Below are positions 1 through 64,000 of a DNA stretch of 64,000 bases, piece after piece (the stretch's first letter is position 1; every line of letters begins with the position of its first letter). The notes beneath the pieces were generated by a model. That model was not told where the DNA came from, made no database searches, and worked only from the letters and a program-made list of their open reading frames with translations. Source of the DNA: Hyphomicrobium sp. (GTDB lineage Bacteria > Pseudomonadota > Alphaproteobacteria > Rhizobiales > Hyphomicrobiaceae). Made by a program: the position numbers and the translations under genes. The stretch spans positions 186,001 to 250,000 of the forward strand of contig RXJH01000003.1 in the NCBI GenBank assembly GCA_003987725.1, in the 5' to 3' direction.

Positions 1-2288
1 CGGATATCGTCCGGTGATATGCGCGCGAAGAACGGTCCGTAGCGCGGCTCATCGTCTGGCCTCACCGGCCGCAGTGTAATCTCACCAATGCCATCTATTG
101 TAATCGCTTGTTGCAACCCTGAGGGATAAGGCCGGATAGCGAGTTCCTGTCTTGGGCTGACCCGTTCATCTGCGAGCTTCAGACGGGCGTCGATCGCGAT
201 CACGCCGTTCTCGTCGACCAACAGCGGATTGATATCCAATTCGCGGATCTCAGGGTGACGGATAATGAGATCGCTCACGCGTACCAACACATCGGCGACG
301 GCATTGATGTCGGATGCGGGCCTGTCCCGATATCCGGCTAACAAACGAGAGATGCGCGTCTCCGCAATCATCTGGCGGGCGAGAAGCATATCGAGCGGCG
401 GTAACGCGAGGGCACTGTCGCCGATGACTTCAACGGCGACGCCACCGGCGCCGAACAGCATCATCGGCCCAAATGTTTGATCGACGTTCATCCCGACGAT
501 GATTTCGAGCGCATTTGGTCTGCTGATCATAGGTTCAATGGTAAATCCATCGATGCGCGCGTCTGGGAGCTTGGTCTTGATGTGCGCCAGCATTTCCACT
601 GCCGCCTGTTCCGCAGATGCAGCGCTTTCCAGTCCGAGGCGTACGCCCCCGACGTCGGATTTGTGCGAGATATCGGGCGAGGCGATCTTGATCGCGCATG
701 CCTGGGCCTGTTTCAACACGTCAGAGGCGATGGTTCGAACCTCGACGGGAGTCTTTGCGAGCACGGCCTTGTTGGTCGGGATACCATAGGCTGCCAGTAT
801 CGTCTTCGTTTCGAGTGCTGACGCCACCGTGCGTCCTGCTCTGAGTATGCGTTGAATTTCCGCAGCCGCGTCTTCCGCGTGGTGCGTCCGTTCTTCCCCA
901 GTAACGGGAGGCGTCTGCATCAGCTCGGTCTGCGCTCGCGCATAGCCGACCAACTGCATGAAACCGGTGATAGCCTCTGACGTCGTCGCGAAGGTCGGTA
1001 TATTGTTTGCCGTGAATAGCTCGCGAGGTTCCTTTGCAGCCGCCTCTCCGAGCCAGCACGTTATGACAGGCTTTGGCGGGTTGCTGCCGCTGCGGTTCAA
1101 CTTGATTTCGCTGATCACGGCAGCCGCCGCATCGCGCGCAGATGTGATCGCGGTTGGACAGTGTAGGACAAGCACGGCATCGGACTGCGGATCTTGGAGA
1201 AGCTCGTGAAGCGCATCGGTGTAACGCTTCGCAGTGGCGTCGCCGATGATGTCGACAGGATTGCCGTGCGACCAGGTTGTCGGAAGCACCTTATCGAGCG
1301 CCGCTGTCGTCTTCATATCGAGCTTCGCCAGGACTCCGGTAGCATCCTGCAATTCGTCCGCGGCGAGGACGCCGGCGCCGCCGCCGTTCGTCAGGATTGC
1401 CAGTCGTTCGCCGTCGAGCTTTGGTGCGTGGGCGAGGATTTCGGCGGCCGCGAAAAGTTCGTCGAGCGTTTTGACCCGAAGCAAACCCGAACGGCGGAAC
1501 GCAGCATCATAGGCAGCATCGGATCCGGCCAACGCGCCCGTGTGCGAAAGTGCGGCGCGGGCTCCTCCCGTGTGGCGTCCGCTCTTGACGACGACGACGG
1601 GCTTTAATCTTGCTGCACGGCGCGCGGCAGAGAGAAATTTTGAAGCGTGGGTCACTGCCTCGACGTAGAGAAGAATGGCGCGGCTAGACCGATCGGTCGC
1701 GAGATAGTCGAGCATGTCGCCAAGATCGACATCTGCCATTTCTCCGAGAGACACCACGTGCGAGAAGCCGATGCCACGTGGAGCCGCCCAGTCGATAATC
1801 GCAGTTAGCAGCGCGCCGGATTGCGATACGAAAGCCAAATCGCCGCCTAGCGGAGCCCGATGTGCGAAGCTCGCATTGAGGCCAATCTGCGGAACCATAA
1901 GGCCGATGCAATTCGGTCCGAGGATGCGCAGACAATTCGGACGAGCGGCGTCGAGCATTTCTTTCGATCTTGGGCCGAGACCTGCCGTCAACACGACAGC
2001 AGCGCGTGTTCCTTTGCGGCCAAGGTCGGCGATGATGCCAGGCACCGCGGCGGGTGGCGCAGCGACGACCGCTAGGTCAGCGGACTCGGGGAGGTCGTTC
2101 ACCGAGCCGTAGCAGTGGCGGCCCTCGATCTCGGAGTGATTGGGATTAACCACGCGAATGTCGCCGGCAAAGCCTGCTGCCAAGAGATTGCGCATCACCG
2201 TGAGCCCCACCGAGCCTGGCTTCGCACTGGCGCCAATTAATGCGACTGATTTCGGAGCCATCAGGTGAGTGAGGTTGCGTATGGTCAT
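1..2288 (-). CDS. Acyl-CoA synthetase (NDP-forming) fused to a GNAT acetyltransferase domain, 3' end cut by window edge
   Basis: Minus-strand frame open from an ATG at 2288 (MTIRNLTHLMAPKSVALIGA) to base 1, about 762 residues visible. Order: CoA-binding Rossmann domain (VALIGASAKPGSVG at about 14-27), succinyl-CoA-synthetase-like flavodoxin domain with the catalytic His in SHTGALAG, ATP-grasp domain ending in ELDINPLLVDENGV, and the start of a GNAT domain (ITLRPVRPDDEPRYGPFF). Family members make acyl-CoA from acid, CoA and ATP with release of ADP; in Pat/PatZ-type fusions the GNAT half acetylates protein lysines. Because the phosphohistidine is retained the ligase half may be active. An AAGGAA ribosome-binding site precedes the ATG. 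It is divergent from the PHA synthase, which fits acyl-CoA metabolism. The C terminus and hence GNAT completeness cannot be judged. Confidence 0.9.
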   Translation of the reverse strand, partial: MTIRNLTHLMAPKSVALIGASAKPGSVGLTVMRNLLAAGFAGDIRVVNPNHSEIEGRHCYGSVNDLPESADLAVVAAPPAAVPGIIADLGRKGTRAAVVLTAGLGPRSKEMLDAARPNCLRILGPNCIGLMVPQIGLNASFAHRAPLGGDLAFVSQSGALLTAIIDWAAPRGIGFSHVVSLGEMADVDLGDMLDYLATDRSSRAILLYVEAVTHASKFLSAARRAARLKPVVVVKSGRHTGGARAALSHTGALAGSDAAYDAAFRRSGLLRVKTLDELFAAAEILAHAPKLDGERLAILTNGGGAGVLAADELQDATGVLAKLDMKTTAALDKVLPTTWSHGNPVDIIGDATAKRYTDALHELLQDPQSDAVLVLHCPTAITSARDAAAAVISEIKLNRSGSNPPKPVITCWLGEAAAKEPRELFTANNIPTFATTSEAITGFMQLVGYARAQTELMQTPPVTGEERTHHAEDAAAEIQRILRAGRTVASALETKTILAAYGIPTNKAVLAKTPVEVRTIASDVLKQAQACAIKIASPDISHKSDVGGVRLGLESAASAEQAAVEMLAHIKTKLPDARIDGFTIEPMISRPNALEIIVGMNVDQTFGPMMLFGAGGVAVEVIGDSALALPPLDMLLARQMIAETRISRLLAGYRDRPASDINAVADVLVRVSDLIIRHPEIRELDINPLLVDENGVIAIDARLKLADERVSPRQELAIRPYPSGLQQAITIDGIGEITLRPVRPDDEPRYGPFFARISPDDI

Positions 2289-2350
2289 CCTATTCCTTCG
2301 CTCGTAGCAGGTTCGCCGACGACGTTTTAGGCGGTACGATTGGCCAAGTG

Positions 2351-2364
2351 CTGATTTGGATCAA
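2351..2364 (+). promoter_or_regulatory. FNR/FixK-type box upstream of phaC
   Basis: CTGAT-TTGG-ATCAA matches the FNR/FixK consensus TTGAT-N4-ATCAA at 9 of 10 defined bases. Its centre is about 106 bases before the preferred phaC start, so a class II arrangement would put transcription near 2399. A near-identical box stands before the phasin gene. No transcription factor of this family is encoded in the window. Confidence 0.5.
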
Positions 2365-2463
2365 TCCTGACGCCCCGCTTTGCTTTTTTGACATGGGTCA
2401 ATTCCATTGGAGCCGGGCATTCCTATTCTATGTTCTGACGAAGATCAGTCTGGAGAAGATGCC

Positions 2464-4296
2464 GTGTTGACCAAGGTGGGCGACGGCGAGACCGAGCTGA
2501 GGAGTGTCCCTGCAAGCGGGCGCACGACGAAATCTGAGAGTAGCGCTGCGGAACCTTTGCGTGCGCACGATCAAGACGCATTCTATCCTAACCTCGACCG
2601 CTATCTTCACTATCTGCTTGCGCGGACGACTGCCGGTGTGTCTCCCGCAGCATGCGCCAATGCTTACTTCGATTGGGCCATTCACTTGGCAACGTCTCCG
2701 GGACGTCAACTCGAGCTTTTTGGCGAAGCAATTCATCAATGGACGCGGCTGGCCGATTTCGTGAAAGCTGCAGCATCGGCGGGTGCCGATGCCGCGCCAT
2801 GCATTCTGCCACGGTCGTATGACAAACGCTTTCGCTCCGAGCGGTGGAAGGATTTTCCCTTCAACGTCTATAGCCAATCGTTTCTTCTTTGGGAGGAATG
2901 GTGGCATTCCGCGGTTACAGGAGTGCGCGGGGTCGAAAGGCAGAACGCCGAGCGTCTCGACTTCATTTTAAGACAGACACTCGACGTCTTTGCTCCCACG
3001 AATTTTCCATTGACCAATCCGGATGTTCTCGTCCGTACACAGGCCGAAGCAGGATTCAACCTCGTTCGTGGTCTATGGAACTTCCTCGAGGATCTGAAGC
3101 GACTGCGTGACCGAGAGGGGCCGGAGGGCGTCGAAAATTTCAAGGTCGGTGAAAACGTTGCCGTGACGCCGGGCAAAGTCATCTTTCGCAATCACCTGAT
3201 CGAGCTGATCCAATACGCGCCGACGACGCCGGACGTGCATCCCGAGCCGATACTCATCATTCCCGCCTGGATCATGAAGTTCTACATTCTGGATCTCCGG
3301 CCGGAAAACTCGTTGGTCAAGTATCTCACTGACCAGGGTTTCACCGTGTTCATGGTTTCCTGGCGCAACCCGGGCGAAGAGGATCGCGATACGAGCTTTG
3401 AAGATTATCGTCGTCTAGGCGTGATGGCCGCGATCGACGCGGTCAGCAAAGTTGCCGGAGGACAGAAAATTCACGCTGCCGGCTACTGCCTCGGCGGAAC
3501 GCTGCTAGCGACGGCCGCGGCGGCCATGGCGCTCGACAATGACAATCGTCTCAAAACGGTGACGTTTCTTGCTGCTCAAGCGGATTTCAGGGAAGCCGGT
3601 GAACTCACGTTGTTCATCGACGAGAGCCAGATTTCATTCCTCGAAGACATGATGCAGCAGCAGGGGTTCCTCGATAGCGCGCAGATGGCAGGGGCCTTCC
3701 AGCTTCTGCGCTCGAACGATCTCATCTGGTCGCATGTCATCAATCGTTACCTCCTGGGCGAACGCCAGCCCATCTTCGATTTGTTGGCTTGGAACGCGGA
3801 TGCGACTCGCATGCCTTACCGCATGCATTCGGACTATCTGCGTTCCCTTTTTCTCAACAATGATCTCGCCGAAGGGCGCTACACGGCCGATGGGCGGGCA
3901 ATTGCGATCACCGACCTGCACATGCCGATATTCGCGCTCGGAACCGAGACCGACCACGTGGCGCCATGGCGATCGGTCTACAAGTTCAACATCCTGACTG
4001 ACACGGATGTCACGTTTGCGCTGGCGAGCGGCGGCCACAATGCTGGCGTCGTGTCGCCTCCGGGATCGTCAGGACGCAGCTATCGGATGGCGACGAAGTT
4101 TGAAACCGATAGCTTCGAAAGCCCCGACGAGTGGCACGCGAAAGCGCCAAAATTCGACGGCTCTTGGTGGCCGGCGTGGACGGGTTGGCTCGCCGAGGGT
4201 TCATCTAAAAAGTCTGCGCCGCCATCGATGGGCGCACCGCGTGATGGACTTGAACCCCTCGAAAATGCGCCGGGAACCTACGTTTATCAGCGCTGA
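2464..4296 (+). CDS. phaC: Class I poly(3-hydroxyalkanoate) synthase
   Basis: Polymerises (R)-3-hydroxyacyl-CoA into PHA on the surface of storage granules. The protein has the lipase-like box GYCLGG with the nucleophilic Cys encoded at 3487, the catalytic Asp in TETDHVAPW (codon 3952) and His in SGGHNAGV (codon 4036), all in the usual order. I prefer the GTG start at 2464 because GGAG lies nine bases upstream; the frame is open to a TTG at 2407, which would add 19 residues. From 2464 the product is 610 residues, slightly longer than typical class I enzymes (about 590). The phasin follows 100 bases downstream. FNR-type boxes before both genes suggest joint control by oxygen. Confidence 0.95.
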   Translation: MLTKVGDGETELRSVPASGRTTKSESSAAEPLRAHDQDAFYPNLDRYLHYLLARTTAGVSPAACANAYFDWAIHLATSPGRQLELFGEAIHQWTRLADFVKAAASAGADAAPCILPRSYDKRFRSERWKDFPFNVYSQSFLLWEEWWHSAVTGVRGVERQNAERLDFILRQTLDVFAPTNFPLTNPDVLVRTQAEAGFNLVRGLWNFLEDLKRLRDREGPEGVENFKVGENVAVTPGKVIFRNHLIELIQYAPTTPDVHPEPILIIPAWIMKFYILDLRPENSLVKYLTDQGFTVFMVSWRNPGEEDRDTSFEDYRRLGVMAAIDAVSKVAGGQKIHAAGYCLGGTLLATAAAAMALDNDNRLKTVTFLAAQADFREAGELTLFIDESQISFLEDMMQQQGFLDSAQMAGAFQLLRSNDLIWSHVINRYLLGERQPIFDLLAWNADATRMPYRMHSDYLRSLFLNNDLAEGRYTADGRAIAITDLHMPIFALGTETDHVAPWRSVYKFNILTDTDVTFALASGGHNAGVVSPPGSSGRSYRMATKFETDSFESPDEWHAKAPKFDGSWWPAWTGWLAEGSSKKSAPPSMGAPRDGLEPLENAPGTYVYQR

Positions 4297-4315
4297 GATT
4301 GTCGGGTGACCGTCG

Positions 4316-4329
4316 TTGATTTCCATCAA
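4316..4329 (+). promoter_or_regulatory. FNR/FixK-type box upstream of the phasin gene
   Basis: TTGAT-TTCC-ATCAA is a perfect match to the FNR/FixK consensus palindrome. It is centred about 73 bases before the phasin ATG, a spacing that would allow class II activation with a 30-base leader. The same bases could form a 7-bp hairpin after phaC, but no T-tract follows, so a regulator site is the better reading. Confidence 0.6.
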
Positions 4330-4395
4330 CGCAGAGAAAGACGGGAGAACAAAGGTGATGAGTGAGGGTCCGATTGTAACGTAGGAGTTACGGAT

Positions 4396-4740
4396 ATGTC
4401 CAATCGTCAACAATATTCAGAGCCCAGGGCGACGCCTGAGACGGTTTCGGTAGTTGGAATTTTTCCATTGCTGCCAGTGTGGAATTCAGACGCGCAACAC
4501 GCAACCGAGGAAATCGCGCAAAGCTGGCTCCGGTTCGTCGGCGACCGCTTAGCAAAGGACGCCGCTTTCCCGCAGCAGCTCGCATGCTGCAAGACAATCG
4601 ACGACGTCTATCAGGTCTATGCACAGTTCTGGCAACAGGCCGCCAATGACTATGGCAAGGGCTTGACCACCTTCGCCGATAACGTGTGGCAAGCGGCCCG
4701 CGGGCCACTCGCACCATTCTCCGCAGATAAACGCCAGTAG
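4396..4740 (+). CDS. Phasin-like PHA granule-associated protein
   Basis: A 114-residue protein with no signal peptide, predicted mostly helical (TEEIAQSWLRFVGDRLAKDA, then VYQVYAQFWQQAANDYGKGL). Amphipathic helix content, Trp/Phe spacing (WLRFVGDRL, YAQFWQQA) and size resemble alphaproteobacterial phasins, which coat PHA granules and limit their size. Position directly after phaC supports this. It has its own perfect FNR-type box and a possible promoter in the 99-base gap, and is probably co-transcribed with the CBS-BON gene 33 bases downstream. Assignment rests on context and composition more than on a diagnostic motif. Confidence 0.65.
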   Translation: MSNRQQYSEPRATPETVSVVGIFPLLPVWNSDAQHATEEIAQSWLRFVGDRLAKDAAFPQQLACCKTIDDVYQVYAQFWQQAANDYGKGLTTFADNVWQAARGPLAPFSADKRQ

Positions 4741-4772
4741 TCTGGCGTTCACTCACGCCAAGGAGTTGAACT

Positions 4773-5516
4773 ATGAAAGCGCGGGATATTATGACCAAAA
4801 ATGTGGTGTCGGTCACACCAGACTGTTCCATCGCGGACATGGCTGCGAAGATGCAGAAGTTCCGCGTCAGCGGCCTGCCCGTGATCAACGCCGGCGGGGC
4901 GTTGGTTGGCGTCGTCACCGAGGGCGATTGCCTGCGTCGCGCTGAAACGGGCACAGAGACCAAGAGGTCAGGCTGGCGTTCGTTTCTAGCGTCGCCCGAA
5001 ACGCTCGCTGGGGATTACGTTCGCTCTCATGGTCGCAAGGTCGCTGACGTAATGACACGAGATCTGATCACAATCGGTGAAGATACAGATATTGATGAGA
5101 TCGTTCATCTCATGGAGAAGCATCAGATCAAGCGCCTGCCTGTCGTGAGGGACAACGCCGTGATCGGGATTGTCAGCCGGGCCAATCTCGTGCAGACGCT
5201 GGCAGGCCTGGCTCGTGGCGCTGGTCCCGTTCGTGAGGACGATGCCGTCATTTGCGAGAATGTGCGTGCGGAACTGCGCAAGCTACCGTGGATGGGCATC
5301 GAGTTCGTTACACCGACTGTCAAGGATGGAATTGTCGACCTTTGGGGCTCATTTACCGCCTATCAGCAGGATGAGGCCGCCGTGGTGGCCGCTGAAAATG
5401 TTCCGGGCGTCAAAGAAGTTCGAAACCATCTCGCATGGGTCGATCCGATCTCCGGACTGGTCGTGTATTCGCCTGACGACAAGGACCAATGTCTGCCGGC
5501 AGAACCCGTATCTTGA
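4773..5516 (+). CDS. CBS-pair protein with C-terminal BON domain
   Basis: A 247-residue cytoplasmic protein. Two CBS repeats occupy about 1-60 (ARDIMTKNVVSVTPDCSIAD, GLPVINAGGALVGVVTEGD) and 89-147 (VADVMTRDLITIGEDTDIDE, KRLPVVRDNAVIGIVSRANL), followed by a BON domain at about 160-225 (WMGIEFVTPTVKDGIVDLWG, AAENVPGVKEVRNHL). CBS pairs commonly sense adenosine nucleotides and BON domains bind membranes or ligands; the specific role is unknown. AAGGAG lies eight bases before the ATG. Its place behind phasin suggests a role in energy or storage status and induction by the same FNR-type box. Confidence 0.9.
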   Translation: MKARDIMTKNVVSVTPDCSIADMAAKMQKFRVSGLPVINAGGALVGVVTEGDCLRRAETGTETKRSGWRSFLASPETLAGDYVRSHGRKVADVMTRDLITIGEDTDIDEIVHLMEKHQIKRLPVVRDNAVIGIVSRANLVQTLAGLARGAGPVREDDAVICENVRAELRKLPWMGIEFVTPTVKDGIVDLWGSFTAYQQDEAAVVAAENVPGVKEVRNHLAWVDPISGLVVYSPDDKDQCLPAEPVS

Positions 5517-5670
5517 GCACAGATTCCCCGTCCTTGTTGACAGTTTCTAGAGACGCCCAAGTTGCCACGCGCCGAATGCGTCGAAGGCGCGAACCCCACT
5601 CATGTCCATAGATGAAAAATCCTACCTGAAAGCCTGGATGCGCTAGCTCAGGCTGCGCATCGCGAGGCGC

Positions 5671-6750
5671 GTGCACCACCCGAAAACAATGATTCTGGAA
5701 AAATTCTGTGCGTACTCTATTGTGGAGATCTGGCCTCGATACTTGAGAACACCGCGCACGAAGGTTATTCAATTGATTTCGTCACCCTTGGATACCGGCA
5801 ACTTGGGCGTACAGAAATTCGTCATCGCGGTTTGCACGGCACGACGCCCAAAAATGCTGCGGCGATGTCTGGAGAGCCTTATCCGACTCTCCGTTCCCGC
5901 CGGCGGGAGCTTGCAGATTGTCGTCATTGAAAACTCTTCGGAGCCAACGGCCGCGAGCATCGTCGCTGAAATTCAGAGACAGGCGGACGTCGCGATCCAT
6001 TATCGCACGGAATCGCGTCCCGGCATTCCCTTCGCGCGCAATGCTGCCCTCGACCTGTCGAACGCTCTTGGCGCCGACTGGATCGGGCTCATCGACGATG
6101 ATGAATTCGCCGATTCCGATTGGCTTTTGAAGCTTCACGACGCATGTATCGCATTCGGAGCCGACGTTGCGAATGGGCCTATCGACCAGATCTGTGAAGG
6201 AACGCCGCCGGAATGGTGGGAATCCCGCAGCTACCCAGATCGCCCGACCGGCAAACAGTTGCGAGGGGCACCCACAAACAACATTTTGATGCGCGCGAGG
6301 CTGGTGCGCCAGGATGGCCTGGCCCTGCGGTTCGACGAGCGGCTTGTATCAGGCTCGGAGGATGTCGAATTCTTTCGTCACGCGGTGGCAAAGGGTGCGC
6401 AAATTATTTGGGTGGCCGACGCCTGGCTGCATGAAGTTCTCCCTGCATCGCGCCTCACTCCCAAAAAGCTCCTTGCGCGCGCTTATATGGTCGCGACGTC
6501 GCAAACACGCGTATCGCAAATCCGCCGGGGACGCTTCACGGGCGTGCTTGTGCTCATCCCGAAGATACTCCGCCGCTTGATTGTGGGAATCTTCGCGCTC
6601 GTGGCAAGCGCGGTTGTGTGGCTCGTTCGACCCGCTGCCGGGAAATTCCTCTTCTACAGCGGTGCACTTCGCATCGTCAAAGCCGCCGGCAATATCTTGG
6701 GAAGCTTTGGATATTCCGGCGGATATTACAAATCGATCGAAGGCCGGTAG
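5671..6750 (+). CDS. Family 2 glycosyltransferase
   Basis: The GT-A fold begins at about residue 49 (KFVIAVCTARRPKMLRRCLE) and includes the metal/nucleotide-sugar motif IGLIDDDEF. A hydrophobic stretch near the C terminus (LIVGIFALVASAVVWLV) suggests membrane association. It should transfer a sugar from an activated donor in surface-polysaccharide assembly. The start is uncertain: the listed GTG gives 359 residues, while an ATG at 5689 or a TTG at 5788 would give a more usual N terminus. It converges on the pyruvyltransferase-like gene and lies near the PP-loop gene, which together look like a small polysaccharide island. Confidence 0.85.
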   Translation: MHHPKTMILEKFCAYSIVEIWPRYLRTPRTKVIQLISSPLDTGNLGVQKFVIAVCTARRPKMLRRCLESLIRLSVPAGGSLQIVVIENSSEPTAASIVAEIQRQADVAIHYRTESRPGIPFARNAALDLSNALGADWIGLIDDDEFADSDWLLKLHDACIAFGADVANGPIDQICEGTPPEWWESRSYPDRPTGKQLRGAPTNNILMRARLVRQDGLALRFDERLVSGSEDVEFFRHAVAKGAQIIWVADAWLHEVLPASRLTPKKLLARAYMVATSQTRVSQIRRGRFTGVLVLIPKILRRLIVGIFALVASAVVWLVRPAAGKFLFYSGALRIVKAAGNILGSFGYSGGYYKSIEGR

Positions 6751-6760
6751 CGCCGCCAGG

Positions 6761-7930
6761 TCACGCCTCCACTATCTCCTTAATCGACGACCGGAAGCGA
6801 TCCTTCTGCTTCCTTAGTCCGCCCATGACCTCGCGGAATGAAATCTGATCATCCATCAGACTTTCGTATGTTTCGATTATCTTTCCCGCTTGCGATGCCA
6901 GCGACGCGTCTTCGGCCAGTGGAAGGTGCAACGGCCTCGCGCCTAACTGCTCCGCGAGCGCATACTTTTTTTGATCATCGACCGATGACTTCGTTGCGCT
7001 GCTCTTTCGGCTGACCAGGACAACCGGTGTGCCATGATTGAGAGTGTTTACGGCGAGATGGTAGACGTCCGTAACGACGAAGCGACATTTTTTCATTGTC
7101 GCCAGAGCACTGTAAAACAAGTTCTTCTGCTTCGCTTTCCGATTTCCCACGGCCCAAGAGACCTCAAGCGGCACGAGGCTTGTTCTGGCTTCGATCGCCT
7201 TTAAACCTTCGGAAATGTCTCTGACATCGGATCTCGCGAAGTGGTATCCGAAGTAATGAGCGTCCCTGAAGTCGTGGTATTCCTTGGGCTCGAGCAAAAA
7301 CGCCGGGTCAATCCCTGTCGAAATGTTTGGCGGTGACGTGCTTGATGACGCAGAGGTGATCTCATTCACCGAATAGGTTTCGCGCGGCAGAATGCGAAAG
7401 GCGGTATCAGCGAAGCGTGCGAGCGATGGACCAAGTGCGTATTGAGCCGCCGCCTCGTGAGCGCCGAGGAAGCAGTTTCCGATCGAAGCAACCCGCGCGT
7501 GTTTACCCAATAAATCCGGAAGGTCCAGGTGGAGGCGGGCCCAATTGGAAACCGCCATATCAACGGTTCGGGCGTTGCCGAATTTCATCTCCCGGCTCGC
7601 AAAGTCTCGAGTTCCGTAAACGGGATTGTTCTGGAAATCACCCCAGTACAACAGATGTGAGAACCGTCCGAGCTTGTCGATATTTCGACACACCAGATAC
7701 TTTGAGGGCAACCGCCACGGCCGTTTCTGAAAGTTGATGAGTGTGTAATCGATATTCCAGGCATCAAAGAGTTGGCTCGCGGCAAGATCGACCGAAAACA
7801 TGCCCGTGTTGCCCGGATTGAATGCGCATATCACTCCGACCTTCCTCACAAATCTTCTCCTGGTTCGACGGCATAGCCCCACATACCACGAAATGAAGTG
7901 GTGCATCTCCACGCAGGAGACGGAGCGCAC
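6761..7930 (-). CDS. Polysaccharide pyruvyl transferase family protein (probable)
   Basis: About 389 residues, or 381 from an ATG at 7906. The N terminus has a glycine-rich loop (GVICAFNPGNTGMFSVDLAA) and the C-terminal half has TDVYHLAVNTLNHGTPVVLV, which resembles the conserved His-containing loop of the PS_pyruv_trans/GT-B-like family that transfers pyruvyl groups from PEP to sugars. The remainder is divergent. It sits tail-to-tail with the GT2 gene (10 bases apart) and head-to-head with the PP-loop gene. A glycosyltransferase of unknown family is the alternative. Neither candidate start has a strong ribosome-binding site. Confidence 0.6.
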   Translation of the reverse strand: MRSVSCVEMHHFISWYVGLCRRTRRRFVRKVGVICAFNPGNTGMFSVDLAASQLFDAWNIDYTLINFQKRPWRLPSKYLVCRNIDKLGRFSHLLYWGDFQNNPVYGTRDFASREMKFGNARTVDMAVSNWARLHLDLPDLLGKHARVASIGNCFLGAHEAAAQYALGPSLARFADTAFRILPRETYSVNEITSASSSTSPPNISTGIDPAFLLEPKEYHDFRDAHYFGYHFARSDVRDISEGLKAIEARTSLVPLEVSWAVGNRKAKQKNLFYSALATMKKCRFVVTDVYHLAVNTLNHGTPVVLVSRKSSATKSSVDDQKKYALAEQLGARPLHLPLAEDASLASQAGKIIETYESLMDDQISFREVMGGLRKQKDRFRSSIKEIVEA

Positions 7931-8002
7931 TCAAGCATTTTGCTTTACGTGCGCCTCCCCTACGGCCATGACTTTAAAAGTTGAACCCGCGAGGTGTCAC
8001 GG

Positions 8003-9187
8003 ATGACGTCAATAACGGCTGTCCCAACCGTTTCCGGGACGCACATTCGCGTGGAAATTCCTGAAATTTCGCGGACGATTTGGTTCGAGTGGCAGGGCCC
8101 GATGGAGATCGTCGGCGCCACGCCGCTCAACGATAATTTCGCCCTTCTGGCAGCCCTGCCAATCGCAATGCGGCGGGGCTGCGCCCTGCATGTACGTGGA
8201 ACTGTCGACCCGACGCTGCTGGCGAGCGCAGAACGCTATACGAAGATTTGGTCGCAGTGGCGCCCAGATAAATACCAGCCAGCCAAGCTCTCTGCGGATA
8301 GAGAAATTCCCGAAGCAGCTCGGCAAGCCACGCTACCCTGGACCTACCCGTTTTCGGGCGGCGTAGACAGTATGTTTTCGATATTCGCCAACAGTACAGG
8401 GGAGGCCGGGCGAGATACGCGTATCCCTGGCAGCGTCTTCCTCGTTCGTGGATTTGATTATCCGCTGTCCGACACAAAATCCTTTCCGATACTGGAGCAG
8501 CGCGTCACGCGCGTGGCGCAATCGCTTAAGCTGCCGATGCTCATCTGCTCGACGAATTGGAAAGAGTTCTGCATCCAATACGAACTCGATACGCAACTCG
8601 GTCTCGCCGCGATTGCTCATACGCTGAGTGGCAACCATTCGGGGGTCAGCATCGCTGCGGATTTTACATACGGGGAAGATCTGCGCATCATGCCCTGGGG
8701 AAACAATCAATATTTGCCGCATTTGCTCGGCTCTTCCGCGTTCCAAGTTGCCGGCGGAGGCGCCGACACATTGCGCGTCGACAAGATCGCTTACCTCAGC
8801 AAAATTCCGGATGCGTTGAATAGGATCAGCATTTGTCGGACACCGAACAGCGACGAAAATCGGCTCAATTGCGAGAAGTGTGAAAAATGCGTTCGTACCG
8901 CCTTGGGGCTTTACGTCGCGACCGGGACGGTCGAGCCCGCTTTCGGACGCAAGCCGAGCGCCGTCCGTATTCTCTCGCTAAAGCGCATTTCGTTCGTTGA
9001 ATTGGTGTTCTGGTCCGATATTCTCAATCGAATGCCCGCCCGTGATCGGGCGATTCGATGGGCCATCAGATTTCTCATGGCACGCTCGCGAATGAACATG
9101 CGTTTCAATGCCATGTTTCAACCTGCGGAAAAGCGCTATCTGCGGCCGCTTCACGCTTACCTCCGTCAAAAATTGGGCAGGATATGA
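8003..9187 (+). CDS. PP-loop ATP-pyrophosphatase family protein with Cys-rich motif
   Basis: A 394-residue soluble protein. The PP-loop SGGVDS near residue 116 (context PWTYPFSGGVDSMFSIFAN) marks an N-type ATP pyrophosphatase that adenylates a substrate. Further on, NCEKCEKCVRTALGLY gives a C-x2-C-x2-C cluster that could bind zinc or an Fe-S cluster. The N-terminal 100 residues and the C-terminal 90 (basic, helical) match nothing I recognise. I chose the ATG at 8003 because GAGGTG is well placed; a GTG nine bases earlier is possible. Beside GT2 and pyruvyltransferase-like genes it may modify a sugar or peptide, but the substrate is unknown. Confidence 0.7.
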   Translation: MTSITAVPTVSGTHIRVEIPEISRTIWFEWQGPMEIVGATPLNDNFALLAALPIAMRRGCALHVRGTVDPTLLASAERYTKIWSQWRPDKYQPAKLSADREIPEAARQATLPWTYPFSGGVDSMFSIFANSTGEAGRDTRIPGSVFLVRGFDYPLSDTKSFPILEQRVTRVAQSLKLPMLICSTNWKEFCIQYELDTQLGLAAIAHTLSGNHSGVSIAADFTYGEDLRIMPWGNNQYLPHLLGSSAFQVAGGGADTLRVDKIAYLSKIPDALNRISICRTPNSDENRLNCEKCEKCVRTALGLYVATGTVEPAFGRKPSAVRILSLKRISFVELVFWSDILNRMPARDRAIRWAIRFLMARSRMNMRFNAMFQPAEKRYLRPLHAYLRQKLGRI

Positions 9188-9367
9188 GGAAGCCGTGATC
9201 CCAAACGTTAGAAATTGGCGAAGGCTTGTGAAGCCCATAGCTAAAGGGCAAAGAACAACGCGACTGCTCCGCATCGATGAGAAGACATTCGTGCAGTAAA
9301 AGAAATGGCGATGTCGCCGACGTCGATCAGCTCTGAGTTGAAGCGGCAGCAACGCTGTTCTGACCAA

Positions 9368-9805
9368 TTAATCCTTGTTCTTCAGCATCATCGCAACCCG
9401 TGTAAAATTGGTCATCAGTTGCCCTTTGATATCCGAGGCCAGTCCGACGCGATCGATCGCCATAGACATGCATTGGAGCCATGCATCTCGGGCCTCGGCA
9501 TCAATCTCGACGTGTGCATGCATTTGGCGCACGTCTGAATGCCCGAACTTTTCAACATATAGCCGCGGTCCGCCAAGGAACCCTGATAGAAAGTTGAACT
9601 GCTCGATGCGCGAGTGCGCAACACCGTGGCCACGCATATGAAGAACGTGCAGGACACGCCCTTCCGGCTCGCTTTCGACTATGTCGTAGAAGACTTCCAC
9701 GAGGCGGAGGATGCCCTCTTCACCGCCGACGATATCATAAAGCAGCTTTGTCTTCTTAGCTGGCGGCGGTGCGTTAGCGGGTGACGCGTTGCTCTCGTCC
9801 ATCAT
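9368..9805 (-). CDS. Group II truncated hemoglobin
   Basis: About 145 residues with the trHbII landmarks: LLYDIVGGEEGILRLVEVFY (helices A/B), FNFLSGFLGGPRLYVEKFGH (E helix and EF loop), HAHVEI carrying the likely proximal His, and DAWLQCM with the G8 Trp. Such globins bind O2 and NO and take part in NO detoxification or redox signalling. A perfect NsrR operator lies 33 bases upstream, strongly linking it to nitrosative stress. Two adjacent ATGs (9805 and 9802) are possible; the frame is open to a TTG at 9832. The N-terminal 20 residues are Ala/Pro-rich and probably disordered. Confidence 0.9.
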   Translation of the reverse strand: MMDESNASPANAPPPAKKTKLLYDIVGGEEGILRLVEVFYDIVESEPEGRVLHVLHMRGHGVAHSRIEQFNFLSGFLGGPRLYVEKFGHSDVRQMHAHVEIDAEARDAWLQCMSMAIDRVGLASDIKGQLMTNFTRVAMMLKNKD

Positions 9806-9837
9806 GGGTCGGCGGTTCCCTCGCGATTGCAATTTTT

Positions 9838-9860
9838 AAGATGCATAAATTATGCATCTT
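9838..9860. promoter_or_regulatory. NsrR operator upstream of the truncated globin
   Basis: A perfect 11-1-11 palindrome: left half AAGATGCATAA, central A, right half TTATGCATCTT. It fits the NsrR consensus (AAGATGYATTT and its complement) closely. It lies 33 bases upstream of the globin start and about 80 bases downstream of the hmp stop codon, and nsrR itself is 1.6 kb away. Confidence 0.85.
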
Positions 9861-9941
9861 ATGCAAGCTAAAGAAAGTTTCGGATCAGTGGGCACGCCCT
9901 GGCGAAGCCAATCGCGCCCACGCTGCTGTTTCTTTCGCTCT

Positions 9942-11174
9942 TCACGCGAATGCTGCGAGGTCCGCCTTCGGCCCAAAGAATTCGAAATGTTGCTGCGCGT
10001 GCGGCACATTCCACGCGTTCAGAAGACGATGAATCTTGCTGAGGAAGGGCGTGGGACCGCAAAAATAATACTCTGCGTCGCGATTGCTGATCATTGTCTC
10101 GATCAGTTTCGCATCGATGAAGCCTTTGCTGGTCCCAATCCCGCTGCTGCTGAGAGGCTTCTGCGGATCGAGATAGCGAAAGTGCGCATTCAAGTTGTTG
10201 TGCTGCGCCTTGAGATCTTCAACGGTTGCCTTGAAGGCTTGTACATCTTCGTTCTGGCAGCCGTGAATAAAGGCAACTTCGCGATGCGGAAACGTTTGCA
10301 GAGCAGTTTGCAGCATGCTCATCAGCGGCGTAATTCCGATACCCCCTGCGATGAGAACCAACGGACGGTCGTTCTCATCGTCATGATGCAGGAAGAATTC
10401 CCCGCATGGAGGCGCGACCTCTAATGTCGCGCCGACGGCCAGAGAGTCGTGCAACAGATTTGAAACATAGCCTGCGGGCGCTGTTCCGCCGGCGCTGTCT
10501 TCACGCTTCACGCTGATGCGCAGCCAGTCCGAATTGGGTTTAGCGGAAAGGCTATACTGACGCATGGTCGTCTGTCCGTCGCCGGTATGCACGCGAATGG
10601 TGATATATTGACCCGGCTTGAACGACGGCAGCGGTCCTTTATCTTCCGGCGTAAGATAGAATGACGTAACGACGCTGCTTTCTTGCTCTTTCTTCGATAC
10701 GACAAAGCGTCGGAACCCTTGCCAGCCACCAGGGACCGATGCGGCCTCGCGATATATTTGATCCTCGCGATTGATGAGAATATCGGCCAGAAATCCATAA
10801 GCTTCGCCCCACGCGGCGACGATGTCGTCAGTCGCGGCGCTTCCCAGGACCTCGCGAATGGAAGCCAAGAGGTTCTCGCCGACAATGGGATAGTGTTCGG
10901 GCTTGATCTGCAATGACGCGTGCTTTTGCGCGATAAGCTCCACCGCCTCTTTCAGATGGCCGAGATTATCGATGTTCGCGGCATAGGCGCAAATTGCAGA
11001 CGCTAACGCGGCTTGCTGCTTGCCCGCAGTCTGGTTTGCACGGTTGAAATAGGGAAGCACCTCCGGATTATGGGAGAACATCCGGTCGTAGAAGTGTCGG
11101 GTCAACGTATTGCCGTGCTCTTGAAGAACAGGAGCAGTTGCCTTGACAATTTGAATGGTTTTCTGACTTAGCAC
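9942..11174 (-). CDS. hmp: Flavohemoglobin (nitric oxide dioxygenase)
   Basis: A 410-residue cytoplasmic enzyme that oxidises NO with O2 to nitrate using NAD(P)H. The globin domain (1-140) has the distal Tyr in TRHFYDRMF and the proximal His in ELIAQKHASL. The ferredoxin-reductase part has FAD motif MRQYSLSAKP, NAD-binding GGIGITPLMSML and C-terminal FEFFGP. Length and domain order are normal. It is divergent from nsrR, with an NsrR operator in the 275-base gap about 60 bases before its start, so it should be repressed by NsrR until NO damages the repressor's Fe-S cluster. Confidence 0.97.
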   Translation of the reverse strand: MLSQKTIQIVKATAPVLQEHGNTLTRHFYDRMFSHNPEVLPYFNRANQTAGKQQAALASAICAYAANIDNLGHLKEAVELIAQKHASLQIKPEHYPIVGENLLASIREVLGSAATDDIVAAWGEAYGFLADILINREDQIYREAASVPGGWQGFRRFVVSKKEQESSVVTSFYLTPEDKGPLPSFKPGQYITIRVHTGDGQTTMRQYSLSAKPNSDWLRISVKREDSAGGTAPAGYVSNLLHDSLAVGATLEVAPPCGEFFLHHDDENDRPLVLIAGGIGITPLMSMLQTALQTFPHREVAFIHGCQNEDVQAFKATVEDLKAQHNNLNAHFRYLDPQKPLSSSGIGTSKGFIDAKLIETMISNRDAEYYFCGPTPFLSKIHRLLNAWNVPHAQQHFEFFGPKADLAAFA

Positions 11175-11232
11175 GGTGAGCCCCTTCGATGCTTTGCAAC
11201 AATGATTTTGCTGAGTGCCGAGATCAACAACA

Positions 11233-11255
11233 AAGATATATTTTTAAGGTATCTT
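11233..11255. promoter_or_regulatory. NsrR operator between hmp and nsrR
   Basis: Imperfect 11-1-11 palindrome: left half AAGATATATTT, right half TAAGGTATCTT. The outer six bases (AAGATA/TATCTT) pair perfectly and match the NsrR consensus. It lies 59 bases before the hmp start. A weaker AT-rich relative overlaps 11400-11422 just before nsrR. Confidence 0.75.
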
Positions 11256-11449
11256 TTAGGTCAAGCCTCGTTGAACAGCCAAATTGCCACGCACGCGATA
11301 TGCCATTTGAGCGTTCATCAGGAGGACGTCCCCATCGCCGTCACGACCCTGCTCGGACACCGTGCGACGCTCCCGCGCAAGTTGCGTAGAGGATCGACAA
11401 AATATACATTCAGGATACTTTAATATTCGCGCGAGGCTCGGGTGTAACG

Positions 11450-11872
11450 ATGCAGTTGACGGACTTTACTGACTACAGTCTGCGCGTTCTTCTTTATGCA
11501 GCGAGCCAAGGCGACCGCTTGATCACCATTGAAGAAACCGCCGGCATCTATGACATTTCTCGCGCCCACTTGATGAAGGTCGTGAACCAACTCACGAATA
11601 CCGGCTTTCTCACGTCTGTCCGCGGCCGCTCGGGCGGCGTCATGCTGGCCAAGCCGCCGGAAAAAATTCGCCTTGGAGACGTCATTCGCGCAACCGAGCC
11701 CGACTTTGCACTGGTCGAATGCTTCGGCACCGACAATCATTGCGCAATCACACCACGCTGCAAATTGCGTGGCGTTCTCAACGAGGCCCGAGCCGGATTT
11801 CTCGCCACGCTGGATCGTTATACCCTGGCAGATATCGCGCTTAGGCCGCGAGACTTCCCTCCCAAGCTTTGA
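11450..11872 (+). CDS. nsrR: Rrf2-family nitric-oxide-sensing repressor
   Basis: A 140-residue DNA-binding protein with an N-terminal winged helix (ETAGIYDISRAHLMKVVNQL) and wing (RGRSGGVMLAKPP). Three cysteines at 91, 98 and 104 (CFGTDNHCAITPRCKL) have the C-x6-C-x5-C spacing that binds the NO-sensitive Fe-S cluster in NsrR. This, its divergence from hmp and the two matching operators identify it with confidence. It probably represses hmp and the truncated globin, and perhaps itself through a weaker site at 11400-11422. Confidence 0.95.
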   Translation: MQLTDFTDYSLRVLLYAASQGDRLITIEETAGIYDISRAHLMKVVNQLTNTGFLTSVRGRSGGVMLAKPPEKIRLGDVIRATEPDFALVECFGTDNHCAITPRCKLRGVLNEARAGFLATLDRYTLADIALRPRDFPPKL

Positions 11873-12095
11873 AGCATGTGCACGCGCATTGCAGCTGCTG
11901 AGGCGCGAAGCAAAGCGAGCCTCGCAATGTTCGATAAAACCGTTCTCCGTTGCGCTTCGTGAAGTTGAAAGCGCACTCACTAACTATGAACCCAGCCTCG
12001 ACCGGTTGAAAAACCTCAAGAGCGCAAGGGACCGAGCCGAAATAGGATCAATCGGCTGCCAGGATCAGAGCTGCGCTCCAAATTGCGCAAGCGTC

Positions 12096-13316
12096 TTAAA
12101 TCGTGGACGACGCGACGCCCGCAAGCGCAAGCAGTACGACGACGCTCCAGCTCGGCAGCTTCCAAACGGTCAGCAACAAGAACCCCGCCGTCGCTATCGC
12201 AAAATCGCGCGGCGAAAGTACTGCGCTGGTCCACACCGGACTGTAGAGCGCGGCAGCCAGAATGCCGACGACGGCGGCATTGGCCCCTTTCATCGCGGCC
12301 TGCGCGCCGGGCTTGGATCGAAGATCGTCCCAATAGGGAAGCGTTCCGTAGACCAGCAATAGACCCGGAAGGAAAATGGCGACGAGCGCGAGGAGGGCTC
12401 CGGCAATTCCATTAGGCCATTGGACAGCGACCGCGCCGAGGTATGCCGCAAAGGTGAAGAGCGGTCCAGGCACCGCCTGTGCTAGGCCATAACCGGCGAG
12501 AAAATCCTGATTGTGCACCAACCCAGGCGCAACGACGGCGTTCTGTAGCAGCGGCAGGACGACATGGCCGCCGCCGAACACCAAGGCGCCGGACCGGAAG
12601 AAGGCATCAAAGAAGCCGACCGTAGGGTCACCGGTTGCAGCCGCGATGACCGGTGGTACGACGAGAAAGCCGATGAAGAGAGCAAGGCCGATTGCGCCAC
12701 CGCGGCGCGATACCGGAAAACGCAGCGCGCCTTGAACGGCATTAATGTCGCCCCTGCAGAGCCAAAGACCGCCGACTGCACCAAGTGCGATAGCGGCGAT
12801 CTGCGCGAAAGAATTGCTGACAAGAACGACGAGACAAAGCGCGGACAGAGCAATGGCGGCGCGGGGCCTGTCGGGCGTCAGGCTCTGGGCCATGCCCCAC
12901 ACGGCCTGCGCCACGACGGCAACCGCCACGAGTTTCAACCCGTGAATAAAGCCTTCGGCAACGGGCCCCGTTAAGGCACTGGCGCCAAGGGCAAACGCTA
13001 GGAGAATGAGAGCGGAGGGTAACGTGAAGGCGGCCCATGCAGCCAACCCTCCCAATAGACCATTGCCGCGCAACAGTCCGAGCGAAAAGCCCACCTGGCT
13101 CGACGCCGGTCCCGGCAGAAACTGGCACAGGGCAACAAGCTGGACGTAGGTTTCCTCATCGATCCAGCGCCGCCGCAGAACCAGTTCATTATGGAAATAT
13201 CCCAGGTGAGCAATCGGTCCGCCGAACGATGTCAGGCCGAGCTTGAGGAAGACGCGGAAGACTTCAAAGGGCGAACCGGTCGCGTTGGTTTTTTCGACAT
13301 CGCTCACTGCTGACAT
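12096..13316 (-). CDS. chrA: Chromate transporter, two-domain ChrA
   Basis: A 406-residue membrane protein with two homologous CHR domains. The first has FGGPIAHLGYFHNEL and FLPGPASSQVGFSLGLLRG; the second repeats the theme with FGGGHVVLPLLQ and GLAQAVPGPLFTFAAYLGA. About ten hydrophobic segments are visible. ChrA exports chromate at the inner membrane and may act on other oxyanions. An 8-bp-stem inverted repeat 30 bases upstream of the ATG is a possible operator. No chrB regulator lies beside it. Confidence 0.93.
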   Translation of the reverse strand: MSAVSDVEKTNATGSPFEVFRVFLKLGLTSFGGPIAHLGYFHNELVLRRRWIDEETYVQLVALCQFLPGPASSQVGFSLGLLRGNGLLGGLAAWAAFTLPSALILLAFALGASALTGPVAEGFIHGLKLVAVAVVAQAVWGMAQSLTPDRPRAAIALSALCLVVLVSNSFAQIAAIALGAVGGLWLCRGDINAVQGALRFPVSRRGGAIGLALFIGFLVVPPVIAAATGDPTVGFFDAFFRSGALVFGGGHVVLPLLQNAVVAPGLVHNQDFLAGYGLAQAVPGPLFTFAAYLGAVAVQWPNGIAGALLALVAIFLPGLLLVYGTLPYWDDLRSKPGAQAAMKGANAAVVGILAAALYSPVWTSAVLSPRDFAIATAGFLLLTVWKLPSWSVVVLLALAGVASSTI

Positions 13317-13345
13317 CCGGCCCCCACCCTCTCATTTTCGAGTGA

Positions 13346-13366
13346 CGCTATCGCATATCGATAGCG
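13346..13366. promoter_or_regulatory. Inverted repeat upstream of chrA
   Basis: CGCTATCG and CGATAGCG flank a 5-base spacer (CATAT), giving a perfect 8-bp dyad 30 bases upstream of the chrA start. Its position fits an operator overlapping the promoter; the regulator is unknown. Confidence 0.4.
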
Positions 13367-13504
13367 AAGCTTGGCCGCAAGCTCAGGGCGGCAGCGGCTG
13401 GGCGGTATGTATATGCCCAAGTCATCGAGCATTGAGGTGGCAACGTCGTTTAGCCCGAAGCATTCGGGCCAATAAATAATCCCTACATCGATGTCACGTA
13501 TCGC

Positions 13505-14446
13505 TTAATGTTGGGCGTCGACGGATTCAGCTGATCTTAGCCCTTGAGAGCTTTTGACAGAAGTCGCTTGTACGCGGATCCAATCATACCACTGATCGAG
13601 ACCCTCACCGGTACGTGCCGACAGACGGACGACAGTCGCTCGGGGATTGATGATCTTCACATTCCGAATTGTTTTTTCGAGATCGAAATCCAGATAAGGC
13701 AACAGATCAACCTTATTCAACAATATGAGCTCGGACGAGCTGAACATATGAGGATATTTCAGCGGTTTGTCCTCGCCTTCGGTCACCGAAAAAACGGCAA
13801 CTTTTGATCGCTCCCCAAGATCGAAAAGCGCCGGGCAAACAAGATTGCCAACGTTCTCGATCAAGACGATCGAACCAAAAGTGGGCTTGAGTTCTTCCAG
13901 GCCGCGAGCGACCATATCGGCTTCGAGATGACACCCTGTGCCGGTATTGATCTGAACGCAGGGCGCCCCTACGGCGCGAATGCGCTCTCCATCTGCCGAG
14001 GTTGCCTGATCGCCCTCGAGAACGAAAAGGTCGTTCTTCGATTTTAGATCGCGGATAGTTCTTTCCAGTAGCGTCGTCTTGCCAGCGCCAGGTGAGCTTA
14101 CGATATTGAGCGCGAGAATCTCCCGTCCCGCGAACCAGGCACGATTGACGGCTGCGAGTTTATCATTTTTTTGTAGCACCCGTGCTTCGAGTTCAGCGAC
14201 CGAAACCGTCCCGGCCCGATATGGCTTGTGCTCGTGGCTATGGTCATGACGGTGCTCATGGTCATGGTGATGATCATCGTGATCATGTGCATGGCTATGC
14301 CGCGTTCCGTCGGCGTGGACATGCTCGTGCTTGCGATGGTGATCGTGATACGCCTGATCGTCGTCCAGAAGCGGGCTTGTCTTTCCCGTCTCGAGATTGG
14401 TCAGCGTCGTCTTGGCTCCACTGCTGCATCCGCAAGTCGTGCACAT
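13505..14446 (-). CDS. hypB: Hydrogenase nickel incorporation GTPase HypB
   Basis: A 313-residue SIMIBI-class GTPase that delivers nickel to the hydrogenase large subunit. N-terminal MCTTCGCSS carries the high-affinity CxxCGC metal site. A His/Asp-rich tract (about residues 34-74, with runs such as HDHDDHHHDHEHRHDHSHEH) can store nickel. The GTPase has Walker A SSPGAGKTT and later LNKVDLL; NTGTGCHLEADM holds the second metal site and dimer interface. The start overlaps the hypA stop (TAATG), indicating translational coupling. It is the last gene of the hydrogenase locus. Confidence 0.97.
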   Translation of the reverse strand: MCTTCGCSSGAKTTLTNLETGKTSPLLDDDQAYHDHHRKHEHVHADGTRHSHAHDHDDHHHDHEHRHDHSHEHKPYRAGTVSVAELEARVLQKNDKLAAVNRAWFAGREILALNIVSSPGAGKTTLLERTIRDLKSKNDLFVLEGDQATSADGERIRAVGAPCVQINTGTGCHLEADMVARGLEELKPTFGSIVLIENVGNLVCPALFDLGERSKVAVFSVTEGEDKPLKYPHMFSSSELILLNKVDLLPYLDFDLEKTIRNVKIINPRATVVRLSARTGEGLDQWYDWIRVQATSVKSSQGLRSAESVDAQH

Positions 14447-14784
14447 TACGCCGCCTCCTCCAATTCCATCGATTTTATGGTGAGCTCCTCGCCACCGATC
14501 AGATCTGTCTCCCGGCTGCCGCAAGGGCAGGGCGAATAGAGCGCGGGCGCCGGAAACTCGCAGCCGCATAGACGGCAGCGGCCGCACCCGTCGATTCTTC
14601 GAATGTGGAGACGAGCGCCCTCAACTGGCGTTTCGGCGGATACGACACCGAAACAGAAGGCGATCGCGTCGGCCATGACGCCCGAAAGTGCACCAACTTC
14701 AAGCGTGACAGCTAGAACCCGGCGCCCTTCTGCGGCTTCGGACACGATCGCCACGATGTTTCGCGTGATGCTGAGTTCGTGCAT
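14446..14784 (-). CDS. hypA: Hydrogenase nickel metallochaperone HypA
   Basis: A 112-residue partner of HypB. The N terminus MHELSITRNIV carries the nickel-binding His2. The zinc site is formed by paired Cys motifs in CGRCRLCGCEF and CPCGS near residues 67-91. Family members are about 110-115 residues, so it is full length. It overlaps hypB by one base and lies 64 bases downstream of hupE. Confidence 0.96.
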   Translation of the reverse strand: MHELSITRNIVAIVSEAAEGRRVLAVTLEVGALSGVMADAIAFCFGVVSAETPVEGARLHIRRIDGCGRCRLCGCEFPAPALYSPCPCGSRETDLIGGEELTIKSMELEEAA

Positions 14785-14848
14785 CGCACGCTACTCCTGT
14801 TTGGTAACGCAGCTGAAGAGGCCTCCAGCCGCGCCGCCCTTCTCAAAC

Positions 14849-15454
14849 TCAGGTCGCGAGCCAGCCGGCCAAAATGGATACGCCGGCGATTGCTCCAGCA
14901 GTGCCCGCGCATCTCTTCAGGATCGTCGCTGGCATGTTCCCCAATCGATCGAGGCCGAGGCCAAGAGCGATACCCGCAATATGGAGAAGAGCGGTCGCAC
15001 CGACGAAGCCTGCGGCATACGGAAGGAAGCTGACGCCCAGACCCATACCCTCGGTGCCATGTGCATGGCCGTGAAACAGCGCAAACAGCCCGACAAGCGC
15101 CATTGCCGCAATCGTCGGCAATCTGACTCCGAACGCGATGGCGAGGCTCATGACAACAACCGAAGCGCCGATGGCTGCCTCAACCATTGGCAACGGCCAG
15201 CCATAATAACCGAGAGCACCGCCGAACATCATCGTGCCAACGAACGCCGACGGCACGAGCCAAATAGCGGCGCCGCCAAGATTGACCGCAAACAGGCCGA
15301 CGGCAACCATGGCCAGAACGTGATCGATGCCGCTCAGTGGATGCATGAAGCCGTGGCTGAATGTATCGACGGGGCCCGCACCGACGTGAGCGAAAGCGGG
15401 TCCGGCGGTCAGTAAGAAGGCAGCGCCTACGAGTAATGGCAATTTCCGCAACAT
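14849..15454 (-). CDS. hupE: HupE/UreJ-type nickel permease
   Basis: A 201-residue inner-membrane protein with a cleavable-looking signal (LPLLVGAAFLLTAGPAFA) followed by six hydrophobic segments. The first mature segment contains the HupE signature HPLSGIDHVLAM; a second His cluster LFHGHAHG is likely also in the metal path. HupE proteins take up nickel for hydrogenase or urease. Placement between hypE and hypA supports supply to this hydrogenase. Confidence 0.93.
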   Translation of the reverse strand: MLRKLPLLVGAAFLLTAGPAFAHVGAGPVDTFSHGFMHPLSGIDHVLAMVAVGLFAVNLGGAAIWLVPSAFVGTMMFGGALGYYGWPLPMVEAAIGASVVVMSLAIAFGVRLPTIAAMALVGLFALFHGHAHGTEGMGLGVSFLPYAAGFVGATALLHIAGIALGLGLDRLGNMPATILKRCAGTAGAIAGVSILAGWLAT

Positions 15455-15487
15455 GGCATTTTCTCCCGGTAGATGTTTCTTAAGACG

Positions 15488-16558
15488 TCAACAAATTCTT
15501 GGAAGCTGCTCGCCGACGAGCATGTCGACGATCCGTACACCGCCCAAAACCGTATGCATTGTGACGCGGCCGGATTCCCCTTCGCCCACTTCGCCAATGA
15601 TTTCAGCGTCGCGTCCCAAGGGATCGGAACGCAAAGCCAGGAGCGCGGCTCCGGCTTCATCGGGCGGAACCACGGCGACGAGCTTTCCTTCGTTGGCAAG
15701 ATAAAGCGGGTCGAGGCCCAGAATCTCGCAGAACCCCTTTACTTCGGGTCGTATCGGAGTGTGCTCCTCGTCAACGGAGATCGAGACGCCTGAGGCGTCC
15801 GCGATTTCGTTCAGAACGGTCGCGATGCCACCGCGCGTCGCGTCGCGGATGGCGCGGGTGTGCGGCGCGGCTTGAAGAAGGCGCGCGATCAGTTCGTGGA
15901 GCGCGGCGCAATCACTGACGATCGGACTATCGAGCGCCATATCACCGCGTGCGCCAAGGATCGCCGCGCCGTGATCGCCAAGGAGGCCGTTGACGAGGAC
16001 GAGATCGCCCGGTCGGGCCTGATCGACGCCCAAATTGATGCCATCGGCGATAACGCCGATCCCCGTCGTCGTCAGGAAGACCTTATCGCAGGCTCCCTTA
16101 TGGACGACCTTGGTGTCGCCGGTGACGATTCTCACGCCGGCGGCTTGCGCCGTCTCGGCCATGGAGCGCGCAATTCTCCGCAATAGGTCGACCGAGACGC
16201 CCTCTTCGATGATGGCGGCGCAGGAAATATAAAGAGGCTTCGCGCCGCCGACCGCGAGATCGTTGATGGTGCCGCAGATCGCGAGCTTGCCAATGTCGCC
16301 GCCCGGAAAGAACAACGGATCGACGACGAAGCTGTCGGTCGTGAAGGCGACGCGGTCTCCGAGCTTGGTCAAACCAAGGAGATCTATGCGCGCCTGATCT
16401 TCGAGCGCATCCGGCCCCGATCCGTTGAAGACGGATATGAATACGTCGTCGATGAGGTCCTTCATCGCCTTACCGCCGCCGCCGTGTGCCAGCGTGACAT
16501 TCGGCACCGAGACCGTGCCGAGCTTGCGGCCCGGCCGACTGATCGGAATGACGTTCAT
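15488..16558 (-). CDS. hypE: Hydrogenase maturation protein HypE
   Basis: A 356-residue PurM-like ATPase that dehydrates the carbamoylated C-terminal Cys to a thiocyanate, the source of the active-site cyanides. The N-terminal HGGGGKAMKDLIDD and internal VTGDTKVV motifs are typical, and the protein ends in PRIC with the required terminal Cys. The ATG overlaps the hypD stop (ATGA), so translation is coupled. A longer upstream frame exists, but the start at 16558 aligns with the family N terminus. Confidence 0.97.
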   Translation of the reverse strand: MNVIPISRPGRKLGTVSVPNVTLAHGGGGKAMKDLIDDVFISVFNGSGPDALEDQARIDLLGLTKLGDRVAFTTDSFVVDPLFFPGGDIGKLAICGTINDLAVGGAKPLYISCAAIIEEGVSVDLLRRIARSMAETAQAAGVRIVTGDTKVVHKGACDKVFLTTTGIGVIADGINLGVDQARPGDLVLVNGLLGDHGAAILGARGDMALDSPIVSDCAALHELIARLLQAAPHTRAIRDATRGGIATVLNEIADASGVSISVDEEHTPIRPEVKGFCEILGLDPLYLANEGKLVAVVPPDEAGAALLALRSDPLGRDAEIIGEVGEGESGRVTMHTVLGGVRIVDMLVGEQLPRIC

Positions 16559-17685
16559 GACGCCACCGCTTGTTTCTTGATGCCACCGTACTGGTAATAG
16601 GCCGCACACGCGCCTTCGGACGAAACCATCAGCGCGCCAAGCGGTGTCTCCGGCGTGCATGCGGTGCCGAAGACCTTGCATTGCCAGGGCTTGATGACCC
16701 CCTTTAAAACTTCGCCGCATTGGCAGGACTTCGGGTCGGCGATCTTGATATTTGGCATGGCGAATTTTTGCTCCGCGTCGTAGACCGCGTAGTCGTCGCG
16801 AATGCGGACGCCCGAGTGATCGATCGAGCCGAGGCCCCGCCATTCGAAGAATTCGCGAAGCTCGTAGACCTTCGCGACCGCCTCGAGCGCACGATCGTTG
16901 CCGTCGTCCGGCACGATGCGCGCGTACTGGTTCTCGATTTCGGCACGCCCGTCCTTGATCTGCTTCAGAACCATCCAGATCGACTGCAGTACGTCGAGCG
17001 GTTCAAAGCCGGCGACCACCATGGGCCGCCTGTAATAGCGCGACACGAACTCATAAGGCTTCGTGCCGATGACCATCGAGACGTGGCCCGGGCCGAGGAA
17101 ACCGTCGAGCTGCAAATCCGGACTATCGAGGATTGCCTTGATCGTTGGAACGATAGTGATGTGATTGCAGAAGACGGAGAAGTTCGTGATGCCTTCGGCT
17201 TCCGCCTGCAAGATCGTCAGTGCCGTCGACGGCATGGTCGTCTCGAAACCGATGCCGAAAAACACGACCTCGCGATCGGGGTTCTTGCGAGCGAGCGCAA
17301 GAGAATCCATCGGCGAATAGACCATGCGCACGTCGGCGCCATCGGCCTTCGCCTGAAGCAGGCTTTTGCGTGAGCCCGGCACGCGCATCGCATCCCCGAA
17401 TGTCGTGCAAATGACCTCGGGGCGCTCCGCTACGGCGACACAATCATCGATCCGCCCCATGGGTAAAACGCAGACTGGGCAGCCTGGCCCATGCACGAGC
17501 TCGATTTCCTTTGGCAGCATGCCTTCGATGCCATAGCGGAAAATCGAATGCGTATGCCCCCCGCACACTTCCATGATGGCGATCGGCCGATCCTTCGTGA
17601 TCGCGATTTCGGACACGAGACCCTGGATTTTCTTCACTAGGGTCGCTGCCTTTTCCCGATCGCGGAATTCATCGACGTATTTCAT
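16555..17685 (-). CDS. hypD: Hydrogenase maturation protein HypD
   Basis: A 376-residue Fe-S protein that with HypC assembles the Fe(CN)2CO unit. Conserved motifs are visible: CGGHTHSIFRYG, HGPGCPVCVLP with the redox Cys pair, GFETTMPSTA, and the C-terminal [4Fe-4S] ligand set in SCQCGEVLKG, CKVFGTACTP and EGACAAYYQYG. Both ends overlap neighbours by ATGA (SIS isomerase upstream, hypE downstream), indicating tight coupling of translation. Confidence 0.97.
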   Translation of the reverse strand: MKYVDEFRDREKAATLVKKIQGLVSEIAITKDRPIAIMEVCGGHTHSIFRYGIEGMLPKEIELVHGPGCPVCVLPMGRIDDCVAVAERPEVICTTFGDAMRVPGSRKSLLQAKADGADVRMVYSPMDSLALARKNPDREVVFFGIGFETTMPSTALTILQAEAEGITNFSVFCNHITIVPTIKAILDSPDLQLDGFLGPGHVSMVIGTKPYEFVSRYYRRPMVVAGFEPLDVLQSIWMVLKQIKDGRAEIENQYARIVPDDGNDRALEAVAKVYELREFFEWRGLGSIDHSGVRIRDDYAVYDAEQKFAMPNIKIADPKSCQCGEVLKGVIKPWQCKVFGTACTPETPLGALMVSSEGACAAYYQYGGIKKQAVAS

Positions 17686-18374
17686 GCTGCGGCTCCCTTG
17701 CTCGCTGCCGAGCCGCGGTCGTCCGCGAGCAGCGTGTGAACGAGGTCCCAAAGAATATGGTAGGCCGTAACGTGGCACTCCTGAGTGCGGTGGATCGAGG
17801 ACGTCGGCACCACAAGGCAGTGGTCGACAACGCCGGATGTCTTCATGCGGCCGCCGTCGCCTCCCGCGAGGCCGATGGTCACGAGGCCCATTTCCTTGGC
17901 TTTGGCGAAGGCCGAGATGAGATTTGTCGAGTTACCGCTGGTCGAAATCCCGATGAGTCCATCGCCGGCGCGGCCATGGGCGATGATCTGGCGGACGAAC
18001 ACATGCTCGAAGCCGACGTCGTTGCCGACCGCAGAAATCATCGCGAGATCGGCGACGAGATTGGTGGCGGCAAGTGCTGGACGTCCGGCGGTGATCGGAT
18101 GCACGAACTCGACGGCAACGTGGGACGCGTCGCACGACGAGCCGCCGTTTCCCATAGAGAACAGTTGCCCGCCACTGCGATAGATGCCGGCGACCGCTTT
18201 TGCTGCTGCGACGAGGACAGGTGCGGACGCGCCGAAAAAGGCCGCATTGGTTTCGCGGCTCTCTCTCGCTTTTTCCGCAACGGAGTGCAGGAGCGCGGCA
18301 TCGAGCTTTGCCGCGTCCTGGGGCTTGCCGTGAAGGAACGGATAGAGTGCTGCAAGTTCGGCTTCATTCGACAT
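17682..18374 (-). CDS. SIS-domain phosphosugar isomerase (GmhA-like) within the hyp cluster
   Basis: A 230-residue cytoplasmic protein of the sedoheptulose-7-phosphate isomerase family. The phosphate/sugar loops GNGGSSCDASHVAVEFVHP and ISTSGNSTNLI are intact, and the C-terminal His region (SIHRTQECHVTAYHILWDLV) resembles the GmhA zinc/catalytic site. It is about 35 residues longer than ordinary GmhA at the N terminus. It lies between hypC and hypD with an ATGA overlap onto hypD, so it is part of the maturation operon. No other heptose genes are nearby. A role in ligand supply, or lipopolysaccharide synthesis by chance linkage, are both possible. Confidence 0.85.
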   Translation of the reverse strand: MSNEAELAALYPFLHGKPQDAAKLDAALLHSVAEKARESRETNAAFFGASAPVLVAAAKAVAGIYRSGGQLFSMGNGGSSCDASHVAVEFVHPITAGRPALAATNLVADLAMISAVGNDVGFEHVFVRQIIAHGRAGDGLIGISTSGNSTNLISAFAKAKEMGLVTIGLAGGDGGRMKTSGVVDHCLVVPTSSIHRTQECHVTAYHILWDLVHTLLADDRGSAASKGAAA

Positions 18375-18385
18375 TGCAGAGCCTC

Positions 18386-18667
18386 CTAAATGGCGCCGGA
18401 AAGCCGCATGGCTTCCATTTCGGCCTGCGCTTCTCCGAGCTCGTGCAGAATTTTCAGCGTTTCTGCGGCTTCGGCTTCGTTGATGCGGCTCATCGCGAAG
18501 CCCACGTGGATGAGCACCCAGTCACCAATGCAGCTCTCTACAGGATGCGCGTCGCTGACAACGCAGGCGACATTCACCTGCCGCTTGACGCCGCTGACGT
18601 CGACGGTCGCGAGCTTCTTCTCCACATCATCGATCTTTACGATGCGCCCTGGAATGCCGAGACACAT
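18386..18667 (-). CDS. hypC: Hydrogenase assembly chaperone HypC
   Basis: A 93-residue chaperone beginning MCLGIPGRIVKI, whose Cys2 binds the iron precursor and the large subunit. The beta-barrel portion includes GDWVLIHVGFAMSRI. It scaffolds cofactor assembly with HypD. The 5' end overlaps hypF by 31 bases, and the SIS isomerase begins 11 bases after its stop. Confidence 0.96.
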   Translation of the reverse strand: MCLGIPGRIVKIDDVEKKLATVDVSGVKRQVNVACVVSDAHPVESCIGDWVLIHVGFAMSRINEAEAAETLKILHELGEAQAEMEAMRLSGAI

Positions 18668-21090
18668 GGCGTGTTTCCTCCGGTCGTGTTGTTGTTTTTT
18701 ATGAGTTTTGCGGCCGCGATTGCTGCCTGGCCGAGCGATAGCCCGCCGTCGCCCGACGGCACCTTGGCTTGGGTGAGAACCTTGAAATCCGCCGCTTCGA
18801 GCAGGGCAGTCACCTGCTCGAGCAGAATGCGGTTGTGGAAGCAGCCGCCCGAAAGGGCGACGGTGTCGAAGCGCGGGCCAGCCAGGCCGTCGCGAGCGGC
18901 GAGCTTCACGCACATGGCGGCGAGGGCACTTGCCAACCCGCGATGAAAACGCGCCGCCATGACGCCGACGGGTGTGTTGAGAACCAGATCGCCAAGAATG
19001 GCGTTCCAAACCGCAAGCGGCTCGATGTAGGGAAGCCGCGTCTCCTTGAGGTTTGGGATTGTGAAGGGGTAGGCGAGCGCCTCGTCCTCACTGCGAAGCG
19101 CGTCGTGATCGACGGCATTCTCCAACATTGCCGCCGCTTCGCCTTCGTAGCCCTGGCGGTCGAAGCAAAGGCCCATTGCCGCCGCAACAGCGTCGAACAA
19201 CCGGCCGCACGACGAAGATTTCGGTGAATTAAACCCCGAGCGGAGCATCGCGTCCAGGGTGGCGCGCGGTTTGCTTTCAAGATGGCGAAAGACATCGAGC
19301 GAACCGAAATTCATCCGCAACGACGGCCAGCCCAACTCCGCCATCAAGTGCGCATAGAGATTGCGCCAAGGCTCGCGCGAGGCGGCGTCGCCTCCGAGCA
19401 TCGCGACGGGCTTGAATGTCCCAACCCGCTCGAAGCGCGCATAGTCGGCAAGCAGAAATTCGCCTCCCCAGATCTCGCCGCCTTCGCCATAGCCGAGGCC
19501 ATCGAGCGCGACGCCGAGAACGTGACCACCATTCAACGGCCAGCCGTTCTCCACGAGACAGCTTGCGACATGAGCGTGGTGATGCTGGACCTCGACGAGC
19601 GGCAGGCCGAGGTCACGGCTCATATCTTCTGCGTGTCTCTTGCTCCGGTATCCCGGATGGCGATCGCAGACGATGGCCTCCGGCCGAGCGTCGATCATCG
19701 CGCGATAAAGGCCGATGGTCCCTGTGTAATCGTTGAACGTTCGGGCATCGGCCAAGTCGCCGATATGCTGAGACAAGACGGCGGCACCCGATTTCACAAA
19801 GCAGAACGTGTTTTTCAGATCGCCACCCGCGGCGAGCAGTTGGGGAACCTGCTCAAAGCCGTTCGGCAACCGGATCGCTGCGGGAGCGAAGCCACGCGCA
19901 CGTCGCATGACCCGCATCTTGCTAGCGGCGATCCGAACAACAGAATCGTCCACACGGTTCAGGATGTCCCGGTCGTGGGCGAGAGCGTAAGCTGCGATAC
20001 CTGAGAGTTCCTCGCGAGCGTCCGCATCGTCGGTCACCTGCGGCGCGTCGGAACGGTTTCCGGAGGTCATTACGACCGGGCGGCTCATGCGCCGGAGGAG
20101 AAGCGCATGTAGCGGTGTGGTCGGAAGCATGAAGCCGATCGTCCGCAGTCCAGGAGCGATGGCCTCCGGAAGCCGGTCGGTGCCGCAGGCCTCGAGAAGA
20201 ACGATTGGCGCGGCGGCACTTTTTAGAATTTCTTCGTCTTCAGTTGTAACTGTCGCATAGCGCTTGATGACGTCGAGGTCGCGCGCCATGAGCGCGAAGG
20301 GCTTGCGGTCGCGATGCTTCAGTTCGCGGAGACGCTCGACCGCGTCGGTGCGTGTCGCGTCGCACGCGAGCTGATAGCCGCCCAATCCCTTGATGGCGAC
20401 GATCTCGCCTTTCTGAATGAGCCCCAACGCCGCGTCGACATCATCGAGCATAGACGCCTGATCGAAGCTGAAGGGCTTTCCATCGAAGCGGAAGAGGCGG
20501 GCTTTCGGACCGCAGACATGGCAGGCCGTTGTTTCGGCGTGAAATCGCCGGTCACTCGGGTCTCCGTATTCGGCGGCACAATCAGGACAGAAGTCAAATG
20601 CGGCCATGCTGGTCGTCAGGCGATCGTAAGGAACGCTCCGGACGATCGAGAGGCGCGGACCGCAATTGGTGCAAGTCGTGAACGGATAGCGATAGCGGCG
20701 CGAGTACGGATCGAAGATGTCCCGGGCGCAATCCGTGCAGAGTGCCGCGTCTGGCGATATTTCGGTGTTGCTTTGGCCGGCCGAGCTTTCCGCAATTTCG
20801 AAGGTCTTCGGTAGCTCGCCTGAGAAGCGCTGATATTCGACGGATTGAACAGACGCGAGCGACGGCGCGCTCGTGCGAATTTGGTCGAGAAGCGTTTCGA
20901 TGGTCGTGAGCTCACCGCATACGCGAATGAGAACGCCATCGGCATCGTTGAGCACGTATCCAGATAGTCCAAGCCCTCGCGCGTTGCGCCAGACAAATGG
21001 CCGAAACCCGACGCCCTGCACACGGCCGCGGACGCGAATCTCGACGCTGTCTACCACTGGTCCGGCGGGAATGCGCACAGCGCGGCTCAT
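18637..21090 (-). CDS. hypF: Carbamoyltransferase HypF
   Basis: An 817-residue enzyme that uses carbamoyl phosphate and ATP to carbamoylate HypE. Domains in order: acylphosphatase (VRGRVQGVGFRPFVWRN), two zinc fingers (CTDCARDIF to CTNCGP, CPDCAAEYG to CHVCGP), YrdC-like domain (KGLGGYQLACDA, KHRDRKPFALMARD) and Kae1-like domain (VQHHHAHVASCLVENG). Length is as expected. Its start overlaps the stop of the NHL gene by ATGA, and its 3' end runs 31 bases into hypC. Confidence 0.97.
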   Translation of the reverse strand: MSRAVRIPAGPVVDSVEIRVRGRVQGVGFRPFVWRNARGLGLSGYVLNDADGVLIRVCGELTTIETLLDQIRTSAPSLASVQSVEYQRFSGELPKTFEIAESSAGQSNTEISPDAALCTDCARDIFDPYSRRYRYPFTTCTNCGPRLSIVRSVPYDRLTTSMAAFDFCPDCAAEYGDPSDRRFHAETTACHVCGPKARLFRFDGKPFSFDQASMLDDVDAALGLIQKGEIVAIKGLGGYQLACDATRTDAVERLRELKHRDRKPFALMARDLDVIKRYATVTTEDEEILKSAAAPIVLLEACGTDRLPEAIAPGLRTIGFMLPTTPLHALLLRRMSRPVVMTSGNRSDAPQVTDDADAREELSGIAAYALAHDRDILNRVDDSVVRIAASKMRVMRRARGFAPAAIRLPNGFEQVPQLLAAGGDLKNTFCFVKSGAAVLSQHIGDLADARTFNDYTGTIGLYRAMIDARPEAIVCDRHPGYRSKRHAEDMSRDLGLPLVEVQHHHAHVASCLVENGWPLNGGHVLGVALDGLGYGEGGEIWGGEFLLADYARFERVGTFKPVAMLGGDAASREPWRNLYAHLMAELGWPSLRMNFGSLDVFRHLESKPRATLDAMLRSGFNSPKSSSCGRLFDAVAAAMGLCFDRQGYEGEAAAMLENAVDHDALRSEDEALAYPFTIPNLKETRLPYIEPLAVWNAILGDLVLNTPVGVMAARFHRGLASALAAMCVKLAARDGLAGPRFDTVALSGGCFHNRILLEQVTALLEAADFKVLTQAKVPSGDGGLSLGQAAIAAAKLIKNNNTTGGNTPCVSAFQGAS

Positions 21091-22277
21091 GGTTCTGCGT
21101 CCCAAAGGAGAACGCGGTTGTTGCCACTGTCTGCAACGACGACCGTCGAGCCGCACGCTGCAATTCCGTATGGCCAGCATAGGCTATCGCGTTGAGGCGA
21201 GCGCCAGCGATTGTCGCCTTTGTCTTGAAATCCCGCTTGCCCCGCGAGGAAACCAGCCCCTGCGAACATGCGAAGATCAGAGATGTCATGCGCAACGATG
21301 CGGGAATTCGCCGTATCTGCGATGGCGATGCGGCGACCAACGCGAGCGATGCTGTAAGGCATATTGAGGGTCGCGGACGTCGGATAGTAGGAACCGGAAT
21401 TGTGATCGATACCGGAGAAGTTCTGCTGTCCGAGCACGAATGTGCACGGCGCACCATTCGTTTCCGGCAGCTCGTTCCAGATCATAACGCGGTTGTTTCC
21501 GGCATCCGCGACGAGAAGACGTCCCTCAAGCACCGCTACCGAGTGCGGCCACGTCATGCCTACATCGGCAACGGCGCGTCCGGCATTGCTATCGCGCGTG
21601 ACGAAGTCGGTTTCCCCAAGGACGAGATCCGCGGGGGCGCCGCTCTCGGCCGGAATCTGGTTCCATTTCAGGACGCGGCGATTGCCGGTGTCGGCGACCC
21701 AAAGTGCGCCATCCGCAATTGTCACGCCGTAGCACCAGTTGAGCGTGTCCGCTGCTGCCGCCGCGCCGCGGTTCGCAAGAACGCTTTCGAAATCGCGCTG
21801 GCCAAGCACGACATCCGCGGGCTGATTGGAATATGTTGGAAGCCCATGCCAGATCAACACGCGATGGTTCCAGGCATCGGCGATGGCGAGCACGTCGCCG
21901 TTGACGGCAACGCCCGTGGGAACATTCAGCGTGGCCGGTCCGGGAGACGTCTTGGCGTTGCGGCCTTCACTCTCGAAGTTCGGCTGACCGATCAGCAGGT
22001 CCGCCGCCGCTCCATCGTGACGGGGCGTCTGCCTCCAGATGAGCAGTCGATGATGGCCCGTATCGGCAACAAAAAGCGGACCGTCTTCGGATGCAAGCGC
22101 CGCACCGCGAGGGCCAAACAGCGTTGAAGGCGACGGCGTGATCGGATTGACGATGCCGTTGGGGCTCGAAACACTGCCGAAAATGACGCGCGCGCCTTCG
22201 GCTGCAAGCAGCGCTGGTGCTTGGCCGTCGAACGCCGATGGCCGCCGTACCGGCGCAAGGGATACGCGCATCGTCAT
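21087..22277 (-). CDS. NHL-repeat beta-propeller protein of the hydrogenase locus
   Basis: A 396-residue protein with no signal peptide. At least five NHL-type repeats share the pattern ADxxNHRVLIW followed by ADLLLGQxxFE, for example ADTGHHRLLIW, ADAWNHRVLIW, ADTGNRRVLKW, ADAGNNRVMIW and ADSGNNRVLLW, which would form a six-bladed propeller. NHL proteins are known companions of group 1h/5 hydrogenases. A scaffold or electron-transfer-complex role is plausible, but no cofactor motif is seen. It overlaps both neighbours by ATGA (NifU-Rieske before, hypF after). Confidence 0.85.
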   Translation of the reverse strand: MTMRVSLAPVRRPSAFDGQAPALLAAEGARVIFGSVSSPNGIVNPITPSPSTLFGPRGAALASEDGPLFVADTGHHRLLIWRQTPRHDGAAADLLIGQPNFESEGRNAKTSPGPATLNVPTGVAVNGDVLAIADAWNHRVLIWHGLPTYSNQPADVVLGQRDFESVLANRGAAAAADTLNWCYGVTIADGALWVADTGNRRVLKWNQIPAESGAPADLVLGETDFVTRDSNAGRAVADVGMTWPHSVAVLEGRLLVADAGNNRVMIWNELPETNGAPCTFVLGQQNFSGIDHNSGSYYPTSATLNMPYSIARVGRRIAIADTANSRIVAHDISDLRMFAGAGFLAGQAGFQDKGDNRWRSPQRDSLCWPYGIAACGSTVVVADSGNNRVLLWDAEP

Positions 22278-23149
22278 TTGGCCAACCTCACCTCGACCCG
22301 GGATCCGATGACGCGAACGGCGTGCGGCTGAAGCTGAATTGCCGGCGCAGTCAGGCATTCGCCTGTCATGAGGTCATATTGAAATTGATGGAATGGACAG
22401 GTGATGATGCCGTCGGCGACCTCGCCATCGTCCAGCGCTAGACCGAGATGCGCGCAAGCGTTTTGAAAGCACGTCACGATCGACCCGCGACGCGAAAGAA
22501 GAATTTTTTCACCTTCGAGAATCTGCGCCTTGATACCGCCGTCCGGAATTTCGGTAAGGCGGGCCGCATAATGCCACTGTCCTCCAGCCCCATTCGCAAA
22601 CGGACTTATTAAGTGCAGCGTCGCTCCGTCCTGATGGCCGTTCGCGGAAGTTTTGACCTGCAGGATCTCGGTAATCTCCGGGCACGCCTCCTCGACGGCC
22701 TTCTTGACGCCGGCATGGAAGGTCAACGCCGACGCGGGGCATCCGTCGCAGGAGCCGACAAAGCGAACCTCGATGGAGGGCGGCTTGACACCGACCAATT
22801 CGACGTCGCCACCGTGGGAGGCAAGCATAGGGCGGATGCTTTGAAGCGCTGCTTCGACGCGCTCGGTAAGGCTGGGCTTGACGATGTTGTGGCGGCGCAA
22901 GACACCGTAGACAACATCATCGGTAACAGCGGCCTTCATGGCATTGAGCGCCGCCGGGTCTCGCTTCAACGCACTGACGAGACGGCGCAGCGCTTCGCCA
23001 TTTAGCGCTTCGATCGCGCGACCGTACGCCATGGCGGCACCGCGCGGTGTCTCATCCCAGCCTTCGAAAATCATCTCCAGACGCTCGATATCACCGACGA
23101 AATCGGCAATCGCGCGTGGTTTGCTCTCGACGGCTTCGACTGCTGTCAC
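22274..23149 (-). CDS. NifU C-terminal domain fused to a Rieske [2Fe-2S] domain
   Basis: A 291-residue soluble protein. Residues 1-90 are a helical region of unknown function. Residues 94-165 are a NifU-like domain with the CxxC pair at 134 and 137 (VGSCDGCPAS). Residues 180-290 are a Rieske domain with the ligand sets C232-x-H234 (CAHLG) and C251-x2-H254 (CPFHQFQYD). The Rieske half could carry electrons from the hydrogenase toward the quinone pool; the NifU half usually scaffolds or carries Fe-S clusters. It follows two small membrane proteins and is translationally coupled to the NHL gene. Confidence 0.9.
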   Translation of the reverse strand: MTAVEAVESKPRAIADFVGDIERLEMIFEGWDETPRGAAMAYGRAIEALNGEALRRLVSALKRDPAALNAMKAAVTDDVVYGVLRRHNIVKPSLTERVEAALQSIRPMLASHGGDVELVGVKPPSIEVRFVGSCDGCPASALTFHAGVKKAVEEACPEITEILQVKTSANGHQDGATLHLISPFANGAGGQWHYAARLTEIPDGGIKAQILEGEKILLSRRGSIVTCFQNACAHLGLALDDGEVADGIITCPFHQFQYDLMTGECLTAPAIQLQPHAVRVIGSRVEVRLAK

Positions 23150-23155
23150 GGCAGA

Positions 23156-23383
23156 TCACCGATATCTGAGATCGCGAAAGAGACGTGGTTGCAACGCGCC
23201 GCCGAAGAAGCCTGCGACCGCAGCGGACGCCCAATACGGAAGCCCCGCGACCCGCGCCGCAAGAATGAAGCAGAGCGCAGCAAACAGAATTCCGATTGCA
23301 AGCTGCGTGTAGGCCCGCGCAGGTTCAGCGAAGAGCTTGCCGCTAAAGAAGAGCCCAATGGAATTTCGAACCATCTCAAACAT
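23156..23383 (-). CDS. Small two-segment membrane protein in hydrogenase operon
   Basis: A 75-residue protein with a polar N terminus (MFEMVRNSIGLFFSGKLFAE) and two hydrophobic segments (LAIGILFAALCFILAARVAGL and YWASAAVAGFFGGAL), ending in a basic tail (QPRLFRDLRYR). I do not recognise the family. It lies eight bases from the preceding small membrane gene and six from the NifU-Rieske gene, so it is surely in the operon. A membrane anchor for the otherwise soluble hydrogenase complex is a reasonable guess. An internal ATG three codons in is an alternative start. Confidence 0.7.
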   Translation of the reverse strand: MFEMVRNSIGLFFSGKLFAEPARAYTQLAIGILFAALCFILAARVAGLPYWASAAVAGFFGGALQPRLFRDLRYR

Positions 23384-23390
23384 TCTGGTC

Positions 23391-23600
23391 TCACCCGATG
23401 AAAGCAGAAACGATGATGCCGATGAGAACGCCTGCCGTTCCGGCGACGACTCCGTAGAATGAGCCCATATAAGCCGCGAGCTCGGTTCCGAGCGCCTTAC
23501 CGCCCGTCAGCACTCCGCCGAAAGCGCCGCCCGCGAGCGACGCAACGAAACCTACGATTAGCGCGAGAATAGCCGCTCCAATCGGGATATTTCCAATCAT
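23391..23600 (-). CDS. Small glycine-rich membrane protein in hydrogenase operon
   Basis: A 69-residue protein with two hydrophobic Gly/Ala-rich segments (IGAAILALIVGFVASLAGGA and FYGVVAGTAGVLIGIIVSAFI) joined by GGVLTGGKALGTELAAYMGS. AGGAGG, one of the strongest ribosome-binding sites in the window, sits eight bases before the ATG at 23600; the frame opens at a GTG three codons earlier. The segments with GxxxG patterns suggest oligomerisation in the membrane. The family is unknown to me; its position suggests assembly or anchoring of the hydrogenase complex. Confidence 0.7.
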   Translation of the reverse strand: MIGNIPIGAAILALIVGFVASLAGGAFGGVLTGGKALGTELAAYMGSFYGVVAGTAGVLIGIIVSAFIG

Positions 23601-23634
23601 CGACCCCACCTCCTTTATTGGCCTATTGGCGTTT

Positions 23635-24651
23635 TCAATCAGCTTCGATCATGTGTCCGTTCGAGATCCGCGGAGCTGCAGATGCGAGCAATTCGCGATC
23701 GATCTGATCGAGGGCTTCCGCAACGATTCGAGCTTTGCTTTGCTCCCCCGCCGCCGAAAAAATCTCCCGGGCTTCGAGGTAGAGATCCCGGGCAGCCGCA
23801 ATATTCCTGCGATTGCCCGACGTCGGATTGCCGACGTCATCCGGCAGGTTCCAAAGACAGTTCGCCTTGTTGGAGATCGTGTTGGCGTATTCGCGCGGTG
23901 TCGTCTTGCGATCCCGCACCTTCAACGCCTCGTCGTAAGCTTCGATGGCGCGCAAGTTGTTTTCCAGAACGTGGCTCGAAGATGCATACTGGAGCGCATT
24001 TCCAAGGTTGTTCTGAAGCATCGCATATTCGGACGGGTGGTCGATCAAGGTGACGACCTTGAGGCCCTCCTCGAAGGCCTGCACGGCAAGTGCTTCGCGC
24101 ATTTTTGCGCGCTCGTCAGTAAAGGGGATCGATAGGAACGCCGTCGCAAGATTATTTTGAAGGATCGCGTATTCCTTCGGAAAAGCCACCCGGTCGAAGG
24201 TTCGGAGAGACCGCTGATAGGCGGAAATCGCGTCCGTGATCCGCGCCTTCCCCGCGCCCGCAAGACTTTGCAAAGCGATACCGAGATTCATTTCGGCTTC
24301 AGCAAGCTCTTCCGCTGTACCGAGATCGCGAATGGAGGGAATTGCTGCCTGAAGCTCGTCGCGCGCGCATTCGAGCGACGTGGTGCCGTTGTCCGGTATC
24401 GCCTGTAGCGCCGTCGCCTTACGGGCACCAATCCGCGCCTTCAACAGAGTATGCGTCGGCGGGCAAAGCTCCTGAGCTTTGCTGTAGAGTTCGACAGCCG
24501 CAGCGAGATCGTCTCCAGACTGTGGTCTGATCTGAAGGCCGAGCGCGATCTCCATCAGCATTTCGGCACGCTCTTCGGGTGAGGCGGTGTCGGCGTCTGC
24601 TGCGGCCAACGCGGCCCGCACCTGGTCCTGCGCCCCAACTGTCACGCCCAT
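23635..24651 (-). CDS. Tetratricopeptide-repeat protein of the hydrogenase locus
   Basis: A 338-residue soluble, mostly helical protein with TPR-like units. Examples are AEAEMNLGIALQSLAGAGKA, EYAILQNNLATAFLSIPF, EYAMLQNNLGNALQYASS and REYANTISNKANCLWNLPDD, each followed by an aromatic/Ala helix. Such repeats make protein-protein contacts; TPR genes occur in other group 1h hydrogenase clusters. The gap of 121 bases from the upstream gene is the longest inside the accessory block and might carry a minor promoter, though I see no clear one. It ends 34 bases before the first small membrane gene. Confidence 0.85.
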   Translation of the reverse strand: MGVTVGAQDQVRAALAAADADTASPEERAEMLMEIALGLQIRPQSGDDLAAAVELYSKAQELCPPTHTLLKARIGARKATALQAIPDNGTTSLECARDELQAAIPSIRDLGTAEELAEAEMNLGIALQSLAGAGKARITDAISAYQRSLRTFDRVAFPKEYAILQNNLATAFLSIPFTDERAKMREALAVQAFEEGLKVVTLIDHPSEYAMLQNNLGNALQYASSSHVLENNLRAIEAYDEALKVRDRKTTPREYANTISNKANCLWNLPDDVGNPTSGNRRNIAAARDLYLEAREIFSAAGEQSKARIVAEALDQIDRELLASAAPRISNGHMIEAD

Positions 24652-24772
24652 TCCTCCCCGTCTTGCGGCTCTTGTGAGCTCTTGGCTGCGGCATTTGCCG
24701 CTTGGAGGATCACTATTCTGCTAGCGATCAGAGCTGTCTATTCACATTTCAGTTTGCATACTTAGTTGGCAG

Positions 24773-25081
24773 CTAAAATGCGTTCCTCGCGACGAGAGCG
24801 GCGCGGTCGTCATCCCAGATCGCGGGCAATGTCATTTCAACGGAATCTTCGATGCCGTTATCGCGAAAGAAGTCGGCGGCAGCGACAGCGCGATCGCCGG
24901 CTCCGGTTCGGATCTTTATGACATAGCCGCCAGCAGCGCGGTGATGGACCGGAAGCACGACGAGGTCGTTGCCGTTGCGAAGAAGGACGACGGCTTCGAG
25001 GGAATTGAAAAAGCGTTCGTAGGTCCCGCGGGTGAAGTGAAGCGCGCCGCGGCGGATTGCGAGGAATGCATGTTCGTTCAT
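24773..25081 (-). CDS. Conserved hypothetical protein of the hydrogenase locus
   Basis: A 102-residue protein with no signal, transmembrane segment or cysteine. It begins MNEHAFLAIRRGALHFTRGT and contains a predicted beta-rich core (AVVLLRNGNDLVVLPVHH, GGYVIKIRTGAGDRAVAAAD) and an acidic region (NGIEDSVEMTLPAIWDDD). The start overlaps the maturation protease stop (ATGA), so the two are translationally coupled, which suggests action at the processing or assembly step. I do not recognise a family. Confidence 0.75.
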   Translation of the reverse strand: MNEHAFLAIRRGALHFTRGTYERFFNSLEAVVLLRNGNDLVVLPVHHRAAGGYVIKIRTGAGDRAVAAADFFRDNGIEDSVEMTLPAIWDDDRAALVARNAF

Positions 25082-25569
25082 GCGGCACCGGCTGCAGTGG
25101 ATAGTGCGAAGGCGCCGATGCGCGCTACGATGCGGTCGGCGACGGTCGTTGCAGCGGCGTCGATTTCAGGAGAAAGACCGAGTCCAAGCTCCAAATCACG
25201 GGCTTCGATCAGATAGACGGTCACGTCGGACGGAAACTGTTCGCGGTAGAGCTGGCGGCCGGCAAAAAGCGCGTGATCCCAGCGAAAATCATGGAGATTA
25301 AGTGAGGGCACGTGCGGCGCTTCGAGCTCGCGTCCCGGCACCTCGAACACGGATCCCGGCTCCGATCCCGTGCGTGAGCTGTCGACGATGATCAGAGCAT
25401 CACAGCCGCGCGCGGCGTACATCACGCTCATGCCGTCCGTGCCTGCGTCGAGGAGTCGAACATCCTCACGGCCGCGAAGATCGTCGCGGCTGCGGAGCAA
25501 TCGGATGACTTCGACGCCCGCAGCGTCATCTTTCCTGTTGGCGTTGCCGCAACCGATCACCGCAATCAT
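25078..25569 (-). CDS. [NiFe]-hydrogenase maturation protease (HyaD/HupD family)
   Basis: A 163-residue endopeptidase. The N terminus MIAVIGCGNANRKDDAAGVE has the family GNxxxxDDxxG pattern with the nickel-sensing acidic residue, and DALIIVDSSRTGSEPG and LNLHDFRWDHAL carry the second Asp and the His. It should remove the 16-residue tail of the large subunit after nickel insertion. A longer upstream frame is open, but this ATG matches the family and begins two bases after the preceding stop. It is coupled to the next gene by ATGA. Confidence 0.93.
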   Translation of the reverse strand: MIAVIGCGNANRKDDAAGVEVIRLLRSRDDLRGREDVRLLDAGTDGMSVMYAARGCDALIIVDSSRTGSEPGSVFEVPGRELEAPHVPSLNLHDFRWDHALFAGRQLYREQFPSDVTVYLIEARDLELGLGLSPEIDAAATTVADRIVARIGAFALSTAAGAA

Positions 25570-25570
25570 G

Positions 25571-25900
25571 TCAAATCCGCCAAAGTCGGCACGACCATTC
25601 CGGCTCGACCGGACAGTCGAGTTCCGGTAGTTCACAGTATTTGCGGTGGACGAGATAGTACATGCAGGTTTCGCACGGCTGCTCGATGCCGCCGTGCTCG
25701 ATCGTGTGGTCGGTAAAGCCAGCGATGATGAGCTTGGCCTTGAGGTCGCCGCCCTGATCTCGCAGCCGGGCAATGATCGCTTGCACCTCTTCATGGGTGT
25801 CGGCGCGCGGAAAGACCTCGGTTTCAAGGCCTGACGCGAGAAGCGATCTGATGTCTTCCCGCCGTTGATCGTCGCCCGTTGTTTCCAAGGCTACTGTCAC
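25571..25900 (-). CDS. HiPIP-like four-Cys protein, copy 1
   Basis: A 109-residue soluble protein. The C-terminal third has four aligned cysteines (C76, C79, C89, C104; C-x2-C-x9-C-x14-C) within CETCMYYLVHRKYCELPELD and PVEPEWSCRLWRI, plus an extra C95. The spacing and the end V-x3-W-S-C-x2-W resemble the high-potential iron-sulfur protein signature (V-x3-G-W-C-x2-W type), with Trp for the Gly. It is a paralogue of the next gene upstream. HiPIPs are normally periplasmic; this one has no signal peptide. An electron carrier or Fe-S/zinc protein for the hydrogenase is my inference. Confidence 0.7.
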   Translation of the reverse strand: MTVALETTGDDQRREDIRSLLASGLETEVFPRADTHEEVQAIIARLRDQGGDLKAKLIIAGFTDHTIEHGGIEQPCETCMYYLVHRKYCELPELDCPVEPEWSCRLWRI

Positions 25901-25933
25901 AGTATCACCTCGACCGATTGTTGTTGTGCTCGA

Positions 25934-26251
25934 TCAAATTCTCCATAACCGGCACCACCAGTCCGGCTCGACGGGAACTGAAAGCTCCGGCAGGTCGCAC
26001 CATTTGCGATGGACGAGATAGTACATGCACTCGAGGCACCGCTGCTGGTCAGGTCCATAAGGACGGTTCACGAAGCCGCTGATCACGAGCTTCGATTTGA
26101 GATCTTCGGGCTCGAGATGGCGGAGTTCGGTGAGGATCGCACCAAACTCTTTCTCGGTTTCCGGAAACGGCTCCGTCTGTGTTTTGAGGCCCGCCGCCAT
26201 CATGTCGGAGATGGTTTTCAGCACAGCCTCGTCTTTTCCGTTCGCGCTCAT
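25934..26251 (-). CDS. HiPIP-like four-Cys protein, copy 2
   Basis: A 105-residue soluble protein with the same architecture as its neighbour: helical N-terminal half (ETEKEFGAILTELRHLEPED), then SKLVISGF and a Cys-rich C terminus with C72, C75, C85 and C100 (CLECMYYLVHRKWCDLPEL, PVEPDWWCRLWRI). The last 34 residues are nearly identical to copy 1, while the N-terminal halves diverge, so the Cys module is under strong constraint. I chose the ATG at 26251 because AAGGTGGAAG precedes it. It is the first gene after the large subunit (94-base gap). Confidence 0.7.
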   Translation of the reverse strand: MSANGKDEAVLKTISDMMAAGLKTQTEPFPETEKEFGAILTELRHLEPEDLKSKLVISGFVNRPYGPDQQRCLECMYYLVHRKWCDLPELSVPVEPDWWCRLWRI

Positions 26252-26345
26252 TCTTCCACCTTGATGCCAGCCGCGCGCCGTTTCCGACGTGCCGGGCGAG
26301 CAGTTATTGTCTCGCACCGGCACCGCAGAATAACGCCAGGCCCTA

Positions 26346-27944
26346 TCAGGCTGTACGGAAGCGAGCGAGCTGCTCACCGGTTTTCGCATCATATGCATGC
26401 ACCGTGCAAACGAGACAGCTATCGTATGATCGACAAACATGCCCGACCTCGACCGGATCATGCGGATCGGTTATCGGCGTACCGATCAGCGCTTCTTCGA
26501 TCGGGCCGCGTATGCCGTCTCCTGTTCGCGGACCGACGTTCCACGTGGTCGGCGCGATGATTTGATAGTTCTTGATCTTGCCGCCCTGTACGTCGATCCA
26601 GTGACAGAGCGCCCCGCGTGCGGCTTCGGTTGCACCCCAGCCGCGGCCGTCCTTTTCGGTCGGCTTGATGTACCACTGATCCTTGAGTTTCAATTCGCGC
26701 AGAATGCGTTCGGCCTCGCGATAGAGCTTCACTGCCTCGTGCATGCGTGCGAAATGGCGAAGCAGGATGCTCGCACCGCCCATCTTCTGATACATATCGA
26801 GCACAAGCGGGTCGTAGTGCTGCCAGCTCTCGCCATGCTTGCCTCCGGCGACGAGCTGGCGCGACAGCGGGCCGGCTTCGAGACGGCCATCTTGAACATG
26901 CAAGACCGCCGAGGACCAGGAATACTTGCCGTTGTGATCGACGTCGTTCTTCTGGGCCGGCTTTGTGGTGCGGTCGAAGGGGTGAACCGGCTGCGGTTCG
27001 TCATACCAGGCGTGGCGCAGGTCTTCGCGCGTGAACTGCTGCTCCATCAACTTGTGCGTGCCGGTAGCGCCGTCGAACACGCCGCTCTTCATAATAAGGG
27101 CGGCGTTGCGGCCCTCGATCGTCGGCTTGTTGTAACGGTCTTCGTGCGGCAGGTATCCCCACGAAATATACTTGTGATGACCGCGCCCGTATTTGTCGAG
27201 GCCGATGTCCATCGACATGCGCCAGAACAGGCCGAGGTCGGAGTTTGCGTGGTCGGGACGTTCGTCGAGCCATGCCAGGAAATCGTCATAGGAGCGGATC
27301 TGCTCATAGCGTTCGAGCGAGCAGCCGAGCCAGACCGGTTCGAGCCAGTTGCGGCGGAAGTGCTCGAGGATCGACCATGCGCGCGTCACGTCGGTTAATG
27401 TCGGCGCGCACATGACGCCACCGGGAACCATGTAGCTCGAGTGGGGCCACTGGCCTCCGAGCAACGCGTAAATCTCGACAGGGCGGCCCGAGATGGTGAC
27501 GCCGATTTCGTAGTTCTTGCCGGTAAACGGCGCCCACCGTTTCACGGCTTCCTCGAAGAACGGCGACTTGGCGTAGTTCTTGTTCGTGTAGTCGATCATG
27601 AACAGGCCGTAGTGATGGCGCGGCTGGCTCTGGATCGTCTCCACGATTTGTCCAAGGTTACGCGCCAGGATGGCGTTCCGCGGCACCTCGGTCTTCCATG
27701 CCGTATCGAGGGCCCAGGCCGCGCACGAGAGATGCGATGCACCGCAGATGCCGCAAGCGCGCGGCGTAACGACGAGGCCCGCTTGCGGATCCTTGTCGCG
27801 TAGGATGACTTCAAATCCGCGGAAGAGCTCCGCGTTGGTCCAGGCGTTGACGACGACGCCGTCCTGAATATCGACGCGAACGTCGAGGTCGCCTTCGACA
27901 CGTCCGACTGGCGAAATATCCAGGGTTTGAATTGCTGCTGACAT
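26346..27944 (-). CDS. hhyL: Group 1h/5 [NiFe]-hydrogenase large subunit
   Basis: A 532-residue catalytic subunit that oxidises H2. Motif L1 is TPRACGICGASHL with nickel ligands C64 and C67; L2 is SYDSCLVCTVHAYD with C510 and C513. Cleavage after H516 would release a 16-residue tail (AYDAKTGEQLARFRTA) by the downstream protease. The opening SPVGRVEGDLDVRVDIQDG and the whole-length pattern resemble the actinobacterial-type, high-affinity group 1h enzymes able to use trace H2 in air. The start has GGGAG upstream. It follows the small subunit after 50 bases. Confidence 0.95.
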   Translation of the reverse strand: MSAAIQTLDISPVGRVEGDLDVRVDIQDGVVVNAWTNAELFRGFEVILRDKDPQAGLVVTPRACGICGASHLSCAAWALDTAWKTEVPRNAILARNLGQIVETIQSQPRHHYGLFMIDYTNKNYAKSPFFEEAVKRWAPFTGKNYEIGVTISGRPVEIYALLGGQWPHSSYMVPGGVMCAPTLTDVTRAWSILEHFRRNWLEPVWLGCSLERYEQIRSYDDFLAWLDERPDHANSDLGLFWRMSMDIGLDKYGRGHHKYISWGYLPHEDRYNKPTIEGRNAALIMKSGVFDGATGTHKLMEQQFTREDLRHAWYDEPQPVHPFDRTTKPAQKNDVDHNGKYSWSSAVLHVQDGRLEAGPLSRQLVAGGKHGESWQHYDPLVLDMYQKMGGASILLRHFARMHEAVKLYREAERILRELKLKDQWYIKPTEKDGRGWGATEAARGALCHWIDVQGGKIKNYQIIAPTTWNVGPRTGDGIRGPIEEALIGTPITDPHDPVEVGHVCRSYDSCLVCTVHAYDAKTGEQLARFRTA

Positions 27945-27994
27945 CGAAGATCTCGCTCCCTACTTCGATTCTGATTGATTGTTGTTCGTTTGGT

Positions 27995-28957
27995 TCAGAC
28001 GACGAAGATGTCTTCTTCGGCCCACTTGGGTGATGCGACCTTGGCCGCCGCCGTCAGTTTCACGTAGCCGGTCTTGTCGACGCCGAGCGGCATGTCTTTC
28101 GGCACGCCCATGACGGTTTGCGTCTTGAAGACCGTGCCCGGCGCAAGGTCGTAGAAGGGGAATTCGGGCTCGGTACAGCCCATGCACGGCATGCCGGCGC
28201 GCGTCTTGGAGGATTGGCGGTTCCAGAGAATGCGATTGCACGGCGAATGCGTCATCGGTCCGCGGCAACCGAGATCGTAGAACAGGCAGCCCTTGCGCTG
28301 ACCGAACTCCGTCGCCGAAACCTTGTAGGCGAAGTGCATGTTGCGCGTGCAGCCGGTCTGCGTGAAGCTTTGGAAGAACGTCTTCGGCCGCTGGAATTCA
28401 TCGAGCGACAAATCTCCGCCGCGCCCGGTCGCAACGGCAACGACAATCTGGGTGATCCAGTCGGGATGTGCGGGACAGCCCGGAATGTTGATGACGGGCA
28501 GGCCGGCTTTCGATTTGTAGTCCTTGCCGAGGAAACCGCCGTGCCCGCGCTTCAGGAATTGGAGGCCGACGCTCTCGGAGGGGTTCGGCGCGGTGGCCGG
28601 GATGCCGCCCCAGGTGGCGCAGTCACCAACGGCAACCGTATAAGCCGCAACGTTTGCAAGTTCGCGCACCCAATCCATCATCGGGCGACCTGCGAAGCGG
28701 TTCCATTGGCCCGTTCCGTTCGGCGCCTTCACGACGGAGCCCTCGAAAACGAAGATATCGAGAGGCATCTGCCCGCTGACGAGCGCGCGCATCATCTTCT
28801 GAAGATTCTCGCCGAGCTCCATGCCGAGCGAAGGATGCCAGAGAACGTTGATGCCGAAATCTGTGACGAGATCGCATGCACTCGGTTCCTCGGCATTGAG
28901 GAACGACATTGTATTCCCAGAGCATGCGCCGCCCTGGAGCCACAGAAGATTGGCCAT
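27995..28957 (-). CDS. hhyS: Group 1h/5 [NiFe]-hydrogenase small subunit
   Basis: A 320-residue electron-transfer subunit. It begins MANLLWLQGGACSGNTMSFL with no twin-arginine signal, so the enzyme should be cytoplasmic. The usual CxGC of the proximal cluster is here C12-S-G-N, leaving C12, C113 and C161 as proximal Cys candidates; an Asp as fourth ligand is known from the related Ralstonia enzyme. C203, C224, C231 and C240, C258, C261 fit medial and distal clusters. The start at 28957 follows AGGGGAG; the frame extends further upstream. The sigma-54 promoter at 29010-29025 should drive it. Confidence 0.95.
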   Translation of the reverse strand: MANLLWLQGGACSGNTMSFLNAEEPSACDLVTDFGINVLWHPSLGMELGENLQKMMRALVSGQMPLDIFVFEGSVVKAPNGTGQWNRFAGRPMMDWVRELANVAAYTVAVGDCATWGGIPATAPNPSESVGLQFLKRGHGGFLGKDYKSKAGLPVINIPGCPAHPDWITQIVVAVATGRGGDLSLDEFQRPKTFFQSFTQTGCTRNMHFAYKVSATEFGQRKGCLFYDLGCRGPMTHSPCNRILWNRQSSKTRAGMPCMGCTEPEFPFYDLAPGTVFKTQTVMGVPKDMPLGVDKTGYVKLTAAAKVASPKWAEEDIFVV

Positions 28958-29009
28958 TCGTTTTCTCCCCTGATCCCGGCGATTACGTTCGCCTTGATAG
29001 TTAAGGGGA

Positions 29010-29025
29010 GCAAGAAGCAGGCCAG
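29010..29025 (-). promoter_or_regulatory. Sigma-54 promoter of the hydrogenase structural genes
   Basis: On the minus strand CTGGCCT-GCTTC-TTGC matches the sigma-54 consensus TGGCAC-N5-TTGC at 8 of 10 bases. It keeps the invariant GG (29023-29022) and GC (29011-29010) with exact spacing. Transcription would start near 28998, leaving a 41-base leader to the small-subunit ATG. An NtrC-family activator is encoded just upstream. Confidence 0.8.
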
Positions 29026-29139
29026 TTCGATAATTTTCTCGAATGCTTCGATATTTCAAAACGTTCCCGCGCTGCCGCAGAAAAAAAGCGGGCGTCGATA
29101 GCGTGAACAGCACTGCAAAGTATCTAAGCAGTAGAAAAC

Positions 29140-29150
29140 TTGCTTTACAA
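29140..29150. promoter_or_regulatory. Putative HupR/HoxA-type enhancer site
   Basis: TTG-CTTTA-CAA fits the TTG-N5-CAA palindrome bound by HupR in Rhodobacter. It is centred about 147 bases upstream of the predicted sigma-54 transcription start, close to the distance reported for the Rhodobacter hupSL enhancer. It overlaps the region just after the zinc-ribbon gene. Confidence 0.5.
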
Positions 29151-29163
29151 AAACGTGCGTGCG

Positions 29164-29412
29164 TCAGCCCCGCCGGCTACCGCACGTTGGGCACGCGACT
29201 TCGAGCAGATATCCGAACCAGATTTTCCGGCAGTAGCTGCACCAGTGGCCCGTGGTTTGTTCGATTGGGAGGCCGATCTCGCGCGCGAGCGCGCCGTACG
29301 CCACAGATTCGACGTCGACGTCGGCGGCGCGGCTCGGCTTGACGCGCGAATAGGGGAACGGAACGATTTCCGCGAGATCTTTCTCGTCGTCGTCAGACGG
29401 TCCGACCGTCAT
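29164..29412 (-). CDS. Small zinc-ribbon protein of the hydrogenase locus
   Basis: An 82-residue acidic protein ending in a treble-clef or rubredoxin-like pair: WCSYCRKIWFGYLL and ACPTCGSRRG (CxxC-x12-CxxC). The N-terminal half is acidic and unstructured-looking (SDDDEKDLAEIVPF). It may bind zinc or iron. The start overlaps the activator stop by ATGA, so it is co-translated with the regulator rather than with the structural genes, which have their own sigma-54 promoter. The family is not recognised; a regulatory accessory or chaperone role is possible. Confidence 0.7.
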   Translation of the reverse strand: MTVGPSDDDEKDLAEIVPFPYSRVKPSRAADVDVESVAYGALAREIGLPIEQTTGHWCSYCRKIWFGYLLEVACPTCGSRRG

Positions 29413-30863
29413 GATGCGTTTTCCTCATCGAGTCGATAGCGACGAATTTTGTTCGAAAGTCCGACCCGGGAAAGGCCGAGCTCTTCAGCCGCCTTGCTTT
29501 GGTTCCAACGATAGCGCTTGAGCGTCTGCTGGACGAGATGGCGTTCAAGACTTTCGACTTGATCTTTCAGCGTCTTGCCCTCGGGTACAAAGCCTCGATC
29601 CCGGTTCGAGGGTCCACGGCGCGGAGCGTCCTGAATGTTAGGCGAAAGATGTCGCGTCGTCAGGTATTCCCCGTCACCTGTCAATGCAACCAAGCGGCGG
29701 ATCTCGTTCTCCAATTCTCGAACATTTCCAGGGAAGTCGTAATGCGAGAGCTTTTCGAGCAGGTTAGCCGAGAGGCCGAGAATCTTGCGCCCCATGTTCT
29801 CGCTGTGCTTAGCGGCGAAGAACTCGGCAAGCGCTGAGATATCGGCGACACGGTCGCGTAAAGGCGGAACCTCGAATTCGATGCCTTTGAGGCGGTAATA
29901 GAGATCGCGGCGGAATTCGCGCGTCGCCACGAGTTGCGACAGCGGCCGGTTGGAGGCCGCAATGATGCGCACGTTCGAGTGAATGGTCCGATCCGAACCC
30001 AAAGGCTTCACTTCGCCCTCTTGCAGGAAGCGAAGGAGCGAAACTTGAAACGAAGCCGAGACCTCCGAGATTTCATCGAGAAACACCGTGCCGCCGTCAG
30101 CCGCGCGAAAAAGGCCGAGCCGATCGGAGATGGCACCGGTGAAGGCGCCACGCTTGTGCCCGAAGAGTTCCGACTGCAAGAGATCATCGTTCATGCCGCC
30201 GCAGTTCTGCATGAGGAGCGGACTCGACTTGCGCGACGAATTATAGTGGATCGCCCGCGCGAGAAGCTCCTTGCCCGTTCCCGTCTCACCTTGAATGAGG
30301 ATCGGCAGGTCCGTTTTCGCAGAGGTCTTCGCCATCTCGCAGATCGTCGCCATTTTCTCACTGGCGTAGACGAGTTTTTCGAACTGCTGGCCCTCGTGAA
30401 TCAGCCGCAAATCGTGTGGCGGATGATAGGCGATGCTCTCGTCGCTCATCTTGAACTCGCGCGAGATCAGGCGATGACGGCGCGCAAGTTCTCTGCTCTC
30501 AAGTCCACGTTTGACGATGAGAGCGATTTGTTCGACCTCAAGAGGCTTGCGGACATACTGATAAACCGATGCTTCCCTGAACGCTTTCGACTGCCGGTCG
30601 CCGCCTCTGGCGAGAACCAGGACCCGAACGATATCCGGATGAGAGATCCGCAAATTGGAGAGAAGCGCGCAGCCGTCGAAATCCTTGCTGCCCTCATCCG
30701 CAACAACGAGGTCGATGTGAACATCTCTCGTCAACTGGTGAGCTTCGATGTCCGTCGTCGCGACGAGCACGCGATATCCGCTGCGATCCGCCATCACTTC
30801 CGCGAGTTCGGTCCAGGTGCCCTCGTCGCGGGCGACGATCAAGATGGTGTAGTCTCGGTCCAT
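29409..30863 (-). CDS. Sigma-54-dependent response regulator of the HoxA/HupR (NtrC) type
   Basis: A 484-residue transcription activator. The receiver domain (1-120) keeps the Asp in DLVVADEG and Lys in YVRKPLE, but lacks the usual Thr/Ser (ARGGD) and the MP of the acceptor loop. The AAA+ domain has Walker A GETGTGKE, the sigma-54 contact GAFTGA, and Walker [11 protein letters not shown]; a Fis-type helix-turn-helix follows ([20 protein letters not shown]). HoxA/HupR activate uptake hydrogenase operons. Neither the kinase (HupT/HoxJ) nor an H2-sensing hydrogenase is in the window, so the input signal is unknown. A sigma-54 promoter is 0.4 kb downstream. Confidence 0.9.
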
Positions 30864-31876
30864 GAAACGAGATTTCCAAAATGCTAGCTAACTTAGCAAT
30901 AGCGCTCATGACGAAGGGAAGCAATCCGGCGACAGCAACGGCGCGTCCGGGGATCAAATGGGCATTCCGGCCAGCGAGCCTGCATACGGTATGTCGTCGT
31001 GCAGTCTCCAGCCGTTCGCCCTGCGCTTCGGCTCATCAGCACGAGTGATTGTTCCGGCGCCTTTTACGCTTCCCGTGAATCCGCAGCCATTGTTGGCGAC
31101 ACCTTTTGGGTCGCTGACCACGCAGCGCGAGTTCCGCTTCTGGGATCTTGCAACCACGTCGCAATGTTGAGAAAGCGGCCGCGCCTCGGCAAGTGCTGGA
31201 TGGGATAGGAGTTCGTGCACAAGTGCTCTTTGCCCTAATGCAGACTTCATGGATTTGTCTGCGCGGGGCCAGAAGCCGCTATATTCCGAGCCTGAGCGAG
31301 CGACGCACCCACTCGATACAGGTTTTTCGAATAGGGAAATCGCCCGCCGGTTCGATCTCGGTAGTTTCAGGGATTACCCCTTAAGGGATATCGCTAATTA
31401 TCTTTGGATCATAATCCAGGTAGCGGCTCCTCTTCTTGCGCGGAGGCAAATCGGCAATGCGAAGTGCAAAGCGCAACCTGTCTTCATTGAAAACCGCCTC
31501 ACGGGCTTTGGAGTCGATGGCGTCTCGACCGTCCGTATTCGACCGTCCGTATTCGGCCATTTGTATTAGCCATTCGACCAGCAATTTTCGCGCAATTCTG
31601 ATCTAAACTCACAAAATCATCGAGGTGGGCGATTGTTACAATTCCGTATCGATCCAGCCCAAATGGCAACACGTCAACTCGCGCGTACTACCTGAAAAGT
31701 CTTTGCTCGTTTGCGATCGTTGAATGCTTCCCAAGCGTTATCTGCACAAATGGCGAGTCTTGCCGATGATGCAGCGAAGCGGTTGGCGCGTCGCTCAGCG
31801 TGACGGGTTCTTCGCCGGCAAACGCCGCAATACTTGACCGAGTTTCGTGGGCACTTGTTCGGTTGGAATTGCGACC
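30864..31876. other. Intergenic region of about 1 kb with no convincing gene
   Basis: Open frames here (for example 30954-31250 minus and 31249-31569 plus) lack ribosome-binding sites, recognisable domains and coding-type composition. The stretch holds promoters for the divergent hydrogenase activator and response regulator, a 14-bp tandem duplication at 31526-31553 and a CCCTTAAGGG palindrome near 31378-31387. Base composition falls toward AT near 31570-31660, which suits a promoter. A decayed gene or small RNA cannot be excluded. Confidence 0.5.
31526..31553. repeat. 14-bp exact tandem duplication
   Basis: CGACCGTCCGTATT occurs twice in direct succession, and the following CGG begins a third copy. 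It lies in noncoding DNA about 320 bases before the response-regulator start. Probably a replication-slippage product, though paired regulator sites are conceivable. Confidence 0.7.
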
Positions 31877-32491
31877 ATGCATCTGTTGATCGTCGACGAT
31901 CATCCCATCGTCAGTTCTGGCGTCCGTCTGGTGTTGTGCGAAGATAACGACATCGTGGTGCGCGACGCGCGTTCAATCGCGGAGGCCAAAGCAGCTATCG
32001 AGCATCAGCCTCCGGATGTAATGCTGCTCGATAATGAGATGCACGATGGATCCGGACTCGATTTTTGCCGGGCAACACTCGCAAAAAATCCGACGATCGG
32101 GATTATCGTGTTTTCGGTGACGGAGTCGCCAACCGTGGCGCTCGACGCTTTGCAGCGAGGAGCAAAAGGTTTCATTAGTAAAACGAACGAAGTTACTGAT
32201 TTAAGACGTGCACTCCGCACGGTAGCCTCCGGTGAGGTCTGGCTATCGGAACCTTTCGCGCAAAGGATCGCATTTCTGAAAACGACGCGGCTTTCTCAAT
32301 TTCGGTTGAGCTCCCGGGAACAGCAGGTCGTTAGAAATCTCGCGAAAGGACGAAATTTCAAGCAAATCGCGAAGACGATGTGCATTTCGTATTGGACCGT
32401 CGTCAAGGATTGTCAAGGCTTGCGACAAAAGCTCGATGCGCGAAACTCGACTGAGCTTGTGAGGATAGCGTCCGAGCTCAACCTGATTTGA
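31877..32491 (+). CDS. LuxR/NarL-family two-component response regulator
   Basis: A 204-residue protein. The receiver domain has the acidic pair D7-D8, phospho-acceptor D52 (VMLLDNEMHDGSG), Ser/Thr in VFSVTES and Lys in GFISKTNE. The C-terminal LuxR-type helix-turn-helix spans about 145-200 (LSSREQQVVRNLAKGRNFKQ to ELVRIASELNL). No histidine kinase is adjacent, so it is an orphan regulator. It is convergent with the TonB receptor, and an inverted-repeat terminator separates them. I chose the ATG at 31877 because the receiver begins there; the frame opens 30 bases earlier. Confidence 0.92.
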   Translation: MHLLIVDDHPIVSSGVRLVLCEDNDIVVRDARSIAEAKAAIEHQPPDVMLLDNEMHDGSGLDFCRATLAKNPTIGIIVFSVTESPTVALDALQRGAKGFISKTNEVTDLRRALRTVASGEVWLSEPFAQRIAFLKTTRLSQFRLSSREQQVVRNLAKGRNFKQIAKTMCISYWTVVKDCQGLRQKLDARNSTELVRIASELNLI

Positions 32492-32545
32492 GCTGACCGC
32501 ATTTCTAGCTATTCAAAAGTCTGCAGCACTCTTTTTCTGAAAATC

Positions 32546-32572
32546 AAGCGGCGGATTCTCAATCCGCCGCTT
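32546..32572. terminator. Intrinsic hairpin between convergent genes
   Basis: AAGCGGCGGATT and AATCCGCCGCTT form a perfect 12-bp stem around a 3-base loop. It lies between the response-regulator stop (32491) and the TonB-receptor stop (32597). On the minus strand it is followed by GATTTTC, so it best serves the receptor, and it may stop both transcripts. Confidence 0.8.
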
Positions 32573-32596
32573 GCTGCAGAGTTCGGGAGGTAGTGT

Positions 32597-35221
32597 CTAG
32601 TTGAACTTGACCTTTACGCCGCCGTACGCGGTGATCGGCGGAGCGGGCAGGATCGTGCGGGCATCCGTGAAGTTGATGCTGCCGAGGGCTGCACCGCTGT
32701 CGTTGGTTTCTTGCGCATCGAAGTAAGTTCCGTAGACCCCGTAGTGCGCATCGAAGAGATTGTCGATGAGACCGTAAATCTGAATGTTGTTGGTCACGTC
32801 GTACGAGGTATGCAGATTGACCTTCGCATATCCGCCAAGTGCCTTATTTTGATTTGACTCATCGCCAAAGAAAACTTGGCTGGTTGCCGCAATGAGGTCG
32901 GCTCCAAACCGCCACTTGGGCGTCAATCCATAGTCGAAGCCCGCTTTGAACTTATGCGCCGGAACGCCGGGGAGACGGTCTCCGGAATGAACGAAGATGT
33001 TTCCATCGCCGTCGGCCGATGGGCTGTTGGGCGACGGGAGAGTCAAATCACTCTGAAACGTTGCGTCGACAAAGTTATAGCTCGCATAGGCAAAGAGTCG
33101 TCCCGACCAGTAGTCGACCTGCGCCTCGAGACCCTGCCGTAACGTCTGTCCCGCATTGGCAAATGAACTCCTGCCGATAATCGCGGAGGTCACGTTGGTG
33201 ATGTCATCGTCATTGAGCGTACGGAAATAGCCGAGGCTCCAGCTCACCTTTTCATGTGCAGTAATATTTGTGTTCTCGCCTCGGAAGCCTGCCTCCCAAG
33301 TGTGCGACACAACCTGCTTCAACGGTGGATCGGAAGTTAGAAAGCTTGGCAGGAGGCAAGGTTGCAAGGGATCGGCGCAGGCCAATTCAGCAGCGACGGG
33401 AGCACGGTTGGCTTCCGAGTAGCTACCATAGACCGAGATGCCGTCGAAAAGCCTGTATGTGCCGCCCGCCATCGGGTTGAACCGGCTATAGGTCGGCGAA
33501 CTATTGAGACCGGGCGCCAACCCCGTTTTGTCTTCAATTTGCAGATCGGCAACGTTGAAGCGGCCGCCGACCGTCAGCGAGAGGCGATCGGTTGCGTCGA
33601 ACGTGTCCGAGAAAAAGGCGCCATAGTAAGTATTCGAGGTCGAGATATTGACTGGTCGTATATCCGATAAAGTCGTCGTCGCGGTAGGCGTACAGAAGCC
33701 ATCGGATTCGACATTGTTCGCACAGACCGTCGCGACGGGGCCGACGAATCCTCCTCCGCCTTGGACGACGAACTGTGGCTGGAAGAAGCCGAGCTCTGCG
33801 GATGACTGGAACGAGACATTGCCATGGTCGACGCTGGCACCGATCAGAAACTGATTGTGGTGATCGAAGAGCTGGGCTTTCTCGACGGCCTGGACCGAAA
33901 CGCCGAAGCTGTTTGCATCGACGGACGTTCGGTCGATTTCGCCGAGGCCATCAATGCCATTTGGAAGGTTGATGACATTGCCGGCCGTATCATGCAGCAG
34001 GATATCTGAGCCATCCAGACTCTGCAGACAGGCCCCGGTGGTTCCCGAGCCGTCGTTTATGGGGCACGGCGAAGCGTTGGAAATGTTTCCGTCAATATGC
34101 TGCTGATTGAAGTGCCGGTAGTAGGCGACTCCAGAAAAATCCAAGGTGTCTGTGGCCCGCACCTTGCCGTTCAAAGACACCATCTCCATTTGGTTCGTCG
34201 TCGATTGCGGCGTCGAAAAGGTCTTGTTCCATCCTTGATCGAGAAGCTCGACGGGTGAAGCAGCAGCGACGCCGACGGTGTTGTCAGCACCGGTGAAATT
34301 CAGATGGAACTCCGATCCATCACCCCTGACACCGAGATCCGCATACATTCGCCGGATATCTGACTCGCCGAAATCGCGATAACCGCCGTCATGAATATCC
34401 TCGAGCGCGATGTACGTCGCCCAGTTGCCAAACCTCATTCCATCCTGAATGGAGCCTTGCGCGCGCCCATAGGAGCCGAAGCGGGCATCCGTCTCGAACC
34501 CCTGGTACGTGAAGCCGTTCTTCATATCGATCGAGAGGGCGCCGCCGATGGCATTCAAGCCATACACAGGGTTGCCGCTCATGATGGTCATGCTTTGAAT
34601 GGCGGCAGTCGGCAGAAAATCGTAATTGACGGTGTCACCGAAGGCCTCGTTGATGCGCACGCCGTTCTGGTAGACAGCGAGACCTTGCGGGACGCCATCG
34701 ACCGGAGACGAATTAAAGCCGCGGTAGTCCACGTTTGTCTGAAAAACGTTTCCCTGCACGTCGCTCAGGATTACGCCGGGGACGTAAGCGGCTAGTGCGT
34801 CGGGGACGTACTCGGTGCCCGTGCGTGCCAGCTCGGAAGCGGATACAGTGCTGACGCCGCCCGGAACCTTCGCGATCGGGATTTCGCTGCCGCCGATCGG
34901 CGACATCTTTGCTACAGCCGGTCCTGGTGCCACTTCGTAGATTTTGCCGTCGGCTGCAGCGTCAACCGCCGCTTCCGCTGCGGGCGGTGGTGTTGCCGGC
35001 GCCGTCGCGACAGCAGTCGGCTTTTTCTTCGGCTTACTTGCTTGTTTCACCGGTTTGGGTTTGGTGTTTTTCTGCTCCTGGATGACCTGCACCTCAGGCA
35101 GCTTTGAGTCTGACGATGGAGCGGCCGCCGCGCCATTCGCTTGCTGCGCAATCGCTGACCAAGCAAACCCGGTCGCGAAGAGTGCGATTGCAGCCGTTGA
35201 CGTGAAATTCCTGAGTTTCAT
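32597..35221 (-). CDS. TonB-dependent outer-membrane receptor
   Basis: An 874-residue receptor. A signal peptide (KLRNFTSTAAIALFATGFAWSAIAQ) is followed by a TonB-box-like LPEVQVIQEQ, a Lys/Pro/Ala-rich linker (TKPKPVKQASKPKKKP), a plug domain (about 130-260, with YVPGVILSDVQG and NAIGGALSIDM) and a long beta barrel ending KVKFN with the terminal aromatic next to last. The ligand is unknown: no riboswitch, Fur-like box or transport genes accompany it. The start at 35221 follows AAGGGGGG; a longer frame is open upstream. It lies 103 bases after the autotransporter gene on the same strand and may be co-transcribed. Confidence 0.9.
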   Translation of the reverse strand: MKLRNFTSTAAIALFATGFAWSAIAQQANGAAAAPSSDSKLPEVQVIQEQKNTKPKPVKQASKPKKKPTAVATAPATPPPAAEAAVDAAADGKIYEVAPGPAVAKMSPIGGSEIPIAKVPGGVSTVSASELARTGTEYVPDALAAYVPGVILSDVQGNVFQTNVDYRGFNSSPVDGVPQGLAVYQNGVRINEAFGDTVNYDFLPTAAIQSMTIMSGNPVYGLNAIGGALSIDMKNGFTYQGFETDARFGSYGRAQGSIQDGMRFGNWATYIALEDIHDGGYRDFGESDIRRMYADLGVRGDGSEFHLNFTGADNTVGVAAASPVELLDQGWNKTFSTPQSTTNQMEMVSLNGKVRATDTLDFSGVAYYRHFNQQHIDGNISNASPCPINDGSGTTGACLQSLDGSDILLHDTAGNVINLPNGIDGLGEIDRTSVDANSFGVSVQAVEKAQLFDHHNQFLIGASVDHGNVSFQSSAELGFFQPQFVVQGGGGFVGPVATVCANNVESDGFCTPTATTTLSDIRPVNISTSNTYYGAFFSDTFDATDRLSLTVGGRFNVADLQIEDKTGLAPGLNSSPTYSRFNPMAGGTYRLFDGISVYGSYSEANRAPVAAELACADPLQPCLLPSFLTSDPPLKQVVSHTWEAGFRGENTNITAHEKVSWSLGYFRTLNDDDITNVTSAIIGRSSFANAGQTLRQGLEAQVDYWSGRLFAYASYNFVDATFQSDLTLPSPNSPSADGDGNIFVHSGDRLPGVPAHKFKAGFDYGLTPKWRFGADLIAATSQVFFGDESNQNKALGGYAKVNLHTSYDVTNNIQIYGLIDNLFDAHYGVYGTYFDAQETNDSGAALGSINFTDARTILPAPPITAYGGVKVKFN

Positions 35222-35324
35222 GTTGTCCCCCCTTCCGGTTTTCCTTGCTCGCCTCCGGCGCTGACTGAACCGTTGGCGTTCAACCAAACGAGTTCGTTGT
35301 CAGCGCCGGCATGACGGGGAGTTC

Positions 35325-38300
35325 TTAGAAATTGATATCGATGCGAGCCGAGCCGACGTGCGCGAGATAATCTTGGCGAACGTTGGCGTCATAGTTCAGC
35401 TGGAACGCTGAGTTGGGACCGATCTGAGCCAACATGCCAACTCCGAGATCCGCGGTATCGCGGCCAACTCCTGGTCCTGCGGCCGTGAACGTACCGCCGC
35501 CCGCTGCGAAGCTTGCGGTAACTGACTGAGCGTCGTCGCCAAATTCATGCAGCCAAAGGGCACGTCCTTCGATGACCGTATCGTTTGCGATCGGCACGAG
35601 ACCTTTCAAGCCTAAACCCGAGACGAGCGAGTTGTTGGTTTGGCCATCGACGCCGAGAGCCATGCCGCCATCGCTCGATTCCGTGTAGGCATCCTGATGC
35701 AGATGCGAATATGTAAGCGAAGCAACAGGCGTGATGATCGTTCCTGCATGCTGCATCGGCGCACCCACTTCGATCGAAGCGTTGAATTGGTCGCCGTCAT
35801 GGCTCCCCTTTGCCACATCGGAATAAGGGACGGTCAGGACACGCGTCGTATCGTAATTGTGCCAGGTAAAGCCGGTGCGAGCCGTCGCGTACCAGCCCTC
35901 TCTCTTCAACGCGCCATACGCCTCGACGAGATAGCTGTCGATGCCGGTGCGGTTTTGCACGGTGTCGCCTTCGCCATCGATGCTGGTATTCGCGTAGCCG
36001 CCCGCGATACCAACGCGGACACCAGGCGATATCCAATTGTCGTAACCGGCGATGATGCCATAGAGACGGGCGTTGTAGCCGTCGACGTTGTCGATGCTGT
36101 TTTGGTTCATGCCCGCGCCGAACGCTTGCCCCCAAAGCGCGGCACTGCGAGGTACGACAAAGTCGTCATCGCCGTCTTTGAGGCTGCCACCGAGGTTCGA
36201 GCGGTTAGGATCGACGGCCTGCTGCGCGACCAGTCCATAGGGTTTCGCAAAAGCAGTTTGAGGAGATGCGCCCGTTGCACCCACCGCGCTGAGGCGCGTG
36301 TCGATGTGCTGGCCTATCGCATTATTGAGCGTGATCGCCGATTGCTGCGTGGCAAAGTTTGTCTCCGGCGCCAGCTGCTTGGCGGCTTTGGCGACAGCCG
36401 CGTCGGTCGGAAGCGATTCAACGGCGGCGCCGAGTTGATCCAGCGTCGGATCATTTCCCCCTGCATCGATCAGGGCGTTAATCGTTGATGCGCCCGGCTT
36501 TGAAATTCCTGCGACATCGAAGGCATCTCTTACGCTTGCCCCAATGACCAGTTCATTCGTGCTGTTCGTCTGCGCCGACCAATCCAGAAGGGCGCTTCCC
36601 TCGACGTTGAGACCAGCGAGAACGGTATTCGCCGACGTGCCGAAAAGGCCTGTCGCGACCGTGTACCATTGTCCGTCTTTGACTGTGGCGTCGAGAATCG
36701 GTGTGATGGTCGTGGTCGCTTCCAGGCTGCTGTTGGTGCCGTCCCAGACCTTGAGAGTGCCTCCGATAAAGCCGCTGCGGCTATCGATGACAGAATTGGC
36801 GCTCAGCGCGCCGTTGCCGAAGATGTGCGGTGCGACCGTAACCTCGTCTCCGTTGGTGGTCGCGGTCCGAACGGTTACGTTGCCATTCAGCGTTCCCGCA
36901 TTCTCAAGCGTGAAGCTGCGATCGCCGTGGAAAGCAGCGAGAGCGTTTGTCGATTTCGCGCAATTGAGATCCGTGGTGTTGCTTCCGGCAGTTGGGCAGG
37001 CGTTGCCGTGCGAATCGGTCCCGGTTCCGGTGCTCTGATATGTGCCGCTGGCGGTACCGGCGACGGCCGTCAAGAACGAGCCGACGCTGTTCCATTGATC
37101 GACATTGATGTTCCCCGAAATCGTAGCGTGCTCCAGGTTCTGTATGACGTGTGCGCCAGAACCTAGATAGAAGTTACCGTCGATCTCGCCGGCATTTGTG
37201 ATGTTGCTGTCACGGGGACCGGAGTTCGTTCCGCTGACCGCATAGGGGGCCGGAAGGAAGAAGCCATTGGGCGCTGATGCTCCGCCAGCGGTCGTTACCA
37301 GCGGATTGGTATCCAGAACAAGGATGTCGCCCTTGATGGTTCCGTTTGCGTTATTCGTAATTGTCGTTGCGGCAGTATCCGTGACGATTACCTGGCCAAC
37401 GCCACCGACAATGTTGGTGACGTTATAGAAGGGTGAGTCGGGATTGGGGGATCCTGGAAGGGCGTCGAATTCGGCACCGGCATACGTGCCGACGGCCCAG
37501 TGGCCAGCCGATAGATTATCGCTCGAACTCCACGACGTGCTGCCAAGAAAGCCGCTATTGTTTATCGTCGTATCGGCACGCCCATAGATGGCAGCCGCAA
37601 AAGATCCGGTTGCGCTAATGTTTGCGCCATGGTCGTTGTTGACTGTCAGCGAGTTGGTGTTGTCGTCGGTGTAGATGGCCGAGACGATGTTCAATGCAGC
37701 TCCGCCCTGGCGAGCCGAATTAGTGGCGGGTGAACCAGAACTGGTGACGGTAAGAGCGCCAGGAGTCCCGGTCTGCGTCGCGGAAATATTCCCGCCAGCA
37801 TAGTTGTTGACGACGAAATCGTTGACCTGACTGTCCGCAACGATCGCATGCATGCGGCTGGAGAACAGGTTGTACGAAAGGGCTATTATGCCGTAGTTGT
37901 CGATCTCGACGTTATTGACCGCAGGATTTTCGGCATTTGAAAAATTTGCTGCAATGATCCCTTTATCGGGCAGGCTCGCAGGATTTGTGAAAATTAGCGA
38001 TGCCGAGTTGTCAATTGTTATGACGGTCGTCGGCGGATTGGGATTGTAACCAGGATTGTCGGGATTGCTCGCCGGAGGAAACGCCGGGTTATTCGGCGTA
38101 TAGCTATTGCTGCCATTCGTCGGCTGAAATTGCGCAGCCGCATCGTAGACCGTAATCGCTGTCGATATCACGCCGCCCGAGCATAGGAGGCTCCCGGATG
38201 CCGGATCGGTCACCGTGCAACTTCCCGCCGCCATGGCTTGATGCGATACACCCATGGCCAGTGCCGCCGTCAGCGACACGAGCGTGAAATGACTGCGGTG

Positions 38301-38330
38301 CAATCCATTCTTCCGGACGAAATTTGACAT
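35325..38330 (-). CDS. Large autotransporter (type Va secretion) protein
   Basis: About 1001 residues. A signal segment (FTLVSLTAALAMGVSHQAMA) leads into a Ser/Thr/Asn-rich passenger with beta-helix-like repeats of NNxG units (VEIDNYGIIALSYN, TINNSGFLGSTSW, LENAGTLNGNVTVR). A linker at about 620-700 is followed by a C-terminal beta-barrel domain (about 720-1001) ending RIDINF. The passenger is probably displayed or released at the cell surface; no protease triad or adhesin-specific motif is seen. The ATG at 38330 is preceded by GGGGAG; a longer frame starts at 38345. The TonB receptor follows downstream. Confidence 0.88.
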   Translation of the reverse strand: MSNFVRKNGLHRSHFTLVSLTAALAMGVSHQAMAAGSCTVTDPASGSLLCSGGVISTAITVYDAAAQFQPTNGSNSYTPNNPAFPPASNPDNPGYNPNPPTTVITIDNSASLIFTNPASLPDKGIIAANFSNAENPAVNNVEIDNYGIIALSYNLFSSRMHAIVADSQVNDFVVNNYAGGNISATQTGTPGALTVTSSGSPATNSARQGGAALNIVSAIYTDDNTNSLTVNNDHGANISATGSFAAAIYGRADTTINNSGFLGSTSWSSSDNLSAGHWAVGTYAGAEFDALPGSPNPDSPFYNVTNIVGGVGQVIVTDTAATTITNNANGTIKGDILVLDTNPLVTTAGGASAPNGFFLPAPYAVSGTNSGPRDSNITNAGEIDGNFYLGSGAHVIQNLEHATISGNINVDQWNSVGSFLTAVAGTASGTYQSTGTGTDSHGNACPTAGSNTTDLNCAKSTNALAAFHGDRSFTLENAGTLNGNVTVRTATTNGDEVTVAPHIFGNGALSANSVIDSRSGFIGGTLKVWDGTNSSLEATTTITPILDATVKDGQWYTVATGLFGTSANTVLAGLNVEGSALLDWSAQTNSTNELVIGASVRDAFDVAGISKPGASTINALIDAGGNDPTLDQLGAAVESLPTDAAVAKAAKQLAPETNFATQQSAITLNNAIGQHIDTRLSAVGATGASPQTAFAKPYGLVAQQAVDPNRSNLGGSLKDGDDDFVVPRSAALWGQAFGAGMNQNSIDNVDGYNARLYGIIAGYDNWISPGVRVGIAGGYANTSIDGEGDTVQNRTGIDSYLVEAYGALKREGWYATARTGFTWHNYDTTRVLTVPYSDVAKGSHDGDQFNASIEVGAPMQHAGTIITPVASLTYSHLHQDAYTESSDGGMALGVDGQTNNSLVSGLGLKGLVPIANDTVIEGRALWLHEFGDDAQSVTASFAAGGGTFTAAGPGVGRDTADLGVGMLAQIGPNSAFQLNYDANVRQDYLAHVGSARIDINF

Positions 38331-38754
38331 GACAGCTCCCCCCATCCGGACGGGCGCCCGGCTGGCAATGATTGTTGATTTTGTTAGTGGTTCCGGGGGC
38401 CTTTTGCCGATTCCCGGATTTCAGAGACGGTAGCTACGTCGACGCTCTACTTGCCCGACCTTTTGCACATGACTTCCCATGAGCAATTACTATCGAATGG
38501 CAACAAAACGAGGATATGGGAAAACTTCCTGGGGTTTTGAGCCAAATTTGGGGATGTAACGGCGTTACCACATGGGCCCAAGTGATGGACTTTTTCCCAA
38601 ACACGTCGCTTTCAGTTCGCTTGAGAGACCCTTTTTCGACTTCGCGACACTGAGCTTCGGGATCTAACTTTGGGCCTGCAGAAGATCAAAGGTCGATTAT
38701 TGCTGACGGGGCGCCCCGCGCATTCGCCACCCTTTCGCCGAGGTCCCGATGGAA
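38331..38754. other. Intergenic region upstream of the autotransporter
   Basis: About 420 bases with no credible open frame. It should contain the autotransporter promoter on the minus strand. A local AT-rich patch lies near 38480-38560. I see no terminator hairpin with T-tract, no known operator consensus and no structured RNA motif. Confidence 0.5.
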
Positions 38755-39348
38755 TTATTGTTCGGCAATATCTTGCATGAGTTTAGTGAGCAGTTGCTCT
38801 ATTGCGCGCGTATCGCCGTCGTCGAGCGCATAAAAATCGAAGCGCTCGTTCCTCTCCAAATTTGGCAATAGTGTTGGCAGCGAGTCTTCGAAAAACCCGA
38901 TGCTGCCATCACCCGTTGCATTCGTTTCGGCTTCGCTTCGCCCATGGGTGACGATCACCGTCATGCGTCTAATGTCGTTTAGCAGCGGCCGAAGAGTCCT
39001 GCCGTCGAAGGCGAATGCAACATCCGGGCGCCAGACACGGTCGAAATAGCCCTTCAGGATAGCCGGCATCGCGAACATCCAGACGGGCAGAATGAAAATC
39101 AACTCTTGCGCCGCCTGGAGATCCGCAACGAGCCCTCGAATATCCTCAGGAATGCCACCGGAGGAATACGATGCGAACTCGCGTTCGGAGGTTACGGGAT
39201 TGAAGTCCGAGCGATAGAGATCATTGACGACGACCGTCGAGTTCCGTGCCTGAAGCGCCGCGATTGCGCGTTCCGCGATTTGCCCGCAAAGACTGCCCCG
39301 TTCGGGGTGGCAGGTCACGAGAAGGCAGGTGCTTGGCGAAGCAGTCAT
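38755..39348 (-). CDS. Flavodoxin-fold NAD(P)H oxidoreductase
   Basis: A 197-residue cytoplasmic flavoprotein of the Flavodoxin_2 (NQO1/MdaB-like) family. The FMN/FAD phosphate loop is LLVTCHPERGSL, and the flavin-isoalloxazine loop is PVWMFAMPAILKGYFDRVW. Such enzymes reduce quinones or other electrophiles by two electrons. The start is uncertain: ATGs at 39348 and 39390 and a GTG at 39405 are in frame; 39348 places the first strand correctly. It follows metE-side genes on the same strand without obvious functional link. Confidence 0.85.
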   Translation of the reverse strand: MTASPSTCLLVTCHPERGSLCGQIAERAIAALQARNSTVVVNDLYRSDFNPVTSEREFASYSSGGIPEDIRGLVADLQAAQELIFILPVWMFAMPAILKGYFDRVWRPDVAFAFDGRTLRPLLNDIRRMTVIVTHGRSEAETNATGDGSIGFFEDSLPTLLPNLERNERFDFYALDDGDTRAIEQLLTKLMQDIAEQ

Positions 39349-39420
39349 TGCGTCCGTCAAAGGAAGCCGTGCGGATCTAGACAAAAGCATAGGCTCGATG
39401 CGCACGGCAAGGCGTTCTGT

Positions 39421-41781
39421 CTACGCGCTTTCGCGCATCTTCTTGGCTGCTTCAACCATATTCTTGAGCGCGGGCAGAACTTCCTCCCACTTTCGGGTTT
39501 TGAGTCCGCAATCCGGATTGATCCAGATCTGCTCGGGTACAAGATGGGTGCGCGCTTTGCCGATCAGATCCGTCATGTCGTGGACATGGGGACAGCGGGG
39601 CGAATGGATGTCGTAGACGCCCGGACCGATCTCGTTCGGATACCGGAAATCCGAGAACGCTTCGAGCAATTCCATCTGCGACCGCGAGGTTTCGATCGAG
39701 ATGACGTCGGCATCGAGCGCCGCGATCGACGGCATGATATCATTGAACTCGCAGTAGCACATATGCGTGTGAATTTGCGTCTGGTCGGCCGCGCCGCCTG
39801 CGGCGAGGCGGAAGCACTCGACCGCCCAGTGGAGATAAGCGTCCCAATGCGCGCGCCTGAGCGGCAGACCTTCGCGCAGCGCGGGCTCATCGATCTGGAT
39901 AATCCCGATCCCGACTTTTTCGAGATCGGCAACCTCGTCGCGGATCGCTAGTGCAATTTGCCTGCACGTCACCGAGCGAGGTTGATCATCGCGCACGAAC
40001 GACCATTGAAGGATCGTCACGGGCCCCGTCAGCATGCCTTTGACTGGCCTCTTCGTGAGCGACTGGGCGTAAGCCGACCAGCCGACGGTCATTGGCTTCG
40101 GGCGGGAGACGTCGCCAAAAATAACCGGCGGCTTTACGTAGCGCGAGCCATAGGACTGCACCCATGCATTCTGGGTGAATGCAAATCCGGAAAGTTGCTC
40201 GCCGAAATATTCGACCATGTCGTTGCGCTCGAACTCGCCGTGAACGAGCACGTCAATGTCGAGCTCTTCCTGGATGCGGATGGCCTTCTCGGTGGCCTCG
40301 CGCAAGAATGCGTCGTACGCGGTATCACCGAGTTCGTTACGCCGATGGGCAGCGCGAGCCTTGCGAACGTCCTCGGTTTGAGGGAATGAACCGATGGTAG
40401 TCGTCGGGAATTTCGGCAATGAGAATCGCTTCCGCTGCGTATCTTGCCGCTTGGCATAGGGGCTTGAGCGCTCTGCATCTCGGGGCGTGACGGCTGCTAG
40501 GCGCGCCGCAACGTTGCCATCGTGAACGCGAGGCGAACCCGAACGTGACTTCACAGCAGCATCGCTTGCAGCGAAGGCCTCGGCGGCGGCCGACTTGCAT
40601 TGGTCCGCGGCACGCGTCAGCGCCTCGATCTCCAAGAGCTTTTGCTTTGCGAAGGCGAGCCAGGATTTCAACTCGGCGTCGAGTTTGGTTTCGCTAGCGA
40701 GATCGACGGGCGCGTGCAGGAGCGAGCACGATGGCGCAATTTGGAGATTGTCGCGACCGCGTGAGGCGATCGCTTTTTCGGCGAGTTTGAATGCCTCGCT
40801 GAGATCAGTGCGCCAAATGTTCCTGCCATCGACCACGCCGAGCGAAAGGACACGCGTGCGCGGCCAGACGGATAGAACGGCATCGAGCTGCTCCGGCGCG
40901 CGTACGAGATCGATATGGAGGCCTTGCACAGGCAGCGAGGCTGCGAGCGGCAAATTATCGTCGAGCTTTTCGAAATAGGTTGCGATGAGAATCTTGACGC
41001 GACTGCCGGTAAGGGCCTGATACGCCGCGCCGAGCGCCTTGCGCTGTGCGTCGGACAAGTCAAGTGCAAGGATCGGCTCATCGATTTGCACCCAGTCGGC
41101 TCCTGCATCGGCGAGGGCGGCAAGGACCTCCCGGTAAACCGGCAGCAGACGATCGAGAAGCGCGAGAGGCTCGAGATCAGAGCTTTTCGCCTTCCCAAGA
41201 GAAAGATAGGTTACGGGGCCGACCAGAACCGGACGCGTGTGGATGCCGAGGGCTTTGGCTTCCTTGAATTCATCGATTGGCTTACGCGATGCGAGACGAA
41301 ATTCCTGCCCTTCGTAAAACTCCGGTACGATATAGTGATAATTGGTATCGAACCACTTCGTCATTTCCATTGCGGGAGCGGCGGCGGATCCCCTCGCCAT
41401 GGCGAAATAGGTATCGAGATCGACGGAGCCAAGAACTTCGGCGGTTTCGGCAACATCGGCCATCATTGCGTAGGCATTCGCGGTGCGCGCCGACGAGGTA
41501 ATCCGCCCGCCGTTAGTAGCGCCGCTGGTCCGATATCGCGGCGGTATGGCTCCGACCATCGCGGTGGTATCGAGGACTTGATCGTAGAACGAGAAATCAT
41601 TCGACGGGATGATCTCAATGCCGGCGTCCATTTGCAGACGCCAATGGCGCTCACGAAGCTCCGCTCCGGTCTTGCGGAGCGTGACGTAATCGATCTCGCC
41701 TTTCCAGTAGGATTCCGTCGCCTTTTTCAGCTCGCGCTTGAGGCCAATACGGGGGAAGCCAAGGTTTGCGGATTGAACCAT
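39421..41781 (-). CDS. metE: Cobalamin-independent methionine synthase
   Basis: A 786-residue enzyme that transfers a methyl group from methyltetrahydropteroyl-triglutamate to homocysteine. Both barrels are present. The zinc ligands are visible in HTHMCYCEFNDI and in NPDCGLKTRKWEE, and the C-terminal barrel starts with FPTTTIGSFPQTEDVR. It starts with VQSANLGFPRIGLKRELK. It lies 32 bases downstream of the thioesterase gene on the same strand. There is no cobalamin riboswitch directly before it, although two occur elsewhere in the window. Confidence 0.97.
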   Translation of the reverse strand: MVQSANLGFPRIGLKRELKKATESYWKGEIDYVTLRKTGAELRERHWRLQMDAGIEIIPSNDFSFYDQVLDTTAMVGAIPPRYRTSGATNGGRITSSARTANAYAMMADVAETAEVLGSVDLDTYFAMARGSAAAPAMEMTKWFDTNYHYIVPEFYEGQEFRLASRKPIDEFKEAKALGIHTRPVLVGPVTYLSLGKAKSSDLEPLALLDRLLPVYREVLAALADAGADWVQIDEPILALDLSDAQRKALGAAYQALTGSRVKILIATYFEKLDDNLPLAASLPVQGLHIDLVRAPEQLDAVLSVWPRTRVLSLGVVDGRNIWRTDLSEAFKLAEKAIASRGRDNLQIAPSCSLLHAPVDLASETKLDAELKSWLAFAKQKLLEIEALTRAADQCKSAAAEAFAASDAAVKSRSGSPRVHDGNVAARLAAVTPRDAERSSPYAKRQDTQRKRFSLPKFPTTTIGSFPQTEDVRKARAAHRRNELGDTAYDAFLREATEKAIRIQEELDIDVLVHGEFERNDMVEYFGEQLSGFAFTQNAWVQSYGSRYVKPPVIFGDVSRPKPMTVGWSAYAQSLTKRPVKGMLTGPVTILQWSFVRDDQPRSVTCRQIALAIRDEVADLEKVGIGIIQIDEPALREGLPLRRAHWDAYLHWAVECFRLAAGGAADQTQIHTHMCYCEFNDIMPSIAALDADVISIETSRSQMELLEAFSDFRYPNEIGPGVYDIHSPRCPHVHDMTDLIGKARTHLVPEQIWINPDCGLKTRKWEEVLPALKNMVEAAKKMRESA

Positions 41782-41813
41782 GGGTGTTTGCCTTTCGGAA
41801 GATTTACGAGGGA

Positions 41814-42200
41814 TCAGGCGGCGTTCGCTTTCGCTATGGCCAATGGCCGCCCGTTTTCGTCGATGGCGACCATCTCGAAGCTGCCGCGCATCGCAACCTT
41901 GCGGTCCTTCTTGCCGAGCGTTTCGGCGACGACTTCAACGCTGACGGTCATCGAGCTGCGCCCGACGCGTTCGACGCGCGCCACAAGCTCGACGATCTGA
42001 CCGACAGCGACGGGCATGTGAAAATCGACGCGATCCGATCGCGCCATGACGACACTACCGCCTGCCCGGCGCGCGGCGGCGATGGCCGCGGCCTTGCTCA
42101 TCAGATTCAAAGCCGTGCCCCCGAACAGCGTGCCGTAATGATTGGCCTGTTCGGGAAACACGATTTCGACGAAGCGCGTTTCGGCGGGATCGAGAGACAT
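41814..42200 (-). CDS. Acyl-CoA thioesterase, hotdog fold
   Basis: A 128-residue protein with the acyl-CoA hydrolase pattern NHYGTLFGGTALNLMSKAAA (catalytic Asn and Gly-rich helix), VDFHMPVAVGQIVELVARVE and a helix-strand-strand end. It cleaves acyl-CoA to acid and CoA; chain-length preference is unknown. It begins three bases before the end of the small hypothetical gene's spacing (42203) and is probably in a unit running from aceA to metE. Linking acyl-CoA turnover with isocitrate lyase is sensible. Confidence 0.85.
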   Translation of the reverse strand: MSLDPAETRFVEIVFPEQANHYGTLFGGTALNLMSKAAAIAAARRAGGSVVMARSDRVDFHMPVAVGQIVELVARVERVGRSSMTVSVEVVAETLGKKDRKVAMRGSFEMVAIDENGRPLAIAKANAA

Positions 42201-42202
42201 AC

Positions 42203-42448
42203 TCAATCCTTTCCGGGCGCATCCGGAACCCTGACGATGGGAACCATCTGATCGCCCCATTGTCCGCGCCCGTTGTGAACGCGGTGTGCTCGCATCAGCT
42301 CGATCGAAGCGCCGGCCTCGACGGCCTGATGGATCTGCAGATTGAGTCTGTGCAGCGTGTCGGCAACCTTGCGAATGGCGGCGTCGACATCGTGAGTCTT
42401 GGGTCCGTTGAATGGCTCGACCATTTGAATTATGTCCGCTGATTTCAA
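42203..42448 (-). CDS. Small hypothetical protein between aceA and a thioesterase
   Basis: An 81-residue soluble protein: MKSADIIQMVEPFNGPKTHD, then a helix IRKVADTLHRLNLQIHQAVE and a Gly/His-containing end (RAHRVHNGRGQWGDQMVPIV). There is no signal peptide, cysteine or membrane segment. It starts 20 bases after the aceA stop and ends two bases before the thioesterase ATG, so it is almost certainly translated from the same transcript. I do not recognise the family. Confidence 0.7.
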   Translation of the reverse strand: MKSADIIQMVEPFNGPKTHDVDAAIRKVADTLHRLNLQIHQAVEAGASIELMRAHRVHNGRGQWGDQMVPIVRVPDAPGKD

Positions 42449-42467
42449 GGAACTCGCTCCTGTCGCT

Positions 42468-43772
42468 TTATTCCGCTGCGGGAACCAGCTGCTCGGCGTG
42501 AAACTGATCGGTCTCGGTCGATTCCGACATCGCGGTCGTCGAAGATTTGCCGCCGGTTATGGCGAGCGACACGGCATCGAAATAACCTGTGCCGACTTCG
42601 CGCTGATGCCGCGTTGCCGTGTAGCCGTCGGCCTCGCTTGCGAACTCGGCCTGCTGCAGTTCCGAATAGGCTGCCATGCCGCGGTCGCGATAACCGCGCG
42701 CCAATTCGAACATGCCGTGGTTCAATTGATGGAACCCGGCGAGCGTCACGAACTGAAACTTGTAGCCCATGGCGCCAAGCTCGTTCTGGAACTTGGCGAT
42801 GGTCGCGGGATCGAGTTTCTTCTGCCAGTTGAAGGATGGCGAGCAATTGTACGCGAGCTTCTTGCCGGGGAACTTCGCATGGATCGCTTCGGCGAAACGG
42901 CGCGCATCGGCGAGGTTCGGAGTCGATGTTTCCCACCACAACAGATCAGCATAGGGCGCATATGCGAGGCCACGCGCGATGCAGGCGTCGACGCCATTGC
43001 GTAATGTGTAGAAGCCTTCCGGGGTGCGCTCGCCCTTGACGATGAACTCGCCGTCGCGCTCGTCGATGTCGGAGGTGATCAGTTTCGCAGACTCAGCATC
43101 GGTGCGGGCGATGATCAGAGTCGCGACGCCCATGACATCGGCGGCAAGCCGGGCGGCAACGAGATTACGAATGTGTGCGGCCGTCGGGATCAAGACTTTG
43201 CCGCCGAGGTGTCCGCATTTTTTCTCCGACGCGAGCTGGTCCTCGAAGTGAACGCCGGCGACGCCTGCCTCGATGTAGGCCTTCATGATCTCAAAGGCGT
43301 TGAGCGGTCCTCCGAAGCCAGCTTCGGCATCGGCAACGATAGGTGCGAACCAAGTGGGGACACTTGCTTTGCCTTCCATGTGCTCGATCTGATCGGCGCG
43401 CTGAAGGGTCCGATTGATGCGGCGCGCCAGCTCCGGACCGGCGTTGGCCGGGTAGAGGCTTTGATCGGGATACATGGCGCTCGCAGTGTTGGCGTCGGCC
43501 GCGACTTGCCATCCGGAAAGGTAGATCGCCTTCAGTCCGGCCCGCACCATCTGCATCGCCTGGTTGCCGGTGACGGCGCCAAGCGCGTGAACGAAGGGCT
43601 CGGCATTCAGAAGATGCCAAAGGCGCTTGGCGGCAAGATCCGCGAGCGTGTGGCGGATCGGGACGGAACCTCGGAGCTTTTTGACGTCCTCAACGGAGTA
43701 TGGGCGCTCGATGCCATTGAACCGGTCGGGGGCGGCGTCGATCCCGAGTTGAATCATTTCCGACGTCTTCAT
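42468..43772 (-). CDS. aceA: Isocitrate lyase
   Basis: A 434-residue glyoxylate-shunt enzyme that splits isocitrate to glyoxylate and succinate. The catalytic loop [14 protein letters not shown] is intact, and [20 protein letters not shown] and [13 protein letters not shown] are typical. It lets the cell grow on acetate and other C2 units and feeds glyoxylate to the serine cycle in methylotrophs. It is divergent from the ScfR/RamB-type regulator; the 135-base gap holds several TTTGCGAA-like motifs, suggesting direct control. Malate synthase is not in the window. Confidence 0.97.
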
Positions 43773-43803
43773 GGCTTGATCCTCGCTTGCCAAATGATCC
43801 GAT

Positions 43804-43894
43804 ATTCGCAATATCCGCATTCCAGAAGCGCGCGAAACGCCTGAATTTGCGGAGATTTGCGAGGGCATGACTGCGAATTTGCGAATTTTGCGAA
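43804..43894. promoter_or_regulatory. Cluster of RamB/ScfR-like operators between aceA and its regulator
   Basis: Three TGCGAA units lie in tandem at 43872, 43880 and 43889. TTTGCGGA and TTTGCGAG occur at 43846-43863, and the inverted forms ATTCGCAA and ATCCGCATT at 43804-43821. They match the TTTGC(A/G)AA core bound by RamB in actinobacteria. The same core recurs before the citrate synthase gene. Confidence 0.65.
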
Positions 43895-43907
43895 TACGGA
43901 GGCCGGC

Positions 43908-45326
43908 ATGAGAAAAGCCTTCATGGGCGTCCGCCTGAAACGGCTGCGCGAAGAGCGCGGCTTGACGCAAGTCGCGTTGGCTCGGGCGCTGGAACTCTCC
44001 CCGAGCTACCTCAATCAGCTCGAAAAAAATCAGCGGCCGCTGACGGTTCCGATCCTGCTCAAGATCAACGCAGTGTTTGGCGTCGACGTACAACTCTTCT
44101 CGGAAGACGAAGAGGCGCGCTTGATCGCCGACCTGAAAGAGGTGCTCGCCGATCCGGGTCTTGGCGAACAGATCGCGTTGACGGAAATTCGCGAGATCGC
44201 ATCGAACATGCCGGCTATTGGGCGGGCGCTTGTCGCTCTGCACACGCGCGGCCAGCAGGCATCCGAGCGCGCCGATGCGCTTGCGTCACGTTTTGGACTG
44301 GAAGCGAGCGACGTCGAGCCTGCACCTCTGATGCCCTACGAACAGGTGCGCGATTATTTCTACGCGCATCACAATTACATCGCCAAGTTGGACGAAGCCG
44401 CTGAGAAGCTGTTTGGACGGGCAAAACTCGCCATCGGCGACGTTGCGTCCGGGCTTAAGGATTATCTTCGCGGCAAACACAGTGTCGACGTCATAGTCGC
44501 GCCTGCTACAGATGCGCTTTCGCCACAACGGCGGTTCCATCGCGCACAGCGAACGCTCGAACTCGCGGCAAATCTCACTCCGGGACAACAGGCGTTCGAG
44601 ATGGCGACCCAGCTCGCCTTCATCGAGATGGGAGATGTCCTCGATGCGCTCGCCGAGGATGCGGCGTCGGGTAGTGAAGAGACCTCCCGCCTGGCACGCA
44701 TTGGCCTTGCCAACCACTTTGCCGGCGCGCTTTTGATGCCCTACAAGCCGTTTCTCGAAGCGGCAGAAGCCTTGCGATACGACATCGATCTTCTCGGCCA
44801 GCGGTTCGGCGTCGGCTTTGAAACGGTCTGCCATCGTCTCAGCACTTTGCAGCGTCCGGAAGCGCGCGGCGTTCCGTTCTTCTTCGTTCGCGTCGATCGA
44901 GCCGGAAATATTTCCAAACGTCAGTCGGCGACCGATTTCCACTTCTCGCGCGTCGGTGGTTCTTGTCCGCTATGGAACGTATACGAGGCCTTCTCGACTC
45001 CGGGCCGCATTCTGACCCAGCTCGCGCGAATGCCGGACGGGCGCACCTATCTTTGGATTGCCCGCACAGTTTCGCGCGGGCACGGCGGCTATGGGGCTCC
45101 CGTCAAAACCTTCGCGATCGGTCTTGGCTGTGACTTGAGCCACGCGGGCCGCCTTGTTTATGCGAAAGGCCTCGACCTTTCCGATGCAGAGGCCGCGGTT
45201 CCGATTGGCGCCGGTTGCAAGGTGTGCGAGCGGCCGAATTGTCCGCAGCGCGCGTTCCCTCCAATCGGTCGCCGAACTGCGGTCGATGAGAATGAGCGGC
45301 GTTTCACACCCTATCCCGTCATCTAA
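43908..45326 (+). CDS. XRE-type acyl-CoA-responsive regulator (ScfR/RamB/PrpR family)
   Basis: A 472-residue transcription factor. The N-terminal helix-turn-helix ([20 protein letters not shown] to [16 protein letters not shown]) is followed by an IrrE/ImmA-like domain (about 165-300) and a DUF2083-type C terminus. The last part has [18 protein letters not shown], matching the C-x2-C-x4-C-x-R Fe-S ligand set of mycobacterial PrpR. The family senses short-chain acyl-CoA and controls the glyoxylate and methylcitrate pathways. GGAGG precedes the ATG. The gene is divergent from aceA and is followed by an RraA-like gene and citrate synthase, its likely targets. Confidence 0.9.
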
Positions 45327-45348
45327 CTGCTCCCGTTGAGAGATTGCG

Positions 45349-45846
45349 ATGCTTTTGGCGACGACAGATATCAGTGACCGCTTCGGTGATGAGGCACGAA
45401 TATTGACGCCAGATCTCCTCGATTTCGGCGGCGGAGTGCGCTTTCAAGGTTCCGCCGTCACGATCAAATGCTTCGAGGACAACTCGCGCATCAAGGAAAC
45501 GCTCGCGTCTCCCGGTCACGGCAAGGTTCTCGTCGTCGATGGCGGTGCGAGCAAGCGGTGCGCGCTGCTCGGCGACATGATTGCGAGGGACGCAGTCGCC
45601 AACGGCTGGGAAGGCATTATCATCAGCGGGTGTGTGCGCGATATCGCTGTGCTGAAAACGCTGAATATCGCCATCAAGGCGCTCGGCGCGACGCCGCGCC
45701 GCTCGACCCGCCGCGGTGAAGGCATTCGCGATATTCCGATTACCATCGCAGGCATTCCGGCAAATGCTGGCGACATCGTTATCGGCGACGAGGACGGCGT
45801 CGTCATTCTGTCGCCTGCGCAAGGCAAAGAACTGCTGGCGAAGTGA
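45349..45846 (+). CDS. RraA-family protein (RNase E regulator / HMG aldolase-like)
   Basis: A 165-residue protein of the RraA fold. Visible motifs are TDISDRFGDEARILTPDLLD, the Gly-rich loop VDGGASKRCALLGD and the SGCVRDIAVLKTLNI segment with the Arg-Asp pair of aldolase members. Some RraA proteins inhibit RNase E; others are 4-hydroxy-4-methyl-2-oxoglutarate aldolases. The GGAS loop and size fit the E. coli-type RraA group best. It starts 22 bases after the regulator gene and is probably in one transcript with it. Confidence 0.85.
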   Translation: MLLATTDISDRFGDEARILTPDLLDFGGGVRFQGSAVTIKCFEDNSRIKETLASPGHGKVLVVDGGASKRCALLGDMIARDAVANGWEGIIISGCVRDIAVLKTLNIAIKALGATPRRSTRRGEGIRDIPITIAGIPANAGDIVIGDEDGVVILSPAQGKELLAK

Positions 45847-45886
45847 GCAACCGCTTTTCTCCTGTTTGCCGATTTACCGGGACGGA

Positions 45887-45906
45887 TTCGCAAATCTTCG
45901 CATTTT
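45887..45906. promoter_or_regulatory. RamB/ScfR-like operator before the citrate synthase gene
   Basis: TTCGCAAATCTTCGCATTTT contains two copies of the inverse of TTTGCGAA (TTCGCAAA and TTCGCATT) 10 bases apart. It lies about 115 bases before the citrate synthase ATG, and matches the motif cluster at aceA. Confidence 0.6.
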
Positions 45907-46019
45907 CAGCGCTTTCGTAAATCGCCGCTGTCCCTTGATACTTCGTGAAACGCACCCGCTGCCCGGCGCTTGCGGCTGGCAATTTTGCCAAACGTCACGA
46001 CAGCTCATGGAGAACATCG

Positions 46020-47204
46020 ATGGCTTCTGATCTCGCGAACCTTGAAAGACCGGCTCAGAAGAAGTCGGTCGCTCTCTCGGGAGTCGTTGCCGGCTCGACC
46101 GCCGTTTCCTCGGTCATCCCTGGTGGCGATCACCTCAGGTATCGCGGTTACGACGTTCGTGACCTGGCGACGGGATGCTCGTTCGAAGAAGTTGCGCATC
46201 TTCTTATTCACGGCACGCTGCCATCTGCGGAAGAACTCGCGACGTACCAAAGGAAATTGCACTCGCAGCGCAATCTTCCGCTTTCTGTTCGCCGTGCACT
46301 CGAGGCTCTGCCGGCCGCGGCGCACCCGATGGATGTCTTGCGCACAGGCGTATCGGTGCTTGGATGCGTCTTTCCCGAAGCGTCAGATCAAAAGGCCGAG
46401 AACGCGCGCGCCATCGCTGATCGCCTGATCGCATCGGCGCCCTCGATGCTGCTCTATTGGTATCATTTTGCCGGTAGCGGCCGCAGCATAGACGTCGAGA
46501 CGGACGATGACACTGTTGCCGGGCATTTCCTGACGCTTTTGCACGGACGAGAGTCGCACCACCATCAGGTACGTGCGCTACAGGCATCGCTGGTGCTTTA
46601 TGGCGAGCACGAATTCAATGCGTCGACCTTCACGGCGCGTTCGATTGCGGCGACTGGCTCTGATTTCTATTCCGCGATCACCGGAGCTATCGGTGCGCTG
46701 CGTGGCACCAAGCACGGCGGCGCCAATCAGGCGGCTTACGAGGTCATCGTGCGCTATCGGACGGCGGACGAAGCCGAGATCGATGTGCGCAGTCGCGTGG
46801 CCAATAAGCAGGTCGTCATGGGATTCGGCCATCCGGTGTACCGGGTTTCGGATCCGCGCACCGAAGTCCTACGTACGTTGGCGAATGAACTGGCGGACCG
46901 CTCAAACGATCACAAGGTGATGTCCATCGCTGAACGGATAGAGGTCGTCATGGCGGACTCCAAGAACATGTTCGCCAATGTCGATTGGTATAGCGCAGTG
47001 CTCTATGATCTTCTCGGCGTACCCGCATCGATGTTCACCCCGATTTTTGCAATGGCCCGAATTGCCGGCTGGAGCGCGCACATCATCGAGCAGCGCGAGG
47101 ACAACAAGATCATCCGGCCGACGGCCCACTACGTCGGTCCGGAAAGCCGGACGTTCGTCTCGCTTTCCGAGCGCGGAATGCCGTCCCGCTGGCGCGCCGC
47201 GTGA
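46020..47204 (+). CDS. Citrate synthase family protein, probably 2-methylcitrate synthase
   Basis: A 394-residue enzyme with the citrate-synthase catalytic set: His in [11 protein letters not shown], His in [13 protein letters not shown] and Asp in [15 protein letters not shown]-terminal [20 protein letters not shown] and the short length (about 390, versus 430 for housekeeping citrate synthase) point to the PrpC-like group that condenses propionyl-CoA or acetyl-CoA with oxaloacetate. It has ScfR-like operator motifs upstream, consistent with propionate metabolism, but no prpB or prpD is nearby. GGAGAA precedes the ATG. Confidence 0.88.
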
Positions 47205-47327
47205 GTGCGCGACGTCTTGCCCATGGAGAAACGCAACAAGACCTGGGGTAACTTTAAAATCCTCTGCACCACATATTGCGTACGGTCAGTGGAATCTGTC
47301 TTTATGAGGACATCATAGGTCGCTGGA

Positions 47328-47510
47328 CTTCAACATTCAGCGCTAAGAGGGAATCCGGTGCGCATCGCTTTTCGGGCGATGCAATCCCGGGACTGCCCCC
47401 GCAACTGTGAGCGGTGAGTTCCTGTCGAACGAGGTCACTGATGCTTCGCGCATCGGGAAGGCCAGACAGAGAGCAACGACCCGCGAGTCAGGAGACCTGC
47501 CTGTGATGGT
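47328..47510 (+). ncRNA. Cobalamin (AdoCbl) riboswitch upstream of nrdAB
   Basis: Classic element: GGGAATCCGGTG near 47349, GGGACTGCCCCCGCAACTGT at 47389-47408, GGGAAGGCCAGACA at 47455 and the B12 box GAGTCAGGAGACCTGCC ending at 47501. It lies about 110-120 bases before nrdA. Binding of adenosylcobalamin should switch off the ribonucleotide reductase. Downstream, CCCCT at 47599-47603 can pair with AGGGG at 47610-47614, which is the presumed ribosome-binding site. Confidence 0.93.
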
Positions 47511-47621
47511 GTTTTCACGTCCTCGGGCGGGGTGTCCTGATGGATTGGTTCATCCCGCCTTTGCGCGCGGATGAATGCGCGTACCATGCGGCCCAAGCCC
47601 CCTAAATTCAGGGGTTTGCCG

Positions 47622-50480
47622 ATGTCTATCGTAATCGAAGCACGAAGCTCTCAATCCAATCACATTTCAGGCATCGGCGCACCCAAAGCCGCGACGGAAC
47701 AGCTGTTCCAGGTCATACGGCGCAACGGCAGCGTGACGCCATTCGACTCCCGCAAGATCTCCGTGGCGCTCACCAAGGCATTTCTCGCCGTGGAGGGGGG
47801 CCGCGCTGCGGCGTCCCGGCGCGTTCACGAGATCGTCGAGGAATTGACAGAGCAGATCGTAACGGCACTGACGCGCCGCGGCGCCCAGGGCCGCACGTTC
47901 CATATCGAAGAGATCCAGGATCAGGTTGAGCTCGCGCTGATGCGCAGTGAAAACCACAAGGTTGCGCGCGCCTACGTTCTCTATCGCGAAGAGCGCGCGC
48001 GTGAACGTGCGGCAGCTGCGGAGGTTTCGAAGGTTCCCGTCGTTCCGTCGATCAACGTCAAGGCCAAGGACGGAGCCCTCACGCCGCTGGACCAAAACCG
48101 CCTGCGCCTCCTGATTGCGGAAGCGTGCGAGGGTTTGTCGGACGTCTCTGCAGATGCCGTTCTCTCCGAAACGCAACGCAATCTCTACGATGGCATCACC
48201 GTCGACGAGTTGGCCGAGGCCCCTGTGCTTGCTGCACGGACTCTCATCGAGACGGAGCCGAACTACACGTTTGTTGCGGCGCGCTTGTTGATGGATCGCT
48301 TACGCAGCGAAGCGCTGACGTTCGTCGCCGGCCGCGCAGAGTCCGCGCGTCAATCCGAAATGATAGAGCGTTACCCGGACTATTTCGCCAACTTCATCGC
48401 GAAGGGAATTGCAGCCGAGCTGCTCGATCCTGAACTCTCGCGCTTCGACCTGGACCGGCTCGGACGTGCGCTGAGACCAGAGCGTGACGGCATTTTCCAG
48501 TATCTTGGTCTTCAGACGCTTTATGATCGCTATTTCCTGCAGACGCACGGCATTCGCTTCGAGTTGCCGCAAGCCTTTTTCATGCGAGTGGCCATGGGCC
48601 TCGCGCTGCGCGAGATCGACCGCGAGGAGAAGGCCATCGCCTTCTATGATCTCATCTCGTCATTCGATTTCATGTGCTCGACGCCGACGCTTTTCAATTC
48701 CGGAACTCTGCGTCCGCAATTGTCTTCGTGCTTCCTGACGACTGTGCCGGATGACCTCGACGGCATCTTCAAGTCGATCAAGGACAACGCGCTTCTTGCC
48801 AAATATTCAGGCGGTCTCGGCAACGACTGGACGCGCGTTCGCGGCCTCGGAGCCCACATCAAGGGCACGAACGGGGAAAGCCAGGGCGTCGTGCCGTTCC
48901 TGAAAGTCGCCAACGACACCGCCATCGCGGTCAATCAGGGCGGCAAGCGCAAGGGTGCCGTCTGCGCCTATCTCGAAACGTGGCACATCGACATCGAAGA
49001 ATTCCTGGATCTTCGAAAGAATACCGGCGACGACCGGCGGCGCACGCACGACATGAACACGGCGCATTGGATCCCCGATTTGTTCATGAAGCGCGTCGCG
49101 GAAGACGGACCGTGGACGCTTTTCTCACCCGACGAGGTGCCCGATCTTCACGATCTCTACGGCACCGCATTCGCTGCGCGTTACGAAGAATATGAGAGAA
49201 AAGCCGAACGCATGGAGATGAAGATCGCGCGGCGTGTGCGTGCGGTCGATCTCTGGCGGCGGATGCTGACCATGCTCTTCGAGACCGGTCATCCGTGGAT
49301 CACGTTCAAGGACCCATGCAACCTGCGTTCACCGCAGCAGCATTGCGGTGTGGTGCACTCGTCGAATCTTTGCACGGAGATCACGCTCAACACCTCGAAC
49401 GACGAGGTCGCGGTCTGCAACTTGGGTTCGGTCAATCTCGCCGCGCATGTCACGCAGGAAGGCCTCGATCACGAGAAGCTCGCCCGCACCGTCAAGACGG
49501 CGATGCGAATGCTCGACAATGTGATCGACATAAATTTCTACACGATCCCGGAAGCGCGCCGTTCGAACCTTCGTCATCGCCCTGTAGGGCTCGGGCTCAT
49601 GGGATTCCAGGATGCCCTGCATACGCTTCGCATCCCCTATGGCTCGGACGATGCTGTCTCCTTCGCCGATCGTAGTATGGAGGCGATCAGCTATCATGCC
49701 ATTTCGGCGTCCGTTGATCTCGCCGCGGAACGTGGCCGGTATCCGTCGTTCGAAGGCTCTCTTTGGAGCAAGGCCGTTCTGCCGATCGATTCGATTGGCA
49801 TTCTCAGCGACGCGCGTGGCGCAGACCTTCGTCTCGACACGACCGTTACGCTGGACTGGGCAACTCTTCGCGACCGCGTGAAGACGATCGGAATGCGCAA
49901 TTCCAACGTTATGGCCATCGCGCCGACCGCGACGATCTCGAACATCTGCGGGGTAGCGCAGTCGATCGAACCGACGTTCCGCAACCTTTACGTCAAATCC
50001 AATATGTCCGGCGACTTTACGGTCGTGAACGCATTCCTGGTTCGCGATCTCAAGGCGCGCGGTCTTTGGGACGAGGTGATGGTATCGGACCTTAAATACT
50101 TCGATGGCTCGCTCGGCGCCATCGATCGCGTGCCGGACGATCTCAAAGAGCTTTATGGGACCGCCTTCGAGATCGATGCTCATTGGCTCGTCGACGCAGC
50201 GGCGCGCCGGCAGAAATGGATCGATCAGGGGCAGTCGCTCAATCTTTACATCGCGGCTCCGAATGGCCGAAAGCTCGATGCGCTTTATCGGCTCGCGTGG
50301 GAGCGCGGCCTCAAGACAACATACTACCTGCGGGCTCAAGCCGCGACGCACGTCGAGAAATCGACGCTCAAGCGTACGGACGGCAAGCTCAATGCCGTCG
50401 CGAGCCCGGTCCTGCTGTCGTCGCCGGCCGAGGGGAAGGCCTGTTCGATCGACGATCCGACCTGCGAAGCCTGCCAGTAA
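47622..50480 (+). CDS. nrdA: Class I ribonucleoside-diphosphate reductase, alpha subunit
   Basis: A 952-residue catalytic subunit that makes deoxyribonucleotides. Two ATP-cone regions occupy about 20-215 (FQVIRRNGSVTPFDSRKISV, then INVKAKDGALTPLDQNRLRL). Active-site residues are present: Cys in SSCFLTT, NLCTEI with the radical Cys and Glu, Cys in AVCNLGS, and the Tyr pair in TYYLRAQ. The protein ends CSIDDPTCEACQ with a C-terminal Cys pair. The start at 47622 is preceded by AGGGG that falls in a hairpin; an upstream ATG at 47571 would add 17 residues. nrdB follows 25 bases later, and a cobalamin riboswitch controls the pair. Confidence 0.95.
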   Translation: MSIVIEARSSQSNHISGIGAPKAATEQLFQVIRRNGSVTPFDSRKISVALTKAFLAVEGGRAAASRRVHEIVEELTEQIVTALTRRGAQGRTFHIEEIQDQVELALMRSENHKVARAYVLYREERARERAAAAEVSKVPVVPSINVKAKDGALTPLDQNRLRLLIAEACEGLSDVSADAVLSETQRNLYDGITVDELAEAPVLAARTLIETEPNYTFVAARLLMDRLRSEALTFVAGRAESARQSEMIERYPDYFANFIAKGIAAELLDPELSRFDLDRLGRALRPERDGIFQYLGLQTLYDRYFLQTHGIRFELPQAFFMRVAMGLALREIDREEKAIAFYDLISSFDFMCSTPTLFNSGTLRPQLSSCFLTTVPDDLDGIFKSIKDNALLAKYSGGLGNDWTRVRGLGAHIKGTNGESQGVVPFLKVANDTAIAVNQGGKRKGAVCAYLETWHIDIEEFLDLRKNTGDDRRRTHDMNTAHWIPDLFMKRVAEDGPWTLFSPDEVPDLHDLYGTAFAARYEEYERKAERMEMKIARRVRAVDLWRRMLTMLFETGHPWITFKDPCNLRSPQQHCGVVHSSNLCTEITLNTSNDEVAVCNLGSVNLAAHVTQEGLDHEKLARTVKTAMRMLDNVIDINFYTIPEARRSNLRHRPVGLGLMGFQDALHTLRIPYGSDDAVSFADRSMEAISYHAISASVDLAAERGRYPSFEGSLWSKAVLPIDSIGILSDARGADLRLDTTVTLDWATLRDRVKTIGMRNSNVMAIAPTATISNICGVAQSIEPTFRNLYVKSNMSGDFTVVNAFLVRDLKARGLWDEVMVSDLKYFDGSLGAIDRVPDDLKELYGTAFEIDAHWLVDAAARRQKWIDQGQSLNLYIAAPNGRKLDALYRLAWERGLKTTYYLRAQAATHVEKSTLKRTDGKLNAVASPVLLSSPAEGKACSIDDPTCEACQ

Positions 50481-50505
50481 GCAATTCTAGAAACGGAGAC
50501 ATCTC

Positions 50506-51630
50506 ATGCTCGACTGGTCAGAGCCAGCCGCCCCTTCGCCGTCCGCGCGCAAGCCTGCGCCGATTATCAATCCGGAAGCCGCCACCGGCCTCGGCAATAT
50601 CGATCGTCATGGCGGACGCGTCCGCGTCGATGACAAGGCGATGATCAACGCCCGCGCCGACGTCAATCAGCTTCTTCCCCTCAAATACCGCTGGGCCTGG
50701 GAGAAATATCTTGCGGCCTGCAACAATCATTGGATGCCGACTGAAGTCTCGATGCAGGCCGACATCGCGCTCTGGAAAGCCAAGGATGGCTTGACGGAGG
50801 ATGAGCGCCGCATGGTCAAGCGTAACCTCGGTTTCTTTGCGGCATCGGAATCGCTGGTTGCCAACAACATCGTGCTGGCAATCTATCGCCACCTCACAAA
50901 CCCCGAATGCCGGCAGTATCTATTGCGGCAGTCATTCGAGGAAGCGGTGCATACCCACACGTTCCAGTACATCGTTGAAAGCCTCGGTCTCGATGAAGGC
51001 GAGCTCTTCAACATGTACCGGGAAATACCTTCGATCACCGACAAGGCGGCATGGGCGCTGGCGTACACCAAGCATCTCGACGACCCAGCCTTCAAGACCG
51101 GCACGAAGGAAACGGATCAGGCGTTTCTTCGCGATCTCGTCGCATTCTACGTTGTATTCGAGGGGATGTGGTTCTACACGGGCTTTGCGCAAATCCTGTC
51201 GCTCGGGCGGCGCAACAAGATGGTCGGCATCGCCGAGCAGTATCAGTACATTCTGCGCGACGAGAGCATTCATCTCAACTTCGGCATCGACGTCATCAAT
51301 CAGATCAAGGCGGAAAATCCCGACCTCTGGTCGAAAGCTTTTCAAGATGAAGTTCGTCAGATGCTTCGCGATGCAGCCGCTCTCGAAGCCGCTTACGGCC
51401 GGGATACAATGCCGACCGGACTTCTCGGTCTCAACGGCGCGCTGACAGAACAGTATATGGAGTTCATCGCCAACCGCCGATGCGCGCAGCTTGGCCTCAT
51501 GCCGGTGTTCAAGGAACGGGAGAACCCCTTCCCGTGGATGTCGGAAGCGATGGATCTGAAGAAGGAAAAGAACTTCTTTGAAACGCGCGTGATCGAATAT
51601 CAGAACGGTGGCGCATTAAGCTGGGAATGA
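50506..51630 (+). CDS. nrdB: Ribonucleotide reductase beta subunit, class Ic (Mn/Fe) type
   Basis: A 374-residue radical-generating subunit. The segment [16 protein letters not shown] aligns E146 and H149 with the metal ligands and puts F153 where class Ia enzymes have the radical Tyr, and ASESLVANN (E115) places Glu where class Ia has Asp. Both changes define Chlamydia-type class Ic enzymes that store the oxidising equivalent in a Mn(IV)/Fe(III) centre. Remaining ligands are seen in [10 protein letters not shown] and [10 protein letters not shown], and the C-terminal Tyr in [11 protein letters not shown]. It is co-transcribed with nrdA and ends at an intrinsic terminator. Confidence 0.93.
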
Positions 51631-51635
51631 AAGAA

Positions 51636-51668
51636 GCACCGGAGCTCAAACCTCCGGTGCAATTTTTT
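51636..51668 (+). terminator. Intrinsic terminator after nrdB
   Basis: GCACCGGAG and CTCCGGTGC form a perfect 9-bp stem with a 7-base loop, followed by AATTTTTT. It begins six bases after the nrdB stop and isolates nrdAB from the next riboswitch-controlled unit. Confidence 0.95.
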
Positions 51669-51826
51669 GCGACGAATGACAATGTTGTCCGCTCGTGTTG
51701 AATTAGGTCGCAATTTTCATAATGGCCGGGCCAATTCCGCCATATACATTGTGTCGCCGCGAGCACATATGTTTCCAATTCGGAATCCATCGAGTTGACT
51801 CAGTCGGCCGGGTAGCGAATTTAAAC

Positions 51827-52000
51827 GGTGTCGGTTCCCGCAAGGGACGAACAGGGAATGCGGTGCTGGCCTCAAAGCCAAATGCCGCGGCTGCCCCCGC
51901 AACTGTAAGCGGCGAGCCCTTTGACCTCGATACCACTGGAACTTGCGTTCCGGGAAGGTTGGTCAAGATGCTAGGACCCGCAAGCCAGGAGACCTGCCGA
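51827..52000 (+). ncRNA. Cobalamin riboswitch upstream of a TonB receptor
   Basis: The element includes GGTGTCGGTTCCCGCAAGGG, GGGAATGCGGTG, CTGCCCCCGCAACTGTAAGC at 51891-51910, GGGAAGGTTGG and the B12 box GCCAGGAGACCTGCC ending at 51998. The receptor ATG lies 127 bases beyond, and GGGGTGTTCTGATCG at 52034-52048 resembles the segment after the nrdA riboswitch. It should reduce receptor synthesis when cobalamin is ample. Confidence 0.93.
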
Positions 52001-52127
52001 CAGTCGTGGTCACACGCGAGCACGCATCAGACGGGGTGTTCTGATCGTTGACGACTTGCGCGCCGAACGGCGCTCGAGACGGCTTCGTTCGCGGTGACGT
52101 GCCACATCCGTCCACCGCGCAGGATCT

Positions 52128-54509
52128 ATGTCAAATCAGTTTGCCGAATTGCCGCCCCAGCGGGCCGCGAATTCACGTCGGTTCATTGTCTCCACACGCG
52201 TCAGCCTGTTCGCCCTAGCGATGACTTCCAGCTCGCTCGCGCTTTACGCTCAAGAGGCAAAACCCACGGAAGGCTCGAAGAATCCTGCCGATTTGCCGGC
52301 CATCACGGTGCTTGGCGGACAAGAGCCGGCCACGCCTTCGAAGAAAAAGAAGAAGACCGTTTCGAAGCAAAAAACGACGGGCGACGGGACGCAGGGCGCC
52401 ACCGATACGCCCGCAGAAACGGTAGTGGATCCGGCACGAACGGGCGTCAACACGCCGACGAAGCCCGGCCTCAATCTCAACGTGCCGACGACTGCCGGCA
52501 GCAGGCTCGATCTAACGCCACTCGAAACTCCGGCCAGTGTTTCGGTGATCTCTGGCGAGACGGCACGCGACCGTGGTCAGGATACGGTGACGGATGCGGT
52601 AACGCATAACGCGCCAGGTTTCAGCAGCGTCGCCAGTCCGGTTTATGGGCAAGCCTTTGCGAGCCGCGGCTATCAAGGCAACGGATCCGTCGTCCGCCTG
52701 TACGACGGGACGCGCATATCTCCCGGCCGCGGCAACGTTACGTTCCCCTTCAACATGTGGTCCGTCGACCGGATCGAAGTTTTACACGGGCCCGCATCCG
52801 TTCTTTACGGCGAAGGCGCAATCGGCGGTGTCATCAACGTGGTACCGAAAAAGCCGATTACGACCGGCTTTGAGAACGAAGCACAGGTCTACGTCGACTC
52901 CAATTTGACGCGACGCCTGTCGCTCGACAGCGCGGGGCCTTTGAATCAGGCGCTTTCCTATCGCTTCGACGTGAGCGGCGATGCTTCGGAAGGCTGGGTT
53001 GATCTCGGGCATTCCGAAAACTTCGGAATTTCCGGCGCGTTGAGGCTCCAGGCCGCGCCCGATCTCGTGTTCACGCTTTCGACGGACTACGGCGATCAGC
53101 AGCCCATGCGCTATTTCGGAACGCCGTTCCGGGACGGCAAAATCGATGAAAGTCTTCGCGAGAAGAATTACAACGTCTATGACAGCCGTATCCGGTTCAA
53201 GGACAGTTTCACCCAATTCAAGACCGAATACACGCCCAACGCCGCGCTGTCGTTCCGCAATATCGCGTATGTCTCCAGCAGCAATCGCGAATGGCGCAAC
53301 GCGGAAAACTACTTCCTCAACCCGGTCACCGGCGATGTCGACCGCAGCGGTTACATTCATATCGTTCAGCAGCAGGATCAGATCGGATCGCGAAGCGACG
53401 CGACCTTGAGAACCCGTTTGTTTGGATTCGCAAATGAATCCGTGGTTGGGTTTGACGTGACGCGCACACGCTTCGGATATGCGAACTATATACCATCCGA
53501 TCCGAGCGACCCATTCTCGGACTATTCCACCTCAGTCGACCCCTATAATTTCGATCGCGGATTCTTCCCGAACCCGAATCTGCTGAACCCGAAATACAAA
53601 TCCGAGCTCACCGAGTACGCAGCGTTTGCGGAAAACCGCATTCACCTTCTCGACAACCTGACCATCGTAGGCGGCGTCCGCTTCGACGCGCCAACGATCG
53701 AACGCGAGGACGTCAGCCTCAGCCAGAGTTTCGAAAAGACATTCGGTGCTCTTGGATGGCGCGTCGGCGCAGTGTTCGAGCCGGTGAAGAACTTTGCGAT
53801 CTACGGACAATATGCGGTTGCGACGGACCCGATCAACGTGCCGCTGCTCGATCTGGCGAAGAACTTCACGAAGTTCGACCTCACGACGGGCAACCAGATA
53901 GAAGTTGGCGTGAAGCAATCGTTCTGGAACGGGCGGGGCGAATGGACGCTTGCCGGTTACCGCATTGAGAAAAACGATCTCATCGTGCTCGACACGTCCT
54001 ATCAGTTTCAGCAGATCGGCCAGCAGTCGTCGTACGGCGTCGAAGCCTCCGGCGGGCTTGAACTCGGGTACGGTTGGCGGGTCGATGCGAACGCGGCGTG
54101 GCTGAAAGCTCAGTACGACGATTTCCAGTACATCGATTTCTCAACCTTCGCCGTGACCGACTACAGCGGGAAAACGCCGATCCTTATCCCCGAACATACG
54201 GCCAATATCTGGCTATCGTGGGCATTCGCACGTGGCTGGCAGGCAAGCGGCGGCCTGCAGTATATCGGGTCGTCATTCGAGAACTTCGACAACACAGTGA
54301 AACGCCCCGCCTACACGATCGTCAACGCCGGCCTGCAATGGAAGCCGACCGATTGGACGACGATCGATTTCCGCGTGCAGAACGTGTTCGATAAGGTCTA
54401 CGCGGAATACCTGAAGTACGACGACCCAGCTTCGGGCGGTTACGGTGGCTTGCAAGGCTATCTCGGCCAACCCCGCACGTTCTCCGGCGCGATGACCGTC
54501 AAGTTCTGA
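52128..54509 (+). CDS. TonB-dependent siderophore-type receptor under riboswitch control
   Basis: A 793-residue outer-membrane receptor. A signal-like region (STRVSLFALAMTSSSLALYA) precedes a TonB-box-like LPAITVLGGQ, a Lys-rich linker (SKKKKKTVSKQK), a plug (about 130-240; TPASVSVISGETARDRGQDT and YGEGAIGGVINVVPKKP) and a 22-strand barrel ending SGAMTVKF. The plug and barrel pattern fit the siderophore-receptor family (FpvA/FhuE-like), not classical BtuB, yet a cobalamin riboswitch precedes it, so its cargo may be a corrinoid. The PepSY gene 54 bases downstream should be in the same transcript. Confidence 0.92.
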   Translation: MSNQFAELPPQRAANSRRFIVSTRVSLFALAMTSSSLALYAQEAKPTEGSKNPADLPAITVLGGQEPATPSKKKKKTVSKQKTTGDGTQGATDTPAETVVDPARTGVNTPTKPGLNLNVPTTAGSRLDLTPLETPASVSVISGETARDRGQDTVTDAVTHNAPGFSSVASPVYGQAFASRGYQGNGSVVRLYDGTRISPGRGNVTFPFNMWSVDRIEVLHGPASVLYGEGAIGGVINVVPKKPITTGFENEAQVYVDSNLTRRLSLDSAGPLNQALSYRFDVSGDASEGWVDLGHSENFGISGALRLQAAPDLVFTLSTDYGDQQPMRYFGTPFRDGKIDESLREKNYNVYDSRIRFKDSFTQFKTEYTPNAALSFRNIAYVSSSNREWRNAENYFLNPVTGDVDRSGYIHIVQQQDQIGSRSDATLRTRLFGFANESVVGFDVTRTRFGYANYIPSDPSDPFSDYSTSVDPYNFDRGFFPNPNLLNPKYKSELTEYAAFAENRIHLLDNLTIVGGVRFDAPTIEREDVSLSQSFEKTFGALGWRVGAVFEPVKNFAIYGQYAVATDPINVPLLDLAKNFTKFDLTTGNQIEVGVKQSFWNGRGEWTLAGYRIEKNDLIVLDTSYQFQQIGQQSSYGVEASGGLELGYGWRVDANAAWLKAQYDDFQYIDFSTFAVTDYSGKTPILIPEHTANIWLSWAFARGWQASGGLQYIGSSFENFDNTVKRPAYTIVNAGLQWKPTDWTTIDFRVQNVFDKVYAEYLKYDDPASGGYGGLQGYLGQPRTFSGAMTVKF

Positions 54510-54563
54510 CTTGGTCTGGCGGCACAAGCCGCCACCCACTTCCGGTGAAGAGGACGTCGCCCC

Positions 54564-56054
54564 ATGACCGGTGAAGCTGGCAACGCGTCGCCGTCCTTGA
54601 CGGAGATCGGCCTACGCTGGTTGAGCTTTCTGCATCGCTGGCTCGGTGTTGCGGCGTGCCTTCTTTGCGTGATGTGGTTTGTGTCCGGCCTCGTGATGAT
54701 GTACGTCCCCTATCCGGCTTGGACGGACGCCGATCGCTTGGCTACGCTTGCACCATTGGATGCTTCGCGCATCACGGTCACGCCCGGCAAGGCTTTCGAG
54801 ACAGCGAACGTTCCGGGCCTCCCCATCATCTTTCGCTTGGAGATGTGGGGCAGTGAACCTGTCTATCGCGTTGGAGGCTTTACAAAGTCCGTCGCAATCT
54901 CGGCTCTCGACGGACACGTGATCGATACCGTGAGCGTCGATGAGGCAAAATCACATCTCGCCGAGACGTTCCCGGGCCAAAGTATTCGCTATGCGGACAC
55001 CGTCGATCGCGATCAATGGACCGCGACCTCGACCTTCAACATTCATCGTCCTCTTTATCTTTTTACCCTGGACGACGGAGCCGGAGCGGAAATTTACACC
55101 TCGTCGCGCACCGGCGAGATCATCCAGAAAACAACACGGACCGCGCGGTTCTGGAATTACCTCGGCTCTGTCCCGCACTGGATCTACTTCACCGCCATTC
55201 GCTCGAACGGCGAGCTTTGGCGCCAGGTCGTCATGTGGCTGTCAGGCCCGGTGATCGTCGTCGCCATCGCTGGATTATGGCTCGGTATCGCCCGTCTTCG
55301 CGTGCGGCGCCGCTATGCGGGCGACCGCATCACACCTTTTCGCGGCTGGTTGAAATGGCATCATGTCTCCGGCCTGATCGGCGGCTTCTTCCTGACCACG
55401 TGGATCGCGACAGGCTGGCTCTCAGTCAGTCCATTCGGTCTGTTCAGCACACTCCCGCCTTTGTTCGGAAACGTTCCCTCGTACTACGGTGATCAGCCGG
55501 AGCCGTTTCGCCTATCGATCGCACAACTTCGTGGCGCGCTTCCCGCCGGGATAAAGGACGTTTCATTCAGCTGGCTCGGAAATGAGACAGTCGCCGTCGC
55601 GAACGATGGGAAGCACCGCGTTACGGTGCGCGGATTGGACGGCACGCCTCTCGTTCTTGACGACGAACACATCGCGCGCGCGGCAAAGCGCCTACTGCCG
55701 GAAAGCCAGATCGTGCTACGCGAGCGGCTGAACGAGGAAGATGTTTACTGGTATTCCCATCGCATCGTCCGGCAATTGCCGGTGCTTCGCATCGGCTTCG
55801 ACGATCCCGGCGCCACCTGGGTGCATCTTGATCCAGCCAATGGCAAAATCCTCTCGATCGAGGATCGAAGCCAGAGGACGTACCGCTGGATCTTCAATCT
55901 ATTTCATGATTACGACCTGCCGATTTTACTGCACAACCGTCCTTTGTGGGACCTGCTGATGTGGTCTCTCATTTCGGCGGGTCTCGCCGTATCGGTTTCG
56001 GGAACGGTTATCGGCTGGAGAGCCATCCGCGGATGGTTCACAAAATGCGGCTAG
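54564..56054 (+). CDS. PepSY-domain inner-membrane protein (PiuB-like)
   Basis: A 496-residue protein with four to five transmembrane segments: an N-terminal one (LHRWLGVAACLLCVMWFVSGLVM), a pair around 200-240 (LWRQVVMWLSGPVIVVAIAG), WHHVSGLIGGFFLTTWIATG and a C-terminal one (LLMWSLISAGLAVSVSGTVI). PepSY_TM proteins are often paired with TonB siderophore receptors and are proposed to reduce or release the cargo in the periplasm. His residues in the first and fourth segments (LHRW, KWHH) are typical. It is co-transcribed with the riboswitch-controlled receptor. Confidence 0.88.
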   Translation: MTGEAGNASPSLTEIGLRWLSFLHRWLGVAACLLCVMWFVSGLVMMYVPYPAWTDADRLATLAPLDASRITVTPGKAFETANVPGLPIIFRLEMWGSEPVYRVGGFTKSVAISALDGHVIDTVSVDEAKSHLAETFPGQSIRYADTVDRDQWTATSTFNIHRPLYLFTLDDGAGAEIYTSSRTGEIIQKTTRTARFWNYLGSVPHWIYFTAIRSNGELWRQVVMWLSGPVIVVAIAGLWLGIARLRVRRRYAGDRITPFRGWLKWHHVSGLIGGFFLTTWIATGWLSVSPFGLFSTLPPLFGNVPSYYGDQPEPFRLSIAQLRGALPAGIKDVSFSWLGNETVAVANDGKHRVTVRGLDGTPLVLDDEHIARAAKRLLPESQIVLRERLNEEDVYWYSHRIVRQLPVLRIGFDDPGATWVHLDPANGKILSIEDRSQRTYRWIFNLFHDYDLPILLHNRPLWDLLMWSLISAGLAVSVSGTVIGWRAIRGWFTKCG

Positions 56055-56152
56055 CCTGTTTAGGGCGCCTACAACTTCTCGTCCGCGCCGTTGACCAATG
56101 CGCGACCTATTGTGCAGGCGAGCTCAAGCGAGTGGACTTCGCCAAAGAAACG

Positions 56153-56581
56153 TCACCACACGAGGGAGAGAGCTACCTCTCCAGGCATTCCGCCAGGAAA
56201 ACTTATGATTTCTGCGCGAAGCTTGTACCCAAGAGGCCGCAATTGCTCATCGTAGAATTCGAACGCATCCTCGGCGAAGCCGGTGAGCGTCGTCGGCCAC
56301 TCAGGATCTGCTATGTTGATGCGTCGGCCTCCGTCACTGCAGTAGCTCGATGGGAATGTAATGACCTGCAGGTGATGATGTCCGTTTTGAGCTGCGATGC
56401 GCACCGCATTATTTATGCGCTCGACTGCTTCAGGCGCGACTTTGCGCGACATGAAAGCCTCGCGCAGTTCACGTTGTTGCTGTTTCTGACTTTGGCTGAT
56501 CTTTTGCTGACGCTTCAGCTCTTCCATTTCCGCGTCGGAGGCGATCATCTGCAAATCTTCAGGTCGCAAAAGTCCTGGCAT
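56153..56581 (-). CDS. Hypothetical soluble protein
   Basis: A 142-residue protein with a charged, Gln-rich helix (EMEELKRQQKISQSQKQQQR) followed by a mixed alpha/beta region (HHHLQVITFPSSYCSDGGRR, DAFEFYDEQLRPLGYKLRAE). It has no signal or membrane segment. The ATG at 56581 is preceded by GGAG; the frame opens further at 56653. It is convergent with the PepSY gene. I do not recognise the family, but composition and codon use look coding. Confidence 0.7.
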   Translation of the reverse strand: MPGLLRPEDLQMIASDAEMEELKRQQKISQSQKQQQRELREAFMSRKVAPEAVERINNAVRIAAQNGHHHLQVITFPSSYCSDGGRRINIADPEWPTTLTGFAEDAFEFYDEQLRPLGYKLRAEIISFPGGMPGEVALSLVW

Positions 56582-57044
56582 GCGTTCTCCTCCTTCTGTC
56601 TTCGGCCGGCGGAAAGCGACTTTCTCAGCGAAGCGTCGAACTTCTGCTGTCACGCACCAATGGAAATGACTTCATGCCTTCTGCGCGATGCCGATGTGGA
56701 GTCACTCGCGGACTGAGCCGCCTTCATCTCAATGCTTTGCAGTATGTGCCGACGTTAATCGAAATCAAGGGCCAGATTCCTTCGAGGGACGTCGTCGAGT
56801 GATTGAAGAAAAATATAAATCAATTTTACAAATCCGCCCGCGGTCAAAGCGAGATGAAATTGTTCTCCCGCCGTCCGTAGGCAGGCGATCGCTTGATCGA
56901 TTGCTCAGTATCAATTTGTGCTACACGGGATAGCTCCTATTGTGCCGCAACAAGCGGCTCTCCCTTGCGATCCGTGCGGAACAGCGCGATTGTGAAATCG
57001 CAGCTTGCGACGCAACCTCGAGCTGCGCTTCCAGAGCGCCAGAG
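56582..57044. other. Divergent intergenic region with a possible FNR-type box
   Basis: About 460 bases between the hypothetical gene and the SulP gene, AT-rich around 56800-56880. TTAAT-CGAA-ATCAA at 56755-56768 matches the FNR/FixK palindrome at 9 of 10 bases and lies about 180 bases upstream of the hypothetical gene. No small gene or terminator is evident. Confidence 0.35.
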
Positions 57045-58835
57045 ATGAACGTTGATCCTCCCGCGCCAGTGTCCCGAAAAAAGCGCTTATCGCGTCGGCA
57101 CGACGCTATCGACCAAGACGGTTTGAAGCGTTGGCTTCCCGGTCTTCGAATCCTGCAGGAGTACAATGCCGGTTGGTTGCGGCACGATATTATTGCCGGC
57201 TTGGTGCTCACGACGATGCTCGTGCCTGTTGGCATCGCATATGCCGTGGCATCGGGCGTTCCGGGCATCTATGGCCTATACGCGACCATTGTCCCATTGC
57301 TCGTGTACGCTGTCTTCGGTCCGAGCCGCATCCTGGTGCTCGGACCAGATTCGTCACTCGCCGCCGTTATTCTTGCTGTCGTACTGCCTCTTTCCGCAGG
57401 CGATCCAATTCGCGCGGTTGCCCTTGCGAGCGCAATGGCCATCGTCTCCGGCATCGTTTGCGTTGGAGCAGGATTAGCAAGGCTCGGCTTCGTGACGGAG
57501 CTTCTCTCGAAGCCAATTCGGTACGGCTACATGAACGGCATAGCACTGACGGTGCTGCTCAGTCAGGTGCCTAAATTATTGGGCTTTTCGGTGGAGGGTG
57601 TTGGTCCGCTGCGGGACCTCTGGGAAATCGGGGACGGTATAGCCAGCGGTCGCGTAAACTGGGTTGCGTTCGGCGTCGGTGCCGCCACCTTAGTCACGAT
57701 CTTCATCCTCAAGTACTTGAAGGTTGTCCCCGGGATCTTGATCGCGGTTGTCGGCGCGACGGCGATCGTTGGAATCTTCGGATTATCAGAGAACGCAGGT
57801 GTATCCGTTCTGGGGCCATTGCCGCAGGGGCTGCCCGCGTTCGAGGTGCCTTGGATCACCGCGGCTGATTTTGCAGCGGTTCTGTCCGGCGGTCTCGCCG
57901 TTGCTCTCATTTCCTTCGCCGATACAACCGTCCTGTCTCGCGCCTACGCCGCGCGCACGCGAATGTACGTTAATCCCAATCAGGAACTGATTGGCCTCGG
58001 AGCGTCCAATCTCGCAGCTGGATTCTTTCAGGGCTTCCCGATCAGCAGCAGCTCATCTCGTACCCCAGTCGCAGAGGCAGCCGGCGCGAAGACGCAAATG
58101 ACCGGGGTCGTGGGCGCGATTGCAGTGGCACTGCTCATCATCGCCGCGCCAAATTTGCTGCGGAACTTGCCCATGAGCGCACTCGCTGCCGTCGTCATCG
58201 CGTCGGCCATTGGGCTGATTGAAGTCAACGATCTCATCCGCATCTACCGCATGCAGAAATGGGAGTTTTGGCTCTCGATGCTGTGCTTTGCCGGCGTAGC
58301 GGTGTTCGGAGCCATTCAGGGAATCGCGCTCGCCGTGATCGTGGCCGTGATCGAATTCCTCTGGGATGCGTGGCGGCCCCACTTCGCCGTTCTCGGCCGA
58401 GCGGAAGGCGTTAAAGGCTACCACGACATCAGCCGTTACCCGGAAGCGCGTCAGGTGCCTGGTCTTGTGCTTTTCCGCTGGGATGCACCGTTGTTTTTCG
58501 CAAACGCGGAACTCTTTCAGGAAAGTGTCATTGCCTCCGTAGAGAATTCGCAGACGCCGGTACGATGGGTGGTCGTTGCCGCGGAACCGGTGACAAGTGT
58601 CGACGTCACCGCGGCGGACATGATAGCGGAACTCGACAACACCTTGCGAGAGGCAGGCATAGAACTCCTATTTGCGGAGTTGAAAGACCCCGTCAAAGAC
58701 AAGTTGAAGCGCTTCGGATTGCTCACAACGCTCGGCGAGCAATCATTCTTTCCGACTATCGGTGCGGCAGTGACAGCCTATCTCGATACGCATCCTGTCG
58801 ACTGGGTCGATCGGAAAGAGGACAGGGATTCGTAA
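57045..58835 (+). CDS. SulP-family anion transporter with STAS domain
   Basis: A 596-residue inner-membrane protein. Ten or more hydrophobic segments run from about 30 to 420, including TTMLVPVGIAYAVASGVPGI and the SulP motif GPDSSLAAVILAVVLPL. A cytoplasmic STAS domain (about 450-590; PGLVLFRWDAPLFFANAELF, SVDVTAADMIAELDNTLREA) follows. SulP members move sulfate, bicarbonate or other anions, often by proton symport. I chose the ATG at 57045; the open frame begins at 56940 but that extension looks noncoding. It precedes the Ca2+/H+ antiporter gene by 25 bases and may be an operon with it. Confidence 0.92.
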   Translation: MNVDPPAPVSRKKRLSRRHDAIDQDGLKRWLPGLRILQEYNAGWLRHDIIAGLVLTTMLVPVGIAYAVASGVPGIYGLYATIVPLLVYAVFGPSRILVLGPDSSLAAVILAVVLPLSAGDPIRAVALASAMAIVSGIVCVGAGLARLGFVTELLSKPIRYGYMNGIALTVLLSQVPKLLGFSVEGVGPLRDLWEIGDGIASGRVNWVAFGVGAATLVTIFILKYLKVVPGILIAVVGATAIVGIFGLSENAGVSVLGPLPQGLPAFEVPWITAADFAAVLSGGLAVALISFADTTVLSRAYAARTRMYVNPNQELIGLGASNLAAGFFQGFPISSSSSRTPVAEAAGAKTQMTGVVGAIAVALLIIAAPNLLRNLPMSALAAVVIASAIGLIEVNDLIRIYRMQKWEFWLSMLCFAGVAVFGAIQGIALAVIVAVIEFLWDAWRPHFAVLGRAEGVKGYHDISRYPEARQVPGLVLFRWDAPLFFANAELFQESVIASVENSQTPVRWVVVAAEPVTSVDVTAADMIAELDNTLREAGIELLFAELKDPVKDKLKRFGLLTTLGEQSFFPTIGAAVTAYLDTHPVDWVDRKEDRDS

Positions 58836-58860
58836 TCATCGCGAAACGCGGAGACAAACG

Positions 58861-59922
58861 ATGCCGAATTGGCTGCTGGTCTTTGCTCCTCTCGCAATCG
58901 CACTCCATTACTTTGCCCCGAGCCATTATGCGCTCATCTTCGCTTCGGCGGCGATTGCCATCCTTCCCTTGGCCGGATGGCTTGGGCGCGCCACCGAGCA
59001 GCTGGCAGACCGGTCAGGCGAGGGGGTTGGTGGACTGCTCAATGCTACATTTGGGAACGCCGCGGAGCTGATCATTTCTCTCGCGGCGTTACATGCCGGA
59101 CTCCAGGATGTAGTCAAGGCCACGATCGTCGGCTCGATCGTCGGAAACATACTTCTTGTGCTTGGCGCGTCTATGCTGGCTGGCGGCCTGCGCTATCACG
59201 AACAACATTTCAATGTCACCGGCGCGCGTGCTCAGGCGACGATGCTGACCTTGGCGATCATCGCGCTTGTCATCCCGGCCGCTTACAGCGTTCTGGTGGG
59301 AGAACGGTATGTCGGGGGCGAGCAAGCACTCAGCATTTCTATCTCGCTCGTGCTTCTCGCTGTCTACGCTATGTTTCTCGTATTTTCCTTGTTGACTCAT
59401 CCGTCCTTTTTTCTGGGAGCCAAGGCAGCGGAAACCGAGGAAGAAAAGCAGCCCTGGACACTCGCGCGATCGATTTCAGTCCTTGCAGCCTCCACCGTCG
59501 CAATCGCTTGGTTGAGCGAGATCCTCGTCGGCACGATCGAGCCCACCGCGCATGCGTTTGGGCTAAGCAACATTTTCGTGGGCGTGTTCGTCATTGCGAT
59601 AATTGGAAATGCCGCCGAGCATTCAACCGCCATCACCGCGGCCATGAAGAACCGCATGGACCTCAGCATGTCGATCGCGATCGGGTCGAGCATTCAAGTC
59701 GCCCTTTTCGTGGCCCCCGTACTTGTCATGGCGAGCTTGCTTATCGGACCGCATCCGATGGATCTCTTGTTTGGCAAGGGCTTGCTGCTCGCGGTGTTCG
59801 TAGCGGTGGTCATTACCGGACAAGTAGCGAGCGATGGCCGGTCAGATTGGTTAAAGGGCGTCCAATTGCTAACTGTTTACCTAATTCTTGGACTGGCTTT
59901 CTTTCTAACGCCCCAAGCGTAG
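58861..59922 (+). CDS. cax: Ca2+/H+ antiporter (CaCA/Cax family)
   Basis: A 353-residue inner-membrane exchanger with about eleven helices. Both alpha repeats are present: [18 protein letters not shown] and [20 protein letters not shown] with acidic residues that bind Ca2+. It exports Ca2+ in exchange for protons. A second long frame (58869-59954) is its antisense-phase shadow. It lies 25 bases after the SulP gene, which suggests joint ion and pH homeostasis. Confidence 0.93.
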
Positions 59923-60068
59923 GCAGACGCTTCCAATCCCCCGCAGCGCAATAGCGAATTATTACGAAAGCGGTCGGAGAGTTCTTCCTAGCGCGGCTCA
60001 TATCGGCGAAAATCTTCCGGGGCTTGGAATTGGCGACGGTTGGGCACTCAGATTGACTGAGGACTCAC

Positions 60069-60893
60069 ATGGAACACGGAAAAGACGCGGATACCCACGC
60101 GCACGCGGACGCTGCGTCAAACAGCAAGAAGCTCAAGCGTAAGAATTATGAGCGAGAGCTCGAGAAACTGCATGTTGAACTCGTCAAGCTGCAGGAATGG
60201 GTTCGTCACAAGGAACAGAAGATCTGCGTCGTATTCGAGGGACGCGATGGCGCCGGTAAAGGCGGCGCCATAAAGGCGATAACGGCCCGCGTAAGCCCGC
60301 GCATCTTTCGTGTGGTCGCTCTTCCCGCACCGACTGAGCGCGAGAAATCGCAAATGTACATTCAGCGCTATCTTCCTCACCTTCCCGCAGGCGGCGAGAT
60401 CGTGATCTTTGATCGCAGTTGGTACAACCGCGCGGGGGTTGAGCGCGTGATGGGCTTTTGCACGGAGGAACAGGCGGAACGCTTTCTCAAGATCGTGCCG
60501 GAAGTCGAGAAAGCCATCGTCGATTCAGGCGTCATTCTCATCAAATACTGGCTCGAGGTAAGCCCTGACGAGCAAACGAAGCGGCTCGAAGCTCGCATCG
60601 ACGATGGCAGAAAGATATGGAAGCTGTCGAAGATGGATCTGAAATCCTATACGCGCTGGGACGACTATTCGCGCGCTAGGAACGAGATGTTCTCGGCGAC
60701 GGACACATCCTGGGCGCCCTGGTATGTGGTGAGATCAGATGACAAAAGACGAACGCGGCTGAATATTATCGAGCACCTTCTGAGCCGAATTCCTTACGGC
60801 GAAATAAAGCGCGAGAAGGTAAAGCTTCCAAAGAGGCATGTCGACGAAGGCGGCGACGCCTATCCCTTCAAATTCATTCCCGAGCCGCACTAG
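60069..60893 (+). CDS. ppk2: Polyphosphate kinase 2
   Basis: A 274-residue P-loop kinase that transfers phosphate between polyphosphate and nucleotides. Walker A is FEGRDGAGKGGAIK, Walker B/lid region is FDRSWYNRAGVERVMGF, and GRKIWKLSKMDLKSYTRWDD and SWAPWYVVRSDDKRRTRL are family-typical. An acidic/His N-terminal tail (HGKDADTHAHADAASNSKKL) precedes the domain. It stands alone between the antiporter and the efflux genes. Confidence 0.95.
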   Translation: MEHGKDADTHAHADAASNSKKLKRKNYERELEKLHVELVKLQEWVRHKEQKICVVFEGRDGAGKGGAIKAITARVSPRIFRVVALPAPTEREKSQMYIQRYLPHLPAGGEIVIFDRSWYNRAGVERVMGFCTEEQAERFLKIVPEVEKAIVDSGVILIKYWLEVSPDEQTKRLEARIDDGRKIWKLSKMDLKSYTRWDDYSRARNEMFSATDTSWAPWYVVRSDDKRRTRLNIIEHLLSRIPYGEIKREKVKLPKRHVDEGGDAYPFKFIPEPH

Positions 60894-61056
60894 CGGAGCA
60901 GCATCCGTCACGCTAACCAACTTCAGCAGCTGTTCATTCGGCAGCGTGACCGGGCTCCTTCAAGGGCGTATTGTTCCGGCGACGTCCGACCCAAGTAAGT
61001 CTAAAATTTCGGGCGAACACGTCATTTAGTCAGCGAAAAGTTTAGGGGAGGCCCAA

Positions 61057-62175
61057 ATGCGCCTTGCCGAATTTGCTGTCATGGCCTTGAGCATGGCTGC
61101 CGTCCAAGCTCCTGCAGAATTGGCTCATGCACAACAGGAGCCGGTAAAAGTTTCTGTTGGTGTAGTGAGTGCCGAGCGCAAGCCCGTGTCATCCGCGCTG
61201 GATTTCGTCGGGCGTGTCGACGCGATCAATCGAGTCGAGGTGAGGGCGCGCATTACAGGTTACTTGGAGGCGGTTCTATTTAAGGAAGGCGATATGGTGG
61301 ATGTTGGTGCCCCCCTCTATCGCATCGAGAGCGGACTTTTCAAAGCCGCGGTAGACGAATCCGAGGGCGCATTGGAGCGCGGCAAGGCCGCAAAAGTCTT
61401 GAGTGAAGTTCAGCTCAAACGCGCAAGTGAGCTCTTGGAGAAAAACGCCGGAACCGCTGTCGCGCGTGATCAGGCATTCGCGGCAGACGAGCAGGCCAAA
61501 GGTACAATCCTCGTCAATCAAGCTGCTCTCGATACGGCCAAGATCAACCTTGGATACACTGAAATCACGGCGCCGATTGCTGGAAAAATTGGCCGGACAA
61601 ACGTCACCAAGGGAAATGTCGTCAGTCCTGATACGGGTCCGCTGACGGTCATCGTCAGCCAGGATCCGATGTACGTCACGTTCCCAGTCAGTCAGCGCGA
61701 ATTTCTTCGCGTGCAGGAGAGCGGTCGCGACCTTGATGTCACGCAATTGAAGGCGACCCTGCGCTTCGCCGATCTCCGTACCTACGATCAGGTCGGCGTC
61801 ATCAATTTTGTGGACGTCACCGTCAATCGCTCGACTGACACCGTCCTCGTCCGCGCCACGTTTCCCAATCCGAAAGGCGCGTTGATAGACGGACAACTGG
61901 TGCGCGTTGCCATTCAATCCGGCAAGCCCGAGGAAAAGATCGTCGTCCCTCAGGCAGCCCTCATCGCAGACCAGCAAGGTGTGTACGTCTTTGTCGTTGA
62001 TGACGGCAAGGCATCGGTACGACGGATCAAGACCGGTGGAGAAAGTGGAAACGACGTCATAGTCGATGAGGGATTATCGGGGGGAGAGCAGGTGATTGCT
62101 GAGGGCTTGCAGTCGGTTCGTCCCGGATCGCCGGTGATTGCAACACCTTTGCCTGGAAACGCCAATCGGAGTTGA
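61057..62175 (+). CDS. RND efflux periplasmic adaptor (membrane fusion protein)
   Basis: A 372-residue periplasmic adaptor with a signal-like N terminus (MRLAEFAVMALSMAAVQAPAELAHAQQ). Lipoyl and barrel regions (VEVRARITGYLEAVLFKEGD, DTAKINLGYTEITAPIAGKI) and an alpha-hairpin (EGALERGKAAKVLSEVQLKR) are typical of AcrA/MexA-like proteins. It links an inner-membrane pump to an outer-membrane channel. It starts a two-gene unit with the permease three bases downstream. No regulator is adjacent. Confidence 0.94.
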   Translation: MRLAEFAVMALSMAAVQAPAELAHAQQEPVKVSVGVVSAERKPVSSALDFVGRVDAINRVEVRARITGYLEAVLFKEGDMVDVGAPLYRIESGLFKAAVDESEGALERGKAAKVLSEVQLKRASELLEKNAGTAVARDQAFAADEQAKGTILVNQAALDTAKINLGYTEITAPIAGKIGRTNVTKGNVVSPDTGPLTVIVSQDPMYVTFPVSQREFLRVQESGRDLDVTQLKATLRFADLRTYDQVGVINFVDVTVNRSTDTVLVRATFPNPKGALIDGQLVRVAIQSGKPEEKIVVPQAALIADQQGVYVFVVDDGKASVRRIKTGGESGNDVIVDEGLSGGEQVIAEGLQSVRPGSPVIATPLPGNANRS

Positions 62176-62178
62176 CCG

Positions 62179-64000
62179 ATGCTTTCCGCGCTTTTCGTCG
62201 ATCGTCCGCGCCTCGCAATCGTCATTGCGATCGTCACGACAATCGCCGGTGCGCTCGCTCTATATGCAATACCGGTCGCCCAGTATCCCGATATCGTTCC
62301 TCCGCAGGTCCAGGTCACGACCACGTACCCGGGAGCGAATTCCTCGGTCGTCGACGCGACCGTCGCTCAGCCCATCGAGGCGCAGGTCGTCGGTGTCGAC
62401 AAGATGATCTACATGAAGAGCGTGAGCGGCGATGATGGCAGCTACACGCTCATCTGCTCGTTCGAGCTCGGAACCAACCCCGATATCAATACGGTCAACG
62501 TCAATAATAGGGTCCAGGTCGCACTTTCGAGCTTGCCGCCGGAGGTCCAGCGGCAGGGCATTTCGGTGAAGAAAAAGTCTTCGGCACTTCTCGGCGTTTT
62601 AGCGGTCTATTCGCCAAAGCACACCCACGACCCGCTATTCCTCTCCAACTATGTCACGATCAACCTTCTCGACCAAGTCAAGAGTACGCCGGGCGTCGGC
62701 GATGCCACGCTTTGGGGGCCGCAGGATTATGCGATGCGCGCTTGGGTTCGGACGGACCGGCTCACCGGCCTGAACCTAACGACAGGCGATATAATAAACG
62801 CGATCCACGCGCAAAATCTGCAAGCCGCCGTCGGGCGTATTGGCGCGCGCCCGATCTCCAATGAGCAACAGCTTCAGCTCAACATCCAGACAAAGGGTCG
62901 TCTCAACACCGTCGCGGACTTCGAGAAGATTGTGTTGCGGACCAACCCGGACGGATCGGTATTGCGGCTTGGTGACGTGGCTCGCCTCGAACTCGGCGCA
63001 GCCAACCTCGATCGCGAAACGCTCTTCAACGGTGGGCCCGCGGCGGTGATTGCGATCTACCAAGCGCCCGGTGCCAATGCGATTGCAACCCTAAGGCAAG
63101 TTCGGGCGAAGCTCGAAGACGCGGAAAAAAGATTCCCGACGGATCTCGCATGGAAAGTCACCTACGATCCGACCGAGTTCGTAACCGAGACGATCCACGA
63201 GGTACAAAAGACGCTCATCGAAGCTTTCATTCTGGTCGTCATCGTCGTCTATCTGTTCCTCGGCAGCATCCGCGCGACGTTGATACCGACTCTTGCCGTG
63301 CCGGTGAGCTTGATCGGCGCTTTCATCGTCCTGCTCGCAATTGGATATTCCGCGAACACTGTGTCGTTGCTCGCCGTTGTGCTCGCCATCGGCATCGTCG
63401 TCGACGACGCGATCGTCGTGGTTGAGAACGTCGAGCGCGTCATGGAGGAGCGTCCCGAGCTGACGAGCGCCGAGGCGACAAAGCTCGCCATGGCGGAAAT
63501 CACGGCGCCGATTATTGCGATCACGCTCGTGCTGCTTTCCGTGTTCGTGCCTGTGGCGTTCATTCCGGGAATTTCGGGCGAGCTATTTCGCCAATTCGCG
63601 GTGACGATCGCGGTATCGATGTTTTTGTCCGCAATCAACGCACTCACGCTTTCCCCCGCCCTGTGCGCAATCCTGCTGAAACCGCATCATGGACCTCGAA
63701 GGGGGCCCATCGGCGCGGTGATGAGGGGGATCGACTATATCAGGGACGCTTATGGCGCCGCCGTCGCGCGCCTGTTGCGGGTCTCGCTGATCGGCTTGGC
63801 TCTTGTCGCCGCTTCGCTCGCCGGCATTTACGGCCTGGCGAAGATCACGCCAACGGGCTTCCTTCCCGAGGATGACCAAGGCGCGCTGTTCGTGCTTGCC
63901 CAGCTTCCAGGCGGCGCCTCGGTCGTGCGCACCACAGACATCATGAGGCGCGCGGAAGCGATCCTGAAGGAGGAGCCGGCGGTCGAGGATGTTACCTCAG
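62179..64000 (+). CDS. RND multidrug efflux permease (HAE1/AcrB-like), 3' end cut
   Basis: About 607 residues visible. First transmembrane helix (FVDRPRLAIVIAIVTTIAGA), porter segment PVAQYPDIVPPQVQVTTTYP, and the proton-relay Asp pair in GIVVDDAIVVVENVERVMEE all match HAE1-type proton-driven drug pumps. The frame stays open to the window edge; the second half of the protein and any outer-membrane channel gene lie beyond. It starts three bases after the adaptor stop, so the two are co-transcribed. Confidence 0.94.
   Translation, partial: MLSALFVDRPRLAIVIAIVTTIAGALALYAIPVAQYPDIVPPQVQVTTTYPGANSSVVDATVAQPIEAQVVGVDKMIYMKSVSGDDGSYTLICSFELGTNPDINTVNVNNRVQVALSSLPPEVQRQGISVKKKSSALLGVLAVYSPKHTHDPLFLSNYVTINLLDQVKSTPGVGDATLWGPQDYAMRAWVRTDRLTGLNLTTGDIINAIHAQNLQAAVGRIGARPISNEQQLQLNIQTKGRLNTVADFEKIVLRTNPDGSVLRLGDVARLELGAANLDRETLFNGGPAAVIAIYQAPGANAIATLRQVRAKLEDAEKRFPTDLAWKVTYDPTEFVTETIHEVQKTLIEAFILVVIVVYLFLGSIRATLIPTLAVPVSLIGAFIVLLAIGYSANTVSLLAVVLAIGIVVDDAIVVVENVERVMEERPELTSAEATKLAMAEITAPIIAITLVLLSVFVPVAFIPGISGELFRQFAVTIAVSMFLSAINALTLSPALCAILLKPHHGPRRGPIGAVMRGIDYIRDAYGAAVARLLRVSLIGLALVAASLAGIYGLAKITPTGFLPEDDQGALFVLAQLPGGASVVRTTDIMRRAEAILKEEPAVEDVTS

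Follow-up and report, generated by a model that had tools for sequence, protein, structure and literature searches.

Two adjacent paralogous genes in the stretch of Hyphomicrobium sp. DNA analysed here (64,000 nucleotides, hereafter the window) encode small proteins, Cys1 and Cys2, which follow the large subunit of a group 2a [NiFe] hydrogenase and end in a four-cysteine module that, judged by its sequence, is a divergent, cytoplasmic HiPIP-like domain not filed under the Pfam family HIPIP (PF01355). The pair is found at hydrogenase loci where HucM, an accessory protein of the mycobacterial enzyme Huc, is not seen, and it may pass on the electrons of the hydrogenase. We therefore favour the reading that Cys1 and Cys2 form a cytoplasmic [4Fe-4S] relay serving one lineage of group 2a hydrogenases, to which we give a probability of about 45 %.

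Results

The hydrogenase cluster of the window

On the minus strand, the cluster runs from a sigma-54 response regulator through an 82-aa protein, HupS, HupL, Cys1, Cys2, a maturation protease, a 102-aa protein and a TPR-type protein to two small membrane proteins, HucE, an NHL-repeat protein and HypF (Table 1). The original prediction had assigned the hydrogenase to group 1h. HupS scored 529 bits against the Huc small subunit (7uur/7utd) versus 119 bits against HofK (5aa5), and HupL scored 640 bits against Huc versus 116 bits against HofG; 7utd and 7uus were identified as mycobacterial Huc from their HucM chains, and HofK/HofG we take to be a 1h-type hydrogenase. On these scores, an assignment to group 1h was rejected. 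Huc belongs to group 2a (PMC6883350), and by subunit similarity the hydrogenase beside Cys1 and Cys2 is a Huc-like member of the same group. Since the enzyme is of group 2a, the absence of the pair from group 1h loci, which had been named as a finding that would speak against the prediction, does not bear on it; the pair is found in group 2a loci.

Table 1. Genes of the group 2a hydrogenase cluster in the window
Feature	Position	Strand	Remarks
Sigma-54 response regulator	29409-30863	minus	HupR-like by place
82-aa protein	29164-29412	minus	C-terminal CxxC...CxxC end; before hupS
HupS/HucS, small subunit, group 2a	27995-28957	minus	start from alignment with 7uur
HupL/HucL, large subunit, group 2a [NiFe] hydrogenase	26346-27944	minus	
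Cys1	25934-26251	minus	105 aa; ATG at 26251; first gene after hupL
Cys2	25571-25900	minus	109 aa; GTG start; Cys1 paralogue
Hydrogenase maturation protease, HycI family	25078-25569	minus	ATG at 25569, just past the Cys2 stop
102-aa protein without known function	24773-25081	minus	also in some loci lacking the pair
TPR-type protein	23635-24651	minus	distant relatives annotated TPR in loci L109 and L110
Small membrane protein, two hydrophobic segments	23391-23609	minus	asr0689-like, below model cut-off
Small membrane protein with a single hydrophobic segment, at the threshold used	23156-23383	minus	
HucE, NifU-like and Rieske domains	22274-23149	minus	
NHL-repeat protein of the cluster	21087-22358	minus	homology with annotated NHL proteins
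HypF	18637-21180	minus	frame as listed

Several of the accessory genes accompany the pair elsewhere. Of the 80 loci that carry the pair (the best 80 of 121 relatives, see below), 63 have relatives of the 82-aa protein, which itself shows a very weak match to HypA (E 0.13). The TPR-type protein is named after its distant relatives, as its own sequence does not match Pfam TPR. The two small membrane genes are present in all 55 loci with the pair that hold both the TPR-type and the HucE gene, and were found in none of six group 2a loci lacking the pair (L108-L112, L129). We do not claim that the small membrane proteins are specific to clusters with the pair: the first one resembles the cyanobacterial asr0689 product at 33.7 bits, i.e. 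under the cut-off of 95 bits, a likeness that connects it with the extended hyp operon of cyanobacteria.

Other genes in the surroundings may be mentioned. SIS-domain genes lie near or inside group 2a clusters of distant phyla, i.e. at 17682-18374 of the window, at 22395-23051 of L108 and at 1149-2327 of L109; GmhA has been counted among maturation proteins (PMC7735108). Judging from the translations, a TonB-receptor-like frame (32597-35287) and a large autotransporter-like frame (35325-38345) of the window flank the cluster where the regulator lies.

Cys1 and Cys2 are paralogues with a conserved C-terminal module

The start of Cys1 was placed at the ATG from which its relatives align; the frame in the ORF list begins upstream, within HupL. 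The protein consists of an N-terminal helical domain of ~60 residues and the C-terminal HiPIP-like four-cysteine module. Cys2 carries the same module, with W-S-C in place of W-W-C ahead of the last cysteine, as well as one additional cysteine that is absent in most relatives. As originally described, these are two adjacent small paralogues beside the hydrogenase, their frames are present, and both show the spacing C-x2-C-x9-C-x14-C and the terminal CRLWRI. They are 48 % identical over their full length and share 26 of the 34 C-terminal residues, which is a strong conservation, although 'almost invariant', as these residues had been called, slightly overstates it. When their own genome was searched with Cys1, Cys2 was recovered at E = 3.2e-27 as the sole other match at E <= 1; the two are the sole family members in this genome and their paralogy is far beyond chance.

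An alignment of 119 rows was built from the two window proteins and 117 of 149 relatives, near-copies and one X-containing row being omitted. Invariant throughout are the four cysteines, two Trp and one each of Gly, Tyr and Pro. His81 is nearly invariant, with substitutions in several members (e.g. L019, L069 and L077).

Distribution and age of the pair

A scan of genome contigs yielded 121 relatives, the best 80 of which were kept as loci; their titles name members of Pseudomonadota, Nitrospirota and Acidobacteriota. Among these best 80 of 121, two copies are found in 67 loci, one in 12 and three in a single locus, and HupL precedes Cys1 in 79; in the 80th (L015), the contig begins at Cys1. 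The neighbourhood survey suggested along with the original prediction thus bears out the linkage to the hydrogenase, at group 2a rather than group 1h loci. All 12 single copies (among the same 80) are nearest to Cys1; in one of these loci (L073), the contig is cut just after Cys1, and the other 11 have sequence beyond the lone copy. Two genomes with a single-copy locus (L041, L048) hold another family member elsewhere. Within the phylum of the window, the family was present in 4 of 397 sampled genomes, its own genome counted.

In a tree of the 119 rows, which is based on few columns and whose bootstrap is not settled, the 61 Cys1 rows form one clade with a support of 99/100, suggesting that the duplication into Cys1 and Cys2 is old. 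The residues before the last ligand differ accordingly, being mostly Trp-Trp/Tyr-Cys in Cys1 and mostly Trp-Ser-Cys in Cys2.

Deviating copies were also seen. In two loci (L019:6353-6583 and L046:2304-2534), the place of Cys2 is taken by a very divergent 76-aa version with a shorter N-terminus and the module kept, and these short proteins stand apart from both Cys1 and Cys2 in the tree. The genome of the Rhizobacter locus L041 (G1291) holds an isolated module, CASCIYFLPDHGHCDLPELNFPVDPDWWCLLWRC, without the N-terminal domain (L148:1929-2327), and no relatives of hydrogenase-cluster genes were found in the 9 kb around it. In the genome of the Methylocapsa acidiphila locus L048 (G1281), an orphan Cys1-like gene (L147:7511-7957) lies ~2.7 Mb from the hydrogenase cluster, with no other cluster gene in the surrounding 16 kb.

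The module is related to HiPIPs at the profile level

As a rule of thumb, the cysteines of HiPIPs are spaced C-x2-C-x(n)-C-x13-C. In a profile-profile comparison (hhalign), the 44-residue module, represented by 113 distinct rows, aligned to a profile of 13 true HiPIPs with a score of 27.75 (E 1.2e-5, probability 81 %) and with all four cysteines matched. The maximum score was 15.43 in 150 permutations that kept the cysteine columns and 15.48 in 100 full column permutations. Six control profiles scored lower still against the module, i.e. rubredoxin 14.35, HypF 13.64, HupS 13.53, Rieske/HucE 12.5, the 82-aa CxxC family 10.77 and HupL 9.2. The likeness to the HiPIP signature that had been noticed by eye therefore survives the profile tests (27.75 versus at most 15.5 permuted and at most 14.4 for the controls). 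Rubredoxin was rejected as the nearest relative, since its score, obtained over 6 columns and with 7 sequences, lies within the permutation range, as was the 82-aa CxxC protein of the same cluster on account of its score.

Much of this signal stems from a few HiPIPs: after removal of the four closest HiPIP rows, the score drops to 22.89 and the probability to 45 %, over 15 columns only. Aligned as whole proteins, the family matched the HiPIP profile at E 2.7e-4 with a probability of 42 %.

The relation is also seen when either profile is used to rank 19,159 ORFs, a collection that included HiPIP loci on purpose and thus serves as a ranking test, not as a random survey. The two top matches of the module profile outside the family were true HiPIPs (L098, E 3.2e-5; L100, E 0.044), the former at 23.6 bits versus 8.5 bits for the best reversed decoy; conversely, the HiPIP profile ranked 19 HiPIPs, directly followed by Cys1-type proteins (E 0.02-0.13). 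The HiPIP of L098, the nearest one and a true member of its family at 75.6 bits, shows the spacing C-x2-C-x9-C-x13-C-x2-W.

In single-sequence scans, the HMM search proposed with the original prediction stays below the Pfam threshold; the relation shows in the comparison of profiles. PF01355 has a curated cut-off of 22 bits, and the best family member, the Cys1 of L042, reached 14.7 bits (E 0.039); Cys1 and Cys2 of the window had no match in a single-sequence scan, and just 7 of the 119 members appeared at E <= 10, the best of them at E 0.057. The Gly-Trp-Cys at the last ligand, which is invariant in the 13 HiPIP rows, is represented by Trp-x-Cys in the Cys1/Cys2 family, where the Trp two positions before the last cysteine is invariant in all 119 rows. 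A Tat-like motif within the first 45 residues was found in none of the 119 family rows versus 18 of 19 true HiPIPs, which fits the cytoplasmic location proposed at the outset. In one Cys1 (L006), a hydrophobic stretch reaches the strength of HiPIP leaders (1.86); all other rows are below 1.4. Membership of Pfam HIPIP was rejected, since the proteins stay under its cut-off and have neither the Gly-Trp-Cys nor the Tat leader.

Structure prediction, likewise proposed beforehand, gave a confident model of Cys1 (pLDDT 94.4), for which Foldseek returned no HiPIP match in the PDB and no fold match among viral models; the module modelled alone was poor (pLDDT 67.7). Scans of PHROGs and NCBIfam yielded nothing useful. 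Four of the 119 members matched DUF2284, with a best E of 4e-4, i.e. better than the best HIPIP match in the same scan; this match was absent in all 17 members scanned singly, and no DUF2284 proteins were found in 58 genomes searched.

HucM is not seen where the pair is found

In Huc, HucM acts as scaffold and quinone conduit and has been proposed to lead menaquinone to the HucS site formed by K212, Y229 and Y301 (PMC10017518). A profile search for HucM, covering flanks of up to 6 kb, matched in none of the 80 loci with the pair (the best 80 of 121 relatives), with no match in the window either, and DUF1641 had no match at E <= 0.1 in the genome of the window. Conversely, six group 2a loci lacking the pair were examined: four hold HucM and two, both from Bacteroidota, matched neither the HucM nor the pair profile.

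Among plasmids, 17 records carry a HupS of at least 63 % identity. The pair is carried by exactly the 12 records with at least 81 %, including seven Bradyrhizobium records with identical scores, and by none of the five with 63-70 %. Three of these five, from M. intracellulare, Thermus and Sulfobacillus, have a homologue of HucM; the one in M. intracellulare matches the HucM of 7uus at E 2.9e-34. As the first HucM profile had been built from the three genes that it then recovered, the search was repeated with leave-out profiles, and the Thermus and Sulfobacillus homologues were recovered by profiles omitting them (Sulfobacillus E 1.1e-23).

Further genomes were found by HupS alone. Three genomes outside the 80 loci with a HupS of 81-89 % identity (G846, G1170, G1273) all hold the pair, while an acidobacterial genome with a HupS of 73 % (G465) holds HucM (E 9.4e-35) and lacks the pair; three of the 80 loci titled Acidobacteria (L051, L058, L064) have the pair. 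A genome whose HupS (45 %) belongs to another subgroup (G562) is without the pair. Four further genomes were set aside as anchors or already known (G398, G397, G147, G000), another was taken as L022 and not counted as new (G1240), and in one the sequence ends within HupS (G004). In Parageobacillus, the group 2a operon has DUF1641 as well, and the table passages of PMC12976888 show no such pair.

The residues of the quinone site are retained in the lineage with the pair. When the menaquinone-site positions were placed on HupS by alignment with HucS, the equivalents of K212, Y229 and Y301 were kept in 73/73, 73/73 and 72/73 (one gap) loci with the pair, respectively.

Discussion

If Cys1 and Cys2 act as an electron relay, each HiPIP-like domain would hold one [4Fe-4S] cluster by its four cysteines. 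HupL would split H2, the electrons would run through the three clusters of HupS, and Cys1 might dock near the distal one, with Cys2 as its partner or an alternative form. Cys1 would accept single electrons at a comparatively high potential and hand them to the membrane respiratory chain, possibly via the cluster's two small membrane proteins. The pair would thereby stand in for HucM, which in mycobacteria does this job by bringing quinone to the enzyme.

The potentials reported for HiPIPs range from 50 to 500 mV (PMC7462912), and that of menadione is -74 mV (PMC10017518). A usual HiPIP potential would suit an acceptor of electrons from H2, whereas passing electrons on to menaquinone would run uphill with anything but an unusually low potential. 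PMC7735108 cites a purification of A. ferrooxidans Hup that gave two subunits, so no tight complex is known. It also counts against a relay that the HupS quinone-site residues are kept in loci with the pair, since direct quinone reduction without HucM may then persist. Further points against it are the shortfall from Pfam HIPIP, the missing HiPIP match of the confident model, the 11 loci with a lone copy, the two Bacteroidota loci with neither HucM nor the pair, and the orphan copies apart from hydrogenase genes. In one view, HupS goes on reducing quinone that arrives by another route and the pair acts in assembly or protection; in the other, the electrons go to the pair and the conserved residues are there for the distal cluster.

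The first of these options leads to the most serious competing explanation, according to which the pair takes no part in the respiratory path but carries a cluster, or provides electrons or Fe-S, during the assembly of HupS or HupL in air, as proposed for HupG-K in other uptake hydrogenases. The two genes sit between hupL and the maturation protease, among maturation genes, and with the quinone site retained in HupS another acceptor is not strictly required. Moreover, hupGHIJK have been described as genes for small-subunit maturation, and other accessory genes of group 2a clusters, asr0689-alr0693, have been proposed to mature the small subunit (PMC3126725). However, the four clusters with HucM and the two from Bacteroidota do without the pair despite sharing the protease, TPR-type and NHL genes, an argument that assumes an active enzyme from these six loci, and rubredoxin is no close relative of the module. 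We consider a role in maturation rather unlikely; it comes close behind the relay, which the relatedness to HiPIPs and the contrast with HucM lead us to prefer.

The four-cysteine module could also be structural. Its short spacing suits zinc as well, nearly invariant His81 is a possible further ligand, and there are weak single matches to zinc families, namely BIR in the orphan copy of L147 and, for a single one of the 119 members, the FmdE treble clef (E 0.018 each); as HucM doubles as a scaffold (PMC10017518) and the pair occurs where HucM does not, Cys1 and Cys2 might be zinc-binding adaptors that replace HucM as HupSL scaffold or membrane tie, with no redox work. Yet His81 is replaced in several members, and the module is closer to HiPIPs than to any of the six controls, a likeness owed to the residues that flank the cysteines and not to the cysteines alone, making such an adaptor distinctly less probable than a maturation factor. 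Finally, a small Cys/Trp-rich module may have come to look HiPIP-like by convergence, in which case the pair would be a regulator or another kind of carrier. The module is short (34-46 residues), fold searches gave no match, its isolated model was poor, and orphan copies lie apart from hydrogenase genes (L147, L148); the ranking of profiles in both directions and the permutation controls argue against coincidence, and we regard it as quite improbable.

Returning to the electron relay, it is tempting to speculate that group 2a hydrogenases have two exits for their electrons, i.e. quinone led in by HucM or a cytoplasmic HiPIP-type pair, possibly toward the small membrane proteins, a generalization that we hold more tentatively than the relay itself. 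How electrons from trace H2 reach respiration in group 2a has been structurally resolved in mycobacteria, whose enzyme comes with HucM (PMC10017518). Sphingopyxis alaskensis has a plasmid-borne group 2a hydrogenase working at trace H2 (PMC10305171), and that of Nitrospira moscoviensis, from the same type of cluster, also works at trace H2 (PMC9381531). Both belong to our loci (L113 and L040, respectively), so the lineage with the pair includes consumers of sub-atmospheric H2, and no HucM was found in the stretches searched around either cluster. In the culturable S. alaskensis, where the pair corresponds to SALA_RS16235 and SALA_RS16240, the question is directly testable. Two exits, if true, would mean a new coupling of trace-H2 uptake to respiration and, to our knowledge, the first HiPIP-type carriers working in the cytoplasm.

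Comparison with known systems

The original prediction knew of no functional description of such proteins. This calls for one qualification: DN052_04130, near hupLS of Acidithiobacillus ferrooxidans, was named a putative HiPIP and, together with a NifU-Rieske protein, proposed as a likely missing link to ubiquinone (PMC7735108). Like the pair, it is a putative Fe-S protein near hupLS of group 2a, and it is numbered next to the unknown DN052_04125. From its place and name, DN052_04130 is the probable counterpart of Cys1, while DN052_04125 fits Cys2 by number only. In its available text, PMC7735108 treats DN052_04130 without a family, pairing, distribution or comparison with HucM, and among the matches listed in a search of the open-licence literature for HiPIP with hydrogenase, no other title or abstract start concerned these subjects. 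The naming as a putative HiPIP thus dates from the 2020 paper, and the family, its distribution and the contrast with HucM are new.

Rubredoxin is likewise a small four-cysteine protein tied to uptake hydrogenases (PF00301), i.e. HupI, the Fe-S protein of group 1 hup operons; none was found in the genome of the window. HucE and HhyE (NifU-Rieske and related) are Fe-S proteins of the same clusters as the pair, yet HucE is a separate gene, present with and without the pair; in M. smegmatis, deletion of hucE or hhyE each reduces H2 oxidation and deletion of both abolishes it (PMC6883350). With HiPIPs (PF01355), the family shares a similar order and spacing of the cysteines and the aromatic residues after the second and at the last cysteine, but it has one residue more before the last cysteine (x14 versus x13 in L098) and an N-terminal helical domain, and is without the Gly-Trp-Cys and the Tat leader. 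HucM (DUF1641, from the Huc of Mycobacterium smegmatis) is, like the pair, an accessory of this one hydrogenase subgroup, but neither profile matches the genes of the other.
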